A DNA stretch of 64,000 bases. It comes from Candidatus Gastranaerophilales bacterium. GTDB taxonomy: Bacteria; Cyanobacteriota; Vampirovibrionia; Gastranaerophilales; Gastranaerophilaceae. Made by a program: the position numbers and the translations under genes. Position 1 is the stretch's first letter. Each line of letters opens with the position of its first letter. The notes under the pieces were generated by a model. The model worked only from the letters and a program-made list of their open reading frames with translations. It ran no database searches and was not told the DNA's origin. The stretch spans positions 17,291 through 81,290 of the forward strand of contig CALUTJ010000011.1 of the NCBI GenBank assembly GCA_944323685.1, in the 5' to 3' direction. This document shows, in pieces, positions 1-64,000 of the stretch.

Positions 1-17
1 TAAGATTGATTATCCAT
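1..17 (-). CDS. 5' end of a gene that leaves the window
   Basis: An ATG at 17-15 on the minus strand is preceded by a strong AGGAGG-type ribosome binding site (21-27). Only five codons are inside the window, so no function can be given. It lies just downstream of the tail hub gene and is probably the next gene of the tail operon. Confidence 0.4.
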
Positions 18-45
18 TTTTCCTCCTTTTTTTTGAATAACTTTA

Positions 46-2499
46 CTAATATCCTTTAGCCCTGAGGCTCAACTTGCAGGTGGTAAGTTCTCCCGCGTTT
101 GTATAAGCCTTTAGGAGTGCGTAAGTGTTTGTTTTTTCCGTTACCACAACATACGCGTCATTGTTGTCATTAACTGTTGCAACAATTGACGGCGGTTTGA
201 TAAACGAATAATTTATCGTCAAACCGTTTTTATCGGTTATCTCAAGTTCTAAATCTAAATCCTTGTCCGGTACATCAACAGCAGCCTTTAATGTAGTCAA
301 AACCGTTTGCACATTGTTGTAAGCCTTTAGCGTTACCCTGAATTTGCAGTACCTGAAAGTATATTTACCGGTGTTAACAATTTTCCAGTCGGTAAAATTT
401 AATCCGTTGTCTGATAACGCCCATTCAACAAGGACATTGCTCTGTTCATCAGCGGAAGTATATTGAATATCAAAAGACACAATACACTCTAAAACCGCTC
501 CTATGTCATAGGTTTGGCTTAGATAAACACCTTCGCTTGCTGTTGAAGTTCCCCAGATACCTGTTCTCTGGTAATATCCTGCGGCAGAGTACCAGAAATC
601 TTCTGTGTTATGCCATTTAATGTCTTCTTCAACAAGTTTTATGGTATCTCGATAAACCCTTAAATTTTCATCAAGAGTACCGGCAATATTATCAAGGATA
701 TCTATTTTAACTATTTCGTTAACACTTGGTATCGAATCGACACTTATAACGTCAAGAGTGGGGTTTTGAGAATAATTATATCCGTTAAACGCTTTTATCC
801 AAAATTTAAACACCCCGTTTGTAGGAATTTCCATGGTGAAAGTGTTTTCCGTAATTTTTGATTGAATAACGGCGGAATTTTCCCACGATTCTCCCATTCT
901 GATTTCATAAGTATCTGTTTTGTTCCGGTTATATTGCCAGACAAAGTTAAACAGGTTGTTTGACTGCACAACATTAAAGTTTTGTACATCATCAGGATAT
1001 TTTGCAGGGTCTGAAAGATTGCTGACAAGCACAAGAGGCTCTTTGCTGCCTAATTCGTCAGAGTAAAGCCTTTCATCATAAGTCCGCCAGTTAACTGTAA
1101 AAATTCCTGCTCCGTCATCTTCAACACCGGTAACTTTTACTTTATAGCTTTTTAATCCCATTAAAATAGAATCAAACGCGATAACATCACCTACCTCAAG
1201 GTCATAGCCTTTGTAATCCGTTTTAAAACTGCCAAAGTAAGGCTGTAGCCGTTTTGCATTGACGTAATACCATGCAAGCCTTGATGCCTGATTAAAACTT
1301 GTACAGCTTAAAATATCAACGCTGTGTTCAATCGGGGTTCCGTCCCTGTATTCCGGTATCTCTGCGGTTGCCTCAACTTTTTGCCATTCGTGCTCGGGTG
1401 AAACAAACGTGCATTTTAAGATGTCGTAGTGCTCTTCTTTGGGAATGGTTTCAAAAGTTTCAGAGCCTGAGATTATGTCGTTTTCCTTAAATATTTTGCC
1501 AAGAGGCTCGGGTTTGTCTATTTTAAACTGCAATTTCCCGTCTTTAACAAACAAATTTCCTCTGCAAGAACGGTATATTTCATCAAGCAAATTTCTGGCG
1601 GACATCTGGGCGTCAAATATCATGTTAAAGGCAAAACGCGGGGATTCAGTGTATTCGCCAGTTTCGTCGCCATTTTCATCAAGTTTTGGTGTTTGAACAA
1701 TTTCATCACAATACGCCGCAGACTCAATAAAGCTGTCGAGGTCAAAGAGTTCTTTTACTATATTTTCGTCAATATTACCGTGCTCGTTTATTCCAAGCCC
1801 AAGACCGTTATAGCAGGTTAAGAAGTCAAATAAAACCCAGGCCGGATTTTCCGAGTATTTGACCTCAAACTCGTAAGGGTTTTTGTAGACCCTGATTTTT
1901 CTGCCTTTAACTACTGCCGTCAGGTTGTAATTTGCATCAATCTTCTGAGTTCTCGGCACGGTAATTGCAAGATATGCAATGTCCCTTAATGAACCGACTT
2001 TTTCAGCCCTTTCGTTATGATCCTTGCCGCCGACTATCGGGTCAATAGTCTGGGTAGAGGTTCCGTAGTATTTGTTTACTGTTATGCCGGAAATTTCTTC
2101 TACCGGAATATCGTTGAGTTTAATTTCGGAATACTCTGTAATTTCGCCTTCGGAGAAAGCAACTATCCTTTTTACTGTTTTCTGGTAATTTTCATCCTGC
2201 CAGATACGGTTCCCTGCTACTTTTACAGTGCCATAAAGCAAAGGTACCGGCAGATTCTGGTCTGTTTGGGTTTGTAAAAGTCCTTTGTATGTCGGAGACT
2301 GACTGCCAAAATCCGGTTTTTTAGAGCCCAGCATAGTAGCTGACATTGCAATACCGCCATAGATTACAGAAGCTCCGACATACCCGATAATTGTTCCTAT
2401 AGTTGCCAGTGACGCCGTTGCTAAAGTAAAACCCATTGCTCCTGCTGCACTAAAAAACAAAGAAGTAATAGCACCGGCTAAAGCATCAAATCCTATCAT
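46..2499 (-). CDS. Central tail hub / tip attachment protein (lambda J-like)
   Basis: An 817-residue protein resembling the central tail hub or host-specificity protein at the tip of siphophage and GTA tails. The first 60 residues are hydrophobic and Gly/Ala-rich. A conserved hub-type segment follows (about residues 75-100, with LPVPLLYGTVKVAGN), then the NPAWVLFDFLTCYNGLGLG stretch typical of J-like proteins near residue 220. A fibronectin-III-like beta domain lies around residues 500-600. The start overlaps the stop of the NlpC/P60-like gene (ATGA), the usual peptidase-hub order. The family call rests on remembered sequence style, not a search. Confidence 0.75.
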   Translation of the reverse strand: MIGFDALAGAITSLFFSAAGAMGFTLATASLATIGTIIGYVGASVIYGGIAMSATMLGSKKPDFGSQSPTYKGLLQTQTDQNLPVPLLYGTVKVAGNRIWQDENYQKTVKRIVAFSEGEITEYSEIKLNDIPVEEISGITVNKYYGTSTQTIDPIVGGKDHNERAEKVGSLRDIAYLAITVPRTQKIDANYNLTAVVKGRKIRVYKNPYEFEVKYSENPAWVLFDFLTCYNGLGLGINEHGNIDENIVKELFDLDSFIESAAYCDEIVQTPKLDENGDETGEYTESPRFAFNMIFDAQMSARNLLDEIYRSCRGNLFVKDGKLQFKIDKPEPLGKIFKENDIISGSETFETIPKEEHYDILKCTFVSPEHEWQKVEATAEIPEYRDGTPIEHSVDILSCTSFNQASRLAWYYVNAKRLQPYFGSFKTDYKGYDLEVGDVIAFDSILMGLKSYKVKVTGVEDDGAGIFTVNWRTYDERLYSDELGSKEPLVLVSNLSDPAKYPDDVQNFNVVQSNNLFNFVWQYNRNKTDTYEIRMGESWENSAVIQSKITENTFTMEIPTNGVFKFWIKAFNGYNYSQNPTLDVISVDSIPSVNEIVKIDILDNIAGTLDENLRVYRDTIKLVEEDIKWHNTEDFWYSAAGYYQRTGIWGTSTASEGVYLSQTYDIGAVLECIVSFDIQYTSADEQSNVLVEWALSDNGLNFTDWKIVNTGKYTFRYCKFRVTLKAYNNVQTVLTTLKAAVDVPDKDLDLELEITDKNGLTINYSFIKPPSIVATVNDNNDAYVVVTEKTNTYALLKAYTNAGELTTCKLSLRAKGY

Positions 2500-2870
2500 T
2501 GTTTCACCCTATAAGATTGAAAATCGTTAAATAATTTCAATCTCCCTATTTGTAAACTATGCTCTTTAAACACGTGAATAACTTTTCCGTATTCAAAATA
2601 AATTGCAACATGCAGCGCCTTATTGTATTTTGTTGCAATAATATCCCCCGCTTTTAGTTCTGCGGGGGATATCTCATAACAGTGTTCTTTAATTTTTTCG
2701 ATACCGTAATTGTAATTTTGTTCAACATCTTCTGAACACAGGTTGTAACGCGGTATCTGCGGGTATAAAACCTGTATCGGATAAAAACACCCCTGATATG
2801 TTCCGTCTTCATTCAATAATTGGAAAGGGTGTCCGATTTTGTCCAGAAGTTTTTGCATTTTTTCTTCCAT
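2496..2870 (-). CDS. NlpC/P60-like tail assembly protein
   Basis: 124 residues. The ATG at 2870 is preferred over an upstream in-frame ATG (2900) because GGAGG lies just before it. The C-terminal half reads like the NlpC/P60 core: AGDIIATKYNKALHVAIYF, where H matches the catalytic His, followed by GKVIHVF. The catalytic Cys is not in a canonical DCxG context; the only candidate is the Cys in RYNLCSED, so the enzyme may be degenerate. Position directly before the tail hub matches peptidase genes of siphophages and GTAs, which locally open peptidoglycan during DNA delivery. The product could be structural only. Confidence 0.55.
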   Translation of the reverse strand: MEEKMQKLLDKIGHPFQLLNEDGTYQGCFYPIQVLYPQIPRYNLCSEDVEQNYNYGIEKIKEHCYEISPAELKAGDIIATKYNKALHVAIYFEYGKVIHVFKEHSLQIGRLKLFNDFQSYRVKQ

Positions 2871-2905
2871 AAAACCTCCGTTTTTACTGTTTATATGCAT
2901 ACAAA

Positions 2906-2936
2906 AACAACACCCTTTTTATACTCGGGTGTTGTT
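2906..2936 (-). terminator. Hairpin terminator after the ankyrin gene
   Basis: A 10-bp perfect stem (AACAACACCC/GGGTGTTGTT) is followed on the minus strand by TTTTTG. It lies between the ankyrin gene stop and the NlpC-like start, so the two secreted-protein genes upstream look like a self-contained insert in the tail operon. Confidence 0.65.
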
Positions 2937-2965
2937 TTATTTTTATGACAAATAAAATTTTATTT

Positions 2966-3484
2966 TTAATTTTGATTATTTCTTGCAGCTTCTTGTTCTT
3001 CGTATTTTACAAGCATTTCATAAATTTCGGGGTATTTTCTTTTAGCTGTAGTTTTTAAAGGCAGTCTAAAAAACATTCTTTGTCTTTTTATATCAATGCC
3101 CGGGGTTTCAAGTATTTTTTCAACAACGTCTGCCTGACCGTTTTTTACGGCATAAAACAAAGCACTGCCGCCATCTACTGTTTTTATTCTGGGGTCTGCT
3201 CCATTTTCTAAAAGAAGCAGAGCTATTTCATTATTTTTATTGTACACAGCCTGCACAAGATAGGGGGTTCCCATATATCTTTTGTTTAAATCTATTTGCT
3301 TTGCATCGATAAACAATTTTGTTAATTCAATATCTCCGTTAACAACAGCGGTAAATAACATAGCTTGTGAATCAGGTTTTATCCTTTTCGAGTTTAATGT
3401 ATTAATTGCCTCTTGCTGTGTATAAGCGTTAGTCTGAAGCCCTGTGAAAACTAATACGCCCAAAATTACAAGCAGTTTTTTCAT
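2966..3484 (-). CDS. Secreted ankyrin-repeat protein
   Basis: 172 residues with an N-terminal signal peptide (MKKLLVILGVLVFTGLQTNA, probable cleavage after it). About three ankyrin-type helix pairs follow: residues 40-60 (AMLFTAVVNGDIELTKLFID), 73-100 (LVQAVYNKNNEIALLLLENGADP) and 105-135 (ALFYAVKNGQADVVEKIL). Ankyrin repeats bind proteins. It lies 9 bp downstream of the PDZ-like secreted protein and is followed by a terminator, so the pair looks like an accessory (moron) operon between tape measure and tail peptidase. Export predicts a role in the host envelope, such as immunity or superinfection exclusion; this is inference. Confidence 0.7.
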   Translation of the reverse strand: MKKLLVILGVLVFTGLQTNAYTQQEAINTLNSKRIKPDSQAMLFTAVVNGDIELTKLFIDAKQIDLNKRYMGTPYLVQAVYNKNNEIALLLLENGADPRIKTVDGGSALFYAVKNGQADVVEKILETPGIDIKRQRMFFRLPLKTTAKRKYPEIYEMLVKYEEQEAARNNQN

Positions 3485-3493
3485 TTTTTCTCC

Positions 3494-4165
3494 TTATATT
3501 GTCGGTTTTACATAAAAACTTTTTAATTTTATTTCTTTATTAGTTTTTGTTTCACAATCTTTCAGGTTAACAGTTATATGGTTATTGTTTTTTAAAGGCG
3601 TAAGCTTTATTTTTACATCTGTTTTAGACATCCCTTTAACTGGGTGCTTATTTATTTCCGTAATTACATCGCCTACGGATAAATTTTCATTAACTTTGTT
3701 TTCATCGTAATAAACAGCCGTTATTTTGTAGCCTTTTCTTGTTTTCTTGCCGTCAAATCCGTAAGTATAATAGCCTTTTAATGCCTTTTTCAAAACATCA
3801 AGAATCTCTTTTTCCTGAAACTGGTAAGCATATACATTCTGATTATATGCACTTCCGGCATGGTAAGTACTTTTCATACCTAAAGACAGTACAACATCTT
3901 TGTTGTCTTGGACAGCCGAAAACATAAAACGGATTTCGGGATTAGAACCCGCAAAAAATTTAACAAGCAAGCTTGTATTCACATTGTACGCCGTAAAAGA
4001 ATAATCGGAGACATTTTCCAGCGTAGAGCCCTGTTTGACGAGGTACTTCATAATCCTGCTTAAAACATCTTTTTGTTGTGAATTTTCAATAACAATACTG
4101 CTGTTGGCAAATGCCGTTGCAGAAGTTAACACAAAAACAATTAATAAAGCCCAAAACTTCTTCAT
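3494..4165 (-). CDS. Secreted protein with a PDZ-like C-terminal domain
   Basis: 223 residues. The start at 4165 is chosen because GGAG lies 8 bases upstream; a longer in-frame start at 4189 lacks this. The signal peptide runs MKKFWALLIVFVLTSATAFA. The middle is unrecognised. The C-terminus (about residues 160-215) contains NLSVGDVITEINKHPVKGMS, a PDZ-type signature. An AT-rich promoter (TATAAT-like) lies about 40 bases upstream. It is probably co-transcribed with the ankyrin gene. Function is unknown; the context is the same as for other secreted morons in this prophage. Confidence 0.6.
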   Translation of the reverse strand: MKKFWALLIVFVLTSATAFANSSIVIENSQQKDVLSRIMKYLVKQGSTLENVSDYSFTAYNVNTSLLVKFFAGSNPEIRFMFSAVQDNKDVVLSLGMKSTYHAGSAYNQNVYAYQFQEKEILDVLKKALKGYYTYGFDGKKTRKGYKITAVYYDENKVNENLSVGDVITEINKHPVKGMSKTDVKIKLTPLKNNNHITVNLKDCETKTNKEIKLKSFYVKPTI

Positions 4166-4254
4166 ACACAGCTCCGCTAAAATAATCACCGTACAATTAT
4201 ATTAATAAATGCTTTGAATATCAATTTTGCTTGATATTATCTTTACAAATCCAT

Positions 4255-5232
4255 TTATGCTCCTCTGACCATGTTTCTTAAATTTTTGTTGTTGTATTTT
4301 ATACCTTCAAAGGTAATACTGTTTAACAAATCTTTGTTTTCAAGAAGATATTTTCTTACGTCTTTAGAATCCCACGCCTTAATATTAAAGTTGTTAAACA
4401 CAACAGGTGATGCGCTGCTTTGACCGTTTGATGAATAGTTTGTGTTTTCAGCAGGGCTCAAGATTCTCTCGCCGCCTTTTAACAAAGCAAATTGTTCATT
4501 AGTGCCGGGAATCTCGGCGTTAGCACCCACAGGGACAATGCCTCCGGAATGGAATATACCGAAAGCCCTGCCAATACCTTTAATCAAAGCAGCACCGCTT
4601 CCTTTAAAGCCGCCGCCTTGAGACAAAGTGTTTAAGGAAGAAATGATGCTTTGCATTTTGTTTGTGCTGAAAAGTTTTTGCATTGCAGCCTGCGATGCCT
4701 CCTGAAGTAGAAATACAGTCAAATCTTTTGCCAGATCTTTCATTTCATCACCAAAGTTTTTGTAGTTGTCAATGATACCGGACATGCTGTCTTGAAATAT
4801 TCCTGCTATTTTTTCTCCTCTTTCCATCCACATTTCTTCTTCCGCTTCAAATACTCTTTTATCGTATAGGTTATCCAGTGATAATCTTGCTTCGTTTAAT
4901 TCTGTGGAAGTAAGGCCGGCTTTGTTTTGGTGAAGTTTTTTGAGTTCATCGTAATACCATTTGTCTATGGCAAGACGTTTTTGAGAAATATCTTCGTAAT
5001 CGTCGATGTCTGTAGAAAGTTGTTCTTTTGCTTTTTGCTGCATTTCCATTAATGTTTTATATGGATTTTTTTCTTCCATTTTTTCACTATATGCTTTGCA
5101 TAAGTCTAAAATTTCTTCCAACTCTTTTGACATTCCGTTTAATGGAATACCTAGCTTTTTGTAGATTTCTTGGATTTCATCTATTACATTACTGTTTAGT
5201 TTAAATCCTTGGGTAAAATTTTTTTGACTCAT
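4255..5232 (-). CDS. Short tail tape-measure protein, copy 1
   Basis: 325 residues, very short for a tape measure and closer in size to GTA tape measures. An N-terminal helical part (about 20-175, charged, coiled-coil-like) leads to a C-terminal region typical of tape-measure proteins: LLQEASQAAMQKLF, a Gly-rich stretch, then FHSGGIVPVG, FALLKGGERILSP and VFNNFNIKA. It is almost identical to copy 2 at 34664-35641 except for the first ~20 residues (MSQKNFTQGFKLNSNVIDEIQ here) and a few substitutions. The start has GAAAGG upstream. It sits downstream of three secreted cassette genes and upstream of the secreted PDZ/ankyrin pair and the tail hub. Confidence 0.65.
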   Translation of the reverse strand: MSQKNFTQGFKLNSNVIDEIQEIYKKLGIPLNGMSKELEEILDLCKAYSEKMEEKNPYKTLMEMQQKAKEQLSTDIDDYEDISQKRLAIDKWYYDELKKLHQNKAGLTSTELNEARLSLDNLYDKRVFEAEEEMWMERGEKIAGIFQDSMSGIIDNYKNFGDEMKDLAKDLTVFLLQEASQAAMQKLFSTNKMQSIISSLNTLSQGGGFKGSGAALIKGIGRAFGIFHSGGIVPVGANAEIPGTNEQFALLKGGERILSPAENTNYSSNGQSSASPVVFNNFNIKAWDSKDVRKYLLENKDLLNSITFEGIKYNNKNLRNMVRGA

Positions 5233-5260
5233 TTTTATGTCCTTTCGTTTTTGTATGCCA

Positions 5261-5286
5261 AAAAGACATCTGTTAAGATGTCTTTT
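5261..5286. terminator. Hairpin between cassette gene L1 and tape measure
   Basis: AAAAGACATC-TGTTAA-GATGTCTTTT is a perfect 10-bp stem with a T run on the minus strand. An equivalent hairpin of different sequence follows every cassette gene in both arrays: 6141-6170, 7042-7070, 35678-35701, 36552-36573 and 37415-37449. Position is conserved while sequence is not, so termination or mRNA end protection is probably what is selected. Confidence 0.65.
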
Positions 5287-5310
5287 GTTTTTTCTTCGTT
5301 TTATAATTAA

Positions 5311-5838
5311 TTAATATCTTGTTATTATTACTTTACCATTTTTGTCATACCCCTTATCACCAACCCAGTGATATTTTAGCTCCCCGCTTATAGTGAAAAT
5401 GTAAGTATTTTCAGGTGTAATAAATAGACTCACTTCCTCTAGTTCACCATGTACATTATAACGTAACGTCCTTGTTGGAGTTTGTAGACTATTACGTTTT
5501 TCTACGGTTTCAAGTTGCCCATTACCTTTGTAATAATATACAATATACATATTATTTTTATATGCTAGAGCATACCCGCCGTCTGAATAATGCTCAATAT
5601 ATCTGTCTTTTAGCTCGACTGCACCCAACTTAATAGCTTTTTTGTTTTCTTTGTAATTAGGGTCAGTAAGATTTGCTTTGATTATGGATTGAGGCAGTGT
5701 GTATTCAACATTTGAAAAAGCTTCTTCTCTTGCCTGTTTTACCGTGTATTTTACTTCGCCTTTTAGTGTTTTTGCTTCAATCGGTAAAGCAAACATCATT
5801 ATTGTGATTATCAATATCGGGATTATTTTCTTTTGCAT
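5311..5838 (-). CDS. Secreted cassette protein L1 (constant N-terminus, variable C-terminus)
   Basis: 175 residues, family not recognised by name. Residues 1-22 are a type I signal peptide ending FALPIEA; there is no lipobox Cys. Residues 23-80 are nearly identical in all six paralogues of the window (VKYTVKQAREEAFSNVEY, then SIIKANLTDPNYKEN). The C-terminal ~95 residues are MORN/YD-like beta repeats (GQLETVEKR, GELEEVSLF, GELKYHWVG) and vary between copies. An extended -10 (TGCTATACT, 5845-5853) ends six bases before the ATG and there is no Shine-Dalgarno, so a leaderless mRNA is predicted. It is the copy nearest tape measure 1. Role unknown; superinfection exclusion is one hypothesis. Confidence 0.75.
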   Translation of the reverse strand: MQKKIIPILIITIMMFALPIEAKTLKGEVKYTVKQAREEAFSNVEYTLPQSIIKANLTDPNYKENKKAIKLGAVELKDRYIEHYSDGGYALAYKNNMYIVYYYKGNGQLETVEKRNSLQTPTRTLRYNVHGELEEVSLFITPENTYIFTISGELKYHWVGDKGYDKNGKVIITRY

Positions 5839-5844
5839 TGTTGT

Positions 5845-5853
5845 AGTATAGCA
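5845..5853 (-). promoter_or_regulatory. Extended -10 of cassette gene L1 (leaderless)
   Basis: On the minus strand TGCTATACT is followed by ACAACA and then ATG. A TGACGA element lies 17 bp further upstream as a weak -35. The same arrangement stands before the other five cassette genes, TGCTATAAT in the rightmost copy. The spacing puts the transcription start at or next to the A of ATG. Confidence 0.6.
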
Positions 5854-5934
5854 TAGTTTTTACCTGTTCGTCATTCTTCGCTTACGCTAAGAATCTAAAA
5901 TTATAGATTTTTGTACTACACGCGGTTATTGATA

Positions 5935-5993
5935 AGATTCTGAACACACTCAATTCTCGCTAAATTGCTGCGCATGATGCTTCAGAATGACAG
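5935..5993 (+). repeat. REP-like repeat, family 3, in array L
   Basis: The segment beginning AGATTCTGAACACACTCAAT and ending CTTCAGAATGACAG is an imperfect palindrome. Near-identical copies lie at 6823-6881, 36346-36406 and 37226-37283, always fused to the truncated tape-measure heads. Diverged copies lie inside the autotransporter leaders near 15623-15687 and 62468-62523. It supplies the C-terminal CHSEASCAAI tail of each truncated head. Confidence 0.7.
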
Positions 5994-6112
5994 CATAGCT
6001 CTTTTGACATTCCGTTTAATGGAATACCTAGCTTTTTATAGATTTCTTGAAGTTGTTTAACAATGTCTGTGTCTGCGGTTGTGATACTTTGATTAAAATT
6101 GTTTTTACTCAT
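5960..6112 (-). pseudogene. Truncated tape-measure 5' end in array L (head 1)
   Basis: Fifty codons: a variable start (MSKNNFNQSITTADTDIVKQ) and then the constant tape-measure segment EIYKKLGIPLNGMSKEL. The frame then enters the REP-like repeat and ends as CCHSEASCAAI. A ribosome binding site (GGAAAACC) is present, so a short peptide could be made. Three other heads break at exactly the same point, showing that the array grew by duplication of one unit (cassette gene, hairpin, tape-measure head, repeat). Confidence 0.7.
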
Positions 6113-6198
6113 TTTTGGTTTTCCTTTCTTTTTTACATAAAAAACAGACACCTTTTTAGGTATCTGTTTTTCTATTGACTACTTATTTATTACTTTAA

Positions 6199-6726
6199 TT
6201 AATATCTTACAGAAATTACTTTACCATTTTTATCATATCCTTTATCCCCAATCCAATGGTATTGTAATTCTCCGTTTATATTAAATATGTATGTATTATC
6301 AGGAGTTAGAAATAAACTTATTTCTTCTAAATTACCTTTGATATTGTATCTAAATGACCTCATAGGAGTCTGCAAACTTTCTCTTTTTTCTATAGTATCA
6401 AGTTCACCATTACCTTTGTAATAATAAACAATATACATATTATTTTTATATGCTAGAGCATACCCGCCGTCTGAATAATGCTCAATATATCTGTCTTTTA
6501 GCTCGACTGCACCCAACTTAATAGCTTTTTTGTTTTCTTTGTAATTAGGGTCAGTAAGATTTGCTTTGATTATGGATTGAGGCAGTGTGTATTCAACATT
6601 TGAAAAAGCTTCTTCTCTTGCCTGTTTTACCGTGTATTTTACTTCGCCTTTTAGTGTTTTTGCTTCAATCGGTAAAGCAAACATCATTATTGTGATTATC
6701 AATATCGGGATTATTTTCTTTTGCAT
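6199..6726 (-). CDS. Secreted cassette protein L2
   Basis: 175 residues. Residues 1-110 are essentially identical to L1, including DNA-level identity; the C-terminal part differs by scattered substitutions (GELDTIEKRESLQTP, GELQYHWIG). It belongs to the same C-terminal subfamily as L1 and the array-R copy at 36601. It has a signal peptide, no lipobox, a leaderless extended -10 directly upstream (TGCTATACT) and a downstream hairpin at 6141-6170. The near identity to L1 suggests recent duplication or gene conversion within the array. Confidence 0.75.
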   Translation of the reverse strand: MQKKIIPILIITIMMFALPIEAKTLKGEVKYTVKQAREEAFSNVEYTLPQSIIKANLTDPNYKENKKAIKLGAVELKDRYIEHYSDGGYALAYKNNMYIVYYYKGNGELDTIEKRESLQTPMRSFRYNIKGNLEEISLFLTPDNTYIFNINGELQYHWIGDKGYDKNGKVISVRY

Positions 6727-6846
6727 TGTTGTAGTATAGCATAGTTTTTACCTGTTCGTCATTCTTCGCTTACGCTAAGAATCTAAAATTATAGATTTTG
6801 TACTACACACGGTTATTGATAAGATTCTGAACACACTCAATTCTCG

Positions 6847-7005
6847 CTAAATTGCTGCGCATGATGCTTCAGAATGACAGTACAGCTCTTTTGACATTCC
6901 GTTTAATGGAATACCAAGCTTTTTATAGATTTCTTGAAGTTGTTTAACAATGTCTGTGTCTGCGGTTGTGATACCATAATTTTGTGTTTTGTTGTATTAT
7001 GCCAT
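6847..7005 (-). pseudogene. Truncated tape-measure 5' end in array L (head 2)
   Basis: An ATG with AGGAGG upstream opens a frame that meets TAA at codon 3 (ATG GCA TAA). The same frame then reads NYGITTADTDIVKQLQ and EIYKKLGIPLNGMSKEL before ending in the repeat-derived CHSEASCAAI. The head resembles the start of tape-measure copy 2. The early stop makes translation from this ATG impossible; it is a decayed duplicate or a silent donor. Confidence 0.7.
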
Positions 7006-7088
7006 TTTTTCCTCCTTTATTAATTAAATTTAAAGCACACAAAAATAAGCACTTGATAAGTGCTTATTTTATTATCTTATTTGGAATT

Positions 7089-7616
7089 TTAATCTCTGGT
7101 TAAAACTAAATTACCATTAATATCATAACAATTATTATTTACCCAATGGGATACAAGTTTGCCGTCAGGTCTGAAATTATATGTATTGTTTTCATCCACA
7201 ATCAAAGACACAGTGGTAAGTTCATTATACTGATTATAGATACAAGTAATTACAGGATAAATAAGACGATTTCTTTTTCCAATACTTATTAATTTTCCTT
7301 TAGATGAATAATAATATTCAAAATAAAAATTATTTTTATATATTATCCCATATTTTCCATCAGAAAATACTGTAATATATCTATCCTTTAACTCCGTAGC
7401 ACCTAACTTTATAGCTTTTTTATTCTCTTTATAATTAGGGTCAGTAAAATTCGCTTTGATTATTGATTGCGGCAAAGAGTGTTCAACATTTGAAAAGGCC
7501 TCTTCTCTTGCCTGTTTTACCGTATATTTTACTTCGCCTTTTAGGTTTTTTGCTTCAATCGGTAAAGCAAACATCATTATTGAGATTATCAATATCGGGA
7601 TTATTTCCTTTTGCAT
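7089..7616 (-). CDS. Secreted cassette protein L3
   Basis: 175 residues from the ATG at 7616. A 12-codon upstream extension is rejected because the extended -10 (TGCTATACT) lies inside it. The signal peptide and constant N-terminus are as in the other cassette proteins, with small changes (NLKGEVKYTV, EHSLPQSII). The C-terminal half belongs to a second subfamily (FYFEYYYSSKGKLISIGKR, LVSHWVNNNCYD) shared with the copies at 35724 and 37473. First gene of array L, directly after the tail assembly chaperones and a perfect 17-bp hairpin. Confidence 0.75.
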   Translation of the reverse strand: MQKEIIPILIISIMMFALPIEAKNLKGEVKYTVKQAREEAFSNVEHSLPQSIIKANFTDPNYKENKKAIKLGATELKDRYITVFSDGKYGIIYKNNFYFEYYYSSKGKLISIGKRNRLIYPVITCIYNQYNELTTVSLIVDENNTYNFRPDGKLVSHWVNNNCYDINGNLVLTRD

Positions 7617-7649
7617 TGTTGTAGTATAGCATAGTTTGTACCTGTTCGT

Positions 7650-7691
7650 CATTCCCCATAACAGGCAAGTAAAAGCCTGTTATGGGGAATG
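7650..7691. terminator. Perfect 17-bp hairpin before array L
   Basis: CATTCCCCATAACAGGC and its exact complement are separated by 8 bases. It lies between the chaperone stop and the promoter of cassette L3. At the other cassette genes this position is held by a shorter hairpin (ATTCTT...AAGAAT), so it may insulate the cassette promoter from read-through. The minus-strand U-tract is weak. Confidence 0.5.
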
Positions 7692-7699
7692 AAGGGAAA

Positions 7700-7921
7700 T
7701 CAATGATTACATTGGCTAACCATCTGCGAAAGTGCCTTGAATGCCTTTTCTCCAACAAGCACTTCCTGATTATCAGTCATTGCATTTTCTCTTAACTTTG
7801 CATATGTAAATAAAAACGCATAGAATTTTCTAGGTGTAGCTTTCCAAAAATCTTCATCGCTCCAGCCCAGCGCAGTCCTTGCTGTTACATAGTTTCCACA
7901 CCAGTCGTATTTGTAATCCAT
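7700..7921 (-). CDS. Tail assembly chaperone, C-terminal partner (GTA TAC-like)
   Basis: 73 residues. The sequence TALGWSDEDFWKATPRKFYA matches the GW-S-x-x-x-F-W-x-ATP signature of small phage/GTA tail assembly chaperone proteins (rcc01693-like), which follow the tail tube gene and bind the tape measure during tail assembly. The start has AGGAGA. It lies 11 bp downstream of the partner gene at 7933. Directly downstream comes cassette array L, which separates it from tape measure 1. Confidence 0.7.
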   Translation of the reverse strand: MDYKYDWCGNYVTARTALGWSDEDFWKATPRKFYAFLFTYAKLRENAMTDNQEVLVGEKAFKALSQMVSQCNH

Positions 7922-7932
7922 AAGTTGTTCTC

Positions 7933-8298
7933 CTATATTATTTGGTCTTTTTTTTTAAAGCTGTATTCCCGCAAAATCTCCGGCGGCATCATTGGCATAA
8001 TAAATGCAGAAAACAAGGAATCTTTTATTATATTAAAAAATCCGGGATATTCCTTAATTCTATTTTTTAATACCTCAATCTCTTTTTCACTATGGTGCTT
8101 AAGCATTCCTGTAGTGAGCAGTGAAAGTGAATCATCAATTGTTAAAGAACCTCCGCAAGAAAGAGTATCATAAATTAAAAAAACACTTTTATTAATTTTT
8201 TTCTCCAATGCCGCCAAAGCAAGATGGTCAAACTCAAACAAATAAGTTTTGTCTTCGATTTCTAATTTTTGAGGTTCGTTTAAGATGTCTGTAAGCAT
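7933..8298 (-). CDS. Tail assembly chaperone, N-terminal partner
   Basis: 121 residues from the ATG at 8298, chosen for AAGGAG just upstream; a longer in-frame start at 8349 overlaps the gene before. The sequence EIEDKTYLFEFDHLALAALE is typical of the beta-rich N-terminal chaperone of phage tails. In many siphophages the two chaperone parts are linked by programmed frameshifting; here they are separate genes 11 bp apart with independent ribosome binding sites. Predicted to coat the tape-measure protein during tail polymerisation. Confidence 0.6.
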   Translation of the reverse strand: MLTDILNEPQKLEIEDKTYLFEFDHLALAALEKKINKSVFLIYDTLSCGGSLTIDDSLSLLTTGMLKHHSEKEIEVLKNRIKEYPGFFNIIKDSLFSAFIMPMMPPEILREYSFKKKDQII

Positions 8299-8339
8299 AT
8301 TTTTCTCCTTTTTTTCAATTCTGTAACGCTGTTGTTTTT

Positions 8340-8825
8340 TTAAGTCCATAATTTAGAGATTTTTACAGGGGTGTAAATAACCTCTGATTTTTTCTCCTGA
8401 CCTTTAAAAATCTGTCTGTTGCCGCTTTCATCAAAATAGCGGACGACCTGTCTTTCTCTTCCAATAGGTTTTCCGTAAACCCAGGGGATTGTTGTTGCCC
8501 CTGCGACAGGTTTTATAGGGCAGCATTGCGGTTGACGTATTCTCATATCTTTTGTCCTTTCTAAAAATACTCTGGCGCCTTCTCCTTTTATAGCCTGTGT
8601 CATAACAAGTTTAAGCGCGCCTGTTTTTTTATCTTTTTCGTAACTGTGAAGCTCCAGTTTTAAACACCCGTGCTTTTTACAGCAGAGTGTATAAATAATT
8701 TGTTTTACGATTCTTTTCCCGCCGATAATATCATCAACGGGCTTTTTTAAGTGGTAAGTTTCGATACACCAGTAAGTTTCGGGGTCTTGTGTGGAATACA
8801 CAAGTCCGCAGCAGTAGAATTTCAT
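8340..8825 (-). CDS. Cysteine-rich phage protein of unknown function
   Basis: 161 residues, family not recognised. Paired Cys residues (FYCCGLVY, TLCCKKHGC, PQCCPIKP) suggest metal binding, probably zinc. The C-terminal FDESGNRQIFKGQEKK is polar. It has a good ribosome binding site and a TATATAC-like -10 upstream at about 8850. Located between the large terminase and the tail assembly chaperones, downstream of one copy of the 89-bp operator-like repeat. Similar small Cys-rich proteins occur in phage structural operons, but a specific role cannot be given. Confidence 0.55.
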   Translation of the reverse strand: MKFYCCGLVYSTQDPETYWCIETYHLKKPVDDIIGGKRIVKQIIYTLCCKKHGCLKLELHSYEKDKKTGALKLVMTQAIKGEGARVFLERTKDMRIRQPQCCPIKPVAGATTIPWVYGKPIGRERQVVRYFDESGNRQIFKGQEKKSEVIYTPVKISKLWT

Positions 8826-8900
8826 GTTTTTCTCCTCTTGTTGCGCTAAGTATATATCTTATCTTCGGGCTTAATACCCCAAACGGGCACAACTGTCCCC

Positions 8901-8989
8901 GTTTTTTGTAAATTGTGCTTACAACTTTTTGCAAACAGTTTACATTTATAGTTATAACATATTTTTTGTACCCGTTCGGGTACAATTTT
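8901..8989. promoter_or_regulatory. 89-bp operator-like repeat, copy A
   Basis: Identical over 89 bp to 38138-38226, with a shared TCTATTGACAA nearby. It contains the inverted repeat TTGTACCCG-TT-CGGGTACAA (8966-8985) and, on the minus strand, an extended -10-like TGTTATAAC. Copy A stands upstream of the Cys-rich/chaperone/array L/tape-measure genes; copy B stands upstream of array R/tape measure 2. Best read as a shared promoter-operator of the two tail operon segments; a recombination site is the alternative. Confidence 0.5.
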
Positions 8990-9014
8990 TCTATTGACAA
9001 CGTAAAAAAATATG

Positions 9015-10310
9015 TTACAGGATTATTTTTTTAGCGTAATTAGTCTCGTAAAAATTAAGCGCATAGCGGGTTTCGTCCATCGTGTCATCGTTTTCTTTTA
9101 ACGGAGTATCTAAATCAACAAATTTTTCGTTTCTTTCGTCTTCGTTTGGGTAACGATACAGCCCGAACTCTCTTAATGTGTTTTTACAGCGGTCTTTATT
9201 AACAATTAATCTGTCATAGTTGATGATGGCTCGCATAATTCCTATGCTGTCGACTATTTTGGGCTTTTTTTCGTGAACTATTATACCGTTTAGCGCCTGT
9301 CTCAGTTTGTGGTTTTGTTCGGGACGGGCGTTGTCACAGTTAATAAAACGAAAATATCTTTGATACTCCAGCTGTTTATCTAAAATCCATTTTATAACCC
9401 GTTCTTCGGAAATTTTAGAGCCGTAAAGCTCGTCTATTTTGTAATAGGTATAATCCCTTGTGACTCCGTACAAACCGCAGGACAACGGATGAATCCAACC
9501 CCAGTCCAGTCCGAGAAAGTATTCAAAAAATTCGTTTTTGTTGATTTTTTCCACTACCTGTTTGTGAGAGCAGGTATGTTTGTCAAAATTGAAGGTATCA
9601 TACACAAGCCCCTGTGCAACTACCCACAGCCCTTTGATTTTTCTTGCTTCAAAAACACCGTGGTAAAGTTTTTTCTGGTTTTCGATAAAGGCTTTAGAGA
9701 GGTTTGCGTTATCCTCCATTGTAAAGTGCCAGTAGTCAAAAATGCTTTTTATATTCGCATCACCGTCAAGAAATGGTTTTATCCGTTCCCGATAAAGCCA
9801 GTGATTTGCGCTTTCGGGGTTGCTGTCGGCAATTGCCCTTGCATTTTGCGGTGTAAGCCTTGACAAAGCCATATTATAAAAGGAATAGTGGTGCTTTGGC
9901 AGCTCGTTTGCATACCAGAAATCCCATGTTGCACCCTGAATATTTGAGTCGCTGTCAGATTTTCCGCCGCCGACAACAAGGCAGTTATAAAGCTTGCCCC
10001 ACAGTTCTATATCCAGCTCTCCGCTTGAGGAATTATATTTTACCTTTGCCCCGTGATAATTTTTTAAATACGGCAAAAGCTCAACCAGTACGTTATTGCG
10101 CACTGTGTTTTTTGAGTAACCGGAAAAAACTTTGAGGTATTCGTTGCCGACAAAGTCAAAAATCTGAGGGATTTTATAAATAATAGAAAGTGTTTTTGCA
10201 GAACGTACAGCACCGTCACATAATGTAAAAAACGCCATATCTTCGGGCTTTTTGCTTAAGAACAGGCGGTGTTTTCTGCTGTATTTTGATTTAGTCCAAT
10301 CTATCGGCAT
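9015..10310 (-). CDS. Terminase large subunit
   Basis: 431 residues, PBSX-type terminase size. The N-terminal ATPase has an atypical Walker A (DGAVRSAKTLS, Ala in place of the common Gly) and a downstream GATWDFWYANELPK segment at the Walker B/coupling position. The C-terminal nuclease begins YFLGLDWGWIHP, giving the first conserved Asp. It packages DNA into the prohead. It overlaps the small-subunit gene by 20 bp. In this prophage it sits after the tail tube and autotransporter instead of before the portal, which points to rearrangement. Confidence 0.85.
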   Translation of the reverse strand: MPIDWTKSKYSRKHRLFLSKKPEDMAFFTLCDGAVRSAKTLSIIYKIPQIFDFVGNEYLKVFSGYSKNTVRNNVLVELLPYLKNYHGAKVKYNSSSGELDIELWGKLYNCLVVGGGKSDSDSNIQGATWDFWYANELPKHHYSFYNMALSRLTPQNARAIADSNPESANHWLYRERIKPFLDGDANIKSIFDYWHFTMEDNANLSKAFIENQKKLYHGVFEARKIKGLWVVAQGLVYDTFNFDKHTCSHKQVVEKINKNEFFEYFLGLDWGWIHPLSCGLYGVTRDYTYYKIDELYGSKISEERVIKWILDKQLEYQRYFRFINCDNARPEQNHKLRQALNGIIVHEKKPKIVDSIGIMRAIINYDRLIVNKDRCKNTLREFGLYRYPNEDERNEKFVDLDTPLKENDDTMDETRYALNFYETNYAKKIIL

Positions 10311-10698
10311 TTTCCAAATCTTCTCCCATTTCTTTTAAACTTTTTAAAAATTCTTCCTGAGTACAAATATCGTTTGCGCTCTGCTGCTTTACGCTGCCTG
10401 CTGCAGAGAGTGACCTGCGTTCCTCGTTGCTGCAAACAAGCTTGTATAAAGCAGCGTTTAAGGTTGCATTTGTAGAATCAAACCACTTAAGCCGTAAATC
10501 ACGCTTGAGTTTTGCACGGTTTATCTCTATTGCGTCAGTTATTGCAACCGAAGCATCGAGCTTTGCTTGATAAAACAAAGACGGTGAAATTTCCGTAAAA
10601 ATAAAAATTTCATCCTCAAAAATTATGCTGTTTTCTATAATCGTCTCAATACACTGCTTTTCAAGTTTTTTATACTTTGTTTTGCTTATGTTTTTCAT
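10291..10698 (-). CDS. Terminase small subunit (probable)
   Basis: 135 residues, upstream of and overlapping the large terminase gene. The segment INRAKLKRDLRLKWFDSTNA and following LNAALYKLVCSNEERR is typical of small DNA-packaging subunits that recognise the packaging site. The C-terminus is acidic. The ATG at 10698 has no strong ribosome binding site, but a tiny gene just upstream may be translationally linked. Confidence 0.65.
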   Translation of the reverse strand: MKNISKTKYKKLEKQCIETIIENSIIFEDEIFIFTEISPSLFYQAKLDASVAITDAIEINRAKLKRDLRLKWFDSTNATLNAALYKLVCSNEERRSLSAAGSVKQQSANDICTQEEFLKSLKEMGEDLENADRLD

Positions 10699-10709
10699 AC
10701 TATAAATTC

Positions 10710-10790
10710 CTACACTTTATCTCTGTACAGTGATTTCTTTTTGTTAGGTTCATTAATTTTGTCAGTAATTTTTTTTAAATAATTTGTCAT
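10710..10790 (-). CDS. 26-residue peptide upstream of the small terminase
   Basis: ATG at 10790 follows AGGAGGAAAAA, a near-perfect ribosome binding site. The peptide MTNYLKKITDKINEPNKKKS continues for six more residues and ends 11 bp before the small-terminase start. It is basic and possibly a leader for translational coupling, or the 5' remnant of a phage gene cut off by the autotransporter insertion upstream. No family recognised. Confidence 0.4.
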   Translation of the reverse strand: MTNYLKKITDKINEPNKKKSLYRDKV

Positions 10791-10826
10791 TTTTCCTCCT
10801 TTTTAAATTGATACTTCACAAAAAAA

Positions 10827-10851
10827 TCAGATGTTAGAGTTCTAACATCTG
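10827..10851 (-). terminator. Terminator downstream of autotransporter 1
   Basis: CAGATGTTAGA-GT-TCTAACATCTG is a perfect 11-bp stem followed on the minus strand by seven T (ATTTTTTT). It lies about 110 bp after the autotransporter stop and before the 26-residue peptide and terminase genes. Confidence 0.7.
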
Positions 10852-10921
10852 TAAAAAATTTATTTTAGCGGCATAGACGATAACGTCCGCAGGCTGCATC
10901 TGCATTGCATATAAAATAGAA

Positions 10922-10949
10922 GTAGGTTGGGCTTTCAGCCCAACCCTAC
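10922..10949 (+). repeat. REP family 2 copy at the 3' flank of autotransporter 1
   Basis: GTAGGTTGGGCT-TTC-AGCCCAACCCTAC is a hairpin. The same sequence in inverted orientation lies at 15810-15832 on the other flank of the autotransporter gene, and a related copy at 62146-62168 lies upstream of the second autotransporter. Confidence 0.7.
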
Positions 10950-10957
10950 ATAATTCT

Positions 10958-13900
10958 TTATTCTCTGCCGATTTTCCAGCGTAAACCTGCGGAGAGTGAC
11001 ACACCATTACGGCCGCCGTTGTGTATCATCGCCTGTCCAAAGGCTAAGAATTTATCGTTTACCCGCTTTTGTAAACCCACACCATATTGTACATACGGCT
11101 TGATTGACATTTCGGGTAATCTTACACTATCGGCTGTTACTTTTGATTCATCAAGCAAATTCCAAACCATGCTTACACCTATGTATGGCTGCCAGCCGTT
11201 CTTGGTGTTTCCTATGAGTTTTATTCCGGGAGCTAACTGTATTGCGTGCATAGGGTCAGATTCTATTCTTACACCTGCACCGTTTGTGTAATCGAATGTA
11301 TTAACAAAGGTATAAGATATAAGCATACTGGGTTGTAATATCATACCGCCGTCAAAGAACTCAAAGTTGTAACCTGTTTTGTTGCCTAAACCGGCAAGCA
11401 ACATTGTATAGTTTTCAGAACCGTACATTGTTGAGGCATCGCCTGCGGAAGCTCCGACACTTAAAGTTGTAGCATTAAAGAAGTTGCCTTTGTAGAAGGT
11501 TGCTGTTCCGCCTAACAAACCGCCGTTTTGATAAGCGTCAACTCCGCTGTAACGCTGGCTTGCACCGTTGTAACCGATGTAACCTGTTAATACTCTTTCA
11601 AAGCCATTGCCGACAGAGGTTAACGGACTATCGTAACCGACTAAAGTACCATAATTGATGTTAGAAACTTTAGGGCCGTTCTTAAGAGGTACGTTCTCAA
11701 AGCTTGCATAAGGTTTAACCCAGAAGCCTGCACTTTCTTCTTTAAGAAGAAGAGGAGAATAAGTTCCCACATCAGTTGCATCACCGGTCGGACTCATTGC
11801 GTATTTGCCTTGATTAATGATAGCCACACGTTCAAGATACGGGATGTTCATAAATGTATCAGCGTGCTGGAATGCATAATTAAATGTTTGAAGTTGTGTT
11901 GTATAAGCACCTGCCTGTGTTGTAACGGGAGATGCTAAGACAGACGGGTTAAATGCATCGGATATATTGCCGTTGCTGCCGGAGCCTGATGCTGCGCGGT
12001 TAAAGAAGAAGTAGCCGAGTTTATCTTCGCTGTCCACTCCGTAGTTTACGTCGTATTTATAGATTGGTGAATATACCGTATTTGTTCCTTTATATGATAC
12101 GGAGGAGTCGCCTGTATATTCAACGTTGTTTGCGAGTTGTTCATCTGCAAAAAGGATTTTAACGTTTGTTTTTTCCGTTGTGGATATTAAGTTAAGGTAG
12201 TTAACGTTGAGAATGGCATCGGGTGCTATTGTATATGTATCTGCCGTAACTCTGTCCATTGACTCGTTGGCAAGGTCAACGTCAACAGATAGGTTTGTTG
12301 TTCCGTTGAGGTTTAATGTTGGAACGTGCATTGTGCCTATGGCATCGTTGTTTAAGTACATTGCACCCGAGTTAAGCGACAGGCTTTGAGCATTATCAAA
12401 GTAATTTTCTTTTGATAAATACAGGTTTGTGTTATCAAGTGAGATATTGGCGTTGTTTACGTTGTTGTTAACGGTAATTTTGGATTTGTCGTCACCGTCT
12501 AAGTTGAGGCTGTAGCCCTGCGCACCGTCAACAACATCGGATAAAACGATTTCACCTTGATTTGCTGCTGTCATATTGATTGTTTTAGAGGAATCATTCA
12601 TGTAAATAGCAGTAGTGTTGCCGGTGAACTCTGATTTTCCGCCGTCTGCTGTGATGTTTATGTCAACGTTGGAGTTAATAGCTGTTCCGTCAGTGTTTTT
12701 AAACGATGTATTTGTTAAGTTGACGGTTGCATTTTTGTTTTCTGCGTTAATTGCATAGTCTTTGGCACCTTCTATAGAAACATTTGAGATATTCAGGTTT
12801 GTTTCGTTTTGAAGGTTAAAAAGTGTATGAGAGTTTGCATCCAGTGTTGATGGAGCAGATGCGCTTATACCATTGATGTTTAAAACTCCCGCTGTCGTCG
12901 GGTTCAAATCTTCGGATAACATATATTTGGAAGAATCTGCAAACTGGAATGTTCTGTCTTCCTGTGTTTCATAACTGTTTATCAATTGCAGGGTGTCAAG
13001 CTGCTTTTCTATATCAATAGATATAGAATCGTTCAGGGTATCAGTTGTTGCAAGCGACAGACCGCCTTCTTGTATAAATTTGTCCGTATGTTCAACATAG
13101 TTCTTGTCAAACACAAAATCCTGAGCTACTTCTGTTATATTGTCTCCAAAAGCAAGCTGCAAAGTAGATGACGGGTCTGTATTTTTGATAATTTGTACGG
13201 TAACAGCTCCGTCCGCTGTACCGAGAAAGTTTATTGCATTTATTATAAGTGTGCCGGTTGACGTATTTTTCGTAGTAATTGTGTCGGCTGTTTTGTTGGC
13301 GAAGTTTACATCAAGATTGAGTTTTGTGTCTTCGCCTGCTGTCATTGAAACAAAGTTGTAGTTGCGTGTTTCATTGTTTGCAACATCCACAGTTACATTG
13401 CCGGTTGTAACTTTAGCATTTGTTACATCGTTGTACAGGGCTACAGTGCCTGTGCCGTCGCCCGTGATGTTGAGGTTGTAACCCGATGCGCCGTTAATTG
13501 TATCATCAAAGCGGATTGTGCCGTTGTTTTTGGCTGTAAGGTTGATGTTGGTTGAAGAATATGTGGCATAGATAGCTTCATTGCGTTTGCCGTTTGTGTC
13601 TTCAACGTAGTTGCCGCTAAAGATTGATTGTCCGTTGTCGGCTATGATGTTTGTTGTGCCTGATGCATAAATTGCACCGCCCTGTGCCGTGCCGGATTCT
13701 GATTTTACATAGTTGTTGTAAAAATTGCTGTTGGTTAAATTGATTGTATCGTTTCTATTATATATCGCCCCTCCGTATGCCTTGGAACTTCCTGAAGCAT
13801 AGTTACCAATAAAATCGCCTGTGATATCGCCGATTGTGGCTTGGGCACTCGAGGAGTATGCAGAGTTATAAATAGCTCCGCCATAGGCATAAGAACCTGA

Positions 13901-15763
13901 CGCGGAGTTACCTATAAAATCACTTGTGATATCTCCGATTGTGACTGGGAGACTAGAGGAGCGTGCATAGTTATAAATCGCCCCGCCGTAGGCAGAATTA
14001 TCAGTAGATGACACGTAGTTATCAATAAAATCGCCTGTGATATCTCCGATTGTGGCTGGGGAACTCGAGGAGTATACATAGTTATAAATAGCTCCGCCAT
14101 AAGCAGATTTACGAACAGTGTTTACATGGTTGTTAATAAAACTGCCCTCTATGTCGCCGATAGAGGCTTCACCGAAAGAGTCTGTATGGTTTGCAATTGC
14201 ACCGCCGCCTATTTGATCGGTGGAACTGGTACTTGTTGCAGTAGATTCAATATAGTTACCTATAAAATCACCTTTTATATTTCCGATTGCGACTCCGTAC
14301 CTGTATGGATCGTTACAAATCGCCCCGCCAGAGACATATGAACCGGACGCATAGTTGCCAATAAAATTACCTGTTATATCTTCAATGTGTGCAGAGTTAT
14401 TGTTATAAATCGCTCCTCCATAAGATGCATTGTTGCTTATAAAGTCGCCTGTTATATTCCCGATTGTTCCATCGTTATAAATTGCACCGCCGCGGGGATA
14501 GTAACCACGTGAAGATGCGTAGTTGCCTATGAAGTCACCTGCTATATTTCCTATTGTTCCATCGTTATAAAACGCCCCTCCATTAGCTCTGGAACCTGAT
14601 ATATAGTTGCCTATAAAATCACCTGTTATATTTCCGATTGTTCCACGATAGTTATAAATCGCTCCGCCATTAGCATATGAACCACCTAACACATAGTTAC
14701 CTATAAAATCACCGGTTATATTGCCGATTGTTTCATCGTTATAAATCGCTCCGCCATAGAAAGAAGAAACATTAGAATTAGACGAGACGTAATTGCCGAT
14801 AAAATCGCCTGTGATATCGCCGATTTCTCCAGAGTTATAAATCGCTCCACCTTGGGCAGTGGATTGTGTGGACAAATTCGGCACTAGCGCATAGTTGCCG
14901 ATAAAATCGCTTGTGATATCACCAATTTCACCACTGTTATAAATCGCCCCGCCATAGACAGAAGAATTTGTAGAAGACGCATAGTTGCCGATGAAATCAC
15001 CTGTTATATTACCGATTGTTGCGTCATTGGTATTTTCAAGCGCTCCGCCCTTATAACCTGAACTTGGATTTAGCCCTACAAAATCATTATCAATATCTGC
15101 CCCTTGGCGGTCTTCCGTGATTCTATCAGGAGCAAGACGATTGTTATCGACATAGTATTTTATTTCATATTCAAAAGCATTGCCGCTGCCGTCAGCGTTT
15201 GGTGTGGTGACGGTAAATGTTTTTGTATCGTCTGCTATTTCTGGGTAGCCGTACTCTGTTTGTTTTAAATCTACACGGTAATAGACAGGAATATATTTAT
15301 TTTCAGTATCTGACCATTCGTATTTTGTAATTACGTTAATGCCGGGTTGGTCGACTTTGGTTAAAGTGTATGCGCTGTTGGCTGTTTGTGCTGGTGCAGG
15401 GACAGGGGCTTGGGCCATTGCCGGTGCTGCGATGAAGAAGGATAATGCGAGGGTCAAGGCGGCTGTTTTTAATGTCTTTTGCCAGTGCCAACCCTCACCC
15501 TGCCCTCTGTCTTGAAATTGGACGTTTCGGCAAAGCGTGGTTTGCCTGCACATGGGCACTGGGTCTTCGACACGGCGTGCCCGTCCAATTTCGCTCCCAT
15601 CGGAGAGGGTGAATAAATTTTCTGTCATTCTGAAGCGTTCATCATTGTGTGTTTGCGATGATTGGGTGTGTTCAGAATCTGACCGATTCTGAGTGTAATC
15701 GCAAGGCTGGTAAGAATGTTTAAGAAGGTTAGTTTTTTTATTTTTGCGGAAAATCTTTTTCAT
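10958..15763 (-). CDS. Autotransporter 1 (type V secretion, beta-helix adhesin-like)
   Basis: 1601 residues. A cytoplasmic-looking leader of about 95 residues precedes a clear signal peptide (TAALTLALSFFIAAPAMAQ). Residues about 230-640 are tandem repeats built around GGAIYN and IGNITGDFIGNY, a beta-helix passenger. A less repetitive passenger follows, then a C-terminal autotransporter barrel (about 1330-1601) ending SLSAGLRWKIGRE. Predicted surface-exposed. The leader is odd: much of it is translated repeat DNA (SDSEHTQSSQT from REP family 3). A methionine inside the leader, for example at the start of MTENLFTLSDG, may be the real start. The gene interrupts the phage structural operon and is flanked by inverted REP copies. 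Confidence 0.85.
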   Translation of the reverse strand: MKKIFRKNKKTNLLKHSYQPCDYTQNRSDSEHTQSSQTHNDERFRMTENLFTLSDGSEIGRARRVEDPVPMCRQTTLCRNVQFQDRGQGEGWHWQKTLKTAALTLALSFFIAAPAMAQAPVPAPAQTANSAYTLTKVDQPGINVITKYEWSDTENKYIPVYYRVDLKQTEYGYPEIADDTKTFTVTTPNADGSGNAFEYEIKYYVDNNRLAPDRITEDRQGADIDNDFVGLNPSSGYKGGALENTNDATIGNITGDFIGNYASSTNSSVYGGAIYNSGEIGDITSDFIGNYALVPNLSTQSTAQGGAIYNSGEIGDITGDFIGNYVSSNSNVSSFYGGAIYNDETIGNITGDFIGNYVLGGSYANGGAIYNYRGTIGNITGDFIGNYISGSRANGGAFYNDGTIGNIAGDFIGNYASSRGYYPRGGAIYNDGTIGNITGDFISNNASYGGAIYNNNSAHIEDITGNFIGNYASGSYVSGGAICNDPYRYGVAIGNIKGDFIGNYIESTATSTSSTDQIGGGAIANHTDSFGEASIGDIEGSFINNHVNTVRKSAYGGAIYNYVYSSSSPATIGDITGDFIDNYVSSTDNSAYGGAIYNYARSSSLPVTIGDITSDFIGNSASGSYAYGGAIYNSAYSSSAQATIGDITGDFIGNYASGSSKAYGGAIYNRNDTINLTNSNFYNNYVKSESGTAQGGAIYASGTTNIIADNGQSIFSGNYVEDTNGKRNEAIYATYSSTNINLTAKNNGTIRFDDTINGASGYNLNITGDGTGTVALYNDVTNAKVTTGNVTVDVANNETRNYNFVSMTAGEDTKLNLDVNFANKTADTITTKNTSTGTLIINAINFLGTADGAVTVQIIKNTDPSSTLQLAFGDNITEVAQDFVFDKNYVEHTDKFIQEGGLSLATTDTLNDSISIDIEKQLDTLQLINSYETQEDRTFQFADSSKYMLSEDLNPTTAGVLNINGISASAPSTLDANSHTLFNLQNETNLNISNVSIEGAKDYAINAENKNATVNLTNTSFKNTDGTAINSNVDINITADGGKSEFTGNTTAIYMNDSSKTINMTAANQGEIVLSDVVDGAQGYSLNLDGDDKSKITVNNNVNNANISLDNTNLYLSKENYFDNAQSLSLNSGAMYLNNDAIGTMHVPTLNLNGTTNLSVDVDLANESMDRVTADTYTIAPDAILNVNYLNLISTTEKTNVKILFADEQLANNVEYTGDSSVSYKGTNTVYSPIYKYDVNYGVDSEDKLGYFFFNRAASGSGSNGNISDAFNPSVLASPVTTQAGAYTTQLQTFNYAFQHADTFMNIPYLERVAIINQGKYAMSPTGDATDVGTYSPLLLKEESAGFWVKPYASFENVPLKNGPKVSNINYGTLVGYDSPLTSVGNGFERVLTGYIGYNGASQRYSGVDAYQNGGLLGGTATFYKGNFFNATTLSVGASAGDASTMYGSENYTMLLAGLGNKTGYNFEFFDGGMILQPSMLISYTFVNTFDYTNGAGVRIESDPMHAIQLAPGIKLIGNTKNGWQPYIGVSMVWNLLDESKVTADSVRLPEMSIKPYVQYGVGLQKRVNDKFLAFGQAMIHNGGRNGVSLSAGLRWKIGRE

Positions 15764-15809
15764 CTTTTTATGTCCTTTATGTAATAACTAATTCTTTTTT
15801 ATTTTTTTT

Positions 15810-15832
15810 GTTGGGCTGAAAGCCCAACCTAC
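15810..15832 (-). repeat. REP family 2 copy at the 5' flank of autotransporter 1
   Basis: TTGGGCTGAAAGCCCAACCTAC, the reverse complement of the copy at 10922-10949. The two copies bracket the autotransporter gene in inverted orientation. Confidence 0.7.
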
Positions 15833-16514
15833 TGTGCTGTGGTGCTTGTTTTTTTATATCCGAGCTTTGTGGAATGAATTACAGAAAGTTTCACAAACAA
15901 CTACAAGCGAGGTTTGTTTGAGGGCTATGTAAATATAACAAACACTTTAATTTAATGAGGGAGAGCCATTTATATAGCCCGAGTTGCCGAGCACAAGTTT
16001 GTGTTACTTTCTGTGTGAGTGGAACAGCAGCTCGGGAGTTTCTTGGGCTCCACCCGTTCTTTGCGCCAAAGAATGGGTGGAACATAAAACAAAAATTTTT
16101 GTTATTTTTCTTTGATACTTTTCTTTCTTTTTTGCGAATAAAAGAAAGAAAAGTATCGCAAAAGAAAGAAAACAACGCATTGTTAAAAGAGATTTTAAAA
16201 CTCAGAAACGAAAATTTCCGTCCACTCTCAAAATACCATTTTCGGTACGGTAAATTTTCATTCCTTTGTTTAAAAATCTCTAGTCGTATTCCGGCGGCAG
16301 AGCCGCAACACCGCTTACGCGGTATAGGTTGTAACGACTCAGGATGAGCAAAACACTTGTGAGTCGTTTCCCGACCTCTTGCGCGGTTATAGTCATAGTC
16401 ATCATTCAAAGCAGAATAATTCAGTAAGACAGCTGAATCTTGCTCACTTTCAAGTGATGCACTAAATTGTGCATCGGTACAGTCTGCTAAATCATTGATT
16501 TTATACGGTTTATA

Positions 16515-16524
16515 CCCCCCCCCC
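16515..16524 (+). repeat. C10/G10 homopolymer tract
   Basis: Ten C on the plus strand, followed by GAGACTCTTAAAG and GGACAAGGGTTTTGA. The same layout follows the C10 tract at 62387-62396. On the minus strand the G10 lies inside an open frame starting at 16598 (MLKMTGNFNNKKE..., with TATATAC and AGGA upstream), where it codes GGG and keeps the frame open. Whether that frame is a gene is uncertain. Confidence 0.6.
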
Positions 16525-16776
16525 GAGACTCTTAAAGTCTTGTGGGACAAGGGTTTTGATTCTTTTTTGTTATTAAAGTTTCCTGTCATTTTTAACATCC
16601 TGTGTATATACTACCTATATACTAAGTACCCAAATTTTTAAATTTATAACACTTTTGACTCACTTTATTAAGAAATTGTTACAAACTCACCTTGCCAAAA
16701 TTGGCGACAAGGCATATGTGCCCGAGGTTTTCAGGATTTTACAAATCTGTAATGACAGTATTTAATTATACAAAAT

Positions 16777-16850
16777 AAAAAGGGAAGCCCCCGGATAAGT
16801 CCAACGGTGTAACCAGTGCACACCCTCGGACTGCGGGGGGAATCCTTTTT
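16777..16850 (-). terminator. Large hairpin terminator after the tail tube gene
   Basis: AAAAGG, CCCCCG and AGTCC arms pair across the element with GGACT, CGGGGG and CCTTTT, giving an interrupted stem of about 17 bp that ends in a T run on the minus strand. It follows the tail tube stop by about 25 bp and closes the capsid-tail tube transcript. Confidence 0.65.
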
Positions 16851-16874
16851 AAAGACACTAGCAGAAATTATACA

Positions 16875-17474
16875 TTAAACACTGCCTGTGTCTTGTGTTG
16901 CAGCCAAATCCTGCGCTTTGGCGTGGATTTCTATATCCATCAGTTTTGTCTGCTTATTGCCTTCGGCGCCGAATTCGTGTTCTGTATAAACACCTCGTCC
17001 GTCAAAGGTCAAAGTCGCAAAATCGTTTTGCACACCGTTTATCGGGATAGCAGTTGCCTTGGCTTTGTAAATACAAAAATGTATGTCGCCGCCGTCGTTG
17101 CTGGTATCGAGTATCTGGGCTTTTAGCTGGAAATAATTGGGCAAGTCGCCTCCGCCAAAGGTAAAAGTGCCGACTTCCGTATCGTCTTGACCCGAGATAG
17201 AGTAAGTTCCGCCGGTCAATTGCGCCAGAACCTCGAGGCTGAGTTTTGCGTATTCCATATTAAAAGTGACGGATTTAATTTTGTTAGATACATCAAGTAC
17301 CTTTTCATCCCCTGTTAACGACTTTTCTTCGATTTCATAAGTCAAAGAAATCTGTCTTACCCCCGGCAGGTCAATACCCGTGCCGCAGGTAAATTTGGAT
17401 TCCGAGTCTTCTGTTACGGGGAACAGTTTTGCGTCATCGACGCCGAATAGTTTTGTTACTGTTTTAAGTGCCAT
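16875..17474 (-). CDS. Major tail tube protein (probable)
   Basis: 199 residues, last gene of the capsid-connector block, where the major tail protein is expected. The sequence is beta-rich and acidic (LPGVRQISLTYEIEEKSL, VTFNMEYAKLSLEVLAQLTGG, DTEVGTFTFGGGDLPNYFQL), consistent with a tail-tube fold. The start has AGGAG upstream. The assignment rests on position and sequence character; no specific motif is decisive. Confidence 0.6.
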   Translation of the reverse strand: MALKTVTKLFGVDDAKLFPVTEDSESKFTCGTGIDLPGVRQISLTYEIEEKSLTGDEKVLDVSNKIKSVTFNMEYAKLSLEVLAQLTGGTYSISGQDDTEVGTFTFGGGDLPNYFQLKAQILDTSNDGGDIHFCIYKAKATAIPINGVQNDFATLTFDGRGVYTEHEFGAEGNKQTKLMDIEIHAKAQDLAATQDTGSV

Positions 17475-17483
17475 TTTATTCTC

Positions 17484-17855
17484 CTATCTGTTGTAAGTTA
17501 TTGTTATATCAAGCACGTAGCAGTGCCTTTTTGATGAATCTTTTTCAAGATAATAAGGCCCGCTGTTGAGTATTGCGTGCATTATTTTGCCGTTTATTGT
17601 TATTGCTTTTTGAAAACTGTCCTGCGGAAACAACAGGTCGTGCAGCGCAAAACACGTATCACGGCAAAGTTCTAAATCTGATAATTTTATTGTTATTTTT
17701 ATGCCCGAGCGTCTGGCTAAATCACACGGCCGGCTGTCATAAAGGTTTAAGACAATTACGTCATCGCCCTTTGACGAGTCGTAATCGTACTTTATCAATG
17801 TATCGTCAGCAAGAGAGTTTTGGACAATAAAGTTTTTTAAGTCATCTAAAATCAT
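17484..17855 (-). CDS. Tail terminator / tail completion protein (probable)
   Basis: 123 residues from the ATG at 17855, chosen for AAAGGAG upstream; the longer in-frame start at 17915 overlaps the previous gene. MILDDLKNFIVQNSLADD resembles the start of small phage tail terminator or minor capsid proteins. The C-terminus (GPYYLEKDSSKRHCYVLDIT) is beta-rich. Position between head-closure-like and tail tube genes supports a head-tail joining role. Confidence 0.5.
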   Translation of the reverse strand: MILDDLKNFIVQNSLADDTLIKYDYDSSKGDDVIVLNLYDSRPCDLARRSGIKITIKLSDLELCRDTCFALHDLLFPQDSFQKAITINGKIMHAILNSGPYYLEKDSSKRHCYVLDITITYNR

Positions 17856-17871
17856 TTTTGTAACTCCTTTT

Positions 17872-18180
17872 TTATGCAAAGTAAACTTCATTGATAACGC
17901 AAACATTACTTGCAAGAGGGTAATAAGGATTTACATTAACGACTTTAAACACCTTATCTCTGATTTCTAAGATATCATCGACTTTAACGGCCGCTTCCGT
18001 ATAAAGACGCCCCGAGCAGACAAGCTGCTGACCCTGAGCATTAACCGTCAGAGAGTGTTTCATCTCTAACCGGCAATCGATTTCTTCAAGGGCGATAATG
18101 TTTGGGCGTCCGTTTTCATCAGTGCCGTTTACGGTTTTTAAGACAGCTTTGTTAACGAGCATATCTGTGTAGTATCCCAT
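17872..18180 (-). CDS. Head closure / head-tail joining protein (probable)
   Basis: 102 residues, beginning two bases after the preceding stop. The beta-strand pattern (EEIDCRLEMKHSLTVNAQGQ, DDILEIRDKVFKVVNV) fits the small beta-barrel head-closure proteins of siphophages (gp16-like). The family is inferred from order and size. Confidence 0.5.
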   Translation of the reverse strand: MGYYTDMLVNKAVLKTVNGTDENGRPNIIALEEIDCRLEMKHSLTVNAQGQQLVCSGRLYTEAAVKVDDILEIRDKVFKVVNVNPYYPLASNVCVINEVYFA

Positions 18181-18182
18181 TT

Positions 18183-18635
18183 TTACCTCAAATCTATCGG
18201 ATAACCTTTTTTAACCCACTTTTTGACAAGATAACGCGCTGTTGAGCTTGTAAGCTGATTGGCTTCAAAAGTTACGGACGCTGCGTTATAAGATACCGAC
18301 CCTGCCCCGAGCGAGATTGATGAGATATTGTTTGCCATATTCATTTTATGAATATTTGTGTCCTGACTGTTTATGAGAGAGTAGGCTTCTTCACAAACCG
18401 CGTCTTTTATATCCTGAGGCATTTCGTAATCTCTGGGGAATGCCAGCGGCTGGGCTGCGCTTTGCTGCGAGCCGACAAAATCAAAACGGCTGATTTTTTT
18501 GCTTGCGCTTATCAGCAGTTTTTCCTGTTCCTCTTGTTTTAGCGAATACCAGTCAGCGGAATCATATCTTTCATCAAAATAGCACTGTGCATCTTCTAAT
18601 GTCACAAGCGAGTTTTGATATAAAGTGATAGTCAT
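18183..18635 (-). CDS. Head-tail connector (gp6-like)
   Basis: 150 residues from the ATG at 18635, with AAAGGA seven bases upstream; a longer start at 18653 lacks it. LVTLEDAQCYFDERYDSADW followed by helical segments and a Leu-Ile-Ser-Ala pattern resembles the DNA-packaging adaptor family next to the portal. It follows the major capsid gene after a hairpin. Confidence 0.6.
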   Translation of the reverse strand: MTITLYQNSLVTLEDAQCYFDERYDSADWYSLKQEEQEKLLISASKKISRFDFVGSQQSAAQPLAFPRDYEMPQDIKDAVCEEAYSLINSQDTNIHKMNMANNISSISLGAGSVSYNAASVTFEANQLTSSTARYLVKKWVKKGYPIDLR

Positions 18636-18659
18636 TTTTATCCTTTCCGCCATACAAAA

Positions 18660-18689
18660 GACGGGGGAATCTTTTGTGATTTCCCCGTC
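18660..18689 (-). terminator. Hairpin after the major capsid gene
   Basis: GACGGGG-AAATC and its complement form a strong stem followed on the minus strand by TTTTG. Hairpins after capsid genes often attenuate downstream expression or stabilise the abundant capsid mRNA. Confidence 0.65.
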
Positions 18690-18741
18690 AAACCGTACGG
18701 CCTTTTTAATTTTAATTTGTACTAAATAGTGTGTTTACAAA

Positions 18742-19692
18742 CTAAGTTGATGATTTAGGCGTCAAAACAGCAAACGGATAACGGTTTGTTCCGCCTTTTC
18801 TGTTTACAGGTGAAGCAACCTGAACACCCAATCTCATTACGCAGCGCAGCGCAAGCATATCCTGCTGGGCGAGGTTGTAAGCGATTGTACCGTCTGTATT
18901 TTGAATTATTGCCTGATCAAGAACCTTGTATGTAATATCCTGACGTATTGAATAAACAGCCTTTGTAAAATCACCGGCAACAAGCAAAGCTTTTGTGCTG
19001 TCAAAGATACCTGTTTCGTCATACATCATAGGTCTACCAACAAGGCTGACAGGCATTTCGGACGTCAAGCCCGGTGTATAAAGCAGCTGGTTATTTTTAT
19101 CTCTGAGGTTTCTGAATTTTGCCTCTAAAGTGCTGTCAGCATAGAAACCTGTAACTTTATAACCTGCTGCCTCAACTTTTGCCATAACCCCGTTTTCTCC
19201 GATTATGTCACCGGCAATGTCTTCATTTGTACCGATTTCGACTTTATTGTTTTTGGCAATAGCCTGTGTAACAATAGCTTCCGGATAAGAAGACGGTTTG
19301 TTAACGCCGAAGAACACTGCCTCGTCAATAGCAACGCCGAACGCCTCAACTATTTGAGGTTTGATTTCGTCCCACATAGAGTATTGTGCATCATCAAAAA
19401 CAGCCTCGGGGATAGGTACGATTACGGCGATTTCTTCTGCTGTAAGGGTTAATTTATCCCATTCGGCATTTGTTGTCTTTTTCATATCCGTGTCACCGTT
19501 TAAGAAGTAAGCTGTCGGCAAAGTTGAGGCAATCGGCAAAGTTTTTTGTTTTGCGCTCATGTTAGGCAGCTGTTTAAACAACTGCAAAGCTGCAGAAGCT
19601 TTAGGAACTTCCTTAATAATTTCTGTTGATGTTTCTACCGGAATCAAGGCTTCTGCGTTTGTACGTGCAATAAGTTTAGCATCTAATGTCAT
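18742..19692 (-). CDS. Major capsid protein, HK97 fold
   Basis: 316 residues. The N-terminal arm (EIIKEVPKASAALQLFKQLP), the spine region (WDKLTLTAEEIAVIVPIPEA) and the P-domain-like C-terminus (ALRCVMRLGVQVASPVNRKG) follow the pattern of HK97-type capsid proteins of the Phage_capsid family. It is preceded by a coiled-coil scaffold gene and followed by connectors, the normal head-gene order. No maturation protease is seen, consistent with a separate scaffold. Confidence 0.8.
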   Translation of the reverse strand: MTLDAKLIARTNAEALIPVETSTEIIKEVPKASAALQLFKQLPNMSAKQKTLPIASTLPTAYFLNGDTDMKKTTNAEWDKLTLTAEEIAVIVPIPEAVFDDAQYSMWDEIKPQIVEAFGVAIDEAVFFGVNKPSSYPEAIVTQAIAKNNKVEIGTNEDIAGDIIGENGVMAKVEAAGYKVTGFYADSTLEAKFRNLRDKNNQLLYTPGLTSEMPVSLVGRPMMYDETGIFDSTKALLVAGDFTKAVYSIRQDITYKVLDQAIIQNTDGTIAYNLAQQDMLALRCVMRLGVQVASPVNRKGGTNRYPFAVLTPKSST

Positions 19693-19735
19693 GTTTTGTT
19701 TTCCTTTCGTTTGTTAATGTGACAGTTTTAAAATA

Positions 19736-20317
19736 CTAACGCCCCAGTGCAGCGCGGATATACGCATCCATCTGCTGGGAAGGTGTAAGTACTTTTGTAG
19801 TGCAGGTTTTAAACGTCCCGCCAAGGTTGTTGTTTTTGCTCTCCTGAAAAAGAAACCCGTTTTCCTCTTTATACTGTTCGATAAATTTGTCCAGTTCTTC
19901 TGAGGATTCCAGATTGTCAGGGATATCCTTTGCCACAAGCTCGCTTTTTATACAGCCTGCCCTGTCAAGTTTCCTTATGACAGTAAGGTTTTTGTGTTCT
20001 TGTTTTAAAGCGTCAAGCTCGTTTTGGATTTCCTGTGCTCTGGTTTGAAGTGCAAGCTTTTGTTCTTCTTCTTTTTTGGAAGAAGTCCTATACTTTGCGG
20101 CTTCTTTACGGAGCTTTTCGATTTCTTTTTTCATTTGCGCAGGGGAATGCCCTCTCAAGAGCAAGTCCATTTTTTGTGCGGGAGTAAGTTCTTTGTCCTG
20201 CAAATTTTCGGCTTCCTGAGCCGATTCTTTAATAATTTGTTCAGAACCTGCCTGAACTGGCTGCAAAATTTCTTGCGGATTTTTTGCAGCAAAAATTTCG
20301 TCCTGTGTACCTGACAT
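19736..20317 (-). CDS. Capsid scaffolding protein
   Basis: 193 residues, strongly charged. A coiled coil spans about residues 55-115 (AQMKKEIEKLRKEAAKYRT, QNELDALKQEHKNL). This is the composition and position of scaffolding proteins that template prohead assembly, immediately before the major capsid gene. The start has AAAGGAG. Confidence 0.7.
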   Translation of the reverse strand: MSGTQDEIFAAKNPQEILQPVQAGSEQIIKESAQEAENLQDKELTPAQKMDLLLRGHSPAQMKKEIEKLRKEAAKYRTSSKKEEEQKLALQTRAQEIQNELDALKQEHKNLTVIRKLDRAGCIKSELVAKDIPDNLESSEELDKFIEQYKEENGFLFQESKNNNLGGTFKTCTTKVLTPSQQMDAYIRAALGR

Positions 20318-20432
20318 AGGAACTCCTTTCTTTGTGATAATTGCGGATTGCCTAAAAAAAGATTACAAAAGGCAACCCTTGTGTATGTAAGTTAGTTGTA
20401 TATGATTTCGATAATTTTTATTATGAAATTTG

Positions 20433-20960
20433 TCACTGCTTATTATATTTTTTTGTAATACCAAACCAAACAATCAAAGATAAATAACTTAACAATACTC
20501 CTGTTCCTGAAAGAATATATATAAAAACTATAAAAACAATATTAGAAAATGAAAAAATTGTTAATTCTTGTTCTGTTACAAGCATATAAAAATTATTTAA
20601 TATACCAATAAAAAATGCTAAAGGAATAAAATTACATATAAAATCAAAAATTATTGCATTTACAAATATTTTTGTTCGAAAATTATTATTCAATAAAAAT
20701 TTTTTTAAGAACTTATAAGAAAAAGTTTTTTTTGATTTTCTAATAAGAAAAAATGGAAATACTAAAATTTTTATTAGAATATATGATATCCAAAAAATCA
20801 AGATTAATATGTAATAAGCAATCCACAATGGATTATATGACTCTCCATCAAAATTTAGACCACAAATTATGCCTATAACCAAAAAGCAGACAATACCAAT
20901 GAAAAAAATAATATTAGAACTTAATATAATATTTAATTTAAAGAATTGTCCGCTTTCCAT
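20433..20960 (-). CDS. Multi-spanning membrane protein, candidate immunity protein A
   Basis: 175 residues with about four transmembrane segments (roughly 10-35, 45-75, 95-125, 135-165). The C-terminus LLSYLSLIVWFGITKKYNKQ is shared almost exactly with the membrane protein at 28490 and similar to that at 21394. A TATAAT box ends 8 bases before the ATG (leaderless promoter). It directly follows an orphan copy of the toxin C-terminal domain, the standard toxin-immunity order. Immunity function is inferred from context only. Confidence 0.6.
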   Translation of the reverse strand: MESGQFFKLNIILSSNIIFFIGIVCFLVIGIICGLNFDGESYNPLWIAYYILILIFWISYILIKILVFPFFLIRKSKKTFSYKFLKKFLLNNNFRTKIFVNAIIFDFICNFIPLAFFIGILNNFYMLVTEQELTIFSFSNIVFIVFIYILSGTGVLLSYLSLIVWFGITKKYNKQ

Positions 20961-20990
20961 AGAATAATTATATGCAAATTTTTTGCTTTA

Positions 20991-21368
20991 TCAATATTTT
21001 GTCCAAATGCTTTCCGGTATCTCTATCTTTGTTATTGAATAATGCGGTATTATTATACCATTTTTTTGTAACACACGAGGAATTGCTATTATTGGATTAA
21101 AGTCTGCATCATTAAAATCATATGTGTCAACAACTTTTGCATGTAGTGTATTATTTGAATCCAAATGAATATCAATAATATCTGAATGTTTAATTGCTAA
21201 ATATAAATTTAAATTAGACTTGCGTTCGAAAAATAAATAGTCATCTTTTAAAAAACGTTCTTTTGATAATTTCAATTTATTTTTTCTAATAAATGTTCTA
21301 AATTCTTGTGATGAAGCTATATCCGAGGCTACAGAGCTATTTTTGTCATAAGTAAGTAGGGTGGGCAA
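20991..21368 (-). pseudogene. Orphan polymorphic toxin C-terminal domain
   Basis: 125 codons whose body aligns with the C-terminal domains of the MuF proteins at 21926 and 25527: an S-x-EFRTFIRKN segment, the DIIDIHLDSNNTLHAKVVDT segment followed by YDFN, and a YSITKIEIPESIWTKY ending. The first codons (MPTLLTYD) are encoded by a REP family 1 element (21351-21385), so the N-terminal part of an ancestral gene was cut off there. It may be translated from the REP-derived ATG or be a silent cassette. It is followed by a candidate immunity gene. Confidence 0.65.
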
Positions 21369-21385
21369 AACGGAGTGTGCCCACC
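21351..21385 (+). repeat. Solo REP family 1 element
   Basis: AGTAAGTAGGGTGGGCAAAA followed by CGGAGTGTGCCCACC. This is the terminal hairpin of the RAYT elements at 23564 and 29122 without a transposase. It fused to the 5' side of the orphan toxin domain. Confidence 0.8.
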
Positions 21386-21393
21386 TGCTATTA

Positions 21394-21873
21394 TCATGAT
21401 TTATTCATTAAATTTGTAATTTTGAACCAAGCAATCAAAGATAAATAACTCAAAGTAACTCCGCCGCCGCCAATTAAAGAATATAATATAAAACCAGATA
21501 AAAAATTACGTATGTCAGTAAAAAATACTTCTGATAAAAAAGTCAAAATAATAGCCATATCAGCTAAAAATGAAAGCAATAAAACTTTATTTTTAAAAGC
21601 TTTTTCTTTACTTATTCTTTCAAAAAATTTGCTAATATATGGATTATTAGAGAATGTGTAAATTAAAGGGAAAATAAATAATCTTAAAATATAGTATAAA
21701 AGCAGAAAAATACTAAGAAAAAATATTAAAATGTAATCTTTTAAAATAAATCCATTATTAGAATGGTTATTTATCGCAATAAAAATTACAATAAAAGAAA
21801 CTAACGATATTGGTATGATGGGAGTTAGCAAAAAATTTAGAATCCCGAACACTAAATAAAAAACCTTTTTCAT
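21394..21873 (-). CDS. Multi-spanning membrane protein, candidate immunity protein B
   Basis: 159 residues with four predicted transmembrane segments (about 5-30, 42-70, 95-118, 125-150). It lies 52 bp downstream of the MuF1 toxin gene and has its own promoter (TGGTATTAT ending 6-9 bases before the ATG). A near-identical duplicate is at 28490-28969, where only the last ~12 residues differ. Position and membrane topology fit an immunity protein against a toxin acting at the inner membrane or in the periplasm; the activity is not shown. Confidence 0.65.
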   Translation of the reverse strand: MKKVFYLVFGILNFLLTPIIPISLVSFIVIFIAINNHSNNGFILKDYILIFFLSIFLLLYYILRLFIFPLIYTFSNNPYISKFFERISKEKAFKNKVLLLSFLADMAIILTFLSEVFFTDIRNFLSGFILYSLIGGGGVTLSYLSLIAWFKITNLMNKS

Positions 21874-21925
21874 ATATTAATAATACCAAACAGGGTTATA
21901 AAATACTATAAAACTGTTCATAATT

Positions 21926-23035
21926 TTAATAATTAATCCATTCTTTCCTAGGTATTTTTAAAATAGCTATATTGTAATAAGGTTCAAGTTTCCCTTTATC
22001 TTGGTATTCTCCACCCTTTTTTACGAGAGGGTCATCTTCAAATTTGTTAAAGTCATATGTATCAATAACTAAAGCATACAAATTGTCATTAGAGTCAAGT
22101 TTAATATTGATAATATCAACATAATGATATGCGCTTCTTAAATTTCCTTGTTCAAATGACAAACTTGTATCTTCAATTCTTCTGTTATTCAAAAGTTCTT
22201 CTTTTCTATTAGAAATTAAAGTTCTAAAACTGTTTTCTCTTGTAATAGCTTTAGATACAGAACTGTATTCATTGTATAAAACGCCTTTTGTTTCACTTGT
22301 TCCTATTTGTTTTAGTAATTTATCTCTGACAAATAATTCTAAATTGTGGTTATTTAAATCAGAAACTTTTTCATATATTCTACCGTTTTTATTAATATAT
22401 TCTTTTGCGGATGAACTAGAAAATTTGCTTGCAGCAATCTCATAGAAGGCAGCACCGTCTCTTTGATTTTTGTATTTACCATAGACATAAACAGCCTTAT
22501 CAAATATAGATTTTGGAGTATATTTGATAGCAATTGTTTCTATCTTTTTATATGTTGTACTAATACCTTTTCTTATATTATCAATATGTAGTTCAATCCT
22601 CTGTATAACAGAAGCACTAATCGTATCAATATTTAACGCTTCAATTTTATCAATCAGCTTGTAAACTTCATACTCAATACCTTCAAGCCTGTTGTCCAGT
22701 GTGCGTACCTCAGGTGTGTTGTTTTCTTTCATCAGCTTTTCTATCTGTTCTCTTAACACACTTGTATCGCCTAATAACTCGTCGGCTTGTAGTTTTAGTT
22801 GTTCGATTTCTTCTCTGTATTCGTTTAACTCGCTTTCTATTTCGTCTACTATACTTATTTCTTCTACCTTGCACCTGCAATTCGGATGAGGTCTTGGCGG
22901 GATTTCATCTTCTTCAAACTCTTTACCGTCCAGTGCCGCGCATTTTTCACATGTGTTTTTGCCGAACTCTGCTATCCATCTGTATTTTCTTTTTGCTGCA
23001 TAGCTTATGTGACCTTTTAATATTACGTTGCCCAT
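21926..23035 (-). CDS. MuF-type minor head protein with polymorphic toxin-like C-terminus (MuF1)
   Basis: 369 residues. The N-terminus is the compact MuF/minor-head zinc-binding type: NTCEKCAALDGKEF, then RPHPNCRCKVEE (paired Cys and HPNCRC). A long coiled coil follows (about 60-130). The C-terminal domain (about 190-369) is shared with MuF2 and the orphan at 20991: YINKNGRIYEK, FRTLISNRKEELLNN, LYALVIDTYDFN, and ILKIPRKEWINY at the end. MuF-toxin fusions are a known polymorphic-toxin class of temperate phages. The DxYD part recalls the colicin M motif, but the following His-Arg is absent. Start overlaps the previous gene (TAAATG). A membrane immunity candidate follows. Confidence 0.7.
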   Translation of the reverse strand: MGNVILKGHISYAAKRKYRWIAEFGKNTCEKCAALDGKEFEEDEIPPRPHPNCRCKVEEISIVDEIESELNEYREEIEQLKLQADELLGDTSVLREQIEKLMKENNTPEVRTLDNRLEGIEYEVYKLIDKIEALNIDTISASVIQRIELHIDNIRKGISTTYKKIETIAIKYTPKSIFDKAVYVYGKYKNQRDGAAFYEIAASKFSSSSAKEYINKNGRIYEKVSDLNNHNLELFVRDKLLKQIGTSETKGVLYNEYSSVSKAITRENSFRTLISNRKEELLNNRRIEDTSLSFEQGNLRSAYHYVDIINIKLDSNDNLYALVIDTYDFNKFEDDPLVKKGGEYQDKGKLEPYYNIAILKIPRKEWINY

Positions 23036-23527
23036 TTATTTTGTTCCTCCGAGATTATTTTCCAATTGTCTTACTATTGCTTTGGTGTTTATATTTTTAT
23101 CACTTGTTGTGTCTATCAAAGTATTGCTTAAAGCTCCTTTTCTTATAGCATTTTTGATTGTCGAAATATCATAATGTTTGAAAATTTCATAAAATGCTTT
23201 AAATGTTTTTTCTCCAAAATCGCCGTCTTCTTTTAACGCATCGTTTAAATCCTTATGCAAAAAATTCAAACCACATTGAAAGTCTTTCACAGCCTGTTCT
23301 TTCCCGACAGAGAGAACATGTTTTTTGATAAAATTTGCTATTTCTGTATAGTTTTGTTCCTCCTGAGTTTGTATAGATTGATTGTTATTGAAAATACCGA
23401 GCCTTTCCATTCGCATTGAGTACAGCTGATTGCGCAACATGTCATCAAATTTTTGTGATGGTGTTCTTTCAGCCTCCTGCTGCTCGGGGAACAGAAGGCG
23501 TGATAGTGTTTTGTAGTTGAATTCCAT
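23036..23527 (-). CDS. Peptidoglycan-binding-like phage protein 1 (GH108/PG_binding_3-like)
   Basis: 163 residues. The middle reads GKEQAVKDFQCGLNFLHKDL and then EDGDFGEKTFKAFYEIFKHY. This matches the pattern of the peptidoglycan-binding part of GH108-type lysozyme proteins (A-x-D-F-x-x-N-x-G ... DGxFGxxT). No catalytic N-terminal lysozyme domain is evident; residues 1-60 are charged and phage-specific. It is translationally coupled to MuF1 and has a paralogue in the same position before MuF2 (26782), so the two genes travel as a pair. Possible role: virion protein that targets the MuF toxin to the cell wall (inference). Confidence 0.5.
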   Translation of the reverse strand: MEFNYKTLSRLLFPEQQEAERTPSQKFDDMLRNQLYSMRMERLGIFNNNQSIQTQEEQNYTEIANFIKKHVLSVGKEQAVKDFQCGLNFLHKDLNDALKEDGDFGEKTFKAFYEIFKHYDISTIKNAIRKGALSNTLIDTTSDKNINTKAIVRQLENNLGGTK

Positions 23528-23563
23528 ATTTTCTCCTCATTTCTTGTATAAATTATCAACAGC

Positions 23564-24189
23564 AGTAAGTAGGGTGGGCAAAATGGAGTGTGCCCACCAA
23601 TTTATTCAAAATTTAAGTCATTAATTTCATTTTTGTCATTAATGTTGCACCAATCTAAAGAATAAAAATTTAATCTGACAAATTTTTTAAATGTTGAAAA
23701 TGTCCAATCGCAAGGTGCAATTTTGTAATGTTTATAAGAGTTAAAATGTATATAATCCAAATGTTTATATAAATCAGATTCGTCTTTAATTGTATGTTCC
23801 CAAAATCTTCTTTGCCAAATTCCTTTTTCTCTTTTTTTTAATTTGCTTGATGATAATGTTGAAAATGTCTTTATATTTCGTGAAAAATAATATTTTATTA
23901 ATCTGATTATTTCGGAATAATCTTTTGTATTTTCTAATTTTAAAATCAAATGCAAGTGGTCTTTTAATATGCAAATTGCAAATATTTCAAAATGGTATTT
24001 TGTATCGCATATCTAAATGAAGAACGTAAAATATTTATATTATCAATTAATAACGGCTTTCTGTTATATGTTACTAACGTAAAAAAGACATATTTATAAT
24101 TATCGTTGTAAAAACGTTTATAATTCGACATAGAACAATTGTATCATAATTTCCGGTGGGCACACTACGTTTTGCCCACCCTACGGACT
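23564..24189 (-). mobile_element. RAYT/REP transposon, copy 1 (626 bp)
   Basis: Inverted ends of about 34 bp (AGTAAGTAGGGTGGGCAAAA at the left; the complement of AGTCCGTAGGGTGGGC at the right), each able to form a hairpin. It encloses a REP-associated tyrosine transposase gene. The whole element is repeated at 29122-29747 with the same length, and no difference was noticed. It is inserted between MuF1/PG-binding genes and a membrane-protein remnant. Confidence 0.8.
23602..24131 (-). pseudogene. REP-associated tyrosine transposase (RAYT), frameshifted
   Basis: The frame from ATG 24131 reads MSNYKRFYNDNYKYVFFTLV to RSSFRYAIQN and then stops early. The rest continues in another frame as YHFEIFAICILKDHLHLILK, with the HUH motif (H-L-H), and ends DKNEINDLNFE. 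One base missing from an A run (CAAAATACC; five A would restore the frame) explains the break. The family is single-strand transposases of the IS200-like Y1 class acting on REP hairpins. The duplicate at 29160 shares the same frameshift, so neither copy encodes an intact enzyme unless frameshifting occurs. Confidence 0.75.
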
Positions 24190-24454
24190 GTTCTTATTTT
24201 GAATAAGATTTTGTGTATATTAGGCAGGAGGGTTCTTAGCCAATATATGAAAAAGAGAGTAAAAACTTTAATGAAAAGAAATATTAGCCATATAAATAAA
24301 ATAAATATCAAATATAAAACTATATTTTTATCAAAATTTTCACCATTTTTACAAAACAATGAAAAAACATATGTCAAAAAAATAATCCTGCGCTAAAAAA
24401 CACATTTACAAAGCCCCAAAACACAAGTTCTAAATATTTAATAATTCGTTTCAT
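24184..24454 (-). pseudogene. Remnant of a small membrane protein gene
   Basis: ATG at 24454 follows TATATAATTTTGTTT (leaderless-type promoter) and opens MKRIIKYLELVFWGFVNVFF, stopping after 26 codons at a run of seven T. With one extra T the frame continues through a second hydrophobic block (IVLYLIFILFIWLIFLFIKV) into the RAYT element end. The 3' end was therefore cut off by the transposon. It resembles the other small membrane proteins of this zone in character. The T7 run could be a phase-variable site or simple decay. Confidence 0.5.
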
Positions 24455-24541
24455 AAACAAAATTATATAAGAAAGACCGGTAAATGCATAATAATATATG
24501 CAGGTTTTGAGCTTAGTAAACCGTGTTGCAAAGGATATTTA

Positions 24542-25213
24542 TTAATAATTTGAATAAAAAAAATAAATTTTGTTAATTGCGTATCCAAATATTAAACCGG
24601 AAGTATAATTTTCTTTTTGTGTTTCTTTTTTTAATATACAAATTTCATCATTATCATCTAAAAAGTTTATATAAATTTTTATCCCTTTATTATAAAGTTC
24701 TCTGTACGAACCAATAACTGCACAATCTTTTTTATAATTATTGAACATTTCATCAATATATGACTTATCAATATCATAACTTAAATAGTTCATATTATAT
24801 CCATCAAAAGAATTTTCCACTTGCATAAAATAATTTCTGGCATTTGGCGGTATTTTTTCTGGGAAATGTGCCAGGCGTTCAATTCCATCCTTTTTCTTTA
24901 ATGCATTTAAGGAATTTTTATAATTAATTTTAGATGGAAAGTATTGTATATGCATAATACACTCTATTATTAACCAATAAAATATTGCATTTATGATAAA
25001 AATTACTGTTATAATATTTATCAATTTTTTATTCCATTTATATTTTAAACTAATAAATTTTATAAATAACAAAATAAAAAAAGGCATTATTCCCAGAATA
25101 CAAAATATAAAATTAACGTTAATAAAAGCGAACAAACACTGAAAAATTATAAATAAACAAACAAATGAGCACAAAAATAGTACAATATTAATAAAGCTTA
25201 ATTTATAATTCAT
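24542..25213 (-). CDS. Membrane protein with extracytoplasmic C-terminal domain, candidate immunity protein C
   Basis: 223 residues. Three to four hydrophobic segments in residues 5-95 (SFVCLFIIFQCLFAFINV, MPFFILLFIKFI, IITVIFIINAIFYWLII), then a soluble domain of about 120 residues with no recognised motif. It is the first gene downstream of the MuF2 toxin gene, the immunity position. Its sequence is unrelated to the membrane proteins at 20433 and 21394, which would fit a different toxin specificity. A weak AAGG ribosome binding site precedes the ATG. Confidence 0.5.
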   Translation of the reverse strand: MNYKLSFINIVLFLCSFVCLFIIFQCLFAFINVNFIFCILGIMPFFILLFIKFISLKYKWNKKLINIITVIFIINAIFYWLIIECIMHIQYFPSKINYKNSLNALKKKDGIERLAHFPEKIPPNARNYFMQVENSFDGYNMNYLSYDIDKSYIDEMFNNYKKDCAVIGSYRELYNKGIKIYINFLDDNDEICILKKETQKENYTSGLIFGYAINKIYFFYSNY

Positions 25214-25526
25214 ATTTTGACCTTATTTTGTCTGAGGAGAACCTCATTTGTATAATTGGTACAGTCAGAAACATAACACCAGACTTAACCTCAGCTCAGT
25301 CGATAGTACATTCAATCTGGCATTTTACAGAAGTGATAACCTGTATTTGCTGCGAATGCCTATATTATAACATAATAATTGAACTGTTTTATGTACCCAA
25401 GAACTTTATGTAAAAGGGGGCACATGGTACATGTATTTTTATATCGGGGGCATTTGGTTATAAAAAATTATATTTCACAAAAATACAGAGGGAAAGTATA
25501 TTAATACCATTCCTCTGTTAACTTTT
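25214..25526. other. 313-bp gap downstream of MuF2, no supported gene
   Basis: AT-rich DNA between the MuF2 stop and the membrane gene. A 61-codon plus-strand frame (25228-25413) has no ribosome binding site or recognisable sequence. No strong hairpin or repeat was noticed. A GGGGGCA motif occurs twice (25417-25423 and 25446-25452). Confidence 0.4.
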
Positions 25527-26780
25527 TTAATATCTTATCCATTCTGACTGGTGAATTTTTATTTTTGTTATTATATAGTAATTTTCAATTTTATTTTTTT
25601 CTTGATAATGCCGAGCCAACATAACTAGTGGATTTTTGCTACCTTTGTTAAAATCATATGTGTCTATTACTTTAGCATAAAAAGTCATATCATTTCCAAT
25701 TTTTATATCTGTTATGTCTGCTCTGTGCATAGCATTATACATATCAAGATTCAATAAATCAAAGGTCACGGAAATATCTGGAAGTTCAGTATTGGGTTTA
25801 AAAGTATCTCTCTTTTCTTTAATATATTTTCTAAAGACTGCTGATTCCGTAATCTTTTTTGACATCTCACTATTTGCGTTAAATACAATACCTCGACTAT
25901 CTTCAACATGCATTTGTTTGGCAATTTTATTTTGGATAAAAGCTTTAAGTCTTTCATCTTTAATGTCATGAATTGTTTTATATATTTTCCCATTTTTATT
26001 AATATAATCTATACCATCTTTGAATTTTGTTGTAGATAATTTCCATAATGCTGTTGAAATAGGCATTAATTTATCTAATAGATCTATGCTTTTATCAAAT
26101 TGTTTTTTTAGATAATTATCCAATTCTTCTTGTAAGATTTTTAAATTAAAATAAATTTTATCAATTTTATTTAAAAAATCTGAATTGTAAGTGTTATATA
26201 AAATATTTTTCTGTAATATATCAATATCTTTTAGGGTAGAAATAATTTTATGCTTTAAATTCTTTGATACATATTTTGTATATTGGAGCTGTTCTTTTAG
26301 ATTCAACCATTTATTTTTTATATCAAGCTTATTTATATCAATTTTGCTTTCAAGTTCCTTTATTTCTTTCTCCTGCTCATTGATTTGTTTTATATATTCA
26401 TCAATTTCTTCTTCTAATGACTTTGCATCACCCAAAAGCTTAGCAAGTTCAAGCTCGTTTCTTTTTTTGTCTTTACGTTTCTCTTTGTACAATTCAATAG
26501 GATCTGTTGTGTCTTTATCTTTTTCCAGTACGTCTATCCAACATTTGCAGCGGAATCAGGCGGGGCTGACTGAAAGGAACGCCCCCTGTGAGCGGCTACG
26601 TTCAGGAGGCGCGAACGCCTGTATTCCAAGAAAATTTGGATGAGGTCTGTCAGGGATATCATTTGCCGATTCGTATATTGTTCCGTCCATTGCTCTGCAA
26701 ACCTCGCAAGCTCCGGGTTCGGCTTTCCATTCGTATTCAACATTGTCTTTTGTTACTTTTCCGTATAATCTTTTACCCAT
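25527..26780 (-). pseudogene. MuF-type minor head/toxin protein 2, interrupted by an in-frame palindromic insertion
   Basis: From the ATG at 26780 (AAAGAGG upstream) to the stop at 25527 is one continuous frame of 418 codons with a single internal TGA (26556-26558). Before the stop: CEVCRAMDGTIYESA and RPHPN, the MuF zinc-binding start. After it: RCKCWIDVLEKDKD, a long coiled coil and the C-terminal domain shared with MuF1 (YINKNGKIYK, AKVIDTYDFNKGSKN, ending KIHQSEWIRY). The break is due to a GC-rich insert (26552-26627) between HPN and the RCKC cysteines. It is either inactivated, read through, or translated as two pieces. Confidence 0.7.
26552..26627 (-). mobile_element. GC-rich palindromic insertion element inside MuF2
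   Basis: On the minus strand the insert starts GGAATACAGGCG and ends CGCCTGATTCC, imperfect terminal inverted repeats. It contains the hairpin GGCG-TTCG-CGCC and a GAACG/CGTTC pair. Its GC content is far above the surrounding AT-rich DNA. With its flanks it adds 28 codons and keeps the host frame, like Rickettsia palindromic elements, but carries one TGA. Confidence 0.65.
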
Positions 26781-26781
26781 A

Positions 26782-27303
26782 TTAATATCCTCTTTCATTT
26801 AATTTATCTGTTACTTTTTCTACTTCACTATCCGTATCGATTGATTTATTGTTTTTTGTATTCCATATTCTGTTGTTTATTGCGCCGAGTTTAACAAATT
26901 TTTTGACAACATCGACCGGATAATTTTTAAATACGTTAAATAACGCAGCAAATGTCTTTTCACCAAAATCAGAATCTTCTTCCAGTTTTATTTTTGCTTC
27001 AACCGGAGAAGATTTTTTGTATCCGTTTAACAGATTCAACCCGACCTGAAAGTCTAATATTGCCTGTTCTTTTCCTGCTTCTTTTACATATTGGCTTATA
27101 AAATCAGAGAGTTCGGATACTTTTTGATAATTTTCATCAGAAATAGTATCGTCTTTATCATTAAATATAGAAGGTTTTAGTCTTCTTAAGACTTTTTCTT
27201 TAATTCTTTCTGCACTGTTTTTGATTTCATCATTCATTTTTTGAGACGGGTCTTTTGTAGAGAACAGTTTTTCACGTACTTGTTCAAGATTTTTAGTGTT
27301 CAT
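26782..27303 (-). CDS. Peptidoglycan-binding-like phage protein 2
   Basis: 173 residues, a paralogue of the protein at 23036. Shared core: GKEQAILDFQVGLNLLNGY, then LEEDSDFGEKTFAALFNVFK and KKFVKLGAINNRIW. The N-terminus is unrelated apart from charge. It is paired with MuF2, starting after GGAGAG. The 5' flank (CTTGTATAAATTATTGACAG type) is also shared with the paralogue, so a promoter-gene-MuF unit was duplicated. A GH108-like peptidoglycan-binding fold is inferred from the DxDFGEKT pattern. Confidence 0.5.
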   Translation of the reverse strand: MNTKNLEQVREKLFSTKDPSQKMNDEIKNSAERIKEKVLRRLKPSIFNDKDDTISDENYQKVSELSDFISQYVKEAGKEQAILDFQVGLNLLNGYKKSSPVEAKIKLEEDSDFGEKTFAALFNVFKNYPVDVVKKFVKLGAINNRIWNTKNNKSIDTDSEVEKVTDKLNERGY

Positions 27304-27428
27304 TTTCTCTCCTTATTTCTTGTATAAATTATTGACAGCAGTATAAAAAGTAATCAGAGTGATTTTACGCACGCAAAAGCAGCGGCAAAAATATTTTGCG
27401 CTATTTTAACCGTAAAAATGCAAAGAAG

Positions 27429-27944
27429 TTACTCTTTCTTTTCATACATGCCGGTATTTTTATCGTAGGCATAAATAACAGGCGTTTTAGAAAATAAAGA
27501 CTCCACAAGTATATCTCTATATCCGTTTGTCTTGTGTTCCAGCGCATATACCTGAGTGGAAGGGTCAAAATAAATTGTTGGCGAAATCCGTTTGTACTTT
27601 CCGTTTTCGTTTTTTAAAATATACAAAAGAGTGTTGCCGTTGCCGGCGGATATTGACGCATAATGAGTACCTATCAACTCGTTTTCGCCGTTGCCTGTCA
27701 GGTCAAAAAACACAGCAGCGGCATCGTCTTTAAAAACACCGTGCATGACAGCCTGTTGTGCGGTTAGCCTTACGTACCCTAACAGCCAGTTCCAAAAAAG
27801 ATCTGAGGCTTGAGAGCTGCTGTCCGCGCATTTTAGGTGTAAAGCTGTTTTTTCGGGGCTAAAACTGTAGCAGTCGTAACCCTTGCTGCAACAGATTATC
27901 AGGCTGATAATCACTATTTGTATCAATTTTTTCTTGTTCATCAT
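27429..27944 (-). CDS. Exported protein of unknown function, downstream of LprI-like gene
   Basis: 171 residues from the ATG at 27944. The start MMNKKKLIQIVIISLIICCS is an export signal, with Cys-Cys that could act as a lipobox. The body has a FDLTGNGENELIGTHYAS segment like FG-GAP/VCBS-type Asp-Gly loops, then beta-rich sequence (TLLYILKNENGKYKRISP). It overlaps the end of the LprI-like gene by about 85 bp, so the two are likely co-translated. Located between a chimeric immunity candidate and the MuF2 unit. It may be a periplasmic immunity partner; not established. Confidence 0.5.
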   Translation of the reverse strand: MMNKKKLIQIVIISLIICCSKGYDCYSFSPEKTALHLKCADSSSQASDLFWNWLLGYVRLTAQQAVMHGVFKDDAAAVFFDLTGNGENELIGTHYASISAGNGNTLLYILKNENGKYKRISPTIYFDPSTQVYALEHKTNGYRDILVESLFSKTPVIYAYDKNTGMYEKKE

Positions 27945-28359
27945 CGGGGAAAGTCTGGGCATAATACATTCTCAACGCAGCAGCCCTGAGTTTTATAATT
28001 TCTCGTTTCTGGTTTGCACGGAAAATGGCACGCTCTTTTGTGTCAAAATCCCTGGCTTTTAAAGCGTCAATAACCTTATATTCGTTGTTTTTGTACATAT
28101 TCCAGTATTTTTGGTCTTCAAAAAGAGCTGTCTTGGCATCGCCTTCTAGCTTTTTGTACAAAAGCGAGTAGTATTTGTCAACTTCTTTGTTCCACGCACG
28201 GGCAGCCTTTAGCGAGCATAAAGTCCACGCATTAAGGTCTTTTGCCTCGGCTTTGCACGCACTTTCCTGCGTATCAATCGGGTGGATATTTGTCGACTCG
28301 GCACAAGACGGCAATACGACAAAAAGTGATAACACAAGTATGTACAAAAATCTTTTCAT
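27859..28359 (-). CDS. LprI/DUF1311-like secreted lysozyme-inhibitor-type protein
   Basis: 166 residues with a signal peptide (FLYILVLSLFVVLPSCAES), possibly a lipoprotein with Cys at position 19. The mature part has the DUF1311/LprI pattern: CKAEAKDLNAWTLCSLKAAR, then W..EVDKYYSLLYKKLEGDAK and FEDQKYWNMYKNNEYK. Members of this family include the mycobacterial lysozyme inhibitor LprI. A TATCAT box ends 9 bases before the ATG. Being next to peptidoglycan-binding-like phage proteins, it could protect the host wall; this is inference. Confidence 0.6.
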   Translation of the reverse strand: MKRFLYILVLSLFVVLPSCAESTNIHPIDTQESACKAEAKDLNAWTLCSLKAARAWNKEVDKYYSLLYKKLEGDAKTALFEDQKYWNMYKNNEYKVIDALKARDFDTKERAIFRANQKREIIKLRAAALRMYYAQTFPDDEQEKIDTNSDYQPDNLLQQGLRLLQF

Positions 28360-28489
28360 AGGTTAATGATACCTTACATCAGCCGCCGGAGCAAGTGAGC
28401 AGAAAAGGTAATGTTTTGCAATTGCTTGTGTAAAAATATCACCTTTTTGGAGAATGATTTATCTTTTTGTGAGTGTTTGTTACCCCTGC

Positions 28490-28969
28490 TTATTGCTTAT
28501 TATGTTTTTTTGTAATACCAAACCAAACAATCAAAGATAAATAACTCAAAGTAACACCGCCGCCGCCAATTAAAGAATATAATATAAAACCAGATAAAAA
28601 ATTACGTATGTCAGTAAAAAATACTTCTGATAAAAAAGTCAAAATAATAGCCATATCAGCTAAAAATGAAAGCAATAAAACTTTATTTTTAAAAGCTTTT
28701 TCTTTACTTATTCTTTCAAAAAATTTGCTAATATATGGATTATTAGAGAATGTGTAAATTAAAGGGAAAATAAATAATCTTAAAATATAGTATAAAAGCA
28801 GAAAAATACTAAGAAAAAATATTAAAATGTAATCTTTTAAAATAAATCCATTATTAGAATGGTTATTTATCGCAATAAAAATTACAATAAAAGAAACTAA
28901 CGATATTGGTATGATGGGAGTTAGCAAAAAATTTAGAATCCCGAACACTAAATAAAAAACCTTTTTCAT
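28490..28969 (-). CDS. Multi-spanning membrane protein, chimeric duplicate of candidate immunity B
   Basis: 159 residues. Residues 1-147 are identical to the protein at 21394; the last 12 (VWFGITKKHNKQ) instead match the protein at 20433 (KKYNKQ). The junction lies in the shared LSYLSLI stretch, so the copy is a recombinant of two neighbouring genes. It keeps the leaderless promoter. Upstream is only the last ~33 codons of the matching toxin, truncated by RAYT copy 2, so this is an immunity gene without its toxin. Confidence 0.65.
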   Translation of the reverse strand: MKKVFYLVFGILNFLLTPIIPISLVSFIVIFIAINNHSNNGFILKDYILIFFLSIFLLLYYILRLFIFPLIYTFSNNPYISKFFERISKEKAFKNKVLLLSFLADMAIILTFLSEVFFTDIRNFLSGFILYSLIGGGGVTLSYLSLIVWFGITKKHNKQ

Positions 28970-29021
28970 ATATTAATAATACCAAACAGGGTTATAAAAT
29001 ACTATAAAACTGTTCATAATT

Positions 29022-29121
29022 TTAATAATTAATCCATTCTTTCCTAGGTATTTTTAAAATAGCTATATTGTAATAAGGTTCAAGTTTCCCTTTATCTTGG
29101 TATTCTCCACCCTTTTTTACG
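29022..29121 (-). pseudogene. C-terminal remnant of the MuF1-type toxin domain
   Basis: Identical at DNA level to the last ~33 codons of MuF1 (21926-22025), coding the segment through YYNIAILKIPRKEWINY and the stop. The upstream part has been replaced by RAYT copy 2 starting at 29122. Together with the adjacent immunity duplicate it forms a ~630-bp segmental duplication offset by 7096 bp from the MuF1 locus. Confidence 0.75.
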
Positions 29122-29747
29122 AGTAAGTAGGGTGGGCAAAATGGAGTGTGCCCACCAATTTATTCAAAATTTAAGTCATTAATTTCATTTTTGTCATTAA
29201 TGTTGCACCAATCTAAAGAATAAAAATTTAATCTGACAAATTTTTTAAATGTTGAAAATGTCCAATCGCAAGGTGCAATTTTGTAATGTTTATAAGAGTT
29301 AAAATGTATATAATCCAAATGTTTATATAAATCAGATTCGTCTTTAATTGTATGTTCCCAAAATCTTCTTTGCCAAATTCCTTTTTCTCTTTTTTTTAAT
29401 TTGCTTGATGATAATGTTGAAAATGTCTTTATATTTCGTGAAAAATAATATTTTATTAATCTGATTATTTCGGAATAATCTTTTGTATTTTCTAATTTTA
29501 AAATCAAATGCAAGTGGTCTTTTAATATGCAAATTGCAAATATTTCAAAATGGTATTTTGTATCGCATATCTAAATGAAGAACGTAAAATATTTATATTA
29601 TCAATTAATAACGGCTTTCTGTTATATGTTACTAACGTAAAAAAGACATATTTATAATTATCGTTGTAAAAACGTTTATAATTCGACATAGAACAATTGT
29701 ATCATAATTTCCGGTGGGCACACTACGTTTTGCCCACCCTACGGACT
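29122..29747 (-). mobile_element. RAYT/REP transposon, copy 2 (626 bp)
   Basis: Same sequence and ends as copy 1 (23564-24189), offset 5558 bp. It sits exactly between two unrelated gene remnants: the toxin C-terminal tail on the left and the N-terminus of a SPEQAQ-type protein on the right. Either it caused a deletion joining them or it served as a recombination point. Confidence 0.8.
29160..29689 (-). pseudogene. RAYT transposase, copy 2, same frameshift
   Basis: Matches the gene at 23602-24131, including the single-base frameshift before the HUH motif (DHLHLIL). The shared lesion means duplication came after inactivation, or the shift is tolerated by ribosomal frameshifting. Confidence 0.75.
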
Positions 29748-29956
29748 AAACGACCTACCATCATACATTCTTCGGCTGTTGCAGTTTCTATGCTTTCTCT
29801 CATAACTGCACTTACACCAAGTTCAAAATAAATCATGTTCTGTGCTTGTTCAGGGGAATAGCCTTTTTTTAGTAAATTATTGTATCTTTTATCAATATAT
29901 TTAGCTCCGTCTTTGGACTTGAAGGATATATTAGTCCAGTTTATAGTTTTTGCCAA
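29748..29956 (-). pseudogene. N-terminal remnant of a SPEQAQ-type effector gene
   Basis: A TTG start at 29956 with GAGG upstream is preferred; an ATG-initiated upstream extension would run through a terminator hairpin (29974-30004). The translation (KGYSPEQAQNMIYFELGVSA, ATAEECMMVGRLV) matches residues about 30-75 of the protein at 30351. After GRLV the frame enters the RAYT end, so the glycine-rich part and the effector C-terminus are lost. Confidence 0.65.
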
Positions 29957-29973
29957 TTTTATTACCTCATAAA

Positions 29974-30005
29974 AACCGGTCAAATGAATATTCACTTGAC
30001 CAGTT
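29974..30005 (-). terminator. Terminator after the membrane protein at 30032
   Basis: ACTGGTCAAGTGAATATTCA pairs with TTGACCGGT and is followed on the minus strand by TTTTT. It separates a leaderless membrane gene from the next effector-type gene, the same arrangement as at 31211-31245. Confidence 0.6.
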
Positions 30006-30031
30006 TATCTTAATATACTTACCACAAAAAA

Positions 30032-30331
30032 TTATATCTTATATAAATTTACCGCTATATAAATTATTAATATAGCAATCATTAATAAATCAATAATAAA
30101 AAAGATTATTCTCTTATCAGATTTTTTTCGTTCTTCATCTATAAAAAAATTATCCAAACTAAAATCAGTTTTGAAAATAATACTGAATACCCAAGCAACA
30201 AAAATTTCTGATAAAAGAGCCGCTAAAGTAAGCAGTAAAAAACCTTTACGATTTTTTAAAAGGTCTTGAAACTTACATTTAAAAGCATTCTTTTCTTGTT
30301 CTTTGACCGCATTCTTTAGATTCTTGTCCAT
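30032..30331 (-). CDS. Small two-helix membrane protein (MDKNLKNAV family), copy 2
   Basis: 99 residues. The N-terminus MDKNLKNAVKEQEKN is shared with the protein at 31270; the rest diverges but keeps two hydrophobic segments (about 30-55 and 75-97). Upstream TGCTAAAAT ends 7 bases before the ATG (leaderless), identical to the promoter at 31270. It is followed by a terminator and then the remnant of a SPEQAQ effector. Candidate immunity protein for the effector encoded just upstream (30351); holin-like function is an alternative. Confidence 0.55.
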   Translation of the reverse strand: MDKNLKNAVKEQEKNAFKCKFQDLLKNRKGFLLLTLAALLSEIFVAWVFSIIFKTDFSLDNFFIDEERKKSDKRIIFFIIDLLMIAILIIYIAVNLYKI

Positions 30332-30350
30332 ATTGTAATTTTAGCATATA

Positions 30351-31199
30351 TTAATCCGGTCTTGTCCTGTAATAACTTTTTACCTGTACACCGTCAGAAC
30401 GGGTATAACCGTTTACAAATACCATGCCGGAGGCTTTTGCCTGTTTGTTTGTCGGAATACCTATAGTCTGTCTTTGATAATCAATAGCAGATTTATTTTG
30501 CTGTAACTCAGTTTCAGTCATACTTTCTACATCTTCTCTGGTATAAATTTTGTTTGAATTTGTTACCTCATTTATATAACCGCTATAATCCTTGCTTTCG
30601 TCAAAATCAACTTTACCTCGAGTTCCATTTAAAGGTTTGTTAAAAACATTTTTTGTAACAGTAGCTTTTAAAACCGTTGTATTCAAATTGCTACTGCTTT
30701 TTATTGCATTTATAGGATTGAAGTTAGAACTTTTTTTACTTTTATCTTTAATATGAGAAGCAATATACTCTGCATCAATATCAGCAGTACTTTTATCTTT
30801 TGTATTTTTAACCCATTCTTCAGAAACTTTTTGTATAGTTTTTTCGGATGCAAATTTTATAATTTTATTACATGTTGTTCTCCCTAAAAAAGTTCCTGTA
30901 ATACCGCCAATAAAAGAACCTGTGCCAACACCGGCAATGTTTGCAGAAAGTCCGCCTATAGTTGCTCCTACTTCTGTACCGACTAAACGACCGGCCATCA
31001 TACATTCTTCAGCAGTTGCTGCTTCCATACTTTCCCTAATAACTGCACTTACCCCAAGTTCAAAATAAATCATGTTCTGTGCTTGTTCAGGGGAGTAGCC
31101 TTTTTGTATAAGTTTTGTATAACGTTTTTCTATATATTCTTTACTCGATTTGGAATGATTTTTAATCTTATTTCCGTATTTATATATTTTTTTTAACAT
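30351..31199 (-). CDS. SPEQAQ-type effector with glycine-zipper segment and GYTRxDG C-terminus
   Basis: 282 residues from the ATG at 31199 (AAAGGAG 5 bases upstream); longer starts run into a terminator hairpin. N-terminal helical domain with KGYSPEQAQNMIYFELGVSA. Then a glycine-rich hydrophobic stretch (TEVGATIGGLSANIAGVGTG) like membrane-inserting glycine zippers. The C-terminus (about 215-282) has YTREDVESMTETELQQN, GIPTNKQAKASG and GYTRSDGVQVKSYYR, a tag seen at the end of many phage-associated proteins. It could be a virion effector or ejection protein. A small membrane protein follows, as in toxin-immunity pairs. Function inferred. Confidence 0.5.
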   Translation of the reverse strand: MLKKIYKYGNKIKNHSKSSKEYIEKRYTKLIQKGYSPEQAQNMIYFELGVSAVIRESMEAATAEECMMAGRLVGTEVGATIGGLSANIAGVGTGSFIGGITGTFLGRTTCNKIIKFASEKTIQKVSEEWVKNTKDKSTADIDAEYIASHIKDKSKKSSNFNPINAIKSSSNLNTTVLKATVTKNVFNKPLNGTRGKVDFDESKDYSGYINEVTNSNKIYTREDVESMTETELQQNKSAIDYQRQTIGIPTNKQAKASGMVFVNGYTRSDGVQVKSYYRTRPD

Positions 31200-31210
31200 T
31201 ATGCTCCTTT

Positions 31211-31245
31211 CAAAAAGGGACACATTTTTTAATGTGCCCCCTTTT
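31211..31245 (-). terminator. Terminator between 31270 gene and the effector
   Basis: GGGGGCACATT...AATGTGTCCC stem followed on the minus strand by TTTTT, 25 bp after the membrane gene stop. Confidence 0.6.
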
Positions 31246-31269
31246 CTTTTATTCATACACTTTTTACAA

Positions 31270-31566
31270 TTAATCATTAAAATACTTTTGTGTAATATAA
31301 AAATATAAAAGAAAAGCCAGTCCTATAACAAAACATAACAAGAACTCTTTCCAAAAGGAGAGTTTGTCTTCATTTTTCTCAGGTATAATATCCAGCAGGG
31401 ATACAGAAGGATTTATGTGAAACACCTTATCTAAAAGCCAACTTAATATAATATCAATAACTAAAAGTATTTTCCAACCGGAAACAGACTCATAAAATTT
31501 TTGAATTTTTAAAGGAGTTCCTTGTTTTATTTGTTTTTTGACCGCATTCTTTAGATTCTTGTCCAT
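31270..31566 (-). CDS. Small two-helix membrane protein (MDKNLKNAV family), copy 1
   Basis: 98 residues, starting MDKNLKNAVKKQIKQGTPLK, with hydrophobic segments at about 30-48 and 75-95. Promoter TGCTAAAAT ends 6-7 bases before ATG. It lies between the portal stop and the effector at 31199, bounded by its own promoter and terminator, a typical moron. Paralogous to 30032 mainly in the N-terminus and promoter. Confidence 0.55.
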   Translation of the reverse strand: MDKNLKNAVKKQIKQGTPLKIQKFYESVSGWKILLVIDIILSWLLDKVFHINPSVSLLDIIPEKNEDKLSFWKEFLLCFVIGLAFLLYFYITQKYFND

Positions 31567-31594
31567 ATTGTAATTTTAGCATATATTAATATAA

Positions 31595-33076
31595 TTAATT
31601 TAATATATTGGCATTTTGTTCCGTGATTGTAGAATTTTGCACAGATTGTTCTTTTTCGTTTGTGATATTCTTATTTTCCTCACGCATAGCCTCTAACGCC
31701 TCTTTTAAAGTCATTTTACTCTGCTCTTTAGCTTTTTCTTCTTCAATCCTTTTCAGCTCTTCTCTTGCATCGTCTTCTGATACATTATCAAGCGTCATGA
31801 TTGTTGTAAGCTTGCTTTGCGTTCCTGATGTAACCCTGCTTGTCTCTGTTGTAACAAGTTCGGAATAATCGGCGGGAATAGGCTCGCCCCAGGCAACGTT
31901 TACCTGCTCAACCGGTGTTGAATTAAATGCCATTGCACACTGCACAACGCTTTGGATTGTAGAAGTAAAAGATACCTGTTTTATGTCATCAACTTTAGAC
32001 AGCGCAGCAATAAAAATCTTGCGCAGACTTTCTCCTGACATGTTTCCGGCAATATCCAGCCCGTAAGCCTGCGGGGGAGTCTTTGTCATAATATAAAAGT
32101 AATTCATCAACGTGTTGAGATGTTTTTGTATTGCATCAGCCTGCAGGTCTGCTGTTATATATTCAGGTTTAATCCCGTCTGTACCTACTTTTAAAAAGTC
32201 TGTTTCAGGGAAAAATCTTTCATTTGTAACAGGATTCATCTCAAGGTTTTGTTCGCTGCCGGATAACTTCGGGTTTGCGTGGCGGTTAATTATTTTAGAA
32301 TTCTGGCTTACGGTAAGCATAATTTCTTCGACAATGGATTTGCAGCGTTTGTAATCGCTTTCGCCAAAATAAGAATCACTCTCTGTAGTGTTTTTGGTCG
32401 GAAAAACAATAAAATCTTTCCACAGGTGTGAAAAGTCTTCCACCTCGCTTACTCCGAAATCTTTCATTTCATCAGGATTAAGCTTGCGTCCTATTACTCC
32501 GTTTGAAGCCTCGTATATTTCGTTTTCCATATAACCTTTGTGGTGTTTTTCAACTTTTTTGTACTGTTTTTTTACTCCGTTTTCAAGAATTTCCAGCGGA
32601 TAAATAAGAATATGTCCTGAGATATCGTTTAAATTTCCCTGATTAAAAACAGGTATCCAGCAATCGGGTGAAACAGAAAATACCTTAACGTTGCCGTTAT
32701 CAAGCGCAACTTTAAACAACCCGCTGCCGAAACGTGAATTGTCTATGTAAACTTCTTTAAGCACGGAAATAAAGTTGTTTTGTTTTGCTATTTCGTCCCA
32801 AACAGCCTGTTTAGCATCATCAACATTTATGTTGATACCCTGATTTGTCAAAAATCCTTTAAAAAAGTCTGTCAAAGCCCAGAATAAATTGACATTAATC
32901 AACGACTGGGCAGTTGTGTTGTCTAAGGGGTAGCGTTTTCTGATTTTTAAAATTGTAGAACTGAAGGCGTTTGTAAAATCACCTTCATATAATTTTCTGT
33001 AGTAATCGTACTTTGATAATCTTTCGATTGTGTCGGAATCGTATTTTAAATTAACAATATCAAAATTAGTAAACAT
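31595..33076 (-). CDS. Portal protein
   Basis: 493 residues, the size of siphophage/GTA portal proteins. Features: YDYYRKLYEGDF at the N-terminus, VFSVSPDCWIPVFNQG in the core, TKTPPQAYGLDIAGNMSGESLRKIFIAALSK in the region of the stem helix and tunnel loop (only parts quoted contiguous), and a charged C-terminus rich in Glu and Lys (DDAREELKRIEEEKAKEQSK). It forms the dodecameric DNA channel of the capsid. The next head gene, MuF, lies 8.5 kb downstream here because the accessory zone intervenes. Confidence 0.8.
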   Translation of the reverse strand: MFTNFDIVNLKYDSDTIERLSKYDYYRKLYEGDFTNAFSSTILKIRKRYPLDNTTAQSLINVNLFWALTDFFKGFLTNQGININVDDAKQAVWDEIAKQNNFISVLKEVYIDNSRFGSGLFKVALDNGNVKVFSVSPDCWIPVFNQGNLNDISGHILIYPLEILENGVKKQYKKVEKHHKGYMENEIYEASNGVIGRKLNPDEMKDFGVSEVEDFSHLWKDFIVFPTKNTTESDSYFGESDYKRCKSIVEEIMLTVSQNSKIINRHANPKLSGSEQNLEMNPVTNERFFPETDFLKVGTDGIKPEYITADLQADAIQKHLNTLMNYFYIMTKTPPQAYGLDIAGNMSGESLRKIFIAALSKVDDIKQVSFTSTIQSVVQCAMAFNSTPVEQVNVAWGEPIPADYSELVTTETSRVTSGTQSKLTTIMTLDNVSEDDAREELKRIEEEKAKEQSKMTLKEALEAMREENKNITNEKEQSVQNSTITEQNANILN

Positions 33077-33174
33077 TTAAACCTCTTTCTTATTTTTAAT
33101 CTGAAAATTTGCACACTAAAAATCCCCCTGCGTACTCAATGCAAAGGGACATAAGTGTTTTAAGTATGATTATT

Positions 33175-33261
33175 TTAATACCTGATTGTAACAGCAACAA
33201 TAAAATAATCAAAAATAACTATTGCCAGTTTGTATGTGCGTAATAAATCCTTTTCTTCCAT
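33175..33261 (-). CDS. 28-residue single-span membrane peptide
   Basis: MEEKDLLRTYKLAIVIFDYF continues with IVAVTIRY: a short charged head and one membrane helix. CATAAT ends six bases before the ATG, so a leaderless mRNA is predicted, and a hairpin (about 33118-33152) lies just downstream. Located between the distal tail protein and portal genes with promoter and terminator of its own. No family recognised. Confidence 0.45.
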   Translation of the reverse strand: MEEKDLLRTYKLAIVIFDYFIVAVTIRY

Positions 33262-33311
33262 AGCTGTATTATGCCATTAGATAAAAAATAAAAATTTATT
33301 ATATTTTCCGT

Positions 33312-34643
33312 TTAAATTTTAATAACCAGTTCGTTAAACATTTGAGGAAACCCTCTAAAATTGCCGTGATTATTAAGCTCTTTACAACGCTCAAAAGTTC
33401 TGTCGCATTTTGTTTCTTCACCGGCATAGCCGCAGCGGCAGTCTTTAAAACGGCGTACCTGACAGGTTGTACGGTATTTCATTGCAGGTGCCTGAATTTC
33501 ATATCCGCCGAGAGAAGTTTCTATATCCATTTTTGCGGTTTCGTAATCAAGCTTTAAGTTGTTGCACCGTCCGGCATATAACACCTGTTTTTTGTCAGAA
33601 AGCAAAGTATTTGTGTTCACATCAAGAAAAACAAGGGTCAAAACAGCAGGAGCATTGGTGATAACATCTCCTCTCTGCCCGATTATGCCGGAAATTGCAA
33701 GCCCGACATTTGAAAGCTCCACCTGTAGCTTAGAAACACTGGAGCTGTCGTCTTTTTTTATTGTGTCAAAACTCAATGGCGCGCCTATGTAGTCTTCACC
33801 GTTATAGCGCAATGTATCAAGAGTTTCATTGTCGAGAATATAAATAGACCCGCCTTCAAGCTCTATTTTTAAGAGTTTTCTGGGGATAATTTCATCACGT
33901 TCTTCGTAATAAACAGGCGCACTGTTAGGAAAAACCTCTTTTAACTTTACCTTTATTTGTCCGTAGCCGTAAGAATCAATATCTGTATTTAATGTGTCAC
34001 TGTCAAAGCGTACTGTATAAGTTTTGTCATCACCTCCGTACTGTTTTTTCCATGTCCATTCAAAAGAGCGGAAACGCCCTCTTTTGGCAATAAAAAAATC
34101 TTCGAGTTTTTTTCTTGTTGATGCATTTTTTTGAAAAGTTAGTGTCCAGCTTCTTTTAGGTGTGTCCCAGTAAGATTTTCTCTCGTTTCTTGCTGTAAAA
34201 ATTTTGTCAACTATAGTATAAAACTCTGTGATAAAGTCACATTCCGTATTATGACAAAAATCCAATTCCTCAACCTGCTGAACTTTAGAATCATCAATAC
34301 AAACAAGCTCGAGCTGAAAATCGCTGTAGCCAAAATCTTTTATGCTCTGCTGAAAAGAATCGGAGTTAAAAGTGCAAAGATAAGTCTTGTCATTGCCGCC
34401 TTTAGCAGCCTCCCATGTAAAATAAAATTTACCTGCCTGCCCCATAACCTCTACAAAAAAATCCTCCAGCTTTTGACGTTGTTTAAATGATTTATCAAAA
34501 TTGAGTTTGAATGTTCTTTTAGGGTAAGTCCATACAGGATAACGCTGTTCACGCCCTTTCATTTTTTCGTTAATCTGAGTGTTAAATTCAATTGAGCTTT
34601 GATAAGACTCCTGATAATTAAAATCAAATACCGGATATTCCAT
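33312..34643 (-). CDS. Distal tail / hub protein: tandem DUF2460-like domains fused to a minor-tail C-terminus
   Basis: 443 residues. Two homologous N-terminal domains: the first has YPKRTFKLNFDKSFKQRQKL with EDFF, the second TPKRSWTLTFQKNASTRKKL with EDFF; both end with a GYG/DFGY motif (FGYSDFQLEL, YGYGQIKVKL). These resemble distal tail proteins (DUF2460 class). The C-terminal ~180 residues carry CQVRRFKDCRCGYAG, a cysteine cluster and HGNFRGFPQM, as in phage_BR0599/lambda L-type proteins that bind an iron-sulfur cluster. In GTAs these are two genes. It lies directly after tape-measure copy 2. Confidence 0.65.
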   Translation of the reverse strand: MEYPVFDFNYQESYQSSIEFNTQINEKMKGREQRYPVWTYPKRTFKLNFDKSFKQRQKLEDFFVEVMGQAGKFYFTWEAAKGGNDKTYLCTFNSDSFQQSIKDFGYSDFQLELVCIDDSKVQQVEELDFCHNTECDFITEFYTIVDKIFTARNERKSYWDTPKRSWTLTFQKNASTRKKLEDFFIAKRGRFRSFEWTWKKQYGGDDKTYTVRFDSDTLNTDIDSYGYGQIKVKLKEVFPNSAPVYYEERDEIIPRKLLKIELEGGSIYILDNETLDTLRYNGEDYIGAPLSFDTIKKDDSSSVSKLQVELSNVGLAISGIIGQRGDVITNAPAVLTLVFLDVNTNTLLSDKKQVLYAGRCNNLKLDYETAKMDIETSLGGYEIQAPAMKYRTTCQVRRFKDCRCGYAGEETKCDRTFERCKELNNHGNFRGFPQMFNELVIKI

Positions 34644-34663
34644 AATTACCTCTTTCTTTATAT

Positions 34664-35641
34664 TTATGCTCCTCTGACCATGTTTCTTAAATTTTTGTTG
34701 TTGTATTTTATACCCTCAAAGGTAATACTGTTTAACAAATCTTTGTTTTCAAGAAGATATTTTCTTACGTCTTTAGAATCCCACGCCTTAATATTAAAGT
34801 TGTTAAACACAACAGGTGAGGCGCTGCTTTGACCGTTTGATGAATAGTTTGTGTTTTCAGCAGGGCTCAAGATTCTCTCGCCGCCTTTTAATAAAGCAAA
34901 TTGTTCATTAGTGCCGGGAATCTCAGCGTTAGCCCCCACCGGGACAATGCCTCCGGAATGGAATATACCGAAAGCCCTGCCAATACCTTTAATCAAAGCA
35001 GCCCCGTTACCTTTAAAGCCTCCGCCTTGAGACAAAGTGTTTAAGGAAGAAATGATGCCTTTCATTTTGTTAGTGCTGAAAAGTTTTTGCATAGCAGCCT
35101 GAGAAGCCTCCTGAAGAAGAAACGCGGTTAAATCTTTAGCCAGGTCTTTCATTTCATCGCCAAAGTTTTTGTAGTTGTCAATGATACCTGACATGCTGTC
35201 TTGAAATATTCCTGCTATTTTTTCTCCTCTTTCCATCCACATTTCTTCTTCCGCTTCAAATACTCTTTTATCGTATAGGTTATCCAGTGATAATCTTGCT
35301 TCGTTTAATTCTGTGGAAGTAAGGCCGGCTTTGTTTTGGTGAAGTTTTTTGAGTTCATCGTAATACCATTTGTCTATGGCAAGACGTTTTTGAGAAATAT
35401 CTTCGTAATCGTCGATGTCTGTAGAAAGTTGTTCTTTTGCTTTTTGCTGCATTTCCATTAATGTTTTATATGGATTTTTTTCTTCCATTTTTTCACTATA
35501 TGCTTTGCATAAGTCTAAAATTTCTTCCAACTCTTTTGACATTCCGTTTAATGGAATTCCAAGCTTTTTGTAGATTTCTTGAAGTTGTTTAACAATGTCT
35601 GTGTCTGCGGTTGTGATACCATAATTTGTTTTTTGTGTCAT
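34664..35641 (-). CDS. Short tail tape-measure protein, copy 2
   Basis: 325 residues, nearly identical to copy 1 (4255-5232) from residue 23 onward; differences include TAFLLQ for TVFLLQ and KMKGIIS for KMQSIIS. The N-terminus MTQKTNYGITTADTDIVKQL differs from copy 1 and matches truncated head 2 of array L. The downstream gene is the distal tail protein, the normal neighbour of a tape measure, so this copy has the more canonical context. The C-terminal stop context (GCTCCTCTGACCATG on the plus strand) is shared with copy 1. Confidence 0.65.
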   Translation of the reverse strand: MTQKTNYGITTADTDIVKQLQEIYKKLGIPLNGMSKELEEILDLCKAYSEKMEEKNPYKTLMEMQQKAKEQLSTDIDDYEDISQKRLAIDKWYYDELKKLHQNKAGLTSTELNEARLSLDNLYDKRVFEAEEEMWMERGEKIAGIFQDSMSGIIDNYKNFGDEMKDLAKDLTAFLLQEASQAAMQKLFSTNKMKGIISSLNTLSQGGGFKGNGAALIKGIGRAFGIFHSGGIVPVGANAEIPGTNEQFALLKGGERILSPAENTNYSSNGQSSASPVVFNNFNIKAWDSKDVRKYLLENKDLLNSITFEGIKYNNKNLRNMVRGA

Positions 35642-35723
35642 TTCATACCTACTTTCTTTGATTTAATTAATACAAATAAAGATATCCATACGGATATCTT
35701 TAAATAGTTTTTTATAAATTTCT

Positions 35724-36254
35724 TTAATTCAATTCTTCAGGTAATGGATTCCCATTGCTATCATAGCCTTGATTTCCTAGCCATTTTGCTAGAAATTTTC
35801 CATTAGCACTAAAAATATAACAAATATCTTGTGAAATATAAAAATTGACTTCTTCAAGTTTACCAGATACATTATATTTATAACTTTGTGTTGGGTAGAC
35901 TAAACCTGTTCTTTTTCCAATTAAATTTAATTTTCCTTGAGAGTTATAGTAATATTCATAATATAAATTATTTTTATATATTATTGTATAATCTCCATTA
36001 GCATATAGTGTTATATGTCTGTCGTTTAAATCCACGTTATTGTATTTTATCGCTTTTTGATTTTCTTTGTAATTAGGGTCAGTAAGATTTGCTTTGATTA
36101 TTGATTGAGGCAGTGTGTATTCAACATTTGAAAAGGCTTCTTCTCTTGCTTGTTTTACCGTGTATTTTACTTCGCCTTTTAATGTTTTTGCTTCAATCGG
36201 TAAAGCAAACATCATTATTGTGATTATCAATATCGGGATTATTTTCTTCAGCAT
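35724..36254 (-). CDS. Secreted cassette protein R1
   Basis: 176 residues, start MLKKIIPILIITIMMFALPI (one change from the MQKK form). The constant N-terminus runs to about residue 67 (NYKENQKAIK), then the sequence becomes variable (YNNVDLNDRHITLYANGDYT). C-terminal subfamily as in L3 and R3 (YYEYYYNSQGKLNLIGKR, FLAKWLGNQGYD). Leaderless extended -10 present. Nearest cassette to tape measure 2. Confidence 0.75.
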   Translation of the reverse strand: MLKKIIPILIITIMMFALPIEAKTLKGEVKYTVKQAREEAFSNVEYTLPQSIIKANLTDPNYKENQKAIKYNNVDLNDRHITLYANGDYTIIYKNNLYYEYYYNSQGKLNLIGKRTGLVYPTQSYKYNVSGKLEEVNFYISQDICYIFSANGKFLAKWLGNQGYDSNGNPLPEELN

Positions 36255-36374
36255 TGTTGTAGTATAGCATAGTTTTTACCTGTTCGTCATTCTTAGCGTA
36301 AGCGAAGAATCTAAAATTATAGATTTTGTACTACACGCGGTTATTAATAAGATTCTGAACACGCTCAATTCTCG

Positions 36375-36521
36375 CTAAATTGCTGCGCATGATGCTTCAG
36401 AATGACAGCATAGCTCTTTTGACATTCCGTTTAATGGAATACCAAGCTTTTTATAGATTTCACGGATTTGGTCGATTACCGGACTGTTAAAATTTACTGT
36501 TTGATTAAATTGATTGCTCAT
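36375..36521 (-). pseudogene. Truncated tape-measure 5' end in array R (head 1)
   Basis: 48 codons with AAAGGAG upstream: variable start MSNQFNQTVNFNSPVIDQIR, constant EIYKKLGIPLNGMSKEL, then repeat-derived CCHSEASCAAI and stop. The SPVIDQIR type of head occurs only in array R in this window. Confidence 0.7.
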
Positions 36522-36600
36522 TTTGTCTCCTTTCTTTTTAAATAAGCAAAATAGACACCTTTTTAGGTGTCTACAATAATTTATATAAATATTCTTGATA

Positions 36601-37128
36601 TTAAGATCTTGTTACAATTATTTTACCGTACTTATCGTAGCCGTTTTTCCCTATCCAATGACATTTAAGGTTTCCATTTATATCAAAAACATATGAGTTT
36701 TCATCTGTAATAAATAAACTTATTTCTTTTAAATTTCCTTGTGTGTTATATCGCATTGTTTTCATTGGCGGGGTTAAACTCTCCCATATTTCTATTACAT
36801 CCAAGTGACCATCTCGTTTATAATAGTATACATTATATAAGTTTGTTTTATATGCTATTGCATAGCCACCATCTGAAAAATGTTGAATATATCTATCCTT
36901 TAACTCCGTAGCACCTAACTTTATAGCTTTTTTATTCTCTTTGTAATTAGGGTCAGTAAGATTTGCTTTGATGATGGATTGAGGCAGCGTGTATTCAACA
37001 TTTGAAAAAGCTTCTTCTCTTGCCTGTTTTACCGTGTATTTTACTTCGCCTTTTAGTGTTTTTGCTTCAATCGGTAAAGCAAACATCATTATTGTGATTA
37101 TCAATATCGGGATTATTTTCTTTTGCAT
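36601..37128 (-). CDS. Secreted cassette protein R2
   Basis: 175 residues, signal peptide and constant N-terminus identical to L1/L2 to about residue 70 (KKAIKLGATELKDRYI). The C-terminal half is of the L1/L2 subfamily (NLYNVYYYKRDGHLDVIEIW, NLKCHWIGKNGYDKYGK) but clearly diverged. It has a leaderless extended -10 (TGCTATACT) and a downstream hairpin at 36552-36573. Confidence 0.75.
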   Translation of the reverse strand: MQKKIIPILIITIMMFALPIEAKTLKGEVKYTVKQAREEAFSNVEYTLPQSIIKANLTDPNYKENKKAIKLGATELKDRYIQHFSDGGYAIAYKTNLYNVYYYKRDGHLDVIEIWESLTPPMKTMRYNTQGNLKEISLFITDENSYVFDINGNLKCHWIGKNGYDKYGKIIVTRS

Positions 37129-37248
37129 TGTTGTAGTATAGCATAGTTTTTACCTGTTCGTCATTCTTCGCTTACGCTAAGAATCTAAAATTATAGATTT
37201 TGTACTACACACGGTTATTGATAAGATTCTGAACACACTCAATTCTCG

Positions 37249-37395
37249 CTAAATTGCTGCGCATGATGCTTCAGAATGACAGTACAACTCTTTTGACATT
37301 CCGTTTAATGGAATACCAAGCTTTTTGTAGATTTCACGGATTTGATCGATTACCGGACTATCAGTTAGATTTAGTCCTTGGTTTGATGGTTTCAT
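37249..37395 (-). pseudogene. Truncated tape-measure 5' end in array R (head 2)
   Basis: 48 codons: MKPSNQGLNLTDSPVIDQIR, then EIYKKLGIPLNGMSKEL and the repeat-derived YCHSEASCAAI. The ribosome binding site (GGAAA) is weak. Same breakpoint as the other three heads. Confidence 0.7.
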
Positions 37396-37472
37396 TTTGT
37401 TTTTCCTTTCTAGCAAAATAAGCACTCTTATCTTTAGAGTGCTTATTTTAATTCAATTAATTTATTAACTAT

Positions 37473-38003
37473 TTATTGATAAACTTGATTTATAAATTGC
37501 CCATTCACATCATAACATTTATCATTCACCCAATAATACATGAATTGTCCATCGGCTTTAAATTGAAATGCTTGATATCTACTTACATATAACATTAATT
37601 CTGTTAATTGATTTTGAGTATTATAAAAATAACTTACAACAGGATATGTAAGACTGTTTCTTTTACCAATACCTTCTAATTTTCCGTTCGAAAAATAATT
37701 ATATTCATAATATAAATTATCTTTGTAAATTATAATATAATGCCCATCATCTGCATATGTAATATATCTATCCTTTAACTCCGTAGCCCCCAACTTAATG
37801 GCTTTTTGATTTTCTTTGTAATTAGGGTCAGTAAGATTTGCTTTGATGATGGATTGAGGCAGCGTGTATTCAACATTTGCGAAAGCCTCTTCTCTTGCCT
37901 GTTTTACAGTGTATTTAACTCCGCCTTTTAGTGTTTTTGCGCCCGCAGGGTAAGCAAAAAATAACGAGGTTATAATTATTATCGATATTATCAGCTTTTG
38001 CAT
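37473..38003 (-). CDS. Secreted cassette protein R3 (outermost)
   Basis: 176 residues. The signal peptide differs most from the others (MQKLIISIIIITSLFFAYPA), while the constant block VKYTVKQAREEAFANVEYTL is kept. The C-terminal half belongs to the L3/R1 subfamily (LYYEYNYFSNGKLEGIGKR, FMYYWVNDKCYD). A consensus extended -10 (TGCTATAAT, 38010-38018) stands seven bases before the ATG. As the outermost and most diverged copy it may be the oldest array member. Confidence 0.75.
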   Translation of the reverse strand: MQKLIISIIIITSLFFAYPAGAKTLKGGVKYTVKQAREEAFANVEYTLPQSIIKANLTDPNYKENQKAIKLGATELKDRYITYADDGHYIIIYKDNLYYEYNYFSNGKLEGIGKRNSLTYPVVSYFYNTQNQLTELMLYVSRYQAFQFKADGQFMYYWVNDKCYDVNGQFINQVYQ

Positions 38004-38009
38004 TTTTTG

Positions 38010-38018
38010 ATTATAGCA
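38010..38018 (-). promoter_or_regulatory. Consensus extended -10 of cassette gene R3
   Basis: TGCTATAAT on the minus strand, then CAAAAA and ATG. It is the best example of the leaderless promoter type used by accessory genes in this window. Confidence 0.65.
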
Positions 38019-38046
38019 TATTTTAGCTAATCAATTTATAAAATAA

Positions 38047-38078
38047 AGCAAGCGGACTCATAAATGAGTCCGCTTGCT
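38047..38078 (-). terminator. Strong hairpin at the prophage edge
   Basis: AGCAAGCGGACTCAT-AA-ATGAGTCCGCTTGCT, a perfect 15-bp stem, followed on the minus strand by TTATTTTATAA. It lies upstream of cassette R3 and downstream of operator copy B, so it would stop transcription entering the array from the right. On the plus strand it precedes GGAAGGAG and a five-codon frame (MKKNI, 38100-38117), probably a gene stub. Confidence 0.6.
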
Positions 38079-38490
38079 AATGAAGGAAGGAGTAAATTAA
38101 TGAAAAAGAATATATAAAAAGAACACAATTCTCCCTTGTTTTTTGTAAATTGTGCTTACAACTTTTTGCAAACAGTTTACATTTATAGTTATAACATATT
38201 TTTTGTACCCGTTCGGGTACAATTTTGGGGCATTTTTCTATTGACAAACGACAAAACAGTCTTAACTAGCCATATAGAGCAATATTTATAAATTCACTAA
38301 AAAGGTAATGAAATAATCCGTCTAAAAGGTTTAAAATTAAGCAGTATCTTGCATTTTAAGTCTTATAGAAAAACTTTACGTTTCCCCGGACTTTCAAATG
38401 CAAAATAAATATATAGGTAAACTTTTTCTATAACATCTGTAAAAAAGATGCGGGGAACAGTTGACTGTAGATAGTAAAGGAGTAAAAAAG
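38079..38490. other. Junction region between prophage and chromosome
   Basis: 412 bp without a full gene. It contains the five-codon stub MKKNI with a strong ribosome binding site, operator-like repeat copy B (38138-38226) and AT-rich DNA up to the DUF308 gene. No tRNA or integrase was found, so an attachment site cannot be named. Confidence 0.5.
38138..38226. promoter_or_regulatory. 89-bp operator-like repeat, copy B
   Basis: Identical to 8901-8989, including the palindrome TTGTACCCG-TT-CGGGTACAA (38203-38222). It lies upstream, on the minus strand, of array R and tape measure 2. Confidence 0.5.
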
Positions 38491-39039
38491 ATGGCAGATA
38501 TGGTAAAAAGATTTTGTAATACCTTCCTGACTGAAGGTATATTTCTGCTTGTAATCGGTGCATTGTTAATGCTGCTGCCTATGGTAACGACATTTGCCAT
38601 GAGTGTACTCATAAGTGTAGCTCTGTTGGTGGCAGGTGTTTACAAATTCATTAACACCGTAATCAGACGCGATGAAATTGAAAAACCGTGGCTTAATATT
38701 TTAATTTCAATGCTCATGGTCGTTGCCGGTGCATATCTTGTTATGCAGCCTGTTTACAACCTATTTCTCATCACACTCGGTGTAGGCGTGTACTTTTTGC
38801 TTGAAGGTGTAAACTCAATATCCACTGCTTTTGAAACAAGAGGTATTTTTAAATACTGGTGGGTAGGCTTACTTGTCGGTCTTGCACAATTTGCGCTTGC
38901 ATTTTTAATTGCATTCGGTTTACCGGGCTCGGCACTTTACACAGTAGGACTACTAGTCAGTGTAAGCCTTATGTTATCGGGAATCGGAGTTATTTCCGTT
39001 TACACGGGGGCAGGCTGTCCGAGAATAGCGGAATCATAA
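38491..39039 (+). CDS. DUF308/HdeD-type integral membrane protein
   Basis: 182 residues from the ATG at 38491, preceded by AAAGGAG; a TTG start at 38461 would include the ribosome binding site and is rejected. Six hydrophobic segments in pairs (GIFLLVIGALLMLLPMV, SVLISVALLVAGVYKFI, NILISMLMVVAGAYLVM, FLITLGVGVYFLLEGV and two more) match the repeated DUF308 pattern of HdeD-like proteins. Some members aid acid resistance. First chromosomal gene right of the prophage; it converges on maf. Confidence 0.75.
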   Translation: MADMVKRFCNTFLTEGIFLLVIGALLMLLPMVTTFAMSVLISVALLVAGVYKFINTVIRRDEIEKPWLNILISMLMVVAGAYLVMQPVYNLFLITLGVGVYFLLEGVNSISTAFETRGIFKYWWVGLLVGLAQFALAFLIAFGLPGSALYTVGLLVSVSLMLSGIGVISVYTGAGCPRIAES

Positions 39040-39097
39040 CCAATATACATATAAATACGGCGGAACCCGTTTTTGTGAACTACTCACGTTCTGCCGT

Positions 39098-39133
39098 GAA
39101 CCCGAAGCTTCTTAACCCAAAAGCTTCGGGTTC
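39098..39133. terminator. Bidirectional terminator between DUF308 and maf genes
   Basis: GAACCCGAAGCTT and AAGCTTCGGGTTC form a perfect 13-bp stem around a 10-base loop, between convergent genes. The maf stop lies 5 bp to the right. Confidence 0.65.
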
Positions 39134-39137
39134 TCCG

Positions 39138-39758
39138 TTAAAATTCATATCCGGCACTAATTAGCATTGCTTTAACTTTTTTTGTCGGAAAGCCTATAAC
39201 GTTTTCTAAATCACCATCAACTTTTTTTATAAACTCGCTGCCCATCTCCTGTATACCGTATGCGCCGGCTTTATCCAGCGGTTTTCTGAGTTTTACGTAG
39301 CTGTTTATAAGTTCGTTTGAAAGATTTTGAAAAGTCACATAAGTTTTTACAACTTCACTTAATGCTCTTTTTGTATCAGAATCCAGAACAGTTACAGCCG
39401 TTACAACAAAATGAGTTTTGCCGCTCAACTCTTTAAGCATCTCAACAGCTTGCTCTTCATTTTTTGGTTTTCCGTATATTTTGTTGTCTAAAACAACCAT
39501 TGTATCAGCACTTATAATAAAACAATTTTTAAACAAGCAAATGCCCGCCCCTGTTTTTTTGTGTGTATTCAGGACGGACAATGCTTTTTGAAGAGAAAGG
39601 GATTTAATGGCGTCGTCTGTGTAGTTTTCCGAATCCAGTTTTTCGTCAAACTCGGGAGCGACGACGTCAAAGTTAGAGACGATTTTTTTTATGAGAGAAT
39701 GACGCCTCGGTGATTGCGAGGCCAGTATTATATTTTTATTTTCAAAACTTTGTTCCAT
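39138..39758 (-). CDS. maf: Maf family nucleoside triphosphate pyrophosphatase
   Basis: 206 residues. Starts IILASQSPRRHSLIKKI (the ASxSPRR nucleotide-binding motif). The middle has FIISADTMVVLDNKIYGKP (DT-V motif with catalytic Asp) and the C-terminus DKAGAYGIQEMGSEFIKKVD (G-Y-x-IQ-x-x-G). The enzyme hydrolyses non-canonical nucleotides and is linked to septum control. TGCTAAAAT ends 7 bases before the ATG, a leaderless promoter. Confidence 0.9.
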   Translation of the reverse strand: MEQSFENKNIILASQSPRRHSLIKKIVSNFDVVAPEFDEKLDSENYTDDAIKSLSLQKALSVLNTHKKTGAGICLFKNCFIISADTMVVLDNKIYGKPKNEEQAVEMLKELSGKTHFVVTAVTVLDSDTKRALSEVVKTYVTFQNLSNELINSYVKLRKPLDKAGAYGIQEMGSEFIKKVDGDLENVIGFPTKKVKAMLISAGYEF

Positions 39759-39791
39759 AGCGCAATTTTAGCACATTTGCTAAAGATTTTG

Positions 39792-40031
39792 CTATGCAGT
39801 GGCAAATCTTGATGTTCTGTAATGTGCAGCTTTTGCATTAAGTGCCGCACATACACTGTTGAGTTTGTTATTTAACAATAGCATATTTTTACGCATATCT
39901 GAAAAGTCGCCCATTGCATTTAACATTTTATCCGGTTCAACCATCTTTGCGATTGTCGGATTATCGACTTTTTCATCCGCATATTTCTTAACTAACAACT
40001 GATCAATGTAATCTCTTGGTCCAACTGCCAT
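39792..40031 (-). CDS. Small conserved-looking protein of unknown function
   Basis: 79 residues from the ATG at 40031, with GGGAG upstream; the longer in-frame start at 40121 overlaps the nanK terminator. MAVGPRDYIDQLLVKKYADE begins a helical, soluble protein with no motif I recognise. It lies between maf and nanK, both on the same strand. Confidence 0.5.
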   Translation of the reverse strand: MAVGPRDYIDQLLVKKYADEKVDNPTIAKMVEPDKMLNAMGDFSDMRKNMLLLNNKLNSVCAALNAKAAHYRTSRFATA

Positions 40032-40095
40032 GATTTTTCTCCCTATAAAATTTAATCCCTTTAATTCCCTTACATATATAAAGTATTTTTCGTGA

Positions 40096-40126
40096 AAAAA
40101 ATTGCCTTTTAAAAAAGACAATTTTT
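40096..40126 (-). terminator. Terminator after nanK
   Basis: AAATTGTCTTTT...AAAAGGCAATTT stem with one mismatch, followed on the minus strand by TTTTTT, about 30 bp after the nanK stop. Confidence 0.5.
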
Positions 40127-40157
40127 AATATTTCTTAATAATTCCCCAAAAAACAGT

Positions 40158-41069
40158 CTATTCTAGCGCCAGTACACCGGCACCTATCATACCGGCATTG
40201 TTGCCTGTAGTTGCCCGCTTAACTTTCACGTCAGTCACAACCGATTCCGCATTAATTTTGTCTTCCAGTTGTTGAACCTCCACAAAATTACACATACCGC
40301 CTGATATAACAATACAGTCGGGATTAAAAATATCAGTAAGTGAAACCAAACCAATATACATGTATTCCATCCACTGATTGAATACTCTGACAGAAAAAGT
40401 ATCTTTTGCTTGCAGGCCGTCTGTTATGTCATAAGTCGTAATTTCATCAGGATTTTTGTCTTTATAAATACTTGTTTTAAATTCAGAATACTCTTTTGCA
40501 CCAATTTTAGCACAATTTTTTAATCCCGTGCCTGAGGCATAAGACTCCCAACAATCATACCGTCCGCAGGTGCATTTTTGTCTTTTATCGGCAAAAATTT
40601 TCATACTTCCGACTTCAAGAGCATTACCGCTTGAACCTCTGAACAGTTTGCCGTCAGAAATAACCCCGCCGCCGATACCTGTACCTATAGTAATCATAAG
40701 AACAGTTCTAAACCCTTTGGCTGCACCGTTTTTATACTCAGCCGCACAGGCACAATTGGCATCGTTTTCTACATAAACTTTTTTGTCGCATAACGTTGAA
40801 AAATCTATTTGATTGTACCCGTCAGGTAAATTAGGCGTAGAGCTTAAAACTCTTGTGTTTTCTATGTTAACAGCACCGGCTGACGACAATCCGACAACAT
40901 CGATGTTATCATAGTTTTCATCAATAATTTTTTTGAGTGTAGAATATATCTCATCCGCTGTTTTTGGTGTAGCTGTTTTTTGTATTTCAGAAACTACCTC
41001 ACCCTGCTCATTTACAATGCCGTATAATATCTTTGTTCCGCCTATGTCTATACCCAGAGCTTTTTTCAA
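40158..41069 (-). CDS. nanK: ROK family sugar kinase, probably N-acetylmannosamine kinase
   Basis: 303 residues. N-terminal phosphate loop ALGIDIGGTKILYGIV; IGTGIGGGVISDGKLFRG in the middle; ROK zinc site CTCGRYDCWESYASGTGL (CxCGxxxCxE). The C-terminus has VISGGMCNF. The gene follows nanE with one base between stop and start, which points to ManNAc as the substrate in the sialic-acid/amino-sugar path. Glucokinase activity cannot be excluded from sequence alone. Confidence 0.75.
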   Translation of the reverse strand: MKKALGIDIGGTKILYGIVNEQGEVVSEIQKTATPKTADEIYSTLKKIIDENYDNIDVVGLSSAGAVNIENTRVLSSTPNLPDGYNQIDFSTLCDKKVYVENDANCACAAEYKNGAAKGFRTVLMITIGTGIGGGVISDGKLFRGSSGNALEVGSMKIFADKRQKCTCGRYDCWESYASGTGLKNCAKIGAKEYSEFKTSIYKDKNPDEITTYDITDGLQAKDTFSVRVFNQWMEYMYIGLVSLTDIFNPDCIVISGGMCNFVEVQQLEDKINAESVVTDVKVKRATTGNNAGMIGAGVLALE

Positions 41070-41070
41070 A

Positions 41071-41760
41071 TTAAACCGCCTTTTCTCTGTTTACAAATCT
41101 TTTAGTTATCAATTGAGGTCTTGTAATAGCAGAACCGATAACAACAGCGTGAGCGCCTATTGAAAAGGCCTTATCCACCTGCTCGGGTGTCCAGATACGC
41201 CCTTCTAAAATAACAGGGCAATCAAGCGCTTCAACAAGTTTTTCAAGCAAAGAAAAATCAGGCTGATCCGACACTTCCGGTGATTCTAAAGTATACCCTG
41301 ATAAAGTCGTGGAAACTAAATCCGCCCCGAGTATTCTTGCTGAAATACCCTCTTGAAGGGTAGAAACATCCGCCATTGCTATTTTTTTGTTTATTTTTAT
41401 AAAACGTATAAGCTGCGTAAGGTTATTTTCGCCTCTCGGACGGGAAGTACCGTCAAAAGCAATAATATCAGCACCTGCCTGTATCAAATCCTTTGCATCC
41501 TTTATTGTCGGTGTGATATACACAATTTCACGCCAGTTAGGAGGAATAACTTCAGGTTTGGTAATCCCTATTACAGGAATTTTAAACAATTTTTTTGCAT
41601 TTATTACATCTCTTACCCCGGCAACCCTCAGCGCCGCAGCACCGCCTTTAACAACTGACTGCATCATTGCAACCATGCAGTCTTCTTTGTACAAAGGCTC
41701 TGAAGGCATTGCCTGAACAGATACAATTACTTTGTTTTTAATTTGCGAAAGTATATCCAT
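41071..41760 (-). CDS. nanE: N-acetylmannosamine-6-phosphate 2-epimerase
   Basis: 229 residues, a TIM barrel. Signature stretches: VIVSVQAMPSEPLYKEDCMV at the start, GAAALRVAGVRDV, IPVIGITKPE, ITPTIKDAKDLIQAGADIIA followed by FDGT, and ILEGRIWTPEQVDKAFSIGA near the end. It converts ManNAc-6-P to GlcNAc-6-P. Operon with the ROK kinase at 40158. Confidence 0.9.
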   Translation of the reverse strand: MDILSQIKNKVIVSVQAMPSEPLYKEDCMVAMMQSVVKGGAAALRVAGVRDVINAKKLFKIPVIGITKPEVIPPNWREIVYITPTIKDAKDLIQAGADIIAFDGTSRPRGENNLTQLIRFIKINKKIAMADVSTLQEGISARILGADLVSTTLSGYTLESPEVSDQPDFSLLEKLVEALDCPVILEGRIWTPEQVDKAFSIGAHAVVIGSAITRPQLITKRFVNREKAV

Positions 41761-41924
41761 AACACTTAATTATAAACCATTATTTACTCTGATTGCAAAT
41801 ATTTATGTCTATGAAATATTGTGTAAACAATTGTTAAAAAATATACTAAAAAGCTAAAGAATTGATTAATAAAAACCGATAAGTATATTGTAAGTAGATT
41901 GTTTAAATAAGGGAGTGTATTAAA

Positions 41925-42101
41925 ATGTACAGTTTTCAAAAATTCAAAAATGCTTTAAAGGAATCTGAAATTGAAAGACAGGAAGTATTAAAAAAGGATA
42001 TTGAAAAAGTCCGCAACACTGTTGAAAAATTCTTAAAAATGGCTATGGAAAGCACAGCAAATGTTGCAAGAACTCAATACACCGGTCTTGAAATGTTTTA
42101 A
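41925..42101 (+). CDS. Small 58-residue helical protein
   Basis: ATG at 41925 after GGGAGTG. MYSFQKFKNALKESEIERQE begins an entirely helical, charged peptide ending YTGLEMF. A clear terminator follows (42151-42178). It has its own promoter region in the 160-bp gap after nanE, where TATATTG-type boxes occur. No family recognised. Confidence 0.6.
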   Translation: MYSFQKFKNALKESEIERQEVLKKDIEKVRNTVEKFLKMAMESTANVARTQYTGLEMF

Positions 42102-42150
42102 AAGATTCAAAATACAAAAAATCTAATGTTTTGCAAAACAAAAAAAATTC

Positions 42151-42178
42151 AGGTCTGTACTGCTTTAGTACAGACCTT
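42151..42178. terminator. Bidirectional terminator between the 58-residue gene and speB
   Basis: AGGTCTGTACT-GCTTT-AGTACAGACCT is a perfect 11-bp stem between convergent genes. Confidence 0.7.
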
Positions 42179-42209
42179 ACGGTATATTTTTTAACAATGA
42201 TTATCTATA

Positions 42210-43055
42210 TTACAAAATCATTAAAACATCACGAACAATTTTAGAAACGATAGCAGTAGACACCTCGCTGCTATCATAATCAGGAGCAAGTTCCACAATA
42301 TCAGCCCCGACTATATCAAAATCCTTGAGAAACTTTATCCATTCAGCCAGCTCTCTGTATAATAAACCGTCCGGTTCAGGAGTGCCTGTACCTGGAAGAA
42401 CAGAAGGGTCCAGTACATCAACATCAATTGTTAAAAATATCTTCTTATCCCTCAAGGCATCAAGTTCGGAAGAATTTTTAACAAGAGTGTTGTATTTTTT
42501 CATTAACTCAAATTCTTCTTTTAAACCGGAACGTATACCTATTTGCTTTATATTCTCAAAACCGACAATCTCTCCGATTCTGCGCATTACAGAAGCATGA
42601 GAAAGTTTTTCACCAAGATAATCTTCTCTTAAATCAGTATGCGCATCAAAATGGATAACCGCAAGATTATTGTATTTTGCTTTGCATGCCTTCAGTGCAG
42701 GCAGTGTAACAAGATGTTCTCCGCCTATACCTAGAAATTTTTTATTGTCATTAAAAACAACAGATGCATTTTTTTCAATAACATCAAGAGTTTTTTGGGT
42801 ATTTCCCAAAGGGAACTCAAGTTCGCCTGCATCATAAAATTTTACATCATCAAGATGCCTGTCATAAACAGGGGAATAATCCTCTAATCCCCAACTAGCG
42901 AGGCGCAATCTTTCAGGAGCAAACCTGCTGCCGGGCCTGTATGAACAAGTGCCGTCAAAGGGTAAGCCAATCATAACGATTTGCGCACTGTCATAACTGT
43001 CAACAGAGCCTAACCAGCTGCGCTGCAAAAAAGGGCCAAGTTTATCTATCGACAT
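42210..43055 (-). CDS. speB: Agmatinase / ureohydrolase
   Basis: 281 residues, standard size. Manganese ligands are visible in GGEHLVTLPALKA, VIHFDAHTDLREDYLG with LSHASVMRR, and LTIDVDVLDPSVLPGTGTPE. The N-terminal IGLPFDGTCSYRPGSRFAPE is also typical. It hydrolyses agmatine to putrescine and urea; guanidinobutyrase specificity is possible. Located downstream of the pilus genes on the same strand. Confidence 0.88.
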   Translation of the reverse strand: MSIDKLGPFLQRSWLGSVDSYDSAQIVMIGLPFDGTCSYRPGSRFAPERLRLASWGLEDYSPVYDRHLDDVKFYDAGELEFPLGNTQKTLDVIEKNASVVFNDNKKFLGIGGEHLVTLPALKACKAKYNNLAVIHFDAHTDLREDYLGEKLSHASVMRRIGEIVGFENIKQIGIRSGLKEEFELMKKYNTLVKNSSELDALRDKKIFLTIDVDVLDPSVLPGTGTPEPDGLLYRELAEWIKFLKDFDIVGADIVELAPDYDSSEVSTAIVSKIVRDVLMIL

Positions 43056-43205
43056 AACTAAAATTAACCTCTATAAATTATTCTAATCTAGCATCGCAGT
43101 TCCCGCCTCGAGCCTTCGAGCCGTCACTGCTCACCTTTTCGATGTGACACTCCAAAAATTCGTTCACGTCGCTTTGCTCCTTATCACGAATTTTTCTCGG
43201 ACAAA

Positions 43206-43871
43206 CTATTGTGCACCTTGTATTGCATCAGCAGCAGCAGAACCTTCGACAGCTTCATCACCTCTGTTTTCAGCATCTTTAGCTGCTTGATAAGCTGCTT
43301 TTTGTTCAGCATTCTTTTCTGCATAAAGATTAATCTGCACATCGGCAATCAAAATCTTTTTATCCCCATCATAAGGGAAAATACTGATTTTATCTAAATT
43401 AATTAAATACGGATAATTTGCAATATCGTCAAAATATGATCTAAACTGTGCATAAGTACCAATCAATTGCATTTTAATTGCACAAATATTATAGTCACTT
43501 AAAACATTTTGTGTAACAACATCATCCGCAGGGTTTTGAGAATATTCGATAGAACGAAGTTTTAAACCGTTATATTTTGCAGCCTGTATTACATCTTCAA
43601 ACATAATACCAAAAGAAGCCATTGCATCCAAAGTTGCTAAATCAGTTTTGTATACCGGTTTTGTAGCACTTTTTTCTTCTTTTTCATAAGCTTGCTTTTG
43701 AGCTTTAATATCTTCAATTTGCTTTTGTGTACTCTGCAATTTTTTCTGTTTTTCTTCAATTTGAGTATAAGTACTATAAGATTCATTAACTTTAGGGATA
43801 ATCAAATACAAACCAAAAGCTAAAGAAATTAGTATTATTAATATGTACATTAATTTTTGATTTTCGTTCAC
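43206..43871 (-). CDS. pilO: Type IV pilus assembly protein PilO
   Basis: 221 residues. One N-terminal membrane helix (MYILIILISLAFGLYLIIP), a coiled coil (about 35-70: IEEKQKKLQSTQKQIEDIKA) and a periplasmic ferredoxin-like domain with MQLIGTYAQFRSYFDDIANY, the hallmark of PilO. The Ala/Glu-rich C-terminus is unusual. It follows the PilM-PilN fusion and completes the inner-membrane alignment complex. No pilP or pilQ is next to it. Confidence 0.8.
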   Translation of the reverse strand: MNENQKLMYILIILISLAFGLYLIIPKVNESYSTYTQIEEKQKKLQSTQKQIEDIKAQKQAYEKEEKSATKPVYKTDLATLDAMASFGIMFEDVIQAAKYNGLKLRSIEYSQNPADDVVTQNVLSDYNICAIKMQLIGTYAQFRSYFDDIANYPYLINLDKISIFPYDGDKKILIADVQINLYAEKNAEQKAAYQAAKDAENRGDEAVEGSAAADAIQGAQ

Positions 43872-43914
43872 TTTTAAAAAGCCCTTTCGTAAAGTAGATT
43901 AGGTTAAATATTTA

Positions 43915-45579
43915 TTAGGTCGAAGGTAGATTAGCCGGCAAATCCGGAACTTTCGAATTTTTGTTCTTATTTTTACTGTCTTTTTTGTCTGCTTCTGCTT
44001 GTTTAAGCGCTTCCACATTAGGATCAGACTGTTTAACACCGCCAAAACTGCCGTTAGTCAACTCAAAAGAATAAATAAGGTCTTTTGCAACATCAATATC
44101 AACCAAACCCTCGTTATCATCAACACTCAAACTTGAAAGTATTAAATCTGATTCAGGAACTTGTGATTTGATATTTCTAAAGAACAAATAAACATCATCT
44201 ACAGCGGTTGTTTCGCCTTTTATGCCATATGCACCTCTGGAATCTGCATAAAAAGATGTCAACCAAACCTGAGCAGGAATATCGGCGCCTATTGCATAAT
44301 AATATTTAACCTTTGCCTGCATAGAAGAATCAATTTTTTTAGCTGCCGCATAGATATCCATGCCTGTTTTCTTTTTCTGCAATTCCGAAAGTTCTGCATC
44401 AAGAGTTTTTTGTTGAGAATCCAACTCTGAATTTTGACTTTGTAGTCCTGCAAGATATGCCTCTGTAGCTTTACTTGCACCAAAACAAACCAAAAGTATT
44501 GCCGCACAAATCAAACCTACATAGGTCATTAATTGTGACTGGGTAAGGTCAAAATTACCTATTCTTATCATGTCAGGAGCTTTGTAGTCCGACTTTTGTA
44601 AGAAGTTAAGTTTTATACCAAAATCTTTATAGCTGTATATTGCTGCACCAATTGCTTCCGGAGTAATAGCTTTTACATAATGAGGAAGAATATTTAAGTC
44701 TACCGTCAAAATGTTATCTTTTGCGTACTGGTTACATTCCAGATACTTAACTTCGCCCGGCTGATTAAGCTGCATAGCCAAAATTTCCGCACTTACGTCA
44801 TTGGACTCACTGACAATTAAAAGCTTATCTGTCGGGAATTTATCGAGAACCGCACTTGCCGATTGAGAAATAGCAACATAAACCTCATCATTGTTGAAGG
44901 ATTTAATAGCAAGTGGTTCTTCGAAATATTCAATAACACTGTAACCCAGCATTGAAAATACGGCATAATTGTTTTGAGAAACAAGAAGTATATTCCAGCT
45001 GCCGTTAGATTCTGCAAAATCTCTGGTAATTTCAGTATACTGTAAAGTTTTAATTATTGATGAATAAGTGTTTTCTACAGCAATTAATGTTACACCCAAA
45101 TCCGTAAAAACCTGCTGGATAACATTAAGTACTTCTTCCTGCATCGCAGCATACAAAACGCAACGTTTTTCGGTTCTGTTATTTTCTTTTACATCAACCC
45201 AGCTGACAACAGGTGTATTTTTCTTAAAGAGATAATTCTCTTCAATTTTTGAAATAAGAGCAGTAGTAACTCCCTCGTCATCCAAAACCGTAGGCAAAAA
45301 GTCATGACCGAAACAAACACTCGGCATGTTCAAAACAGCCTTAGCATTTTGCGGCTGGATTTTTACTTCATTAAACAAATCAATGAGATTTTGCTTAAAC
45401 TCTGAATAATCTTCAATCTCTCTGATTGAAGGATTGTAAGGCAAATCTCTTCTCGCATATTTCATTATTTTGTTAGTGGAAGGGTCAATTTGTATAAGCT
45501 CCAACCCTACATTTGGCGACACAGAAATACCGACTGTTACTTTAGTATCCGGTTTAAGTTTTGCTAAAAAATTATTCAT
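43915..45579 (-). CDS. PilM-PilN fusion protein of the type IV pilus
   Basis: 554 residues. Residues 1-340 are PilM-like (actin/FtsA fold): VTVGISVSPNVGLELIQIDP, then AVLNMPSVCFGHDFLP and LISKIEENYLFK. Residues 350-380 contain the PilN-like membrane helix (LMTYVGLICAAILLVCFGAS), followed by a coiled coil (LQSQNSELDSQQKTLDAELS) and a periplasmic PilN domain (VDDVYLFFRNIKSQVPESDL). The C-terminus is Lys/Asp/Asn-rich. In most bacteria PilM (cytoplasm) and PilN (membrane) are separate genes; here the contact is covalent. Confidence 0.8.
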   Translation of the reverse strand: MNNFLAKLKPDTKVTVGISVSPNVGLELIQIDPSTNKIMKYARRDLPYNPSIREIEDYSEFKQNLIDLFNEVKIQPQNAKAVLNMPSVCFGHDFLPTVLDDEGVTTALISKIEENYLFKKNTPVVSWVDVKENNRTEKRCVLYAAMQEEVLNVIQQVFTDLGVTLIAVENTYSSIIKTLQYTEITRDFAESNGSWNILLVSQNNYAVFSMLGYSVIEYFEEPLAIKSFNNDEVYVAISQSASAVLDKFPTDKLLIVSESNDVSAEILAMQLNQPGEVKYLECNQYAKDNILTVDLNILPHYVKAITPEAIGAAIYSYKDFGIKLNFLQKSDYKAPDMIRIGNFDLTQSQLMTYVGLICAAILLVCFGASKATEAYLAGLQSQNSELDSQQKTLDAELSELQKKKTGMDIYAAAKKIDSSMQAKVKYYYAIGADIPAQVWLTSFYADSRGAYGIKGETTAVDDVYLFFRNIKSQVPESDLILSSLSVDDNEGLVDIDVAKDLIYSFELTNGSFGGVKQSDPNVEALKQAEADKKDSKNKNKNSKVPDLPANLPST

Positions 45580-45692
45580 TTACTAATTCCAATATTCCAA
45601 ATTATTAACACTGATTTTAATAAACCTATACAATTATAGTATAGTATAATTATTAAGGCAACTAAAAATCAAAAAACATACAAAAGGAGTAT

Positions 45693-46490
45693 ATGAACAA
45701 TAAAACTACAAAGCAACAAAAAGATTTTATATATGGCAGAAATGCTGTTCTAGAAGCTGTTTTAAACACCCCGAACAGGATAAATAAAATTATAATATCC
45801 AAAACTTCCGCAAATGATGCAAAGATTAACGAAATAATAAACTTAGCAAAAAACAACTCTATTGTGTTTCAATTTGTCCCCAAAGAACGTTTTGCACAAT
45901 ATCAGGAGACAGCTCATCAAGGTATAATCGCCTTTGTTTCGCCCGTACCTTACTATGATTTAACCGATTTTTTAGACCCAAAAAAAGAGGGTTATTCAAA
46001 AATAGTAATACTGGACGGGATAGAAGACCCGCACAACCTTGGCGCAATCATACGCACCGCGGCTTGTGCAGGATTTAATGCAATAATAATCCCCTCAAGA
46101 CGTAATGCACAGGTTAATGCAACAGTTGAAAAAACTTCTGCCGGTGCAATAAATCATATCCCCGTTATTCAGGTCAATAGCCTTTCTAATGCAATCGATA
46201 AACTAAAAGATAACGACTATTGGATAATTGCAGCAGACGCACACGGAAAGGATAATTATTTTGACATTGATTATACGGACATGAATTTTGCTATCATCAT
46301 GGGCGGAGAAGAAACCGGCGTTTCTAAGAACAATATGAAAAAATCGGACTTTATTGTCAAAATCCCAATGTTAAGAAATTTTAATTCCCTCAATGTCTCC
46401 AATGCGGCATGCGCTATTATCTATGAATCTTTAAGACAAAATATATGTAAAGCGCGCAAAAACAGTAATATAGCCAATAAAACAAAATAA
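45693..46490 (+). CDS. rlmB: SpoU/TrmH family 23S rRNA (guanosine-2'-O-)-methyltransferase
   Basis: 265 residues. N-terminal substrate-binding domain (DFIYGRNAVLEAVLNTPNRI). C-terminal SPOUT domain with the knot motifs ILDGIEDPHNLGAIIRTAAC, FAIIMGGEETGVSKNN and MLRNFNSLNVSNAACAIIYE. RlmB methylates G2251; other TrmH paralogues are possible. AAAGGAG precedes the start, and a divergent promoter region shared with the pilus operon lies upstream. Confidence 0.85.
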   Translation: MNNKTTKQQKDFIYGRNAVLEAVLNTPNRINKIIISKTSANDAKINEIINLAKNNSIVFQFVPKERFAQYQETAHQGIIAFVSPVPYYDLTDFLDPKKEGYSKIVILDGIEDPHNLGAIIRTAACAGFNAIIIPSRRNAQVNATVEKTSAGAINHIPVIQVNSLSNAIDKLKDNDYWIIAADAHGKDNYFDIDYTDMNFAIIMGGEETGVSKNNMKKSDFIVKIPMLRNFNSLNVSNAACAIIYESLRQNICKARKNSNIANKTK

Positions 46491-46569
46491 TAAAAAATAG
46501 GCTAACAAAATTATTTACAAGACCGGTACAACATAGTGTATAATAGTACTGAATTAATATAGGTGAAAA

Positions 46570-47580
46570 ATGACAAATAAAATTGAAAAATTCTCCTCTG
46601 AAGAAGACTTGGAATCACCTGAAGACAACGAGGAAATTTCAATAGAAAATTTAAACGAAGAGTCACAGGATGATGAAGACCTCATCATGTCGGTAGAAGA
46701 ACCAAAAACTGCCGAAAATGCTTCAACAATAAGCGCAGATGACTCTGTAAAAATATACCTGCAGCAAATAGGCAAAATCCCGTTGCTTAGCGCCGAGCAG
46801 GAACTCGAAGTTGCAAAAAAAATTAAAGAATCAAACGACGACAAAGCAAAAGAAATACTTGTTAACGCAAACCTCAGGCTTGTCGTCAGTATTGCTAAAA
46901 AATACATAGGCAGAGGCCTGTCCTTCCTTGATTTGATACAGGAAGGCAACATGGGGCTTATGAAAGCAGCCGAAAAATTTGACTACGCCAAAGGCTACAA
47001 ATTTTCGACCTATGCCACATGGTGGATACAACAATCAATCACACGTGCAATTGCCGACAAATCGAGAATCATCAGACTGCCTGTTCACATGATAGAAACC
47101 TTAAGCAAAATAAAAAAGGTCACAGTTGATTTAACGACAGAAACAGGCAAAGCCCCGTCAAAAGAGGAAATCGCTTATCGAGTAGGTATCCCTGTGAGCA
47201 AACTCACAAGCCTTATAAAAGCCGCTCAATCAACAATAAGCATAGAAACACCGGCAACAGCAAAAGACGAATCGTCAAAACTCGGTGATTTTATTGTGGA
47301 CGAATCCACAGTGTCACCTGACACAAGAGTTTCTCAGGAAAATCTTTTTGAAGACATACAAAAAATGCTTAATCAATTAAGCCCCAAAGAACGGGATGTC
47401 CTTATTATGAGATACGGCTTAAATGATGACGGCAACAGAAAAACTCTTGAAGAAATAGGCTCCAGATACGGTGTTTCAAGAGAACGTATAAGACAAATAG
47501 AAAACAGAGCAATAAGCAAACTCAAAAAACTCTGTAAAAACAACAACCTGACTATCGGTCTTAAAAATTATTTTAATTAA
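46570..47580 (+). CDS. rpoD: RpoD/SigA-type RNA polymerase sigma factor
   Basis: 336 residues, short primary-type sigma. Acidic N-terminus (about 1-55). Region 1.2 [20 protein letters not shown]; region 2 with [33 protein letters not shown] and [19 protein letters not shown]; region 3; region 4 with [14 protein letters not shown] and [16 protein letters not shown]. Length and the acidic start fit the housekeeping factor of small-genome bacteria; a group 2 sigma is the alternative. TATAAT (46541-46546 area) and AGGTG precede the start. Confidence 0.85.
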
Positions 47581-47653
47581 ACCAAACATGACATTGTGTT
47601 CTATTTATTATAAAATTCGTTTAGAGGATTTTAATAAGAAAAGGACATAAAAA

Positions 47654-50110
47654 ATGAAAATTTCACTGGAATGGCTTAATGAATATGTTGACCTGTCGGA
47701 TTTAACACCCGAACAAATCGCTCATGAGCTTACAATGAGCGGGTTGGAAGTAGAAGAAATAGAAAAAACAGGCCCGAAATTTTCAAATATAAAAACTGCT
47801 CAAATAAAATTGATTGAACAACACCCGAATGCAGATAAATTGCACCTTGTAACCGTCGATACCGGTTCCGAAACAAAAACCGTAGTCTGCGGTGCTCAAA
47901 ATATTGAGGAAGGTCAAATTATCCCTTATGCTTCAGTTGGTTCAAAAGTTCTGGACAGAAAAACAGGAGAACAGTTTGAACTCACACCGGCAAAAATCAG
48001 AGGGATAGAGTCTCAGGGCATGCTCTGTTCTCAAGATGAACTCGGACTTGAAAACATGCAGGAAGAAGACGGAATCCTCATTTTAAACAGACTTTATAAA
48101 GATATAAAACTCGGCGAGCCGTTAGAAAAACTTCTTCAAATAAAAGAAGATATCGTGTTTGATGTTGCACCGACCGCTAACAGAGGCGATGAAATGTCAA
48201 TAATCGGTGTGGCAAGAGAATTATCAGCAATTTTTAACAAAAAATTAAACTTCTCTCCGCTGCAAAGTACTCAAAACACTTCTACAGACAAATTTAAAGT
48301 AGAAATCATAGACCAAGAAGGCTGCAAATATTACAGCGTAGGTCTTGTAAACGATGTAAAAATAAAATCGTCTCCGGAATGGATGCAAAGACGCCTTACA
48401 GCCTGCGGCATCAGAGCAATTAACAACGTCGTGGATATTACAAACTACGTGCTTCTCGAATACGGATGCCCGCTGCACGCATTTGACAGAGATAAACTAA
48501 ACGGCTACCTCTGTGTAAGACGTGCACACGAAAACGAAACAATTGTTACTCTTGATGAAATAGAGCGCAAAACAACCAACGATACGGTTTTAATCGCAAC
48601 TAAAGAAAAAGCGGTCTGTGTAGGCGGTGTATTTGGCGGTGCAAACAGCGAAGTAGACAATAACACCAAAAATATTGCCTTAGAAGCAGCATACTTTACT
48701 CCGGCGCAAAACAGACGCTCCGCAAGAAGCATCGGCTACCGCAGCGAAGCAAGCGCAAGATACGAAAGAGGCGTTGATATCGAAATGGTAAAACCTGCCT
48801 TGATGAGAGCATTGCAGCTGCTTGTTGAACTTGCGGAAGCAAAAGTAGACGGCATAGTCGAAACAGGCGACAATAAATTACCCGAAAAAGATATCACATT
48901 GCGTTTTGCACAGATAAAAAGAATCCTCGGGTCTGAAATACCTGCGGAAAAATGCATAGAAATTCTCGGCAATCTCGGTTTTGAACTTCTCGGCAAAAAT
49001 GAAATAGCTGCAAAATTTAAAGTTCCTTCTTTCAGGATGGTAGATGTTTACAGAGAAATTGACCTTATTGAGGAAATCTCAAGAATCTACGGTTATGACA
49101 AAATCGACCCGACATTACCAAAAAACACTCAATCACCGGAGATTACTGATGAATCCAAGCTTCTCAAAAAAATTAACAATATGTTCTTAGGTGCAGGTTT
49201 TTACGAAACAGTAACATCTTCTCTTGTCGGAGAGCCTATTTACAAAGAATTCTCCGTAAAATACGACGATTCAAAAGCAGTAAAAGTCTGCAATCCTCAA
49301 AGCGAAGAACACACTATGCTGCGCCAATCAATGGTACCCAGTACTTTAAATATTGTAAAAAATAATATTTCAAACGGACAAAAAAATCTGCGTTTGTTTG
49401 AAATCGGCAGAACCTACTTTGTAGAAGCCCCTGCTGATGAAAAAAGCACGGGAGTAACAGAAAAAAGAATACTTGCCGGTGCACTAACAGGTGATATAGA
49501 CAACGGAAACTGGATTAAAAAGCCGGCAACCGATTTCTACACGGTAAAAGGTATAATCGAAAATCTGCTTGTACTTCTCGGACTTGAAAACAGAGTCCAA
49601 CTAAGAGAATGCAAGGATAAAGATTTTCTTCACCCCGGCAAATGTGCAAAATTAGTGATGCTTGGCAAACAGCCTCTTGATGTGGGCTTTTTCGGAGAAG
49701 TTCATCCGTTATTAAAGGATAAAGAAAAATTCCAGCAGAATGTTTACCTGTTCGAAATTGACCTTGAAGAACTTTTGAAAGCAGTACATATTTCAACCGT
49801 CAAATACAAAAAACTGCCTCAATTCCCTGAAGTTCAAAGAGACTTAGCCTTTATTGTTCCTGAAAATGTAAGCTGTGACGAGATTTCAAGAATAATTAAA
49901 AAATCCGTCAAAAGCAACCTCTTCAACGGAGAACAGCTCTTTGACGTATATCAGGGCGAACACATTGAAGATGGTTTCAAAAGTATGGCATTTCGAATCA
50001 AATTGCAGGATAAAGAAGCAACTTTAACTGACGAAACAGTCGAAGAGCAAATGAATTCAATAAGAAATAACCTTAAAAAATCCGTGGCAAACTTAAGTTT
50101 CCGCGAATAG
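47654..50110 (+). CDS. pheT: Phenylalanyl-tRNA synthetase beta subunit
   Basis: 818 residues, full length. N-terminus MKISLEWLNEYVDLSDLTPE; tRNA-binding domain about 40-150 (QHPNADKLHLVTVDTG); B3/B4 editing domain (LVNDVKIKSSPEWMQRRLTA, VVDITNYVLLEYGCPLHAFD); B5 domain about 405-475; catalytic-like core; C-terminal FDX-ACB domain (YKKLPQFPEVQRDLAFIVPE). pheS is not adjacent. The ribosome binding site is AAAAGGAC. Confidence 0.95.
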   Translation: MKISLEWLNEYVDLSDLTPEQIAHELTMSGLEVEEIEKTGPKFSNIKTAQIKLIEQHPNADKLHLVTVDTGSETKTVVCGAQNIEEGQIIPYASVGSKVLDRKTGEQFELTPAKIRGIESQGMLCSQDELGLENMQEEDGILILNRLYKDIKLGEPLEKLLQIKEDIVFDVAPTANRGDEMSIIGVARELSAIFNKKLNFSPLQSTQNTSTDKFKVEIIDQEGCKYYSVGLVNDVKIKSSPEWMQRRLTACGIRAINNVVDITNYVLLEYGCPLHAFDRDKLNGYLCVRRAHENETIVTLDEIERKTTNDTVLIATKEKAVCVGGVFGGANSEVDNNTKNIALEAAYFTPAQNRRSARSIGYRSEASARYERGVDIEMVKPALMRALQLLVELAEAKVDGIVETGDNKLPEKDITLRFAQIKRILGSEIPAEKCIEILGNLGFELLGKNEIAAKFKVPSFRMVDVYREIDLIEEISRIYGYDKIDPTLPKNTQSPEITDESKLLKKINNMFLGAGFYETVTSSLVGEPIYKEFSVKYDDSKAVKVCNPQSEEHTMLRQSMVPSTLNIVKNNISNGQKNLRLFEIGRTYFVEAPADEKSTGVTEKRILAGALTGDIDNGNWIKKPATDFYTVKGIIENLLVLLGLENRVQLRECKDKDFLHPGKCAKLVMLGKQPLDVGFFGEVHPLLKDKEKFQQNVYLFEIDLEELLKAVHISTVKYKKLPQFPEVQRDLAFIVPENVSCDEISRIIKKSVKSNLFNGEQLFDVYQGEHIEDGFKSMAFRIKLQDKEATLTDETVEEQMNSIRNNLKKSVANLSFRE

Positions 50111-50120
50111 AAAGAAAATT

Positions 50121-51350
50121 ATGGATAACGAACAACTGGTAAAAGACCTGACAGCAAAAGATGAACAAAAAGCGCTGGCAGCAGCAGGCGAAATTGTAAA
50201 CAATACCAATATCGAAGCCTTCAAGCTTCTTGTCAACAAAAGCGAATTTTTGTTTGATTTTGTAAAGAATAACGTATGTAAACGCCTTAACAAGGTCATA
50301 ACCCCAAATAACTACCGTAATCTTTTCGGCTTTTTCAAAACCTATTGTCCTGATTTTGAAGATGTTATTGTAGGTTCACTTGCCAAATATGCAAACGAAG
50401 ATATGACAGACGAAATTCTGGAACTCTTAGAGCATGGAACAGACGACGAAAAAGCTTATGCAGCAAAATATTTTTCATACATTCCCGATACAATTGCAGC
50501 AGAAGAATTAATAAAATACGCTTTCTGCGACAATGAAGCACTCGCTTTCAACGCAGCTAAAGCACTGGGCGCAATGAGTACTGAAGCTGCGTACCAAAAA
50601 GCAATAGAGCTTTTAAATTCCGATGATGACTTCACCGTGCTCAAAGCCGTTAAATTTCTTGTTGCATATGAAGACAAAAACGCAGTTGAACATATATTAA
50701 AAGCGATGGAGCATTCCTCTATGAGCGAGAATATAGCAGGGGAAATTCCATACCTTCAAAGCTTGATGGAATTGTTAACAACTTACAAAAATAAAGCAGA
50801 TGTCTTGTTATGCATTGATAACATCCTTTCAGGACTTGGTGAAATCTTGCCGCTTAACCAGATTTTTTGCTTTGAATTGTATGAAGTTCTTGGCTTTTTG
50901 GTAGATTACAACATAAAAAACAAAGATTCTCAGGCCGCAGTTGTGCTGTTAAAAGCACTCTCAAAGTTTGAAATGCTTTCCGAAAATGAAGAATACACAT
51001 TTGATGAAGACAAAAATACAAAACAGGAAATAACAGAAATTTATAACCTTTTGAAAAACCAGCAGGAATATTTTTGGAATGCACAAAAAAATCTTGTTAA
51101 AAATGAACTTACTCTTCCCAAAAGTGATATTCACCGTATAAGCAGTGCATTAAGAATAATTTCCGAATATAAATTAACTCAAGCTCAACAAGAAGCTAAA
51201 GACCTTTTGAACGGTAATAACGAAATTATTCTCTGCGAAGCACTAATTACGTTAAAACAACTAAATCTTCTTGAAGGAATAGACAAAACAGAAATAATAA
51301 ATAAAGTGCAAGATGAAAATAAAAAAGCACTTATACAAAGTTTATTTTAG
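50121..51350 (+). CDS. HEAT-repeat-like helical protein
   Basis: 409 residues, wholly helical. Repeats at about 85-200 (DEILELLEHGTDDEKAYAAK, ALAFNAAKALGAMSTEAAYQ, TVLKAVKFLVAYEDKNAVEH) fit HEAT/ARM-type pairs. No catalytic motif. It starts 10 bp after pheT and ends 14 bp before tatD, so it is probably co-transcribed. Likely a protein-interaction scaffold. Confidence 0.65.
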   Translation: MDNEQLVKDLTAKDEQKALAAAGEIVNNTNIEAFKLLVNKSEFLFDFVKNNVCKRLNKVITPNNYRNLFGFFKTYCPDFEDVIVGSLAKYANEDMTDEILELLEHGTDDEKAYAAKYFSYIPDTIAAEELIKYAFCDNEALAFNAAKALGAMSTEAAYQKAIELLNSDDDFTVLKAVKFLVAYEDKNAVEHILKAMEHSSMSENIAGEIPYLQSLMELLTTYKNKADVLLCIDNILSGLGEILPLNQIFCFELYEVLGFLVDYNIKNKDSQAAVVLLKALSKFEMLSENEEYTFDEDKNTKQEITEIYNLLKNQQEYFWNAQKNLVKNELTLPKSDIHRISSALRIISEYKLTQAQQEAKDLLNGNNEIILCEALITLKQLNLLEGIDKTEIINKVQDENKKALIQSLF

Positions 51351-51364
51351 TCCGGCGGAAAACA

Positions 51365-52129
51365 ATGCTGATAGATACACATACACACATTGATATGGAA
51401 AATTTTGCAGACCGCTTCGATGCAGTAGTGCAAACAGCAAAAGATTACGGGGTCGAAAAAGTTGTAATCCCGGGTGTTGAGCCCTCAGGATTTGACAGAA
51501 TCATTAAATTGTGCGAAGAATACCCAGATGTATACGGGGCTGTCGGTGTCCATCCCGAAGAACTTAACTCTTACAACGAAGAAGCGGAAAACAGAATAAA
51601 AGAACTTTTAAAACACAAAAAAATAATTGCGGTAGGGGAAATAGGGCTTGATTATTACTGGGATAAATCTCAAATCGAAAAACAAAAAGAAATTTTTGAA
51701 CGTCAAATACTTATAGCCAAACAAGCACAAAAACCGATTCTGGTTCACGACAGAGAAGCTCATCCGGACAGTTTTGAAATTTTAAAAAAGACCAATGCCG
51801 CGGAAACCGGCGTAGTAATGCACTGTTTTTCTGGCAGTCCGGAGTTTGCGCAGCAATGCATAAATGAAGGTTTTTATATTGCTCTCGGCGGCGTTGTAAC
51901 CTTTAAAAACGCCAAAAAGGTCAAAGAAGTAGCAAAAACTGTCCCCCTTGATAAACTGCTTTTAGAAACAGATGCGCCTTATATGACACCGGTGCCCTTC
52001 AGAGGTAAAGAAAATCAGCCTGCTTATGTCAAATTTGTTGCTGAAGAAATTGCAAAGCTTCGAGGTGTAAGCTTTGAAGAAATTGCAGAAGCAACAACCG
52101 CTAATGCCAAAAAACTTTTAAAAATTTAA
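51365..52129 (+). CDS. tatD: TatD family metal-dependent deoxyribonuclease
   Basis: 254 residues. All metal-site blocks are present: MLIDTHTHIDMENF, IAVGEIGLDYYWDKS, KPILVHDREAH, VVMHCFSGSPEFA and LLLETDAPYMTPVPFRGKEN. These enzymes act on DNA ends in repair. The start has CGGCGGAAAACA upstream, a weak ribosome binding site, suggesting coupling to the HEAT-like gene. Confidence 0.9.
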   Translation: MLIDTHTHIDMENFADRFDAVVQTAKDYGVEKVVIPGVEPSGFDRIIKLCEEYPDVYGAVGVHPEELNSYNEEAENRIKELLKHKKIIAVGEIGLDYYWDKSQIEKQKEIFERQILIAKQAQKPILVHDREAHPDSFEILKKTNAAETGVVMHCFSGSPEFAQQCINEGFYIALGGVVTFKNAKKVKEVAKTVPLDKLLLETDAPYMTPVPFRGKENQPAYVKFVAEEIAKLRGVSFEEIAEATTANAKKLLKI

Positions 52130-52186
52130 AGAAATATGGTATATAACCCATTACTTTAAATAGCTCAATGTTATATTATAATTTGT

Positions 52187-52408
52187 ATGGATAACGAAGA
52201 ATTTTTACAAAAACTTGGTCAAAAAATCAGAATCTTGAGAAAAAACAGACGACTTTCACAGGAAAAGCTTGCTATCGAGCTTGAATGCGATCAAGGTTAT
52301 CTGAGCAGAATAGAAACAGGTAAAGCTAATCCAAGTGCTGTCTATTTAAAACAAATAGCTGATTCTCTGGATCTTGATATAAGAGAACTGTTTAATTTTA
52401 CGATTTAA
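52187..52408 (+). CDS. Small XRE-family DNA-binding regulator
   Basis: 73 residues, a single helix-turn-helix: LGQKIRILRKNRRLSQEKLA, ECDQGYLSRIETGKANPSAV, YLKQIADSLDLDIRELFNF. Cro/C1-type with no other domain. TATAAT ends six bases before the ATG, predicting a leaderless mRNA. It is chromosomal, far from the prophage; its targets are unknown. Confidence 0.8.
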   Translation: MDNEEFLQKLGQKIRILRKNRRLSQEKLAIELECDQGYLSRIETGKANPSAVYLKQIADSLDLDIRELFNFTI

Positions 52409-52440
52409 TAACTTTTCCTTGTTCATGCCATAATAAATTT

Positions 52441-53259
52441 ATGGCAAAAAACAAAGAACGATTAGATAAAATACTGGTTGATAAAGGTTATTTTGAAACC
52501 AAAAGCAAAGCTCAGGGCGCCATAATGGCAGGCGATGTCAAAATCAATGACGAAGTCATAACCAAAGCAGGCTATCAGCTTGAACTCAAAGAAACGACCA
52601 GAATAGAGGTAAAATCACTGCCTTTTGTTTCCCGCGGCGGTTTAAAGCTTGATAAAGCCATAAAGGCTTTTAATATTGATTTATACAATCGTATTTGCCT
52701 TGATGCAGGTGCTTCTACCGGCGGTTTCACAGACTGTATGCTGCAAAACAACGCTCAAAAAGTATATGCGGTAGACGTCGGTTACGGTCAAATTGCCTGG
52801 AAGTTAAGAAATGACGTAAGGGTCAAAGTTGTTGAACGCACAAATATAAAAAACTGTGCTTTTGACGAAATTTATGATTCAAATGACCCGTTAGCCGATT
52901 TTTGTGCAATGGATTTGTCTTTTATTTCTATTACAAAAGTTCTTGATAATATAAAAAAACTTCTGAATCCGCAAAAGCAAGAAATAGTTTCTCTAATAAA
53001 ACCACAGTTTGAAGCAGGTAAAGAACTTGTCGGCAAAAACGGGGTAGTCAGAGAAAAAAGCACCCATTGTAAAGTAATAAACGAAGTAATCTCATATGCA
53101 GAGTCTATCGGTTTATATGCACAGCAGCTTACCTATTCTCCTATAAAAGGCCCTGCCGGAAACATAGAATATCTTGTGCAATTAGTCAACCATCCGACCG
53201 ATTTTGATACCGGATTAATTGATAGAATTGTAGAAGAAGCAAATACAAACAACTTCTAG
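52441..53259 (+). CDS. tlyA: TlyA family rRNA 2'-O-methyltransferase (hemolysin-like)
   Basis: 272 residues. N-terminal S4 RNA-binding domain (RLDKILVDKGYFETKSKAQG), then an FtsJ/Rossmann methyltransferase: RGGLKLDKAIKAFNI, CLDAGASTGGFTDCMLQNNA (SAM site), YAVDVGYGQIAWKLRND, DLSFISITKVL. TlyA methylates ribosomal RNA; the hemolysin label is historical. CATAAT ends seven bases before the ATG (leaderless). Confidence 0.88.
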   Translation: MAKNKERLDKILVDKGYFETKSKAQGAIMAGDVKINDEVITKAGYQLELKETTRIEVKSLPFVSRGGLKLDKAIKAFNIDLYNRICLDAGASTGGFTDCMLQNNAQKVYAVDVGYGQIAWKLRNDVRVKVVERTNIKNCAFDEIYDSNDPLADFCAMDLSFISITKVLDNIKKLLNPQKQEIVSLIKPQFEAGKELVGKNGVVREKSTHCKVINEVISYAESIGLYAQQLTYSPIKGPAGNIEYLVQLVNHPTDFDTGLIDRIVEEANTNNF

Positions 53260-53267
53260 GAGGTAAA

Positions 53268-54257
53268 ATGCCTAAAAAGAAAAAAACAAATAAAAAAAAG
53301 CAAAAAAATAATCATTTTTTCGGAAAACTATTATTCTGCTTAATTGTTGCGGTTGTTGTGTATTTTGGAATTAACACCTTTACTTTTGCCCAGACCTTAA
53401 AGTTTGCACAGATATCCGATGTTCATTTATCAAACAAAAACGTTGACACGAGCTACAAGGTGCTTGCAAATTCTCAAGAACTTTTTGAAGACGCAATTGA
53501 ACAAATAAACGAAACCCCAAATATCGATTTTGTAATAGAAACAGGCGACCTTGTCGACAAACCCCGAAAAGAGCTTGTTGAAATTGCCTGCAAACAGCTT
53601 AACCGGTTAACAGTCCCGTGGTATTTTGCCTTTGGCAACCACGATGCAGCAGTTGGTTCAAGCTTTAAAAAAGATGAATACTTTGACTTTATAAAAAAAC
53701 AAAATGACAACATAACCTCTGACAAAAGATATTACTCTTTTATACCTAAAAAGGGCTACAGAGCCATAGTGCTTGATTCTACAATAGATACAAAAATAAC
53801 AGCCAACGGAGAAATACCCGAAGAACAGCTTGACTGGCTGGATACAGAACTTTCAAAGGCTAAGCTTCAGCAGCAAATCCCTCTTATTTTTATGCACAAT
53901 CCCCTGCAAGAACCATTTCCGAGCTTTCATCACAGAATATTAAACGCTCAGGAGCTGCAAGCTGTTTTAGATAAATATGATATGCCCATAGCCATTTTTA
54001 CAGGCCACTATCACGCAACAAAAATCTATAAAAACGGAAATATTCTGCACGTAAGCACACCGTCTTTAGTCACATACCCCAATGCTTTCAGAATAATTAC
54101 CATAAACAATCTGGCAGACAGAGTTATTTTTACTTTTGAGTTTAAAGAAACACGGCTAAAAGAAATACAAAAAAAAGCAAAAATGCTTACCTTCTCAGCA
54201 TCAACCCTTAAAGGAGAAGAATCTGACCAAAATACTGTTGTTATTATGCAAAAATAG
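53268..54257 (+). CDS. Membrane-anchored calcineurin-like metallophosphoesterase
   Basis: 329 residues. A very Lys-rich start, one membrane helix (LLFCLIVAVVVYFGINTF), then the phosphoesterase domain: LKFAQISDVHLSNKN, DFVIETGDLVDKP, YFAFGNHDAAVG, IFMHNPLQE and AIFTGHYHATKI. The active site is predicted extracytoplasmic. AGGAGG lies directly before the start, 8 bp after tlyA. Substrate unknown; members cleave cyclic nucleotides or phospholipid heads. Confidence 0.82.
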   Translation: MPKKKKTNKKKQKNNHFFGKLLFCLIVAVVVYFGINTFTFAQTLKFAQISDVHLSNKNVDTSYKVLANSQELFEDAIEQINETPNIDFVIETGDLVDKPRKELVEIACKQLNRLTVPWYFAFGNHDAAVGSSFKKDEYFDFIKKQNDNITSDKRYYSFIPKKGYRAIVLDSTIDTKITANGEIPEEQLDWLDTELSKAKLQQQIPLIFMHNPLQEPFPSFHHRILNAQELQAVLDKYDMPIAIFTGHYHATKIYKNGNILHVSTPSLVTYPNAFRIITINNLADRVIFTFEFKETRLKEIQKKAKMLTFSASTLKGEESDQNTVVIMQK

Positions 54258-54283
54258 TGTAAAATATAGGCAGGAGCTTATAT

Positions 54284-55219
54284 ATGATAGATTCCAAAGA
54301 TAAATTTATAGTCAAATTTCGCGGTGTTCGTGGAAGCCACCCCAAACCGGAGCACAACTTTCTTGAATACGGCGGCAACACGGCCTGCGTAGAAGTTCAC
54401 GTAAACAATCATCTTATTATACTTGATTCGGGCACGGGCATAATCAATTGCGGAAACGACCTTCTGCAAGAGTATATAGCAAAGAACCATAAAGAACCGA
54501 TTAACGCAACTATACTGCTAAGCCACCTGCATAATGACCATATTATGGGGCTTCCGTTTTTTAAACCCATTCATCAGAGCGACACTAACATCAATATAGT
54601 CGGTTTTTCAGCTTACGAAGAAGGGCTGGATGAAGTTATATCGCAGCTTGTGTTCGAAAAATCATTCCCGCTCGGATTAAATGAAATAAACGCAAAACTA
54701 AGCTTTTACGATATAAATGACAACTATGCCTTAATCTTTGACGAAAACGACAACACTCCGGATATGATAAAAATAGAAAAAGAACAAGACGCTATTGCGC
54801 AAGACGAAGAAGTTGTCGTAAGCTGCTTAAAATCCAGCTCTCACCCGAAAGAGGGCGTAATGATATACAAAATTGCCTACAAAGACAAATCTCTTGTATA
54901 CGCAACGGATACGGAAGGCTACATAGGTGCAGACCAGAAATTGACACTGTTTGCAAGAAACACAGACTTGCTTATTCACGACGCACAATATACAACGGAA
55001 GAATACCTTAACACAAGCGCGCCAAAACAGGGTTACGGCCACTCAACTTTTGATATGGCACTTGATACCTTCAAACAGTCAAAGGCTCAAACACTGGCAT
55101 TTTATCATTTTGACCCAAATTACAACGACGAATTTTTACATGAGATAGAAAAACATTATACTAATAATTGTAAAAATTGTATTTTCCCTAAAGAAGGTAT
55201 GGAAATTGTACTGCGCTAA
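54284..55219 (+). CDS. Metallo-beta-lactamase fold hydrolase (cyclic phosphodiesterase-like)
   Basis: 311 residues. FRGVRGSHPKPEHNFLEYGG at the N-terminus is characteristic of a MBL subgroup related to cNMP/class III-type phosphodiesterases. Metal motif LLSHLHNDHIMGLPFF (HxHxDH). Later ligands in SLVYATDTEGYIG and LIHDAQYTTEEY, with GYGHSTFDMALD. GCAGGAG precedes the start. The substrate cannot be given. Confidence 0.8.
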   Translation: MIDSKDKFIVKFRGVRGSHPKPEHNFLEYGGNTACVEVHVNNHLIILDSGTGIINCGNDLLQEYIAKNHKEPINATILLSHLHNDHIMGLPFFKPIHQSDTNINIVGFSAYEEGLDEVISQLVFEKSFPLGLNEINAKLSFYDINDNYALIFDENDNTPDMIKIEKEQDAIAQDEEVVVSCLKSSSHPKEGVMIYKIAYKDKSLVYATDTEGYIGADQKLTLFARNTDLLIHDAQYTTEEYLNTSAPKQGYGHSTFDMALDTFKQSKAQTLAFYHFDPNYNDEFLHEIEKHYTNNCKNCIFPKEGMEIVLR

Positions 55220-55781
55220 AATCTTAACGGTAATATTTTTTTTGTTTATGTCCTGCGCTGCCGCAACCGCAGCCCCGACAAAATACGGCGTGGTTGCAAT
55301 TGACGCACAAAAAAATGCTGTCAACCACAATAACAGAGGCGTAATTTACATGCAAGACAGGTACTACGCGGCAGCTATTAAAGAATTTCAAATGGCAGTA
55401 TTGCTCGACCCGAATACTCAGGCAAGTTCCGTATACTATGCCAACCTCGCAAACTGTTATATGAAAATAGGTTACCCCGCACTTGCACAGGACACCCTGC
55501 AAAGAGCAATAAAACTAAACCCGATGAACTTTAACTATTATCAAGACCTTGCCGTAGTATACAGAAGACTCGGTATTTTAGACACCCAGCTTCGCCGCTG
55601 GAAAAAAGAAAGCGCCAAAAACCCTGTCGGCAACGTTATGCAGGGTTTAATACTTATTGAGCAGGGCAAAAATGACGCCGGTATGGCAAAATTATACGAG
55701 TTTGTTTATTCGGAACCCGATCTCATTATAACTATAGGCGTCAAGAATTTTATAGAAAAACAAAATAAAGAACGTTTTTAA
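55206..55781 (+). CDS. Secreted TPR-repeat protein
   Basis: 191 residues. Signal peptide CAKILTVIFFLFMSCAAATA. Two or more TPR motifs: NNRGVIYMQDRYYAAAIKEF, YYANLANCYMKIGYPALAQD and YYQDLAVVYRRLGILDTQLR. It overlaps the preceding MBL gene by 14 bp (translational coupling), and its end overlaps by 4 bp with the convergent helicase gene. Probably a periplasmic assembly or scaffold protein. Confidence 0.75.
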   Translation: MYCAKILTVIFFLFMSCAAATAAPTKYGVVAIDAQKNAVNHNNRGVIYMQDRYYAAAIKEFQMAVLLDPNTQASSVYYANLANCYMKIGYPALAQDTLQRAIKLNPMNFNYYQDLAVVYRRLGILDTQLRRWKKESAKNPVGNVMQGLILIEQGKNDAGMAKLYEFVYSEPDLIITIGVKNFIEKQNKERF

Positions 55782-58270
55782 ATCCAAATTTTGCACTGCG
55801 AAATTTTTTGCAGTTCCAGTAAGTTAAATTTTGCTTTTAAAAGCTCTCTTCGCCCTTCGGGATTTTTAGTAAAAATAATATCAATATACCCCAGTACAGG
55901 TTCAAGATTTTTTTCCAAAATTTTTACTTTATTCTTTTTTGAGCCTATTATATCAGGAACGCTCAAATAGCGGAAAGTCCGAGTTTCTGTGTCTTCTTTT
56001 CTTAAAATATACCTGTTATTTTTAGGCGGTTCAAAAAACTCGTTTAATGTTTTTACAAACAGATTTCTTTCATAATTGGTGCAATTTAACAAAGTTAAAT
56101 AGATTTCGCACAACTTTTTTTGATTATTAAAACTCATTTTGTTAATGAGTTTTATATCCTGATAAGGGGTCAGGATAATATTAGTTTCGCACATTGTTTT
56201 TAAAATCGCATCAGCAATAAGGAATACATCATTACCGCTGTATTTTATCACGGTTTTACCTATAATATTTCTTATAAATTTATAAAGACGGTTTTCATAC
56301 CCCGCAAAACAAATGTTCGGAAGTTTTATACCTTTTATTTGTATTGTTTCATAAACTCTCGGACGTATTTTTTCCTCTAATACGGAACTTTCTACAAACA
56401 CCTGCTGCCATTTTTTAGAAAGAGATTTTCTTTGTGCCGCAAGATATTTAGAATACTCATTCAACTTTTGACATTTTGAATCGATAATCCAAGCCCAATC
56501 ATATCCCAGCCTTTCCAGACCGTTTTGTATTTTGTCATCAATAAAGCTGACTCCCTCAAAAGTATCAAAACGTTTTTTTACAATATTCAAATCAAAACTT
56601 TCTTCCCCGTTTGAAAGTGAAACCAGATGCCAGATATCCGCAGTCTTTTGAGGGCTGTTTTTATTTATGCGCAGAGCTCTGCCCCTAATCTGGTTAGAAA
56701 GCATAAAAGACCCGACCGTACTTGCTATTATCAAAGCATTTACACACGGAGCATCCCAGCCTTCCCCGAGCAGCGCCTGAGTTCCAATCAAAATATTAAA
56801 CGCCCCGCCTGAGAATAATTCCGTTATAACACCTACAAGGTTAACATTACCGTATGTTTCAACTCTCAAATATCCTGAGTTGTATTCTGTGAGCAAAACA
56901 TTTTTTCTGTCTATGTTGTGTTTTTTCAACAACTCATACAACTGCTCCTTTGCAGTACCGGGAACAACTATTAAAGAACCTGTGAGAATAGCAATCTTAT
57001 TGTTTTTCAACTCACAGAGATTATCAAACACTGATATAACATTTAACCCTATAGATTTTTTTGCACCGATGTAATCAAGCAAAACAACCTCTCTCAATTG
57101 TTCTTTCAATAATTGCGACTCGAGGATTGTAATTTCTTTTATTGCATTTAATTTATTCAGGCTTCTTGCATATATTTTCTTTAAATCTTCTTCTCCCGTA
57201 AAATCAACCGTCGTCGAAGTTTTTAACAATTTGTATTCTTTCAATTTAGATTTAAGCAAAGGAACATTCTTAAAATATTTGTGATATTTCCCGAGAATAC
57301 CGTTAAAGAGAGTTTGTGCAATTTCATAATCAAAAACCGGTATCTGAGCTTTGGTCAAACACAAAAACTCTGCCAAAACCGCAGCTTCCACACTCATGTC
57401 GTCAATGGACAATAAATATGAAATAATTGCTATTGTAAAATCAGTATTGTCATAGATTATTTCCACATTATTTTCATAATCATCGACAAAAACAGAGGTC
57501 TTTATTGCATAAGAAAAATCAGACTCTTTATTCAAATATTTAAAAAAGTTGTCCCTGTTTTTTTTAAAATCAAACACAATCTTTTTTTCATCTTCCGATA
57601 AGTTTGAAAACCATATCAAATCCTGATGAGGGCACAAATCCCCGTTTTGGACAAGCTCCGGTATAGAAATTTCCGCATCCACAGAACCGCATAAAGAGTG
57701 ATAATTATTCCACTCCGAAACAGAAACATCGTACGGCGGAGTAGCGGTTAACGATATTATTCTAAAATCCTGAGCTGCCAGCTTATCACAAAGATATTCA
57801 AGTGAATGGTACCACTCTGTCCTTAAATGGTGTGCCTCATCAAGCACAAGAGTTTTTACGCCATGCTTTTTTAATTCTTCAAAAAATTTTTCCTGTAGCA
57901 CAGAATCTTTTATAACCGTATGAACTGATTGATACGTGGTTGATGTAACTGTCGAAATATTTTTAATACTTGTGCTAATCCAGCTGTTGTCTTCATTTTC
58001 TTCCAAAAAACCGTCTATTATTCTTTGCTTCCACTGGTTTTTAATTGTTATTGTAGGTGCAAGAATCAGCGCAGGTCTGTTAAGGCGCCTTACAATTTCT
58101 ATCCCGAGAGTAGTCTTGCCGGCTCCGGGAGCAGCAACTACATTCAATTTTTTGTCTGCAAGGTGTATTGTGATTTCATCTAAAAAATTTTGTTGATAAG
58201 AGCGCCACTTACCCTTAAAATGCAGATTTTCAGGTAAAGTCTTTGTCGTTTTTTCAGCAGTTTCAGTCAT
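55778..58270 (-). CDS. Superfamily 2 DEAD/DEAH helicase
   Basis: 830 residues. Motif I VVAAPGAGKTTLGIEIVRRL, Ia ALILAPTITIKNQWKQRIID, II TLVLDEAHHLRTEW (DEAH), III IISLTATPPYDVS, V LIGTQALLGEGWDAPCVNAL and VI SNQIRGRALRINKNS. The C-terminal ~250 residues are unrecognised and may bind a partner. The layout resembles type III restriction-type or stand-alone DNA repair helicases. No methylase or nuclease gene is adjacent, so a restriction system is not supported. Confidence 0.8.
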   Translation of the reverse strand: MTETAEKTTKTLPENLHFKGKWRSYQQNFLDEITIHLADKKLNVVAAPGAGKTTLGIEIVRRLNRPALILAPTITIKNQWKQRIIDGFLEENEDNSWISTSIKNISTVTSTTYQSVHTVIKDSVLQEKFFEELKKHGVKTLVLDEAHHLRTEWYHSLEYLCDKLAAQDFRIISLTATPPYDVSVSEWNNYHSLCGSVDAEISIPELVQNGDLCPHQDLIWFSNLSEDEKKIVFDFKKNRDNFFKYLNKESDFSYAIKTSVFVDDYENNVEIIYDNTDFTIAIISYLLSIDDMSVEAAVLAEFLCLTKAQIPVFDYEIAQTLFNGILGKYHKYFKNVPLLKSKLKEYKLLKTSTTVDFTGEEDLKKIYARSLNKLNAIKEITILESQLLKEQLREVVLLDYIGAKKSIGLNVISVFDNLCELKNNKIAILTGSLIVVPGTAKEQLYELLKKHNIDRKNVLLTEYNSGYLRVETYGNVNLVGVITELFSGGAFNILIGTQALLGEGWDAPCVNALIIASTVGSFMLSNQIRGRALRINKNSPQKTADIWHLVSLSNGEESFDLNIVKKRFDTFEGVSFIDDKIQNGLERLGYDWAWIIDSKCQKLNEYSKYLAAQRKSLSKKWQQVFVESSVLEEKIRPRVYETIQIKGIKLPNICFAGYENRLYKFIRNIIGKTVIKYSGNDVFLIADAILKTMCETNIILTPYQDIKLINKMSFNNQKKLCEIYLTLLNCTNYERNLFVKTLNEFFEPPKNNRYILRKEDTETRTFRYLSVPDIIGSKKNKVKILEKNLEPVLGYIDIIFTKNPEGRRELLKAKFNLLELQKISQCKIWI

Positions 58271-58427
58271 GGTTCTATTTTAAAAAATTTGTAGAAGTTT
58301 ATTAAGCATCAAACAGTTGATTTAGTAAAAATCACATAATGTATTAGCCCGATTGCGCAATGTAAATTTTGATAATTTCTTTTAAATTAAATTCAGCCGA
58401 AAAATTGAATTTAGACAGGAGTATCAT

Positions 58428-58820
58428 ATGGACGACAAAGAATTTTTAAAAGCGGTAAAAGATACACACAAAGCCCGCAATTATTTTCTTGACCAGATAG
58501 CTTATACAATAGGCCCCGACAGATTAATGAAACTAAAAGAAAAATATCTTGAAGAATTCAATCTGTTTGATATAAGAGATTATGACGATTACATAAAAGG
58601 CCATATACCTTATGCCACACATATACCGTTCAAACAGCTCGAAGAGCAGCTTATGCAATTTTCTAAAGACAAAGTTAACATAATATACAGCTATTCGCTT
58701 TTATGCCAGCGCAGCAAAAAAGCAGCCTACCTGCTCAGTGACAAAGGCTATCCGGTCATGGAACTTGTGGGCGGTTTTAAAGGCTGGAAAAAAAGAGATT
58801 TTGAAATTGTCGCAGATTAA
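58428..58820 (+). CDS. Rhodanese-like domain protein
   Basis: 130 residues. NLFDIRDYDDYIKGHIPYATH (quoted in part) and HIPFKQLEEQ are the CH2A/CH2B-type blocks; the active-site loop has YSYSLLCQRSKKAAYLL with Cys at the catalytic place but a loop unlike the standard CRxGxR. The end has PVMELVGGFKGWKKRDFE. It may act in sulfur transfer. AGGAG lies upstream and a terminator follows. Confidence 0.75.
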   Translation: MDDKEFLKAVKDTHKARNYFLDQIAYTIGPDRLMKLKEKYLEEFNLFDIRDYDDYIKGHIPYATHIPFKQLEEQLMQFSKDKVNIIYSYSLLCQRSKKAAYLLSDKGYPVMELVGGFKGWKKRDFEIVAD

Positions 58821-58849
58821 GTTTAAAAATTTTTAATTTCTATTAAAAC

Positions 58850-58883
58850 AAGACAGAGGGGTTAAAAACGCCTCTGTCTTTTT
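58850..58883 (+). terminator. Terminator after the rhodanese gene
   Basis: AAGACAGAGG and CCTCTGTCTT form a 10-bp stem followed by TTTTTG. Confidence 0.75.
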
Positions 58884-58982
58884 GTTTGCTTTTTTGTTAA
58901 GATTTATAAAACAACAAATACAAAATTGGTAAATTTTTTACTTTAGCCGTTTTATAAAAACCAAGGAAGCAGTAAAAACTTT

Positions 58983-61928
58983 ATGAAGCTGGAAGTTTTT
59001 AATAATAGAAATTATATACAAACACCTGAATCGGGTAATGTGCGTAATAACGTTTCAAACACTGTAAACAATCCGACAATGACGGTGCCGACACAGATTG
59101 AGTCTTCCAGGGCGGAGACCGCAGTCCCAAGCAACGATTCGATTCCTTCGGAAAAAACAGTAGAAGCGCTAAAGGCACAAGCCCTGACTCAGGCGCCAAT
59201 GCCTTATAAATACATAAGAGATATAAAACTTGCATTTTCTGCTCCGGCAAAACTCTACAAACTTGCTAACGGCCAAAAAGTAGCCATCCTTGAGAAAAAA
59301 GGCCCGACTGTTCTGCAAACATACTACAATGTCGGCTCAATGAACGAACAGGATTCGCAAAGAGGAATAAGCCATTTTAACGAACACATGGCCTTTAACG
59401 GTTCTAAAGGGCCAAACGGCGGTTTACAATCAGGCGACTTTTTCAGAATTGTAAATAAAATGGGTGCAATGACCAACGCTTCCACCGGTTTTTCACAAAC
59501 AAATTACTACATTGCCTCTCAGCTTTTAGGGGACAAAGATTTTGATACAAGCACGTATATACAATCAGAACAGCTTCAATACCCTGCGCACGAAGCCGAT
59601 ATGATTGAAAAAGAAAAAGGCCCCGTAACTCAAGAAATTGCAATGGTAGGCGACCAGCCGGAGAACACAGCTTTTTCTACCTGCATAAAAAACCTTTATC
59701 AAATAGATACGACCTCTCAAGACCTTGTTGCAGGTTCAATTTCCAATATAAATAAATTAACCAGAAAAGATACACTGGATTATTACAACCTGTGGTATAC
59801 ACCTGATAACTGCGCAACAGTTGTAACAGGAGAAGTTCCGGCACAAGAGGCAATAAATACAATTGCAAAATACTTTAATAAAAGCATATCAGTGCCTGCC
59901 CAAAACAGAAAATATCAAGACTTTAACGGAATCCAACAGCCTGTACGTGTTGATATAAAAATGCCTAAAGCCCAATCAACAATAATGGCATTAGGCTTTG
60001 CAGGGCCTAAAAACAATTCCACAAAAGAAAATATAACAATGGAAGTTCTAATGACAGCACTTCTGGGTTACAAAAATGCAAGAATCAGCAAAGAACTCAA
60101 CAAAATACAGTCTTCCGCAATCATGAATATAGAAAGAGTGGGCAACAGACCTGATGACCCCAAAACTATTCTCATTGCATCCCAATCAACCCCGCAAAAA
60201 AGTGAAGACGTCATAAAAACCGTATACGCTCAAATAGGATCTCTTGCACAAAATCCGCTTACACAAGACGAGCTTAACACGGCCAAGAAAATTTTAACCA
60301 TGGCATTTTCAAAAATTTCAGAAAATTCACAGATGCTTAATATGATGCTGGGTAATGCTATGCTTGATGACGACCTTGCTTATGTGGAAAATTATCTCGA
60401 AATTTTAAACAGTATAACAAGTCAGGATGTCACAAACTTTGCACAAAAATACCTGAACCTGAATAAAGCCTCGCTAACCGTGGTACACCCGCAAAGCCAG
60501 AGTGATGAACAAATTCTTGAGAACTATCAAAAAACCAATTCAAAACCGCAAACAGCACCAAATAACATAAAAAATGCCAACAAAATCCCCGTCACATCTT
60601 TTAAAGGACGATTGGAAGACAAAATGCTTGATATGACAAAAATCAAGCAATACAGACTTGCCAATAACATGGAACTTGTCTTAAATCCGAATAAATCGGC
60701 TATTGCAACTGGAGAAATAACTCTTCAGGCAACAGCACCTGCCAATGTAGCCCCTGCCGTACCTGCAATACTTTCCGTTTTATTAAACGAAGGCTCTAAA
60801 ACCAAAAATTACGAACAATTTTATAAAAATGTGCATAAATCGGGCATTACACTCAAATTCGATACTGATTTTCGCTCAATCAACGCATCTTTCGAGGCTC
60901 TAGCACAAGACACGCCATACACTTTAGACTTGATAAAAGAAGTCTTCAATCAGCCAAGATTCACTGACTCAGCGTTAAAATACGCTAAAAATCTCGTAAA
61001 AGAAGCCGTGATGAATATTGAAGAAACAGCCTCAGATCCGGCACTTAAAGAAATGTTCCCTAACCTTAATGAATACGCCACAAAAGATGAAATTTTAAAA
61101 TCAATTGATACCACCACTCTGGCGGATGTGCAGGGATTTTTCAACTACGTAAAAACAAATGCAATGGCAAAAGGCATATTTACCGCACCTTTTTCCAAAA
61201 CACCGAACCTTGAACAAACCGTTACAACAAAACTTTCAACTGACCTTGGCACATTCAAACAGTTTAATACAGACGTGTTTCAATCATTTGAACCGATAGC
61301 GCAAAATAAAGTTATAACAAAAGCCCAACCCCGTAACCAGGCGGATATCGTCCAGTACTTTAAATTCAAAACCAACTACAACCCTAAAGATCAGGCTGTA
61401 TTTGCACTCTTAAACACAATTTTAGGCGGAAGCTCTTCTTCAAGACTGTTCAACGACCTGAGAGAAAAACAAAAACTTGCTTACAGGGTGGAATCAAATA
61501 TTGATTTTGTCGGCAATACGGGCGTTATGGCATTAAGCATAAAAACAACAACGGATAACCCGTCTGAGAATATTCAACAGTACGATAATGTGGAAAAATC
61601 TCTTGAAGGTTTCAAAAAACATATAGAACTTTTAAAAACAGAACCTGTTTCCCAAGAAGAGCTTGATGCGGCAAAATTGAGAGTCAAAACTCAAATCCTT
61701 AACTCAATTGAGTCTTCTGCCTCTCAAACGGTTGTGCTAAACTCTGCAAAAGATAATGTTCAGGGCATAAATGCAATAAACAATAACCTTAAAATTATTA
61801 ACGAAATTACACCGCAGGATATCTTGAGCGCAGCAAATTATATATTCGATTCAAATTCTATAATATCAATCCTCGCCAGCCAAAATACACTTGATAATAT
61901 GCATATTGCAAATAATAATGCAGCATAA
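58983..61928 (+). CDS. M16 family zinc peptidase (two-domain)
   Basis: 981 residues. The inverted zinc motif HFNEHMAF (HxxEH, about residue 132) and the downstream Glu in KGPVTQEIAMVG (about 80 residues later) mark an active N-terminal half. The C-terminal half has the substrate-binding signature GGSSSSRLFNDLREKQKLAY. The first ~80 residues are low-complexity (Asn/Thr/Ser) without a clear signal peptide. M16 enzymes degrade small peptides; bacterial two-half proteins are often periplasmic or cytosolic. Confidence 0.85.
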   Translation: MKLEVFNNRNYIQTPESGNVRNNVSNTVNNPTMTVPTQIESSRAETAVPSNDSIPSEKTVEALKAQALTQAPMPYKYIRDIKLAFSAPAKLYKLANGQKVAILEKKGPTVLQTYYNVGSMNEQDSQRGISHFNEHMAFNGSKGPNGGLQSGDFFRIVNKMGAMTNASTGFSQTNYYIASQLLGDKDFDTSTYIQSEQLQYPAHEADMIEKEKGPVTQEIAMVGDQPENTAFSTCIKNLYQIDTTSQDLVAGSISNINKLTRKDTLDYYNLWYTPDNCATVVTGEVPAQEAINTIAKYFNKSISVPAQNRKYQDFNGIQQPVRVDIKMPKAQSTIMALGFAGPKNNSTKENITMEVLMTALLGYKNARISKELNKIQSSAIMNIERVGNRPDDPKTILIASQSTPQKSEDVIKTVYAQIGSLAQNPLTQDELNTAKKILTMAFSKISENSQMLNMMLGNAMLDDDLAYVENYLEILNSITSQDVTNFAQKYLNLNKASLTVVHPQSQSDEQILENYQKTNSKPQTAPNNIKNANKIPVTSFKGRLEDKMLDMTKIKQYRLANNMELVLNPNKSAIATGEITLQATAPANVAPAVPAILSVLLNEGSKTKNYEQFYKNVHKSGITLKFDTDFRSINASFEALAQDTPYTLDLIKEVFNQPRFTDSALKYAKNLVKEAVMNIEETASDPALKEMFPNLNEYATKDEILKSIDTTTLADVQGFFNYVKTNAMAKGIFTAPFSKTPNLEQTVTTKLSTDLGTFKQFNTDVFQSFEPIAQNKVITKAQPRNQADIVQYFKFKTNYNPKDQAVFALLNTILGGSSSSRLFNDLREKQKLAYRVESNIDFVGNTGVMALSIKTTTDNPSENIQQYDNVEKSLEGFKKHIELLKTEPVSQEELDAAKLRVKTQILNSIESSASQTVVLNSAKDNVQGINAINNNLKIINEITPQDILSAANYIFDSNSIISILASQNTLDNMHIANNNAA

Positions 61929-62332
61929 ATATTGCAGGCTTGCGGTTTTATCATTATATCTATCTGTGCATAACCCTCAGCACAAATTTATTGTATCAAA
62001 AGTTTAGCAAACAGGTCGGATATACTAATCCGGCACAAATAAAAAAAGGTCTTCGCGTCACACCTCTCCGATACTTGGTATCATTCTGAGACATTTTCTA
62101 TGCGTCATTCTGAGCGAAGCGAAGAATCTATGTACATATTAGTACGTAGGTCGGGCTTTCAGCCCAACAAAAAAACTAAAATGTAAACAATTGTTAAATT
62201 AAACACAAAAATCCCTAAAGTTTTTCCATAACCTGTCGATATTTGATATGTGGTTTTATGTTGAATTTTGTTTTAACAAAAACTACTACCCGATACGGTA
62301 GGCGATATTAAGAAAAGAAAGCAGGGATTGCA
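61929..62332. other. Repeat-bearing intergenic region before autotransporter 2
   Basis: 404 bp with no gene. It holds a GTCATTCTGAGCGAAGCGAA-type repeat (62104-62130), REP family 2 copy (62146-62168), AT-rich promoter-like DNA and an AAAGCAGGGA ribosome-binding-like site just before the GTG at 62333. Confidence 0.6.
62146..62168 (+). repeat. REP family 2 copy upstream of autotransporter 2
   Basis: GTAGGTCGGGCTTTCAGCCC followed by AAC; one base differs from the copies that flank autotransporter 1. Confidence 0.65.
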
Positions 62333-62386
62333 GTGAATAATAAAGATTTTAAAAACCTTCAAAATAGCTTATATAACAATATTTTA

Positions 62387-62396
62387 CCCCCCCCCC
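62387..62396 (+). repeat. C10 tract in the autotransporter 2 leader (phase-variation site)
   Basis: Ten C within a frame that starts at GTG 62333. With C10 this frame stops at 62420-62422. With nine C the frame continues without a stop through DLSDSEHTQSSQTCNNGRFR into the signal peptide of autotransporter 2; with eleven it stops at once (GCT TAA). Confidence 0.75.
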
Positions 62397-62519
62397 GAAA
62401 GCTTAAAACACTCTCGCGGTGAGGGTTTTGACACTCATAAATCTTTAAACCACACACCTGATTTGTCAGATTCTGAACACACTCAATCCTCGCAAACCTG
62501 CAACAACGGACGCTTCAGA

Positions 62520-64000
62520 ATGACACTGCTTCGCAGCGTGCAAACAGCCGCCTTGACCCTTGCATTATCCTTCTTTATCGCAGCACCGGCAATGGCAGCA
62601 GATACACCTCCTGTCCCAGCATCCGCACAAACAGACAATAGCGCATATACTTTAACAAAAGTCGAACAACCCGGTACAAACGTAATAACAAAATACGAAT
62701 GGTCAGATACGGAAAACAAACTTGTACCACAATACTATCAGGTAAACCTCAATAAAACAGAATACGGCTATCCTGATGTAGCGGATGAAACAAAAACTTT
62801 TACAGTGACTACCCCCAATCCTGACGGCAGCGGCAATGCTTTTGAATATAAAATAAAATACTATGTGGATAGCAGCCGTCTTGCTCCTGACAGAATTACT
62901 ACAGACCAAAACGGCGCAGATATTGATAAAGATTTTATCGGCTTAGATGCAGGAGCTTCTTCTGGCGGGGCGATTTATAACAATGGTTCAAGCTCAGAAA
63001 TCGGTGACTTAACCGGTGATTTTATAGGCAACTATGCATCAGGTCGTTCTAATGCCTATGGCGGGGCGATTTATAACTCTGGAACAATCGGTAATATAAC
63101 AGGCGATTTTATTGGTAACTATGCAACCACAACATATGAATATGGAGATGCATTTGGCGGTGCCATAGATAACAGAGGAACAATTACAAATATTACGGGC
63201 GATTTTATCGGTAATAAAGTTTACGCAGTTGATCTGAGCAATCCTTCGATACAGGGCGGAGCTATATATAATAATGGTACAATTGAAAATATTACAGGGA
63301 ATTTTATTTCTAACAGTGCAATAATTGAAGATGGCCGTGGCGGCGGCGGTGCTATAACCAATAGCAAAATTATTAACAATATAACAGGTGCATTTATTGC
63401 TAACTATACTGATTCTACAGGAGGTGCAATAGATAACCTTGGTACTATTGATTACCTATCTGCTGATTTTATCGGAAACCATTCCAATTCCACTGCTGGA
63501 GCGATTAACAACACTATTGGAACAATTGAATATATAACAGGTGACTTTATCGGTAATTATGTGTCAGGTAATTATTCTGGCAATGGCGGGGCGATTTATA
63601 ATAATATGGGAACAATCGGAGATATAACAGGTGACTTTATCGGTAATTATGTGTCAGGTAATTATTCTGGCAATGGCGGGGCGATTTATAACAGTTGGGG
63701 AACAATCGGCAATATAACAGGCGATTTTATCGGCAACTATGCGTCTTCTTCTAATTCTTATGCCCAAGGCGGTGCGATTTATAACGATAGTGACGAAACA
63801 ATCGGCGATATAACAGGTGATTTTATAGGCAACTATGCGTATTCTGCAGATACTGGTACTTATTCATATGCCTATGGCGGGGCGATTTATAACTCTGGAA
63901 CAATCGGCGATATAACAGGCGACTTTATCGGCAACTATGCGTCTTCTTCTAATTCTTATGCCCAAGGCGGTGCGATTTATAACTATAGTGACGAAACAAT
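62520..64000 (+). CDS. Autotransporter 2, 3' part outside the window
   Basis: Open from ATG 62520 to the end of the window (493 codons). LLRSVQTAALTLALSFFIAA plus PAMA is the signal peptide, nearly the same as autotransporter 1. The following ~110 residues are close to autotransporter 1 (NSAYTLTKVEQPGTNVITKY, VTTPNPDGSGNAFEYKIKYY). From about 62960 tandem beta-helix repeats (GGAIYN, IGNITGDFIGNY) run to the edge. The annotated start is the internal ATG because the upstream GTG (62333) is out of frame at the current C10 length. It is probably a phase-variable surface protein. Confidence 0.75.
   Translation, partial: MTLLRSVQTAALTLALSFFIAAPAMAADTPPVPASAQTDNSAYTLTKVEQPGTNVITKYEWSDTENKLVPQYYQVNLNKTEYGYPDVADETKTFTVTTPNPDGSGNAFEYKIKYYVDSSRLAPDRITTDQNGADIDKDFIGLDAGASSGGAIYNNGSSSEIGDLTGDFIGNYASGRSNAYGGAIYNSGTIGNITGDFIGNYATTTYEYGDAFGGAIDNRGTITNITGDFIGNKVYAVDLSNPSIQGGAIYNNGTIENITGNFISNSAIIEDGRGGGGAITNSKIINNITGAFIANYTDSTGGAIDNLGTIDYLSADFIGNHSNSTAGAINNTIGTIEYITGDFIGNYVSGNYSGNGGAIYNNMGTIGDITGDFIGNYVSGNYSGNGGAIYNSWGTIGNITGDFIGNYASSSNSYAQGGAIYNDSDETIGDITGDFIGNYAYSADTGTYSYAYGGAIYNSGTIGDITGDFIGNYASSSNSYAQGGAIYNYSDET

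Follow-up and report, generated by a model that had tools for sequence, protein, structure and literature searches.

A polymorphic array of predicted secreted proteins paired with tape-measure tips in Gastranaerophilales

Beside the tape-measure protein (TMP) gene of a phage-like cluster in a Gastranaerophilales genome lies an array that we read, tentatively, as a polymorphic two-part bank, in which a predicted secreted protein is paired with a predicted TMP 5′ tip, likely for exclusion of (immunity against) particles with a matching TMP. Little is understood of what makes injection by tailed particles specific. Immunity arrays are known for toxins, and we found no polymorphic immunity array on a tape measure in the literature searched. 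If true, our reading would offer a natural panel of matched and mismatched pairs of TMP and secreted protein for probing how the envelope recognizes an incoming tape measure. The findings also point to a particle conserved in a lineage of gut bacteria related to cyanobacteria, in which species share and reshuffle the units.

In the 23 genus genomes compared, the unit of cassette and TMP recurs in two layouts that mirror each other: type A, with cassettes co-directional with the TMP, and type B, with cassettes divergent from it and truncated TMP heads there too. In the window (the whole 64,000-nucleotide stretch analysed), array L spans 4255-7616 on the minus strand and holds the three secreted-type cassettes, two orphan TMP heads and full TMP that the preliminary description had listed, all on that strand.

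4255-5232, minus: full-length tape-measure-like gene of type A, coding for 325 aa; the live copy in array L (phrog_339 tape measure, E 1.2e-6)
5197-5232, minus: unit-specific TMP tip, codons 1-12, MSQKNFTQGFKL; nearest to that of G004_32b, as is the C-terminus of its cassette
5119-5196, minus: TMP constant block, codons 13-38, ending in MSKEL, common to live and orphan heads
5258-5292, minus: hairpin 3′ of cassette L1 (-11.7 kcal/mol, z -4.3)
5311-5838, minus: cassette L1, 175 aa, predicted signal peptide; codons 1-103 constant, 104-175 variable
5839-6000, minus: REP-like block and leaderless promoter of L1 (TATACT at 5850-5845)
5996-6112, minus: orphan TMP head (MSKNNFNQSITT...MSKEL) 3′ of cassette L2; G021_b carries the same tip on a TMP body
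6125-6165, minus: hairpin 3′ of L2 (-9.6 kcal/mol, z -3.2; the folded stretch may clip the 5′ end of the stem)
6199-6726, minus: cassette L2
6883-7005, minus: orphan TMP head 3′ of L3, stop at codon 3; the same tip, after the stop, occurs live in G011_b
7042-7070, minus: terminator-like hairpin 3′ of cassette L3
7089-7616, minus: cassette L3, first of array L

Unit spacing is regular (888 and 890 nt), no Pfam domain was found in TMP L, and both orphan heads read ...NGMSKEL followed by (Y/C)CHSEASCAAI, in line with the break after MSKEL noted earlier. The idea that every unit has the same composition held in part. Hairpins follow all three L cassettes (z -3.2 to -6.1), and a leaderless -10 box, TATACT, ends 6 nt 5′ of the ATG in L1, L2 and L3, but the full TMP's neighbouring unit lacks an orphan head, and upstream of the first unit a different palindrome takes the place of the REP-like block. 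Hairpins follow all six window cassettes; a terminator scan called one of the three in array L on the right strand. A leaderless -10 box precedes 71 of 80 cassettes vs 4 of 26 control genes, and SD-like motifs are present in 0 of 80 vs 12 of 26 (the count omits three type A cassettes without a usable start). Read from these sequence signals only, cassette expression appears to be independent of the late genes.

The cassette N-terminus is signal-peptide-like by inspection, and no lipobox cysteine is visible in the six window cassettes. Matches in Pfam, PHROGs, PADLOC and PDB sequences included no exclusion protein, and no nuclease match was found for the cassettes. A known defence family was considered and rejected: PADLOC run on three cassettes returned nothing relevant, with one weak Type I specificity match (E 0.017).

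As had been suggested from the window, a constant N-terminal part precedes a variable C-terminal part. L1 and L2 mismatch at 0.8% of positions outside the variable segment vs 34% inside it, and the segment starts at about aligned column 355 (permutation 0/100); the other seven pairs tested gave the same outcome (8 of the 15 possible window cassette pairs in all, 100 shuffles each). The dS is 0.02 at codons 31-103 and 2.0 at codons 104-175. At codons 1-30, dS is ~0 among L1, L2 and R2 (a cassette of the second array, below), and we therefore rejected purifying selection alone as the cause of N-terminal constancy. The nearest neighbour lay in the same genome for 0/15 units at codons 104-175, 2/15 at the spacer and 3/15 at the tip, and for 11/15 at codons 1-30, 8/15 at codons 31-103, 9.6/15 upstream and 9.5/15 at TMP codons 13-37 (15 of 16 units counted, taken from 5 of the 23 genus genomes; the single-unit genome G010 served as a partner only). 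Unit flanks are homogenized within a genome, and cores match other species.

These cores (C-terminus, hairpin and tip) are found again, at other array positions, in separate assemblies of other species. The contigs are draft, many of them end inside arrays, and L1 and L2 are near-identical over ~350 columns, all of which would suit assembly chimerism in repeat-rich contigs as the maker of the mosaic units; with identical cores in independent assemblies, we consider this very improbable. Recombinational diversification, as proposed in the preliminary description, is borne out by the breakpoints, by arrays of 1-8 cassettes (lower bounds, because many contigs end inside arrays) and by C-terminal cores common to other species elsewhere in their arrays. 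We looked in related genomes for a fixed array with uniform divergence and no breakpoints, and did not find one. The REP-like block, 162 nt long, is (nearly) full length at the four array junctions only, and a ~60-nt part of it is dispersed, with 18 genome matches in all, 13 of them outside arrays. As a driver of diversity the block was rejected, given that it was not seen after the G004 and G011 heads, where the stretches end 260 nt past the cassette.

The cassettes are also under purifying selection, with C-terminal dN/dS of 0.05-0.14 between orthologues (7 of 8 window-unit pairs from the five-genome set, those with enough changes). Between R1 and its partner in G021, C-terminal dS is 0.02, against 0.78 for Maf. 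The regular spacing of 888 and 890 nt, two identical cassette rows in the G003 array and the decay of heads (the stop in the L3 head) would be expected if the cassette-TMP junction had been duplicated in tandem and the copies had then undergone neutral drift and gene conversion, with diversity lacking a selected function. Purifying selection weakens this explanation, nearly all cassette copies are intact ORFs with promoters, and cores, but not flanks, are shared across species; we regard it as improbable.

The tips vary together with the cassettes, and the preliminary view that cassette subfamily and head type are not strictly coupled finds no support. For type A, the best cross-genome partner by cassette C-terminus agrees with that by TMP tip in 15 of 16 units, drawn from 5 of the 23 genus genomes (r 0.83; within-genome permutation 0/5000), and independent shuffling of head and cassette is rejected on these figures. 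Pairing in type B group 1 is equally strong in the permutation (r 0.82; 0/5000); the type B comparison used the heads that have the shared block (17/17 in group 1, 8/8 in group 2 and 6/8 in G003). The unit is a cassette plus a TMP tip of ~10-12 aa, and linkage alone could explain the pairing. Each array has one tip that continues into a full tape measure; its remaining units combine an intact cassette with a head cut short. Five of the six window units have a head whose status differs between genomes, live here but orphan elsewhere or vice versa.

The window contains a second, paralogous array, R, at 34664-38003, with the same complement: three cassettes of secreted type, two orphan heads and one full TMP. 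The cassettes sit between tail genes of a phage-like cluster, which is split and has two TMP modules:

34664-35641, minus: full TMP of array R, type A; from codon 21 on, 97% nt identity to TMP L
35724-36254, minus: cassette R1; C-terminal dS 0.02 to G021_a
36411-36521, minus: orphan TMP head 3′ of cassette R2
36601-37128, minus: cassette R2
37285-37395, minus: orphan TMP head 3′ of cassette R3
37473-38003, minus: cassette R3, first of array R
8888-8989, minus: block upstream of g8340; 96% identity to 38124-38226 upstream of array R
9015-10310, minus: terminase large subunit
18742-19692, minus: major capsid protein (PF05065, 100.5 bits)
31595-33076, minus: portal protein (PF05133)
33312-34643, minus: DUF2460 tail protein after TMP R (PF09343, 58.1 bits, exceeds cut-off)

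A capsid gene is present in 22 of 23 genomes of the genus but in 33 of 191 in the family, and the DUF308 flank of the cluster in 13 of 23 genus genomes. dN/dS is 0.01-0.07 for J, terL, capsid and portal among near relatives where dS is finite, and on account of these low values we rejected a decaying prophage remnant. Among GTA-type tail families, PF09343 exceeds its cut-off, and PF09356 and PF11836 fall under theirs. None of the seven genome-wide matches to PF00589 (tyrosine integrase) lies on the contig of the cluster, C11. The cluster is probably a domesticated, gene-transfer-agent-like particle.

Across the fetched loci of the genus, 27 of 29 TMPs longer than 200 aa have cassettes within 1.5 kb, and the other two begin at contig starts. 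Fifteen of the TMPs near cassettes are type A, with all neighbours co-directional, and 12 are type B, with divergent cassettes; one type B locus, G020, has a co-directional cassette in addition. A divergent TMP-like start adjoins 34 of 39 type B cassettes. Types A and B share 14-20% identity over TMP residues 1-150 and 68-82% over residues 226-325. In a quick tree of 86 of 89 cassettes (fragments under 110 aa left out), all 44 co-directional cassettes group in a single clade (SH-aLRT 96; one change vs a shuffled mean of 29), and the type B cassettes do not. Cassettes adjoin a TMP in two further genera, g19 and g33: among 11 stretches inspected, a cassette lies beside a TMP in three (two G040, one G084), six have cassettes without a TMP match in the stretch, and two have a TMP match but no clear cassette next to it. 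A capsid gene is found in 14 of the 15 family genomes with at least four cassette matches vs 33 of 191 overall (Fisher P 2e-11, which ignores relatedness). The cassette family also occurs in genomes without a capsid gene, in one case beside envelope-type genes.

Both of these last occurrences would fit cargo ("moron") genes with an unrelated envelope function, tolerated at a site before the TMP and diversified for some other reason (surface variation, or pressure from host or phage), with the TMP heads as mere recombination relics; so would the cassettes' own promoters and hairpins, and physical linkage would explain the tip pairing. Against this, the cassettes sit at the start of the TMP in both layouts, both slots and three genera, larger cassette copy numbers follow the capsid, and the TMP N-terminal class is linked with the cassette clade. 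We see cargo as possible, if doubtful.

Superinfection exclusion is a plausible function, and the best reading we have, based on the cassettes' own promoters, the TMP link in both layouts and purifying selection. Recombination in the constant blocks would load a new tip and cassette beside the TMP body, while older cassettes would remain expressed from their own leaderless promoters. The cassette proteins would be periplasmic and, by binding the N-terminal portion of an incoming tape measure once it is expelled, would stop DNA injection; the array would thereby record tape-measure types met earlier. The linkage, polymorphism and promoter evidence would apply equally to permissive partners, that is, docking proteins in the periplasm that let DNA in only when the TMP of the particle matches (kin-selective uptake), although the many retained variants fit protection at least as well; we think permissive partners unlikely. 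Extending the exclusion reading, the whole may be a TMP-based self/non-self system of a domesticated particle, in which A and B modules swap in two slots, tips are exchangeable and injection is gated by cognate secreted proteins from a memory bank that keeps growing. We offer this picture with considerable doubt; if true, no earlier polymorphic recognition array would have been based on a TMP.

Rhodobacter-type gene transfer agents resemble the chromosomal tail and capsid cluster kept here in nearly all relatives in the genus. The contig likewise has no tyrosine integrase and carries a DUF2460-type tail gene; the present cluster differs in being split and in having two TMP modules. SNIPE, according to excerpts of its description, recognizes TMP types (PMC13190303), and the likeness lies in defence at genome injection with tape-measure types recognized by a diversified interface; SNIPE is, however, a membrane-bound nuclease (PMC13190303), and the cassettes have no nuclease match. 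Excerpted accounts of phage TP-J34 name the TMP as the target of Ltp (PMC3952083, PMC10883804), and the literature, as excerpted, places the TMP C-terminus in the baseplate. Ltp and HK97 gp15 are likewise prophage-encoded envelope proteins tied to the tape measure and DNA injection (PMC3952083, PMC10883804). Those excerpts describe Ltp as the product of one lipoprotein gene, located in the lysogeny module (PMC3952083, PMC10883804), unlike the arrays of predicted secreted beta-meander proteins at the TMP start, in which no lipobox was seen; we saw no sequence match between the cassettes and Ltp or HK97 gp15.

By analogy, the array seems to work like the orphan toxin-immunity arrays of CDI/Rhs systems, built on a tape measure instead. 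As excerpted from PMC3150448, orphan cdiA-CT/cdiI arrays likewise have orphan fragments set off by a constant block and accompanied by a partner gene apiece, and modules carried as orphans by one strain are live in another; E. coli EC93 produces the orphan immunity protein but apparently not the orphan toxin fragment (PMC3150448). In contrast, the constant block here lies inside the tape-measure gene, and the variable part is its extreme N-terminus of ~10-12 aa, without a toxin domain. The partner is predicted to be secreted and has a promoter of its own, and the units come in two mirror layouts.

Two arrays in the window each place predicted secreted protein genes (cassettes, L1-L3 and R1-R3) beside a tape-measure-like gene (TMP):

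4255-7616, minus strand: array L, three 175-aa cassettes, two orphan (cut-off) TMP starts and a full 325-aa TMP
34664-38003, minus strand: array R, a paralogue of array L built in the same way (81.6% identical across 3440 nt)

The setting of the array L TMP is one of tail genes. The protein weakly matches tape-measure family phrog_339 (E 1.2e-6), and its gene is preceded by terminase, g8340 and two small genes labelled g10.1 and TAC, of which TAC gives weak tail matches. It is followed by a minor-tail-like gene (phrog_329, E 3e-4), which from its position we take to be P60-like, and by a J-like gene, while a DUF2460 tail gene and then portal lie 3' of array R. Ankyrin and PDZ proteins with signal-like N-termini lie between the TMP and the P60-like gene (2966-4165), and among 40 mapped loci this pair recurred only in G004 and G019.

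Tape-measure tips (approximately codons 1-12) and variable cassette C-termini (codons 104-175) are paired. Among 16 units from 5 genomes in which cassettes are co-directional with the TMP (type A), distances for the two parts correlated with r 0.83, which 0/5000 within-genome permutations reached, and the best partner by tip was also the best by cassette C-terminus in 15/16 units; tips showed no pairing with cassette codons 1-30 (r 0.08). Every window unit has a partner in another genome, and for 5/6 units one of the two heads (TMP 5' ends) is live, meaning attached to a TMP body, and its counterpart is orphan. The L1 and R1 heads are live in the window and orphan in G004 and G021; the L2, L3 and R3 heads are orphan in the window and live in G021, G011 and G004, with the match to the G021 body covering aa 1-283 only; and the R2 head is orphan on both sides.

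In each of the 8 window pairs tested (out of 15 possible), mismatches rise abruptly within the unit. For the type A flanks (promoter, codons 1-30 and TMP codons 13-37), the nearest unit is mostly in the same genome, versus 0/15 for cassette codons 104-175. In the divergent layout (type B, absent from the window), within-genome distance is 0.07-0.08 (groups 1 and 2) and 0.18 (G003) for the TMP block, homogenisation is weaker at the cassette 3' end (0.13-0.29), and the remaining cassette part and the tip vary. In group 1, the nearest unit is in the same genome for 11.8/16 TMP blocks versus 1.0-4.3/16 for cassette segments before the 3' end, while group 2, with two genomes, hardly separates (7.0/8 versus 4.0-6.0/8). 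Tip-cassette pairing agrees in group 1 (r 0.82, 0/5000 permutations) and is weak in group 2 (199/5000). Together, these distances indicate that in both layouts the variable core is the TMP tip plus the adjoining cassette part. Since the compared genomes are drafts with arrays often at contig ends, unit order and number are provisional.

Both orientations occur beside TMPs in the genus, and either of two TMP module sites (slots) takes either type: A/A in the window genome (G000), B/A in G003, and A/B in G015 and in G012, whose first slot is split across two contigs. TMPs of the two types share 14-20% identity over aa 1-150 versus 68-82% over aa 226-325. The 44 co-directional cassettes group in a single clade; the type B cassettes do not. 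Opposite 34/39 type B cassettes lies a divergent Shine-Dalgarno-like site with a start codon that opens a frame of 20 aa or more; by our count 12 of these are live TMPs and the rest truncated heads. A type A head fragment with a stop precedes a type B module in G021 (L058:8227-8364) and is likely a relic of module replacement. The G010 TMP (L056:8337-9257) has an apparent frameshift between tip and body, either real or a sequencing error. Cassettes also adjoin a TMP in 3/11 stretches retrieved from genera g19 and g33, and likewise in loci L185 and L186; g19/g33 also contain truncated head-like ORFs whose tips differ, and in one g33 array no head-like ORF was found in 2/5 spacers examined.

For orthologous cassette C-termini, dS was 0.02 for R1, 0.43-0.50 for L1, L2 (twice) and L3, 0.79 for R3 and 1.62 for R2 (twice). 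The R1 value lies far below that of Maf (0.78), so R1 was exchanged after the G000 and G021 lineages split. Recent exchange is claimed for R1 alone, as reference genes for the other units point both ways: Maf 0.89 (G010) and portal 1.8-2.1 are high, and the G004 P60-like (0.48) and TAC-like (0.53) genes and a G010 capsid piece (0.61) are lower. Between G000 and G021, dS is 0.10-0.19 across part of slot 2 (terS, terL, g8340 and TAC), and this part was likewise exchanged between the two lineages.

Judged from their sequence, the cassettes are live genes. Comparing orthologues, dN/dS of the C-termini was 0.05-0.14 in the 7/8 pairs that had enough changes, and every window cassette has a 3' hairpin. 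In 37/41 type A and 34/39 type B cassettes, the start codon has a -10 box ending 3-10 nt ahead of it, at least two of the misses (L3, G021_b) being artefacts of the script picking an upstream Met; the spacing is exactly 6 nt in 59/71 passing cassettes. A Shine-Dalgarno-like motif was found upstream of 0/80. The same scan of 26 control genes found the box in 4 and the motif in 12. The structure model (mean pLDDT 89.9) has helices (33-70) followed by a beta meander (79-175) that contains the variable part, and curated-family searches gave no good fit.

The particle genes are widespread in the genus. Capsid occurs in 22/23 genomes (the remaining one is 85% complete), and the window copy shares 86-100% identity with the best match from every other genus genome that has one. 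Among named contigs, most of its nearest relatives come from Candidatus Gastranaerophilales MAGs. A TMP match occurs in 22/23, as fragments only in G007, G014 and G016. DUF308 adjoins slot 1 in 13/23 genomes, including that of the window; in the others the contig ended earlier or the retrieved stretch stopped short. TMP and cassettes are more diverged than capsid, terminase, portal and J, which are conserved and have low dN/dS wherever dS is finite. A scan of the 81290-base contig C11 (window, bases 17291-81290; genome, 2.3 Mb) found no tyrosine integrase. Across the family, capsid occurs in 33/191 genomes and 7/41 genera, and IMG/VR contig L084 carries a 92% identical capsid plus cassette and TMP. 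The cluster is probably a domesticated particle, and it may alternatively be an active virus.

Repeat-rich sequence is common to two loci (10958-15763 and approximately 62449-64000), the former a 1601-aa ORF, autotransporter-like by eye, between the capsid and terminase parts of the cluster. Near-identical duplications (99-100%) lie in its head-gene region (21413-22027/28509-29123 and 23564-24189/29122-29747). The product of 30351-31277 weakly matches TraT, a surface-exclusion protein (PF05818, 19.4 bits, below the cut-off of 31), and segments from its C-terminal part are found again in several of the cluster genes in relatives.

What the cassettes do is suggested by analogy. We favour, tentatively and at rather less than even confidence, the reading that they exclude particles with a matching tape measure. 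Against it count the short tip, the fact that physical linkage alone suffices to cause tip-cassette pairing, and cassette-family members in genomes without capsid (profile matches occur in 141/191 family genomes). Set beside these objections, larger copy numbers track capsid: 14/15 family genomes with at least four matches carry it (the exception is G070; the P value ignores kinship), and 19/33 capsid-bearing genomes have fewer than four. Of the chromosomal family members (L073:7973-8638, L074:8031-8609), one adjoins a predicted flippase together with OmpH/Skp-like and TolC-like genes, and one sits between ribosomal-L20-like and BirA-like genes, these neighbours being named by eye.

In the titles and abstract openings listed, literature searches found neither a tape-measure array nor this cluster in Gastranaerophilales. 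Exclusion and defence systems elsewhere do target TMPs: Ltp acts on a TMP (PMC3952083), HK97 gp15 and TP-J34 are discussed as TMP-linked exclusion (PMC10883804), and SNIPE reportedly binds TMPs through a diversified interface (PMC13190303). In JBD30, the TMP C-terminus reaches into the baseplate core and the remainder is proposed to be expelled, forming a channel (PMC11445458), which agrees with the conserved C-terminus and variable N-terminus of the array TMPs. Together with these, it is the likeness to CDI/Rhs orphan arrays that leads us to favour exclusion. There, according to PMC3150448, the orphan immunity gene is expressed and the orphan toxin fragment apparently is not made; the window anatomy would work alike, but the variable part of CDI/Rhs is a toxin, whereas that of the arrays, the TMP tip, is not.
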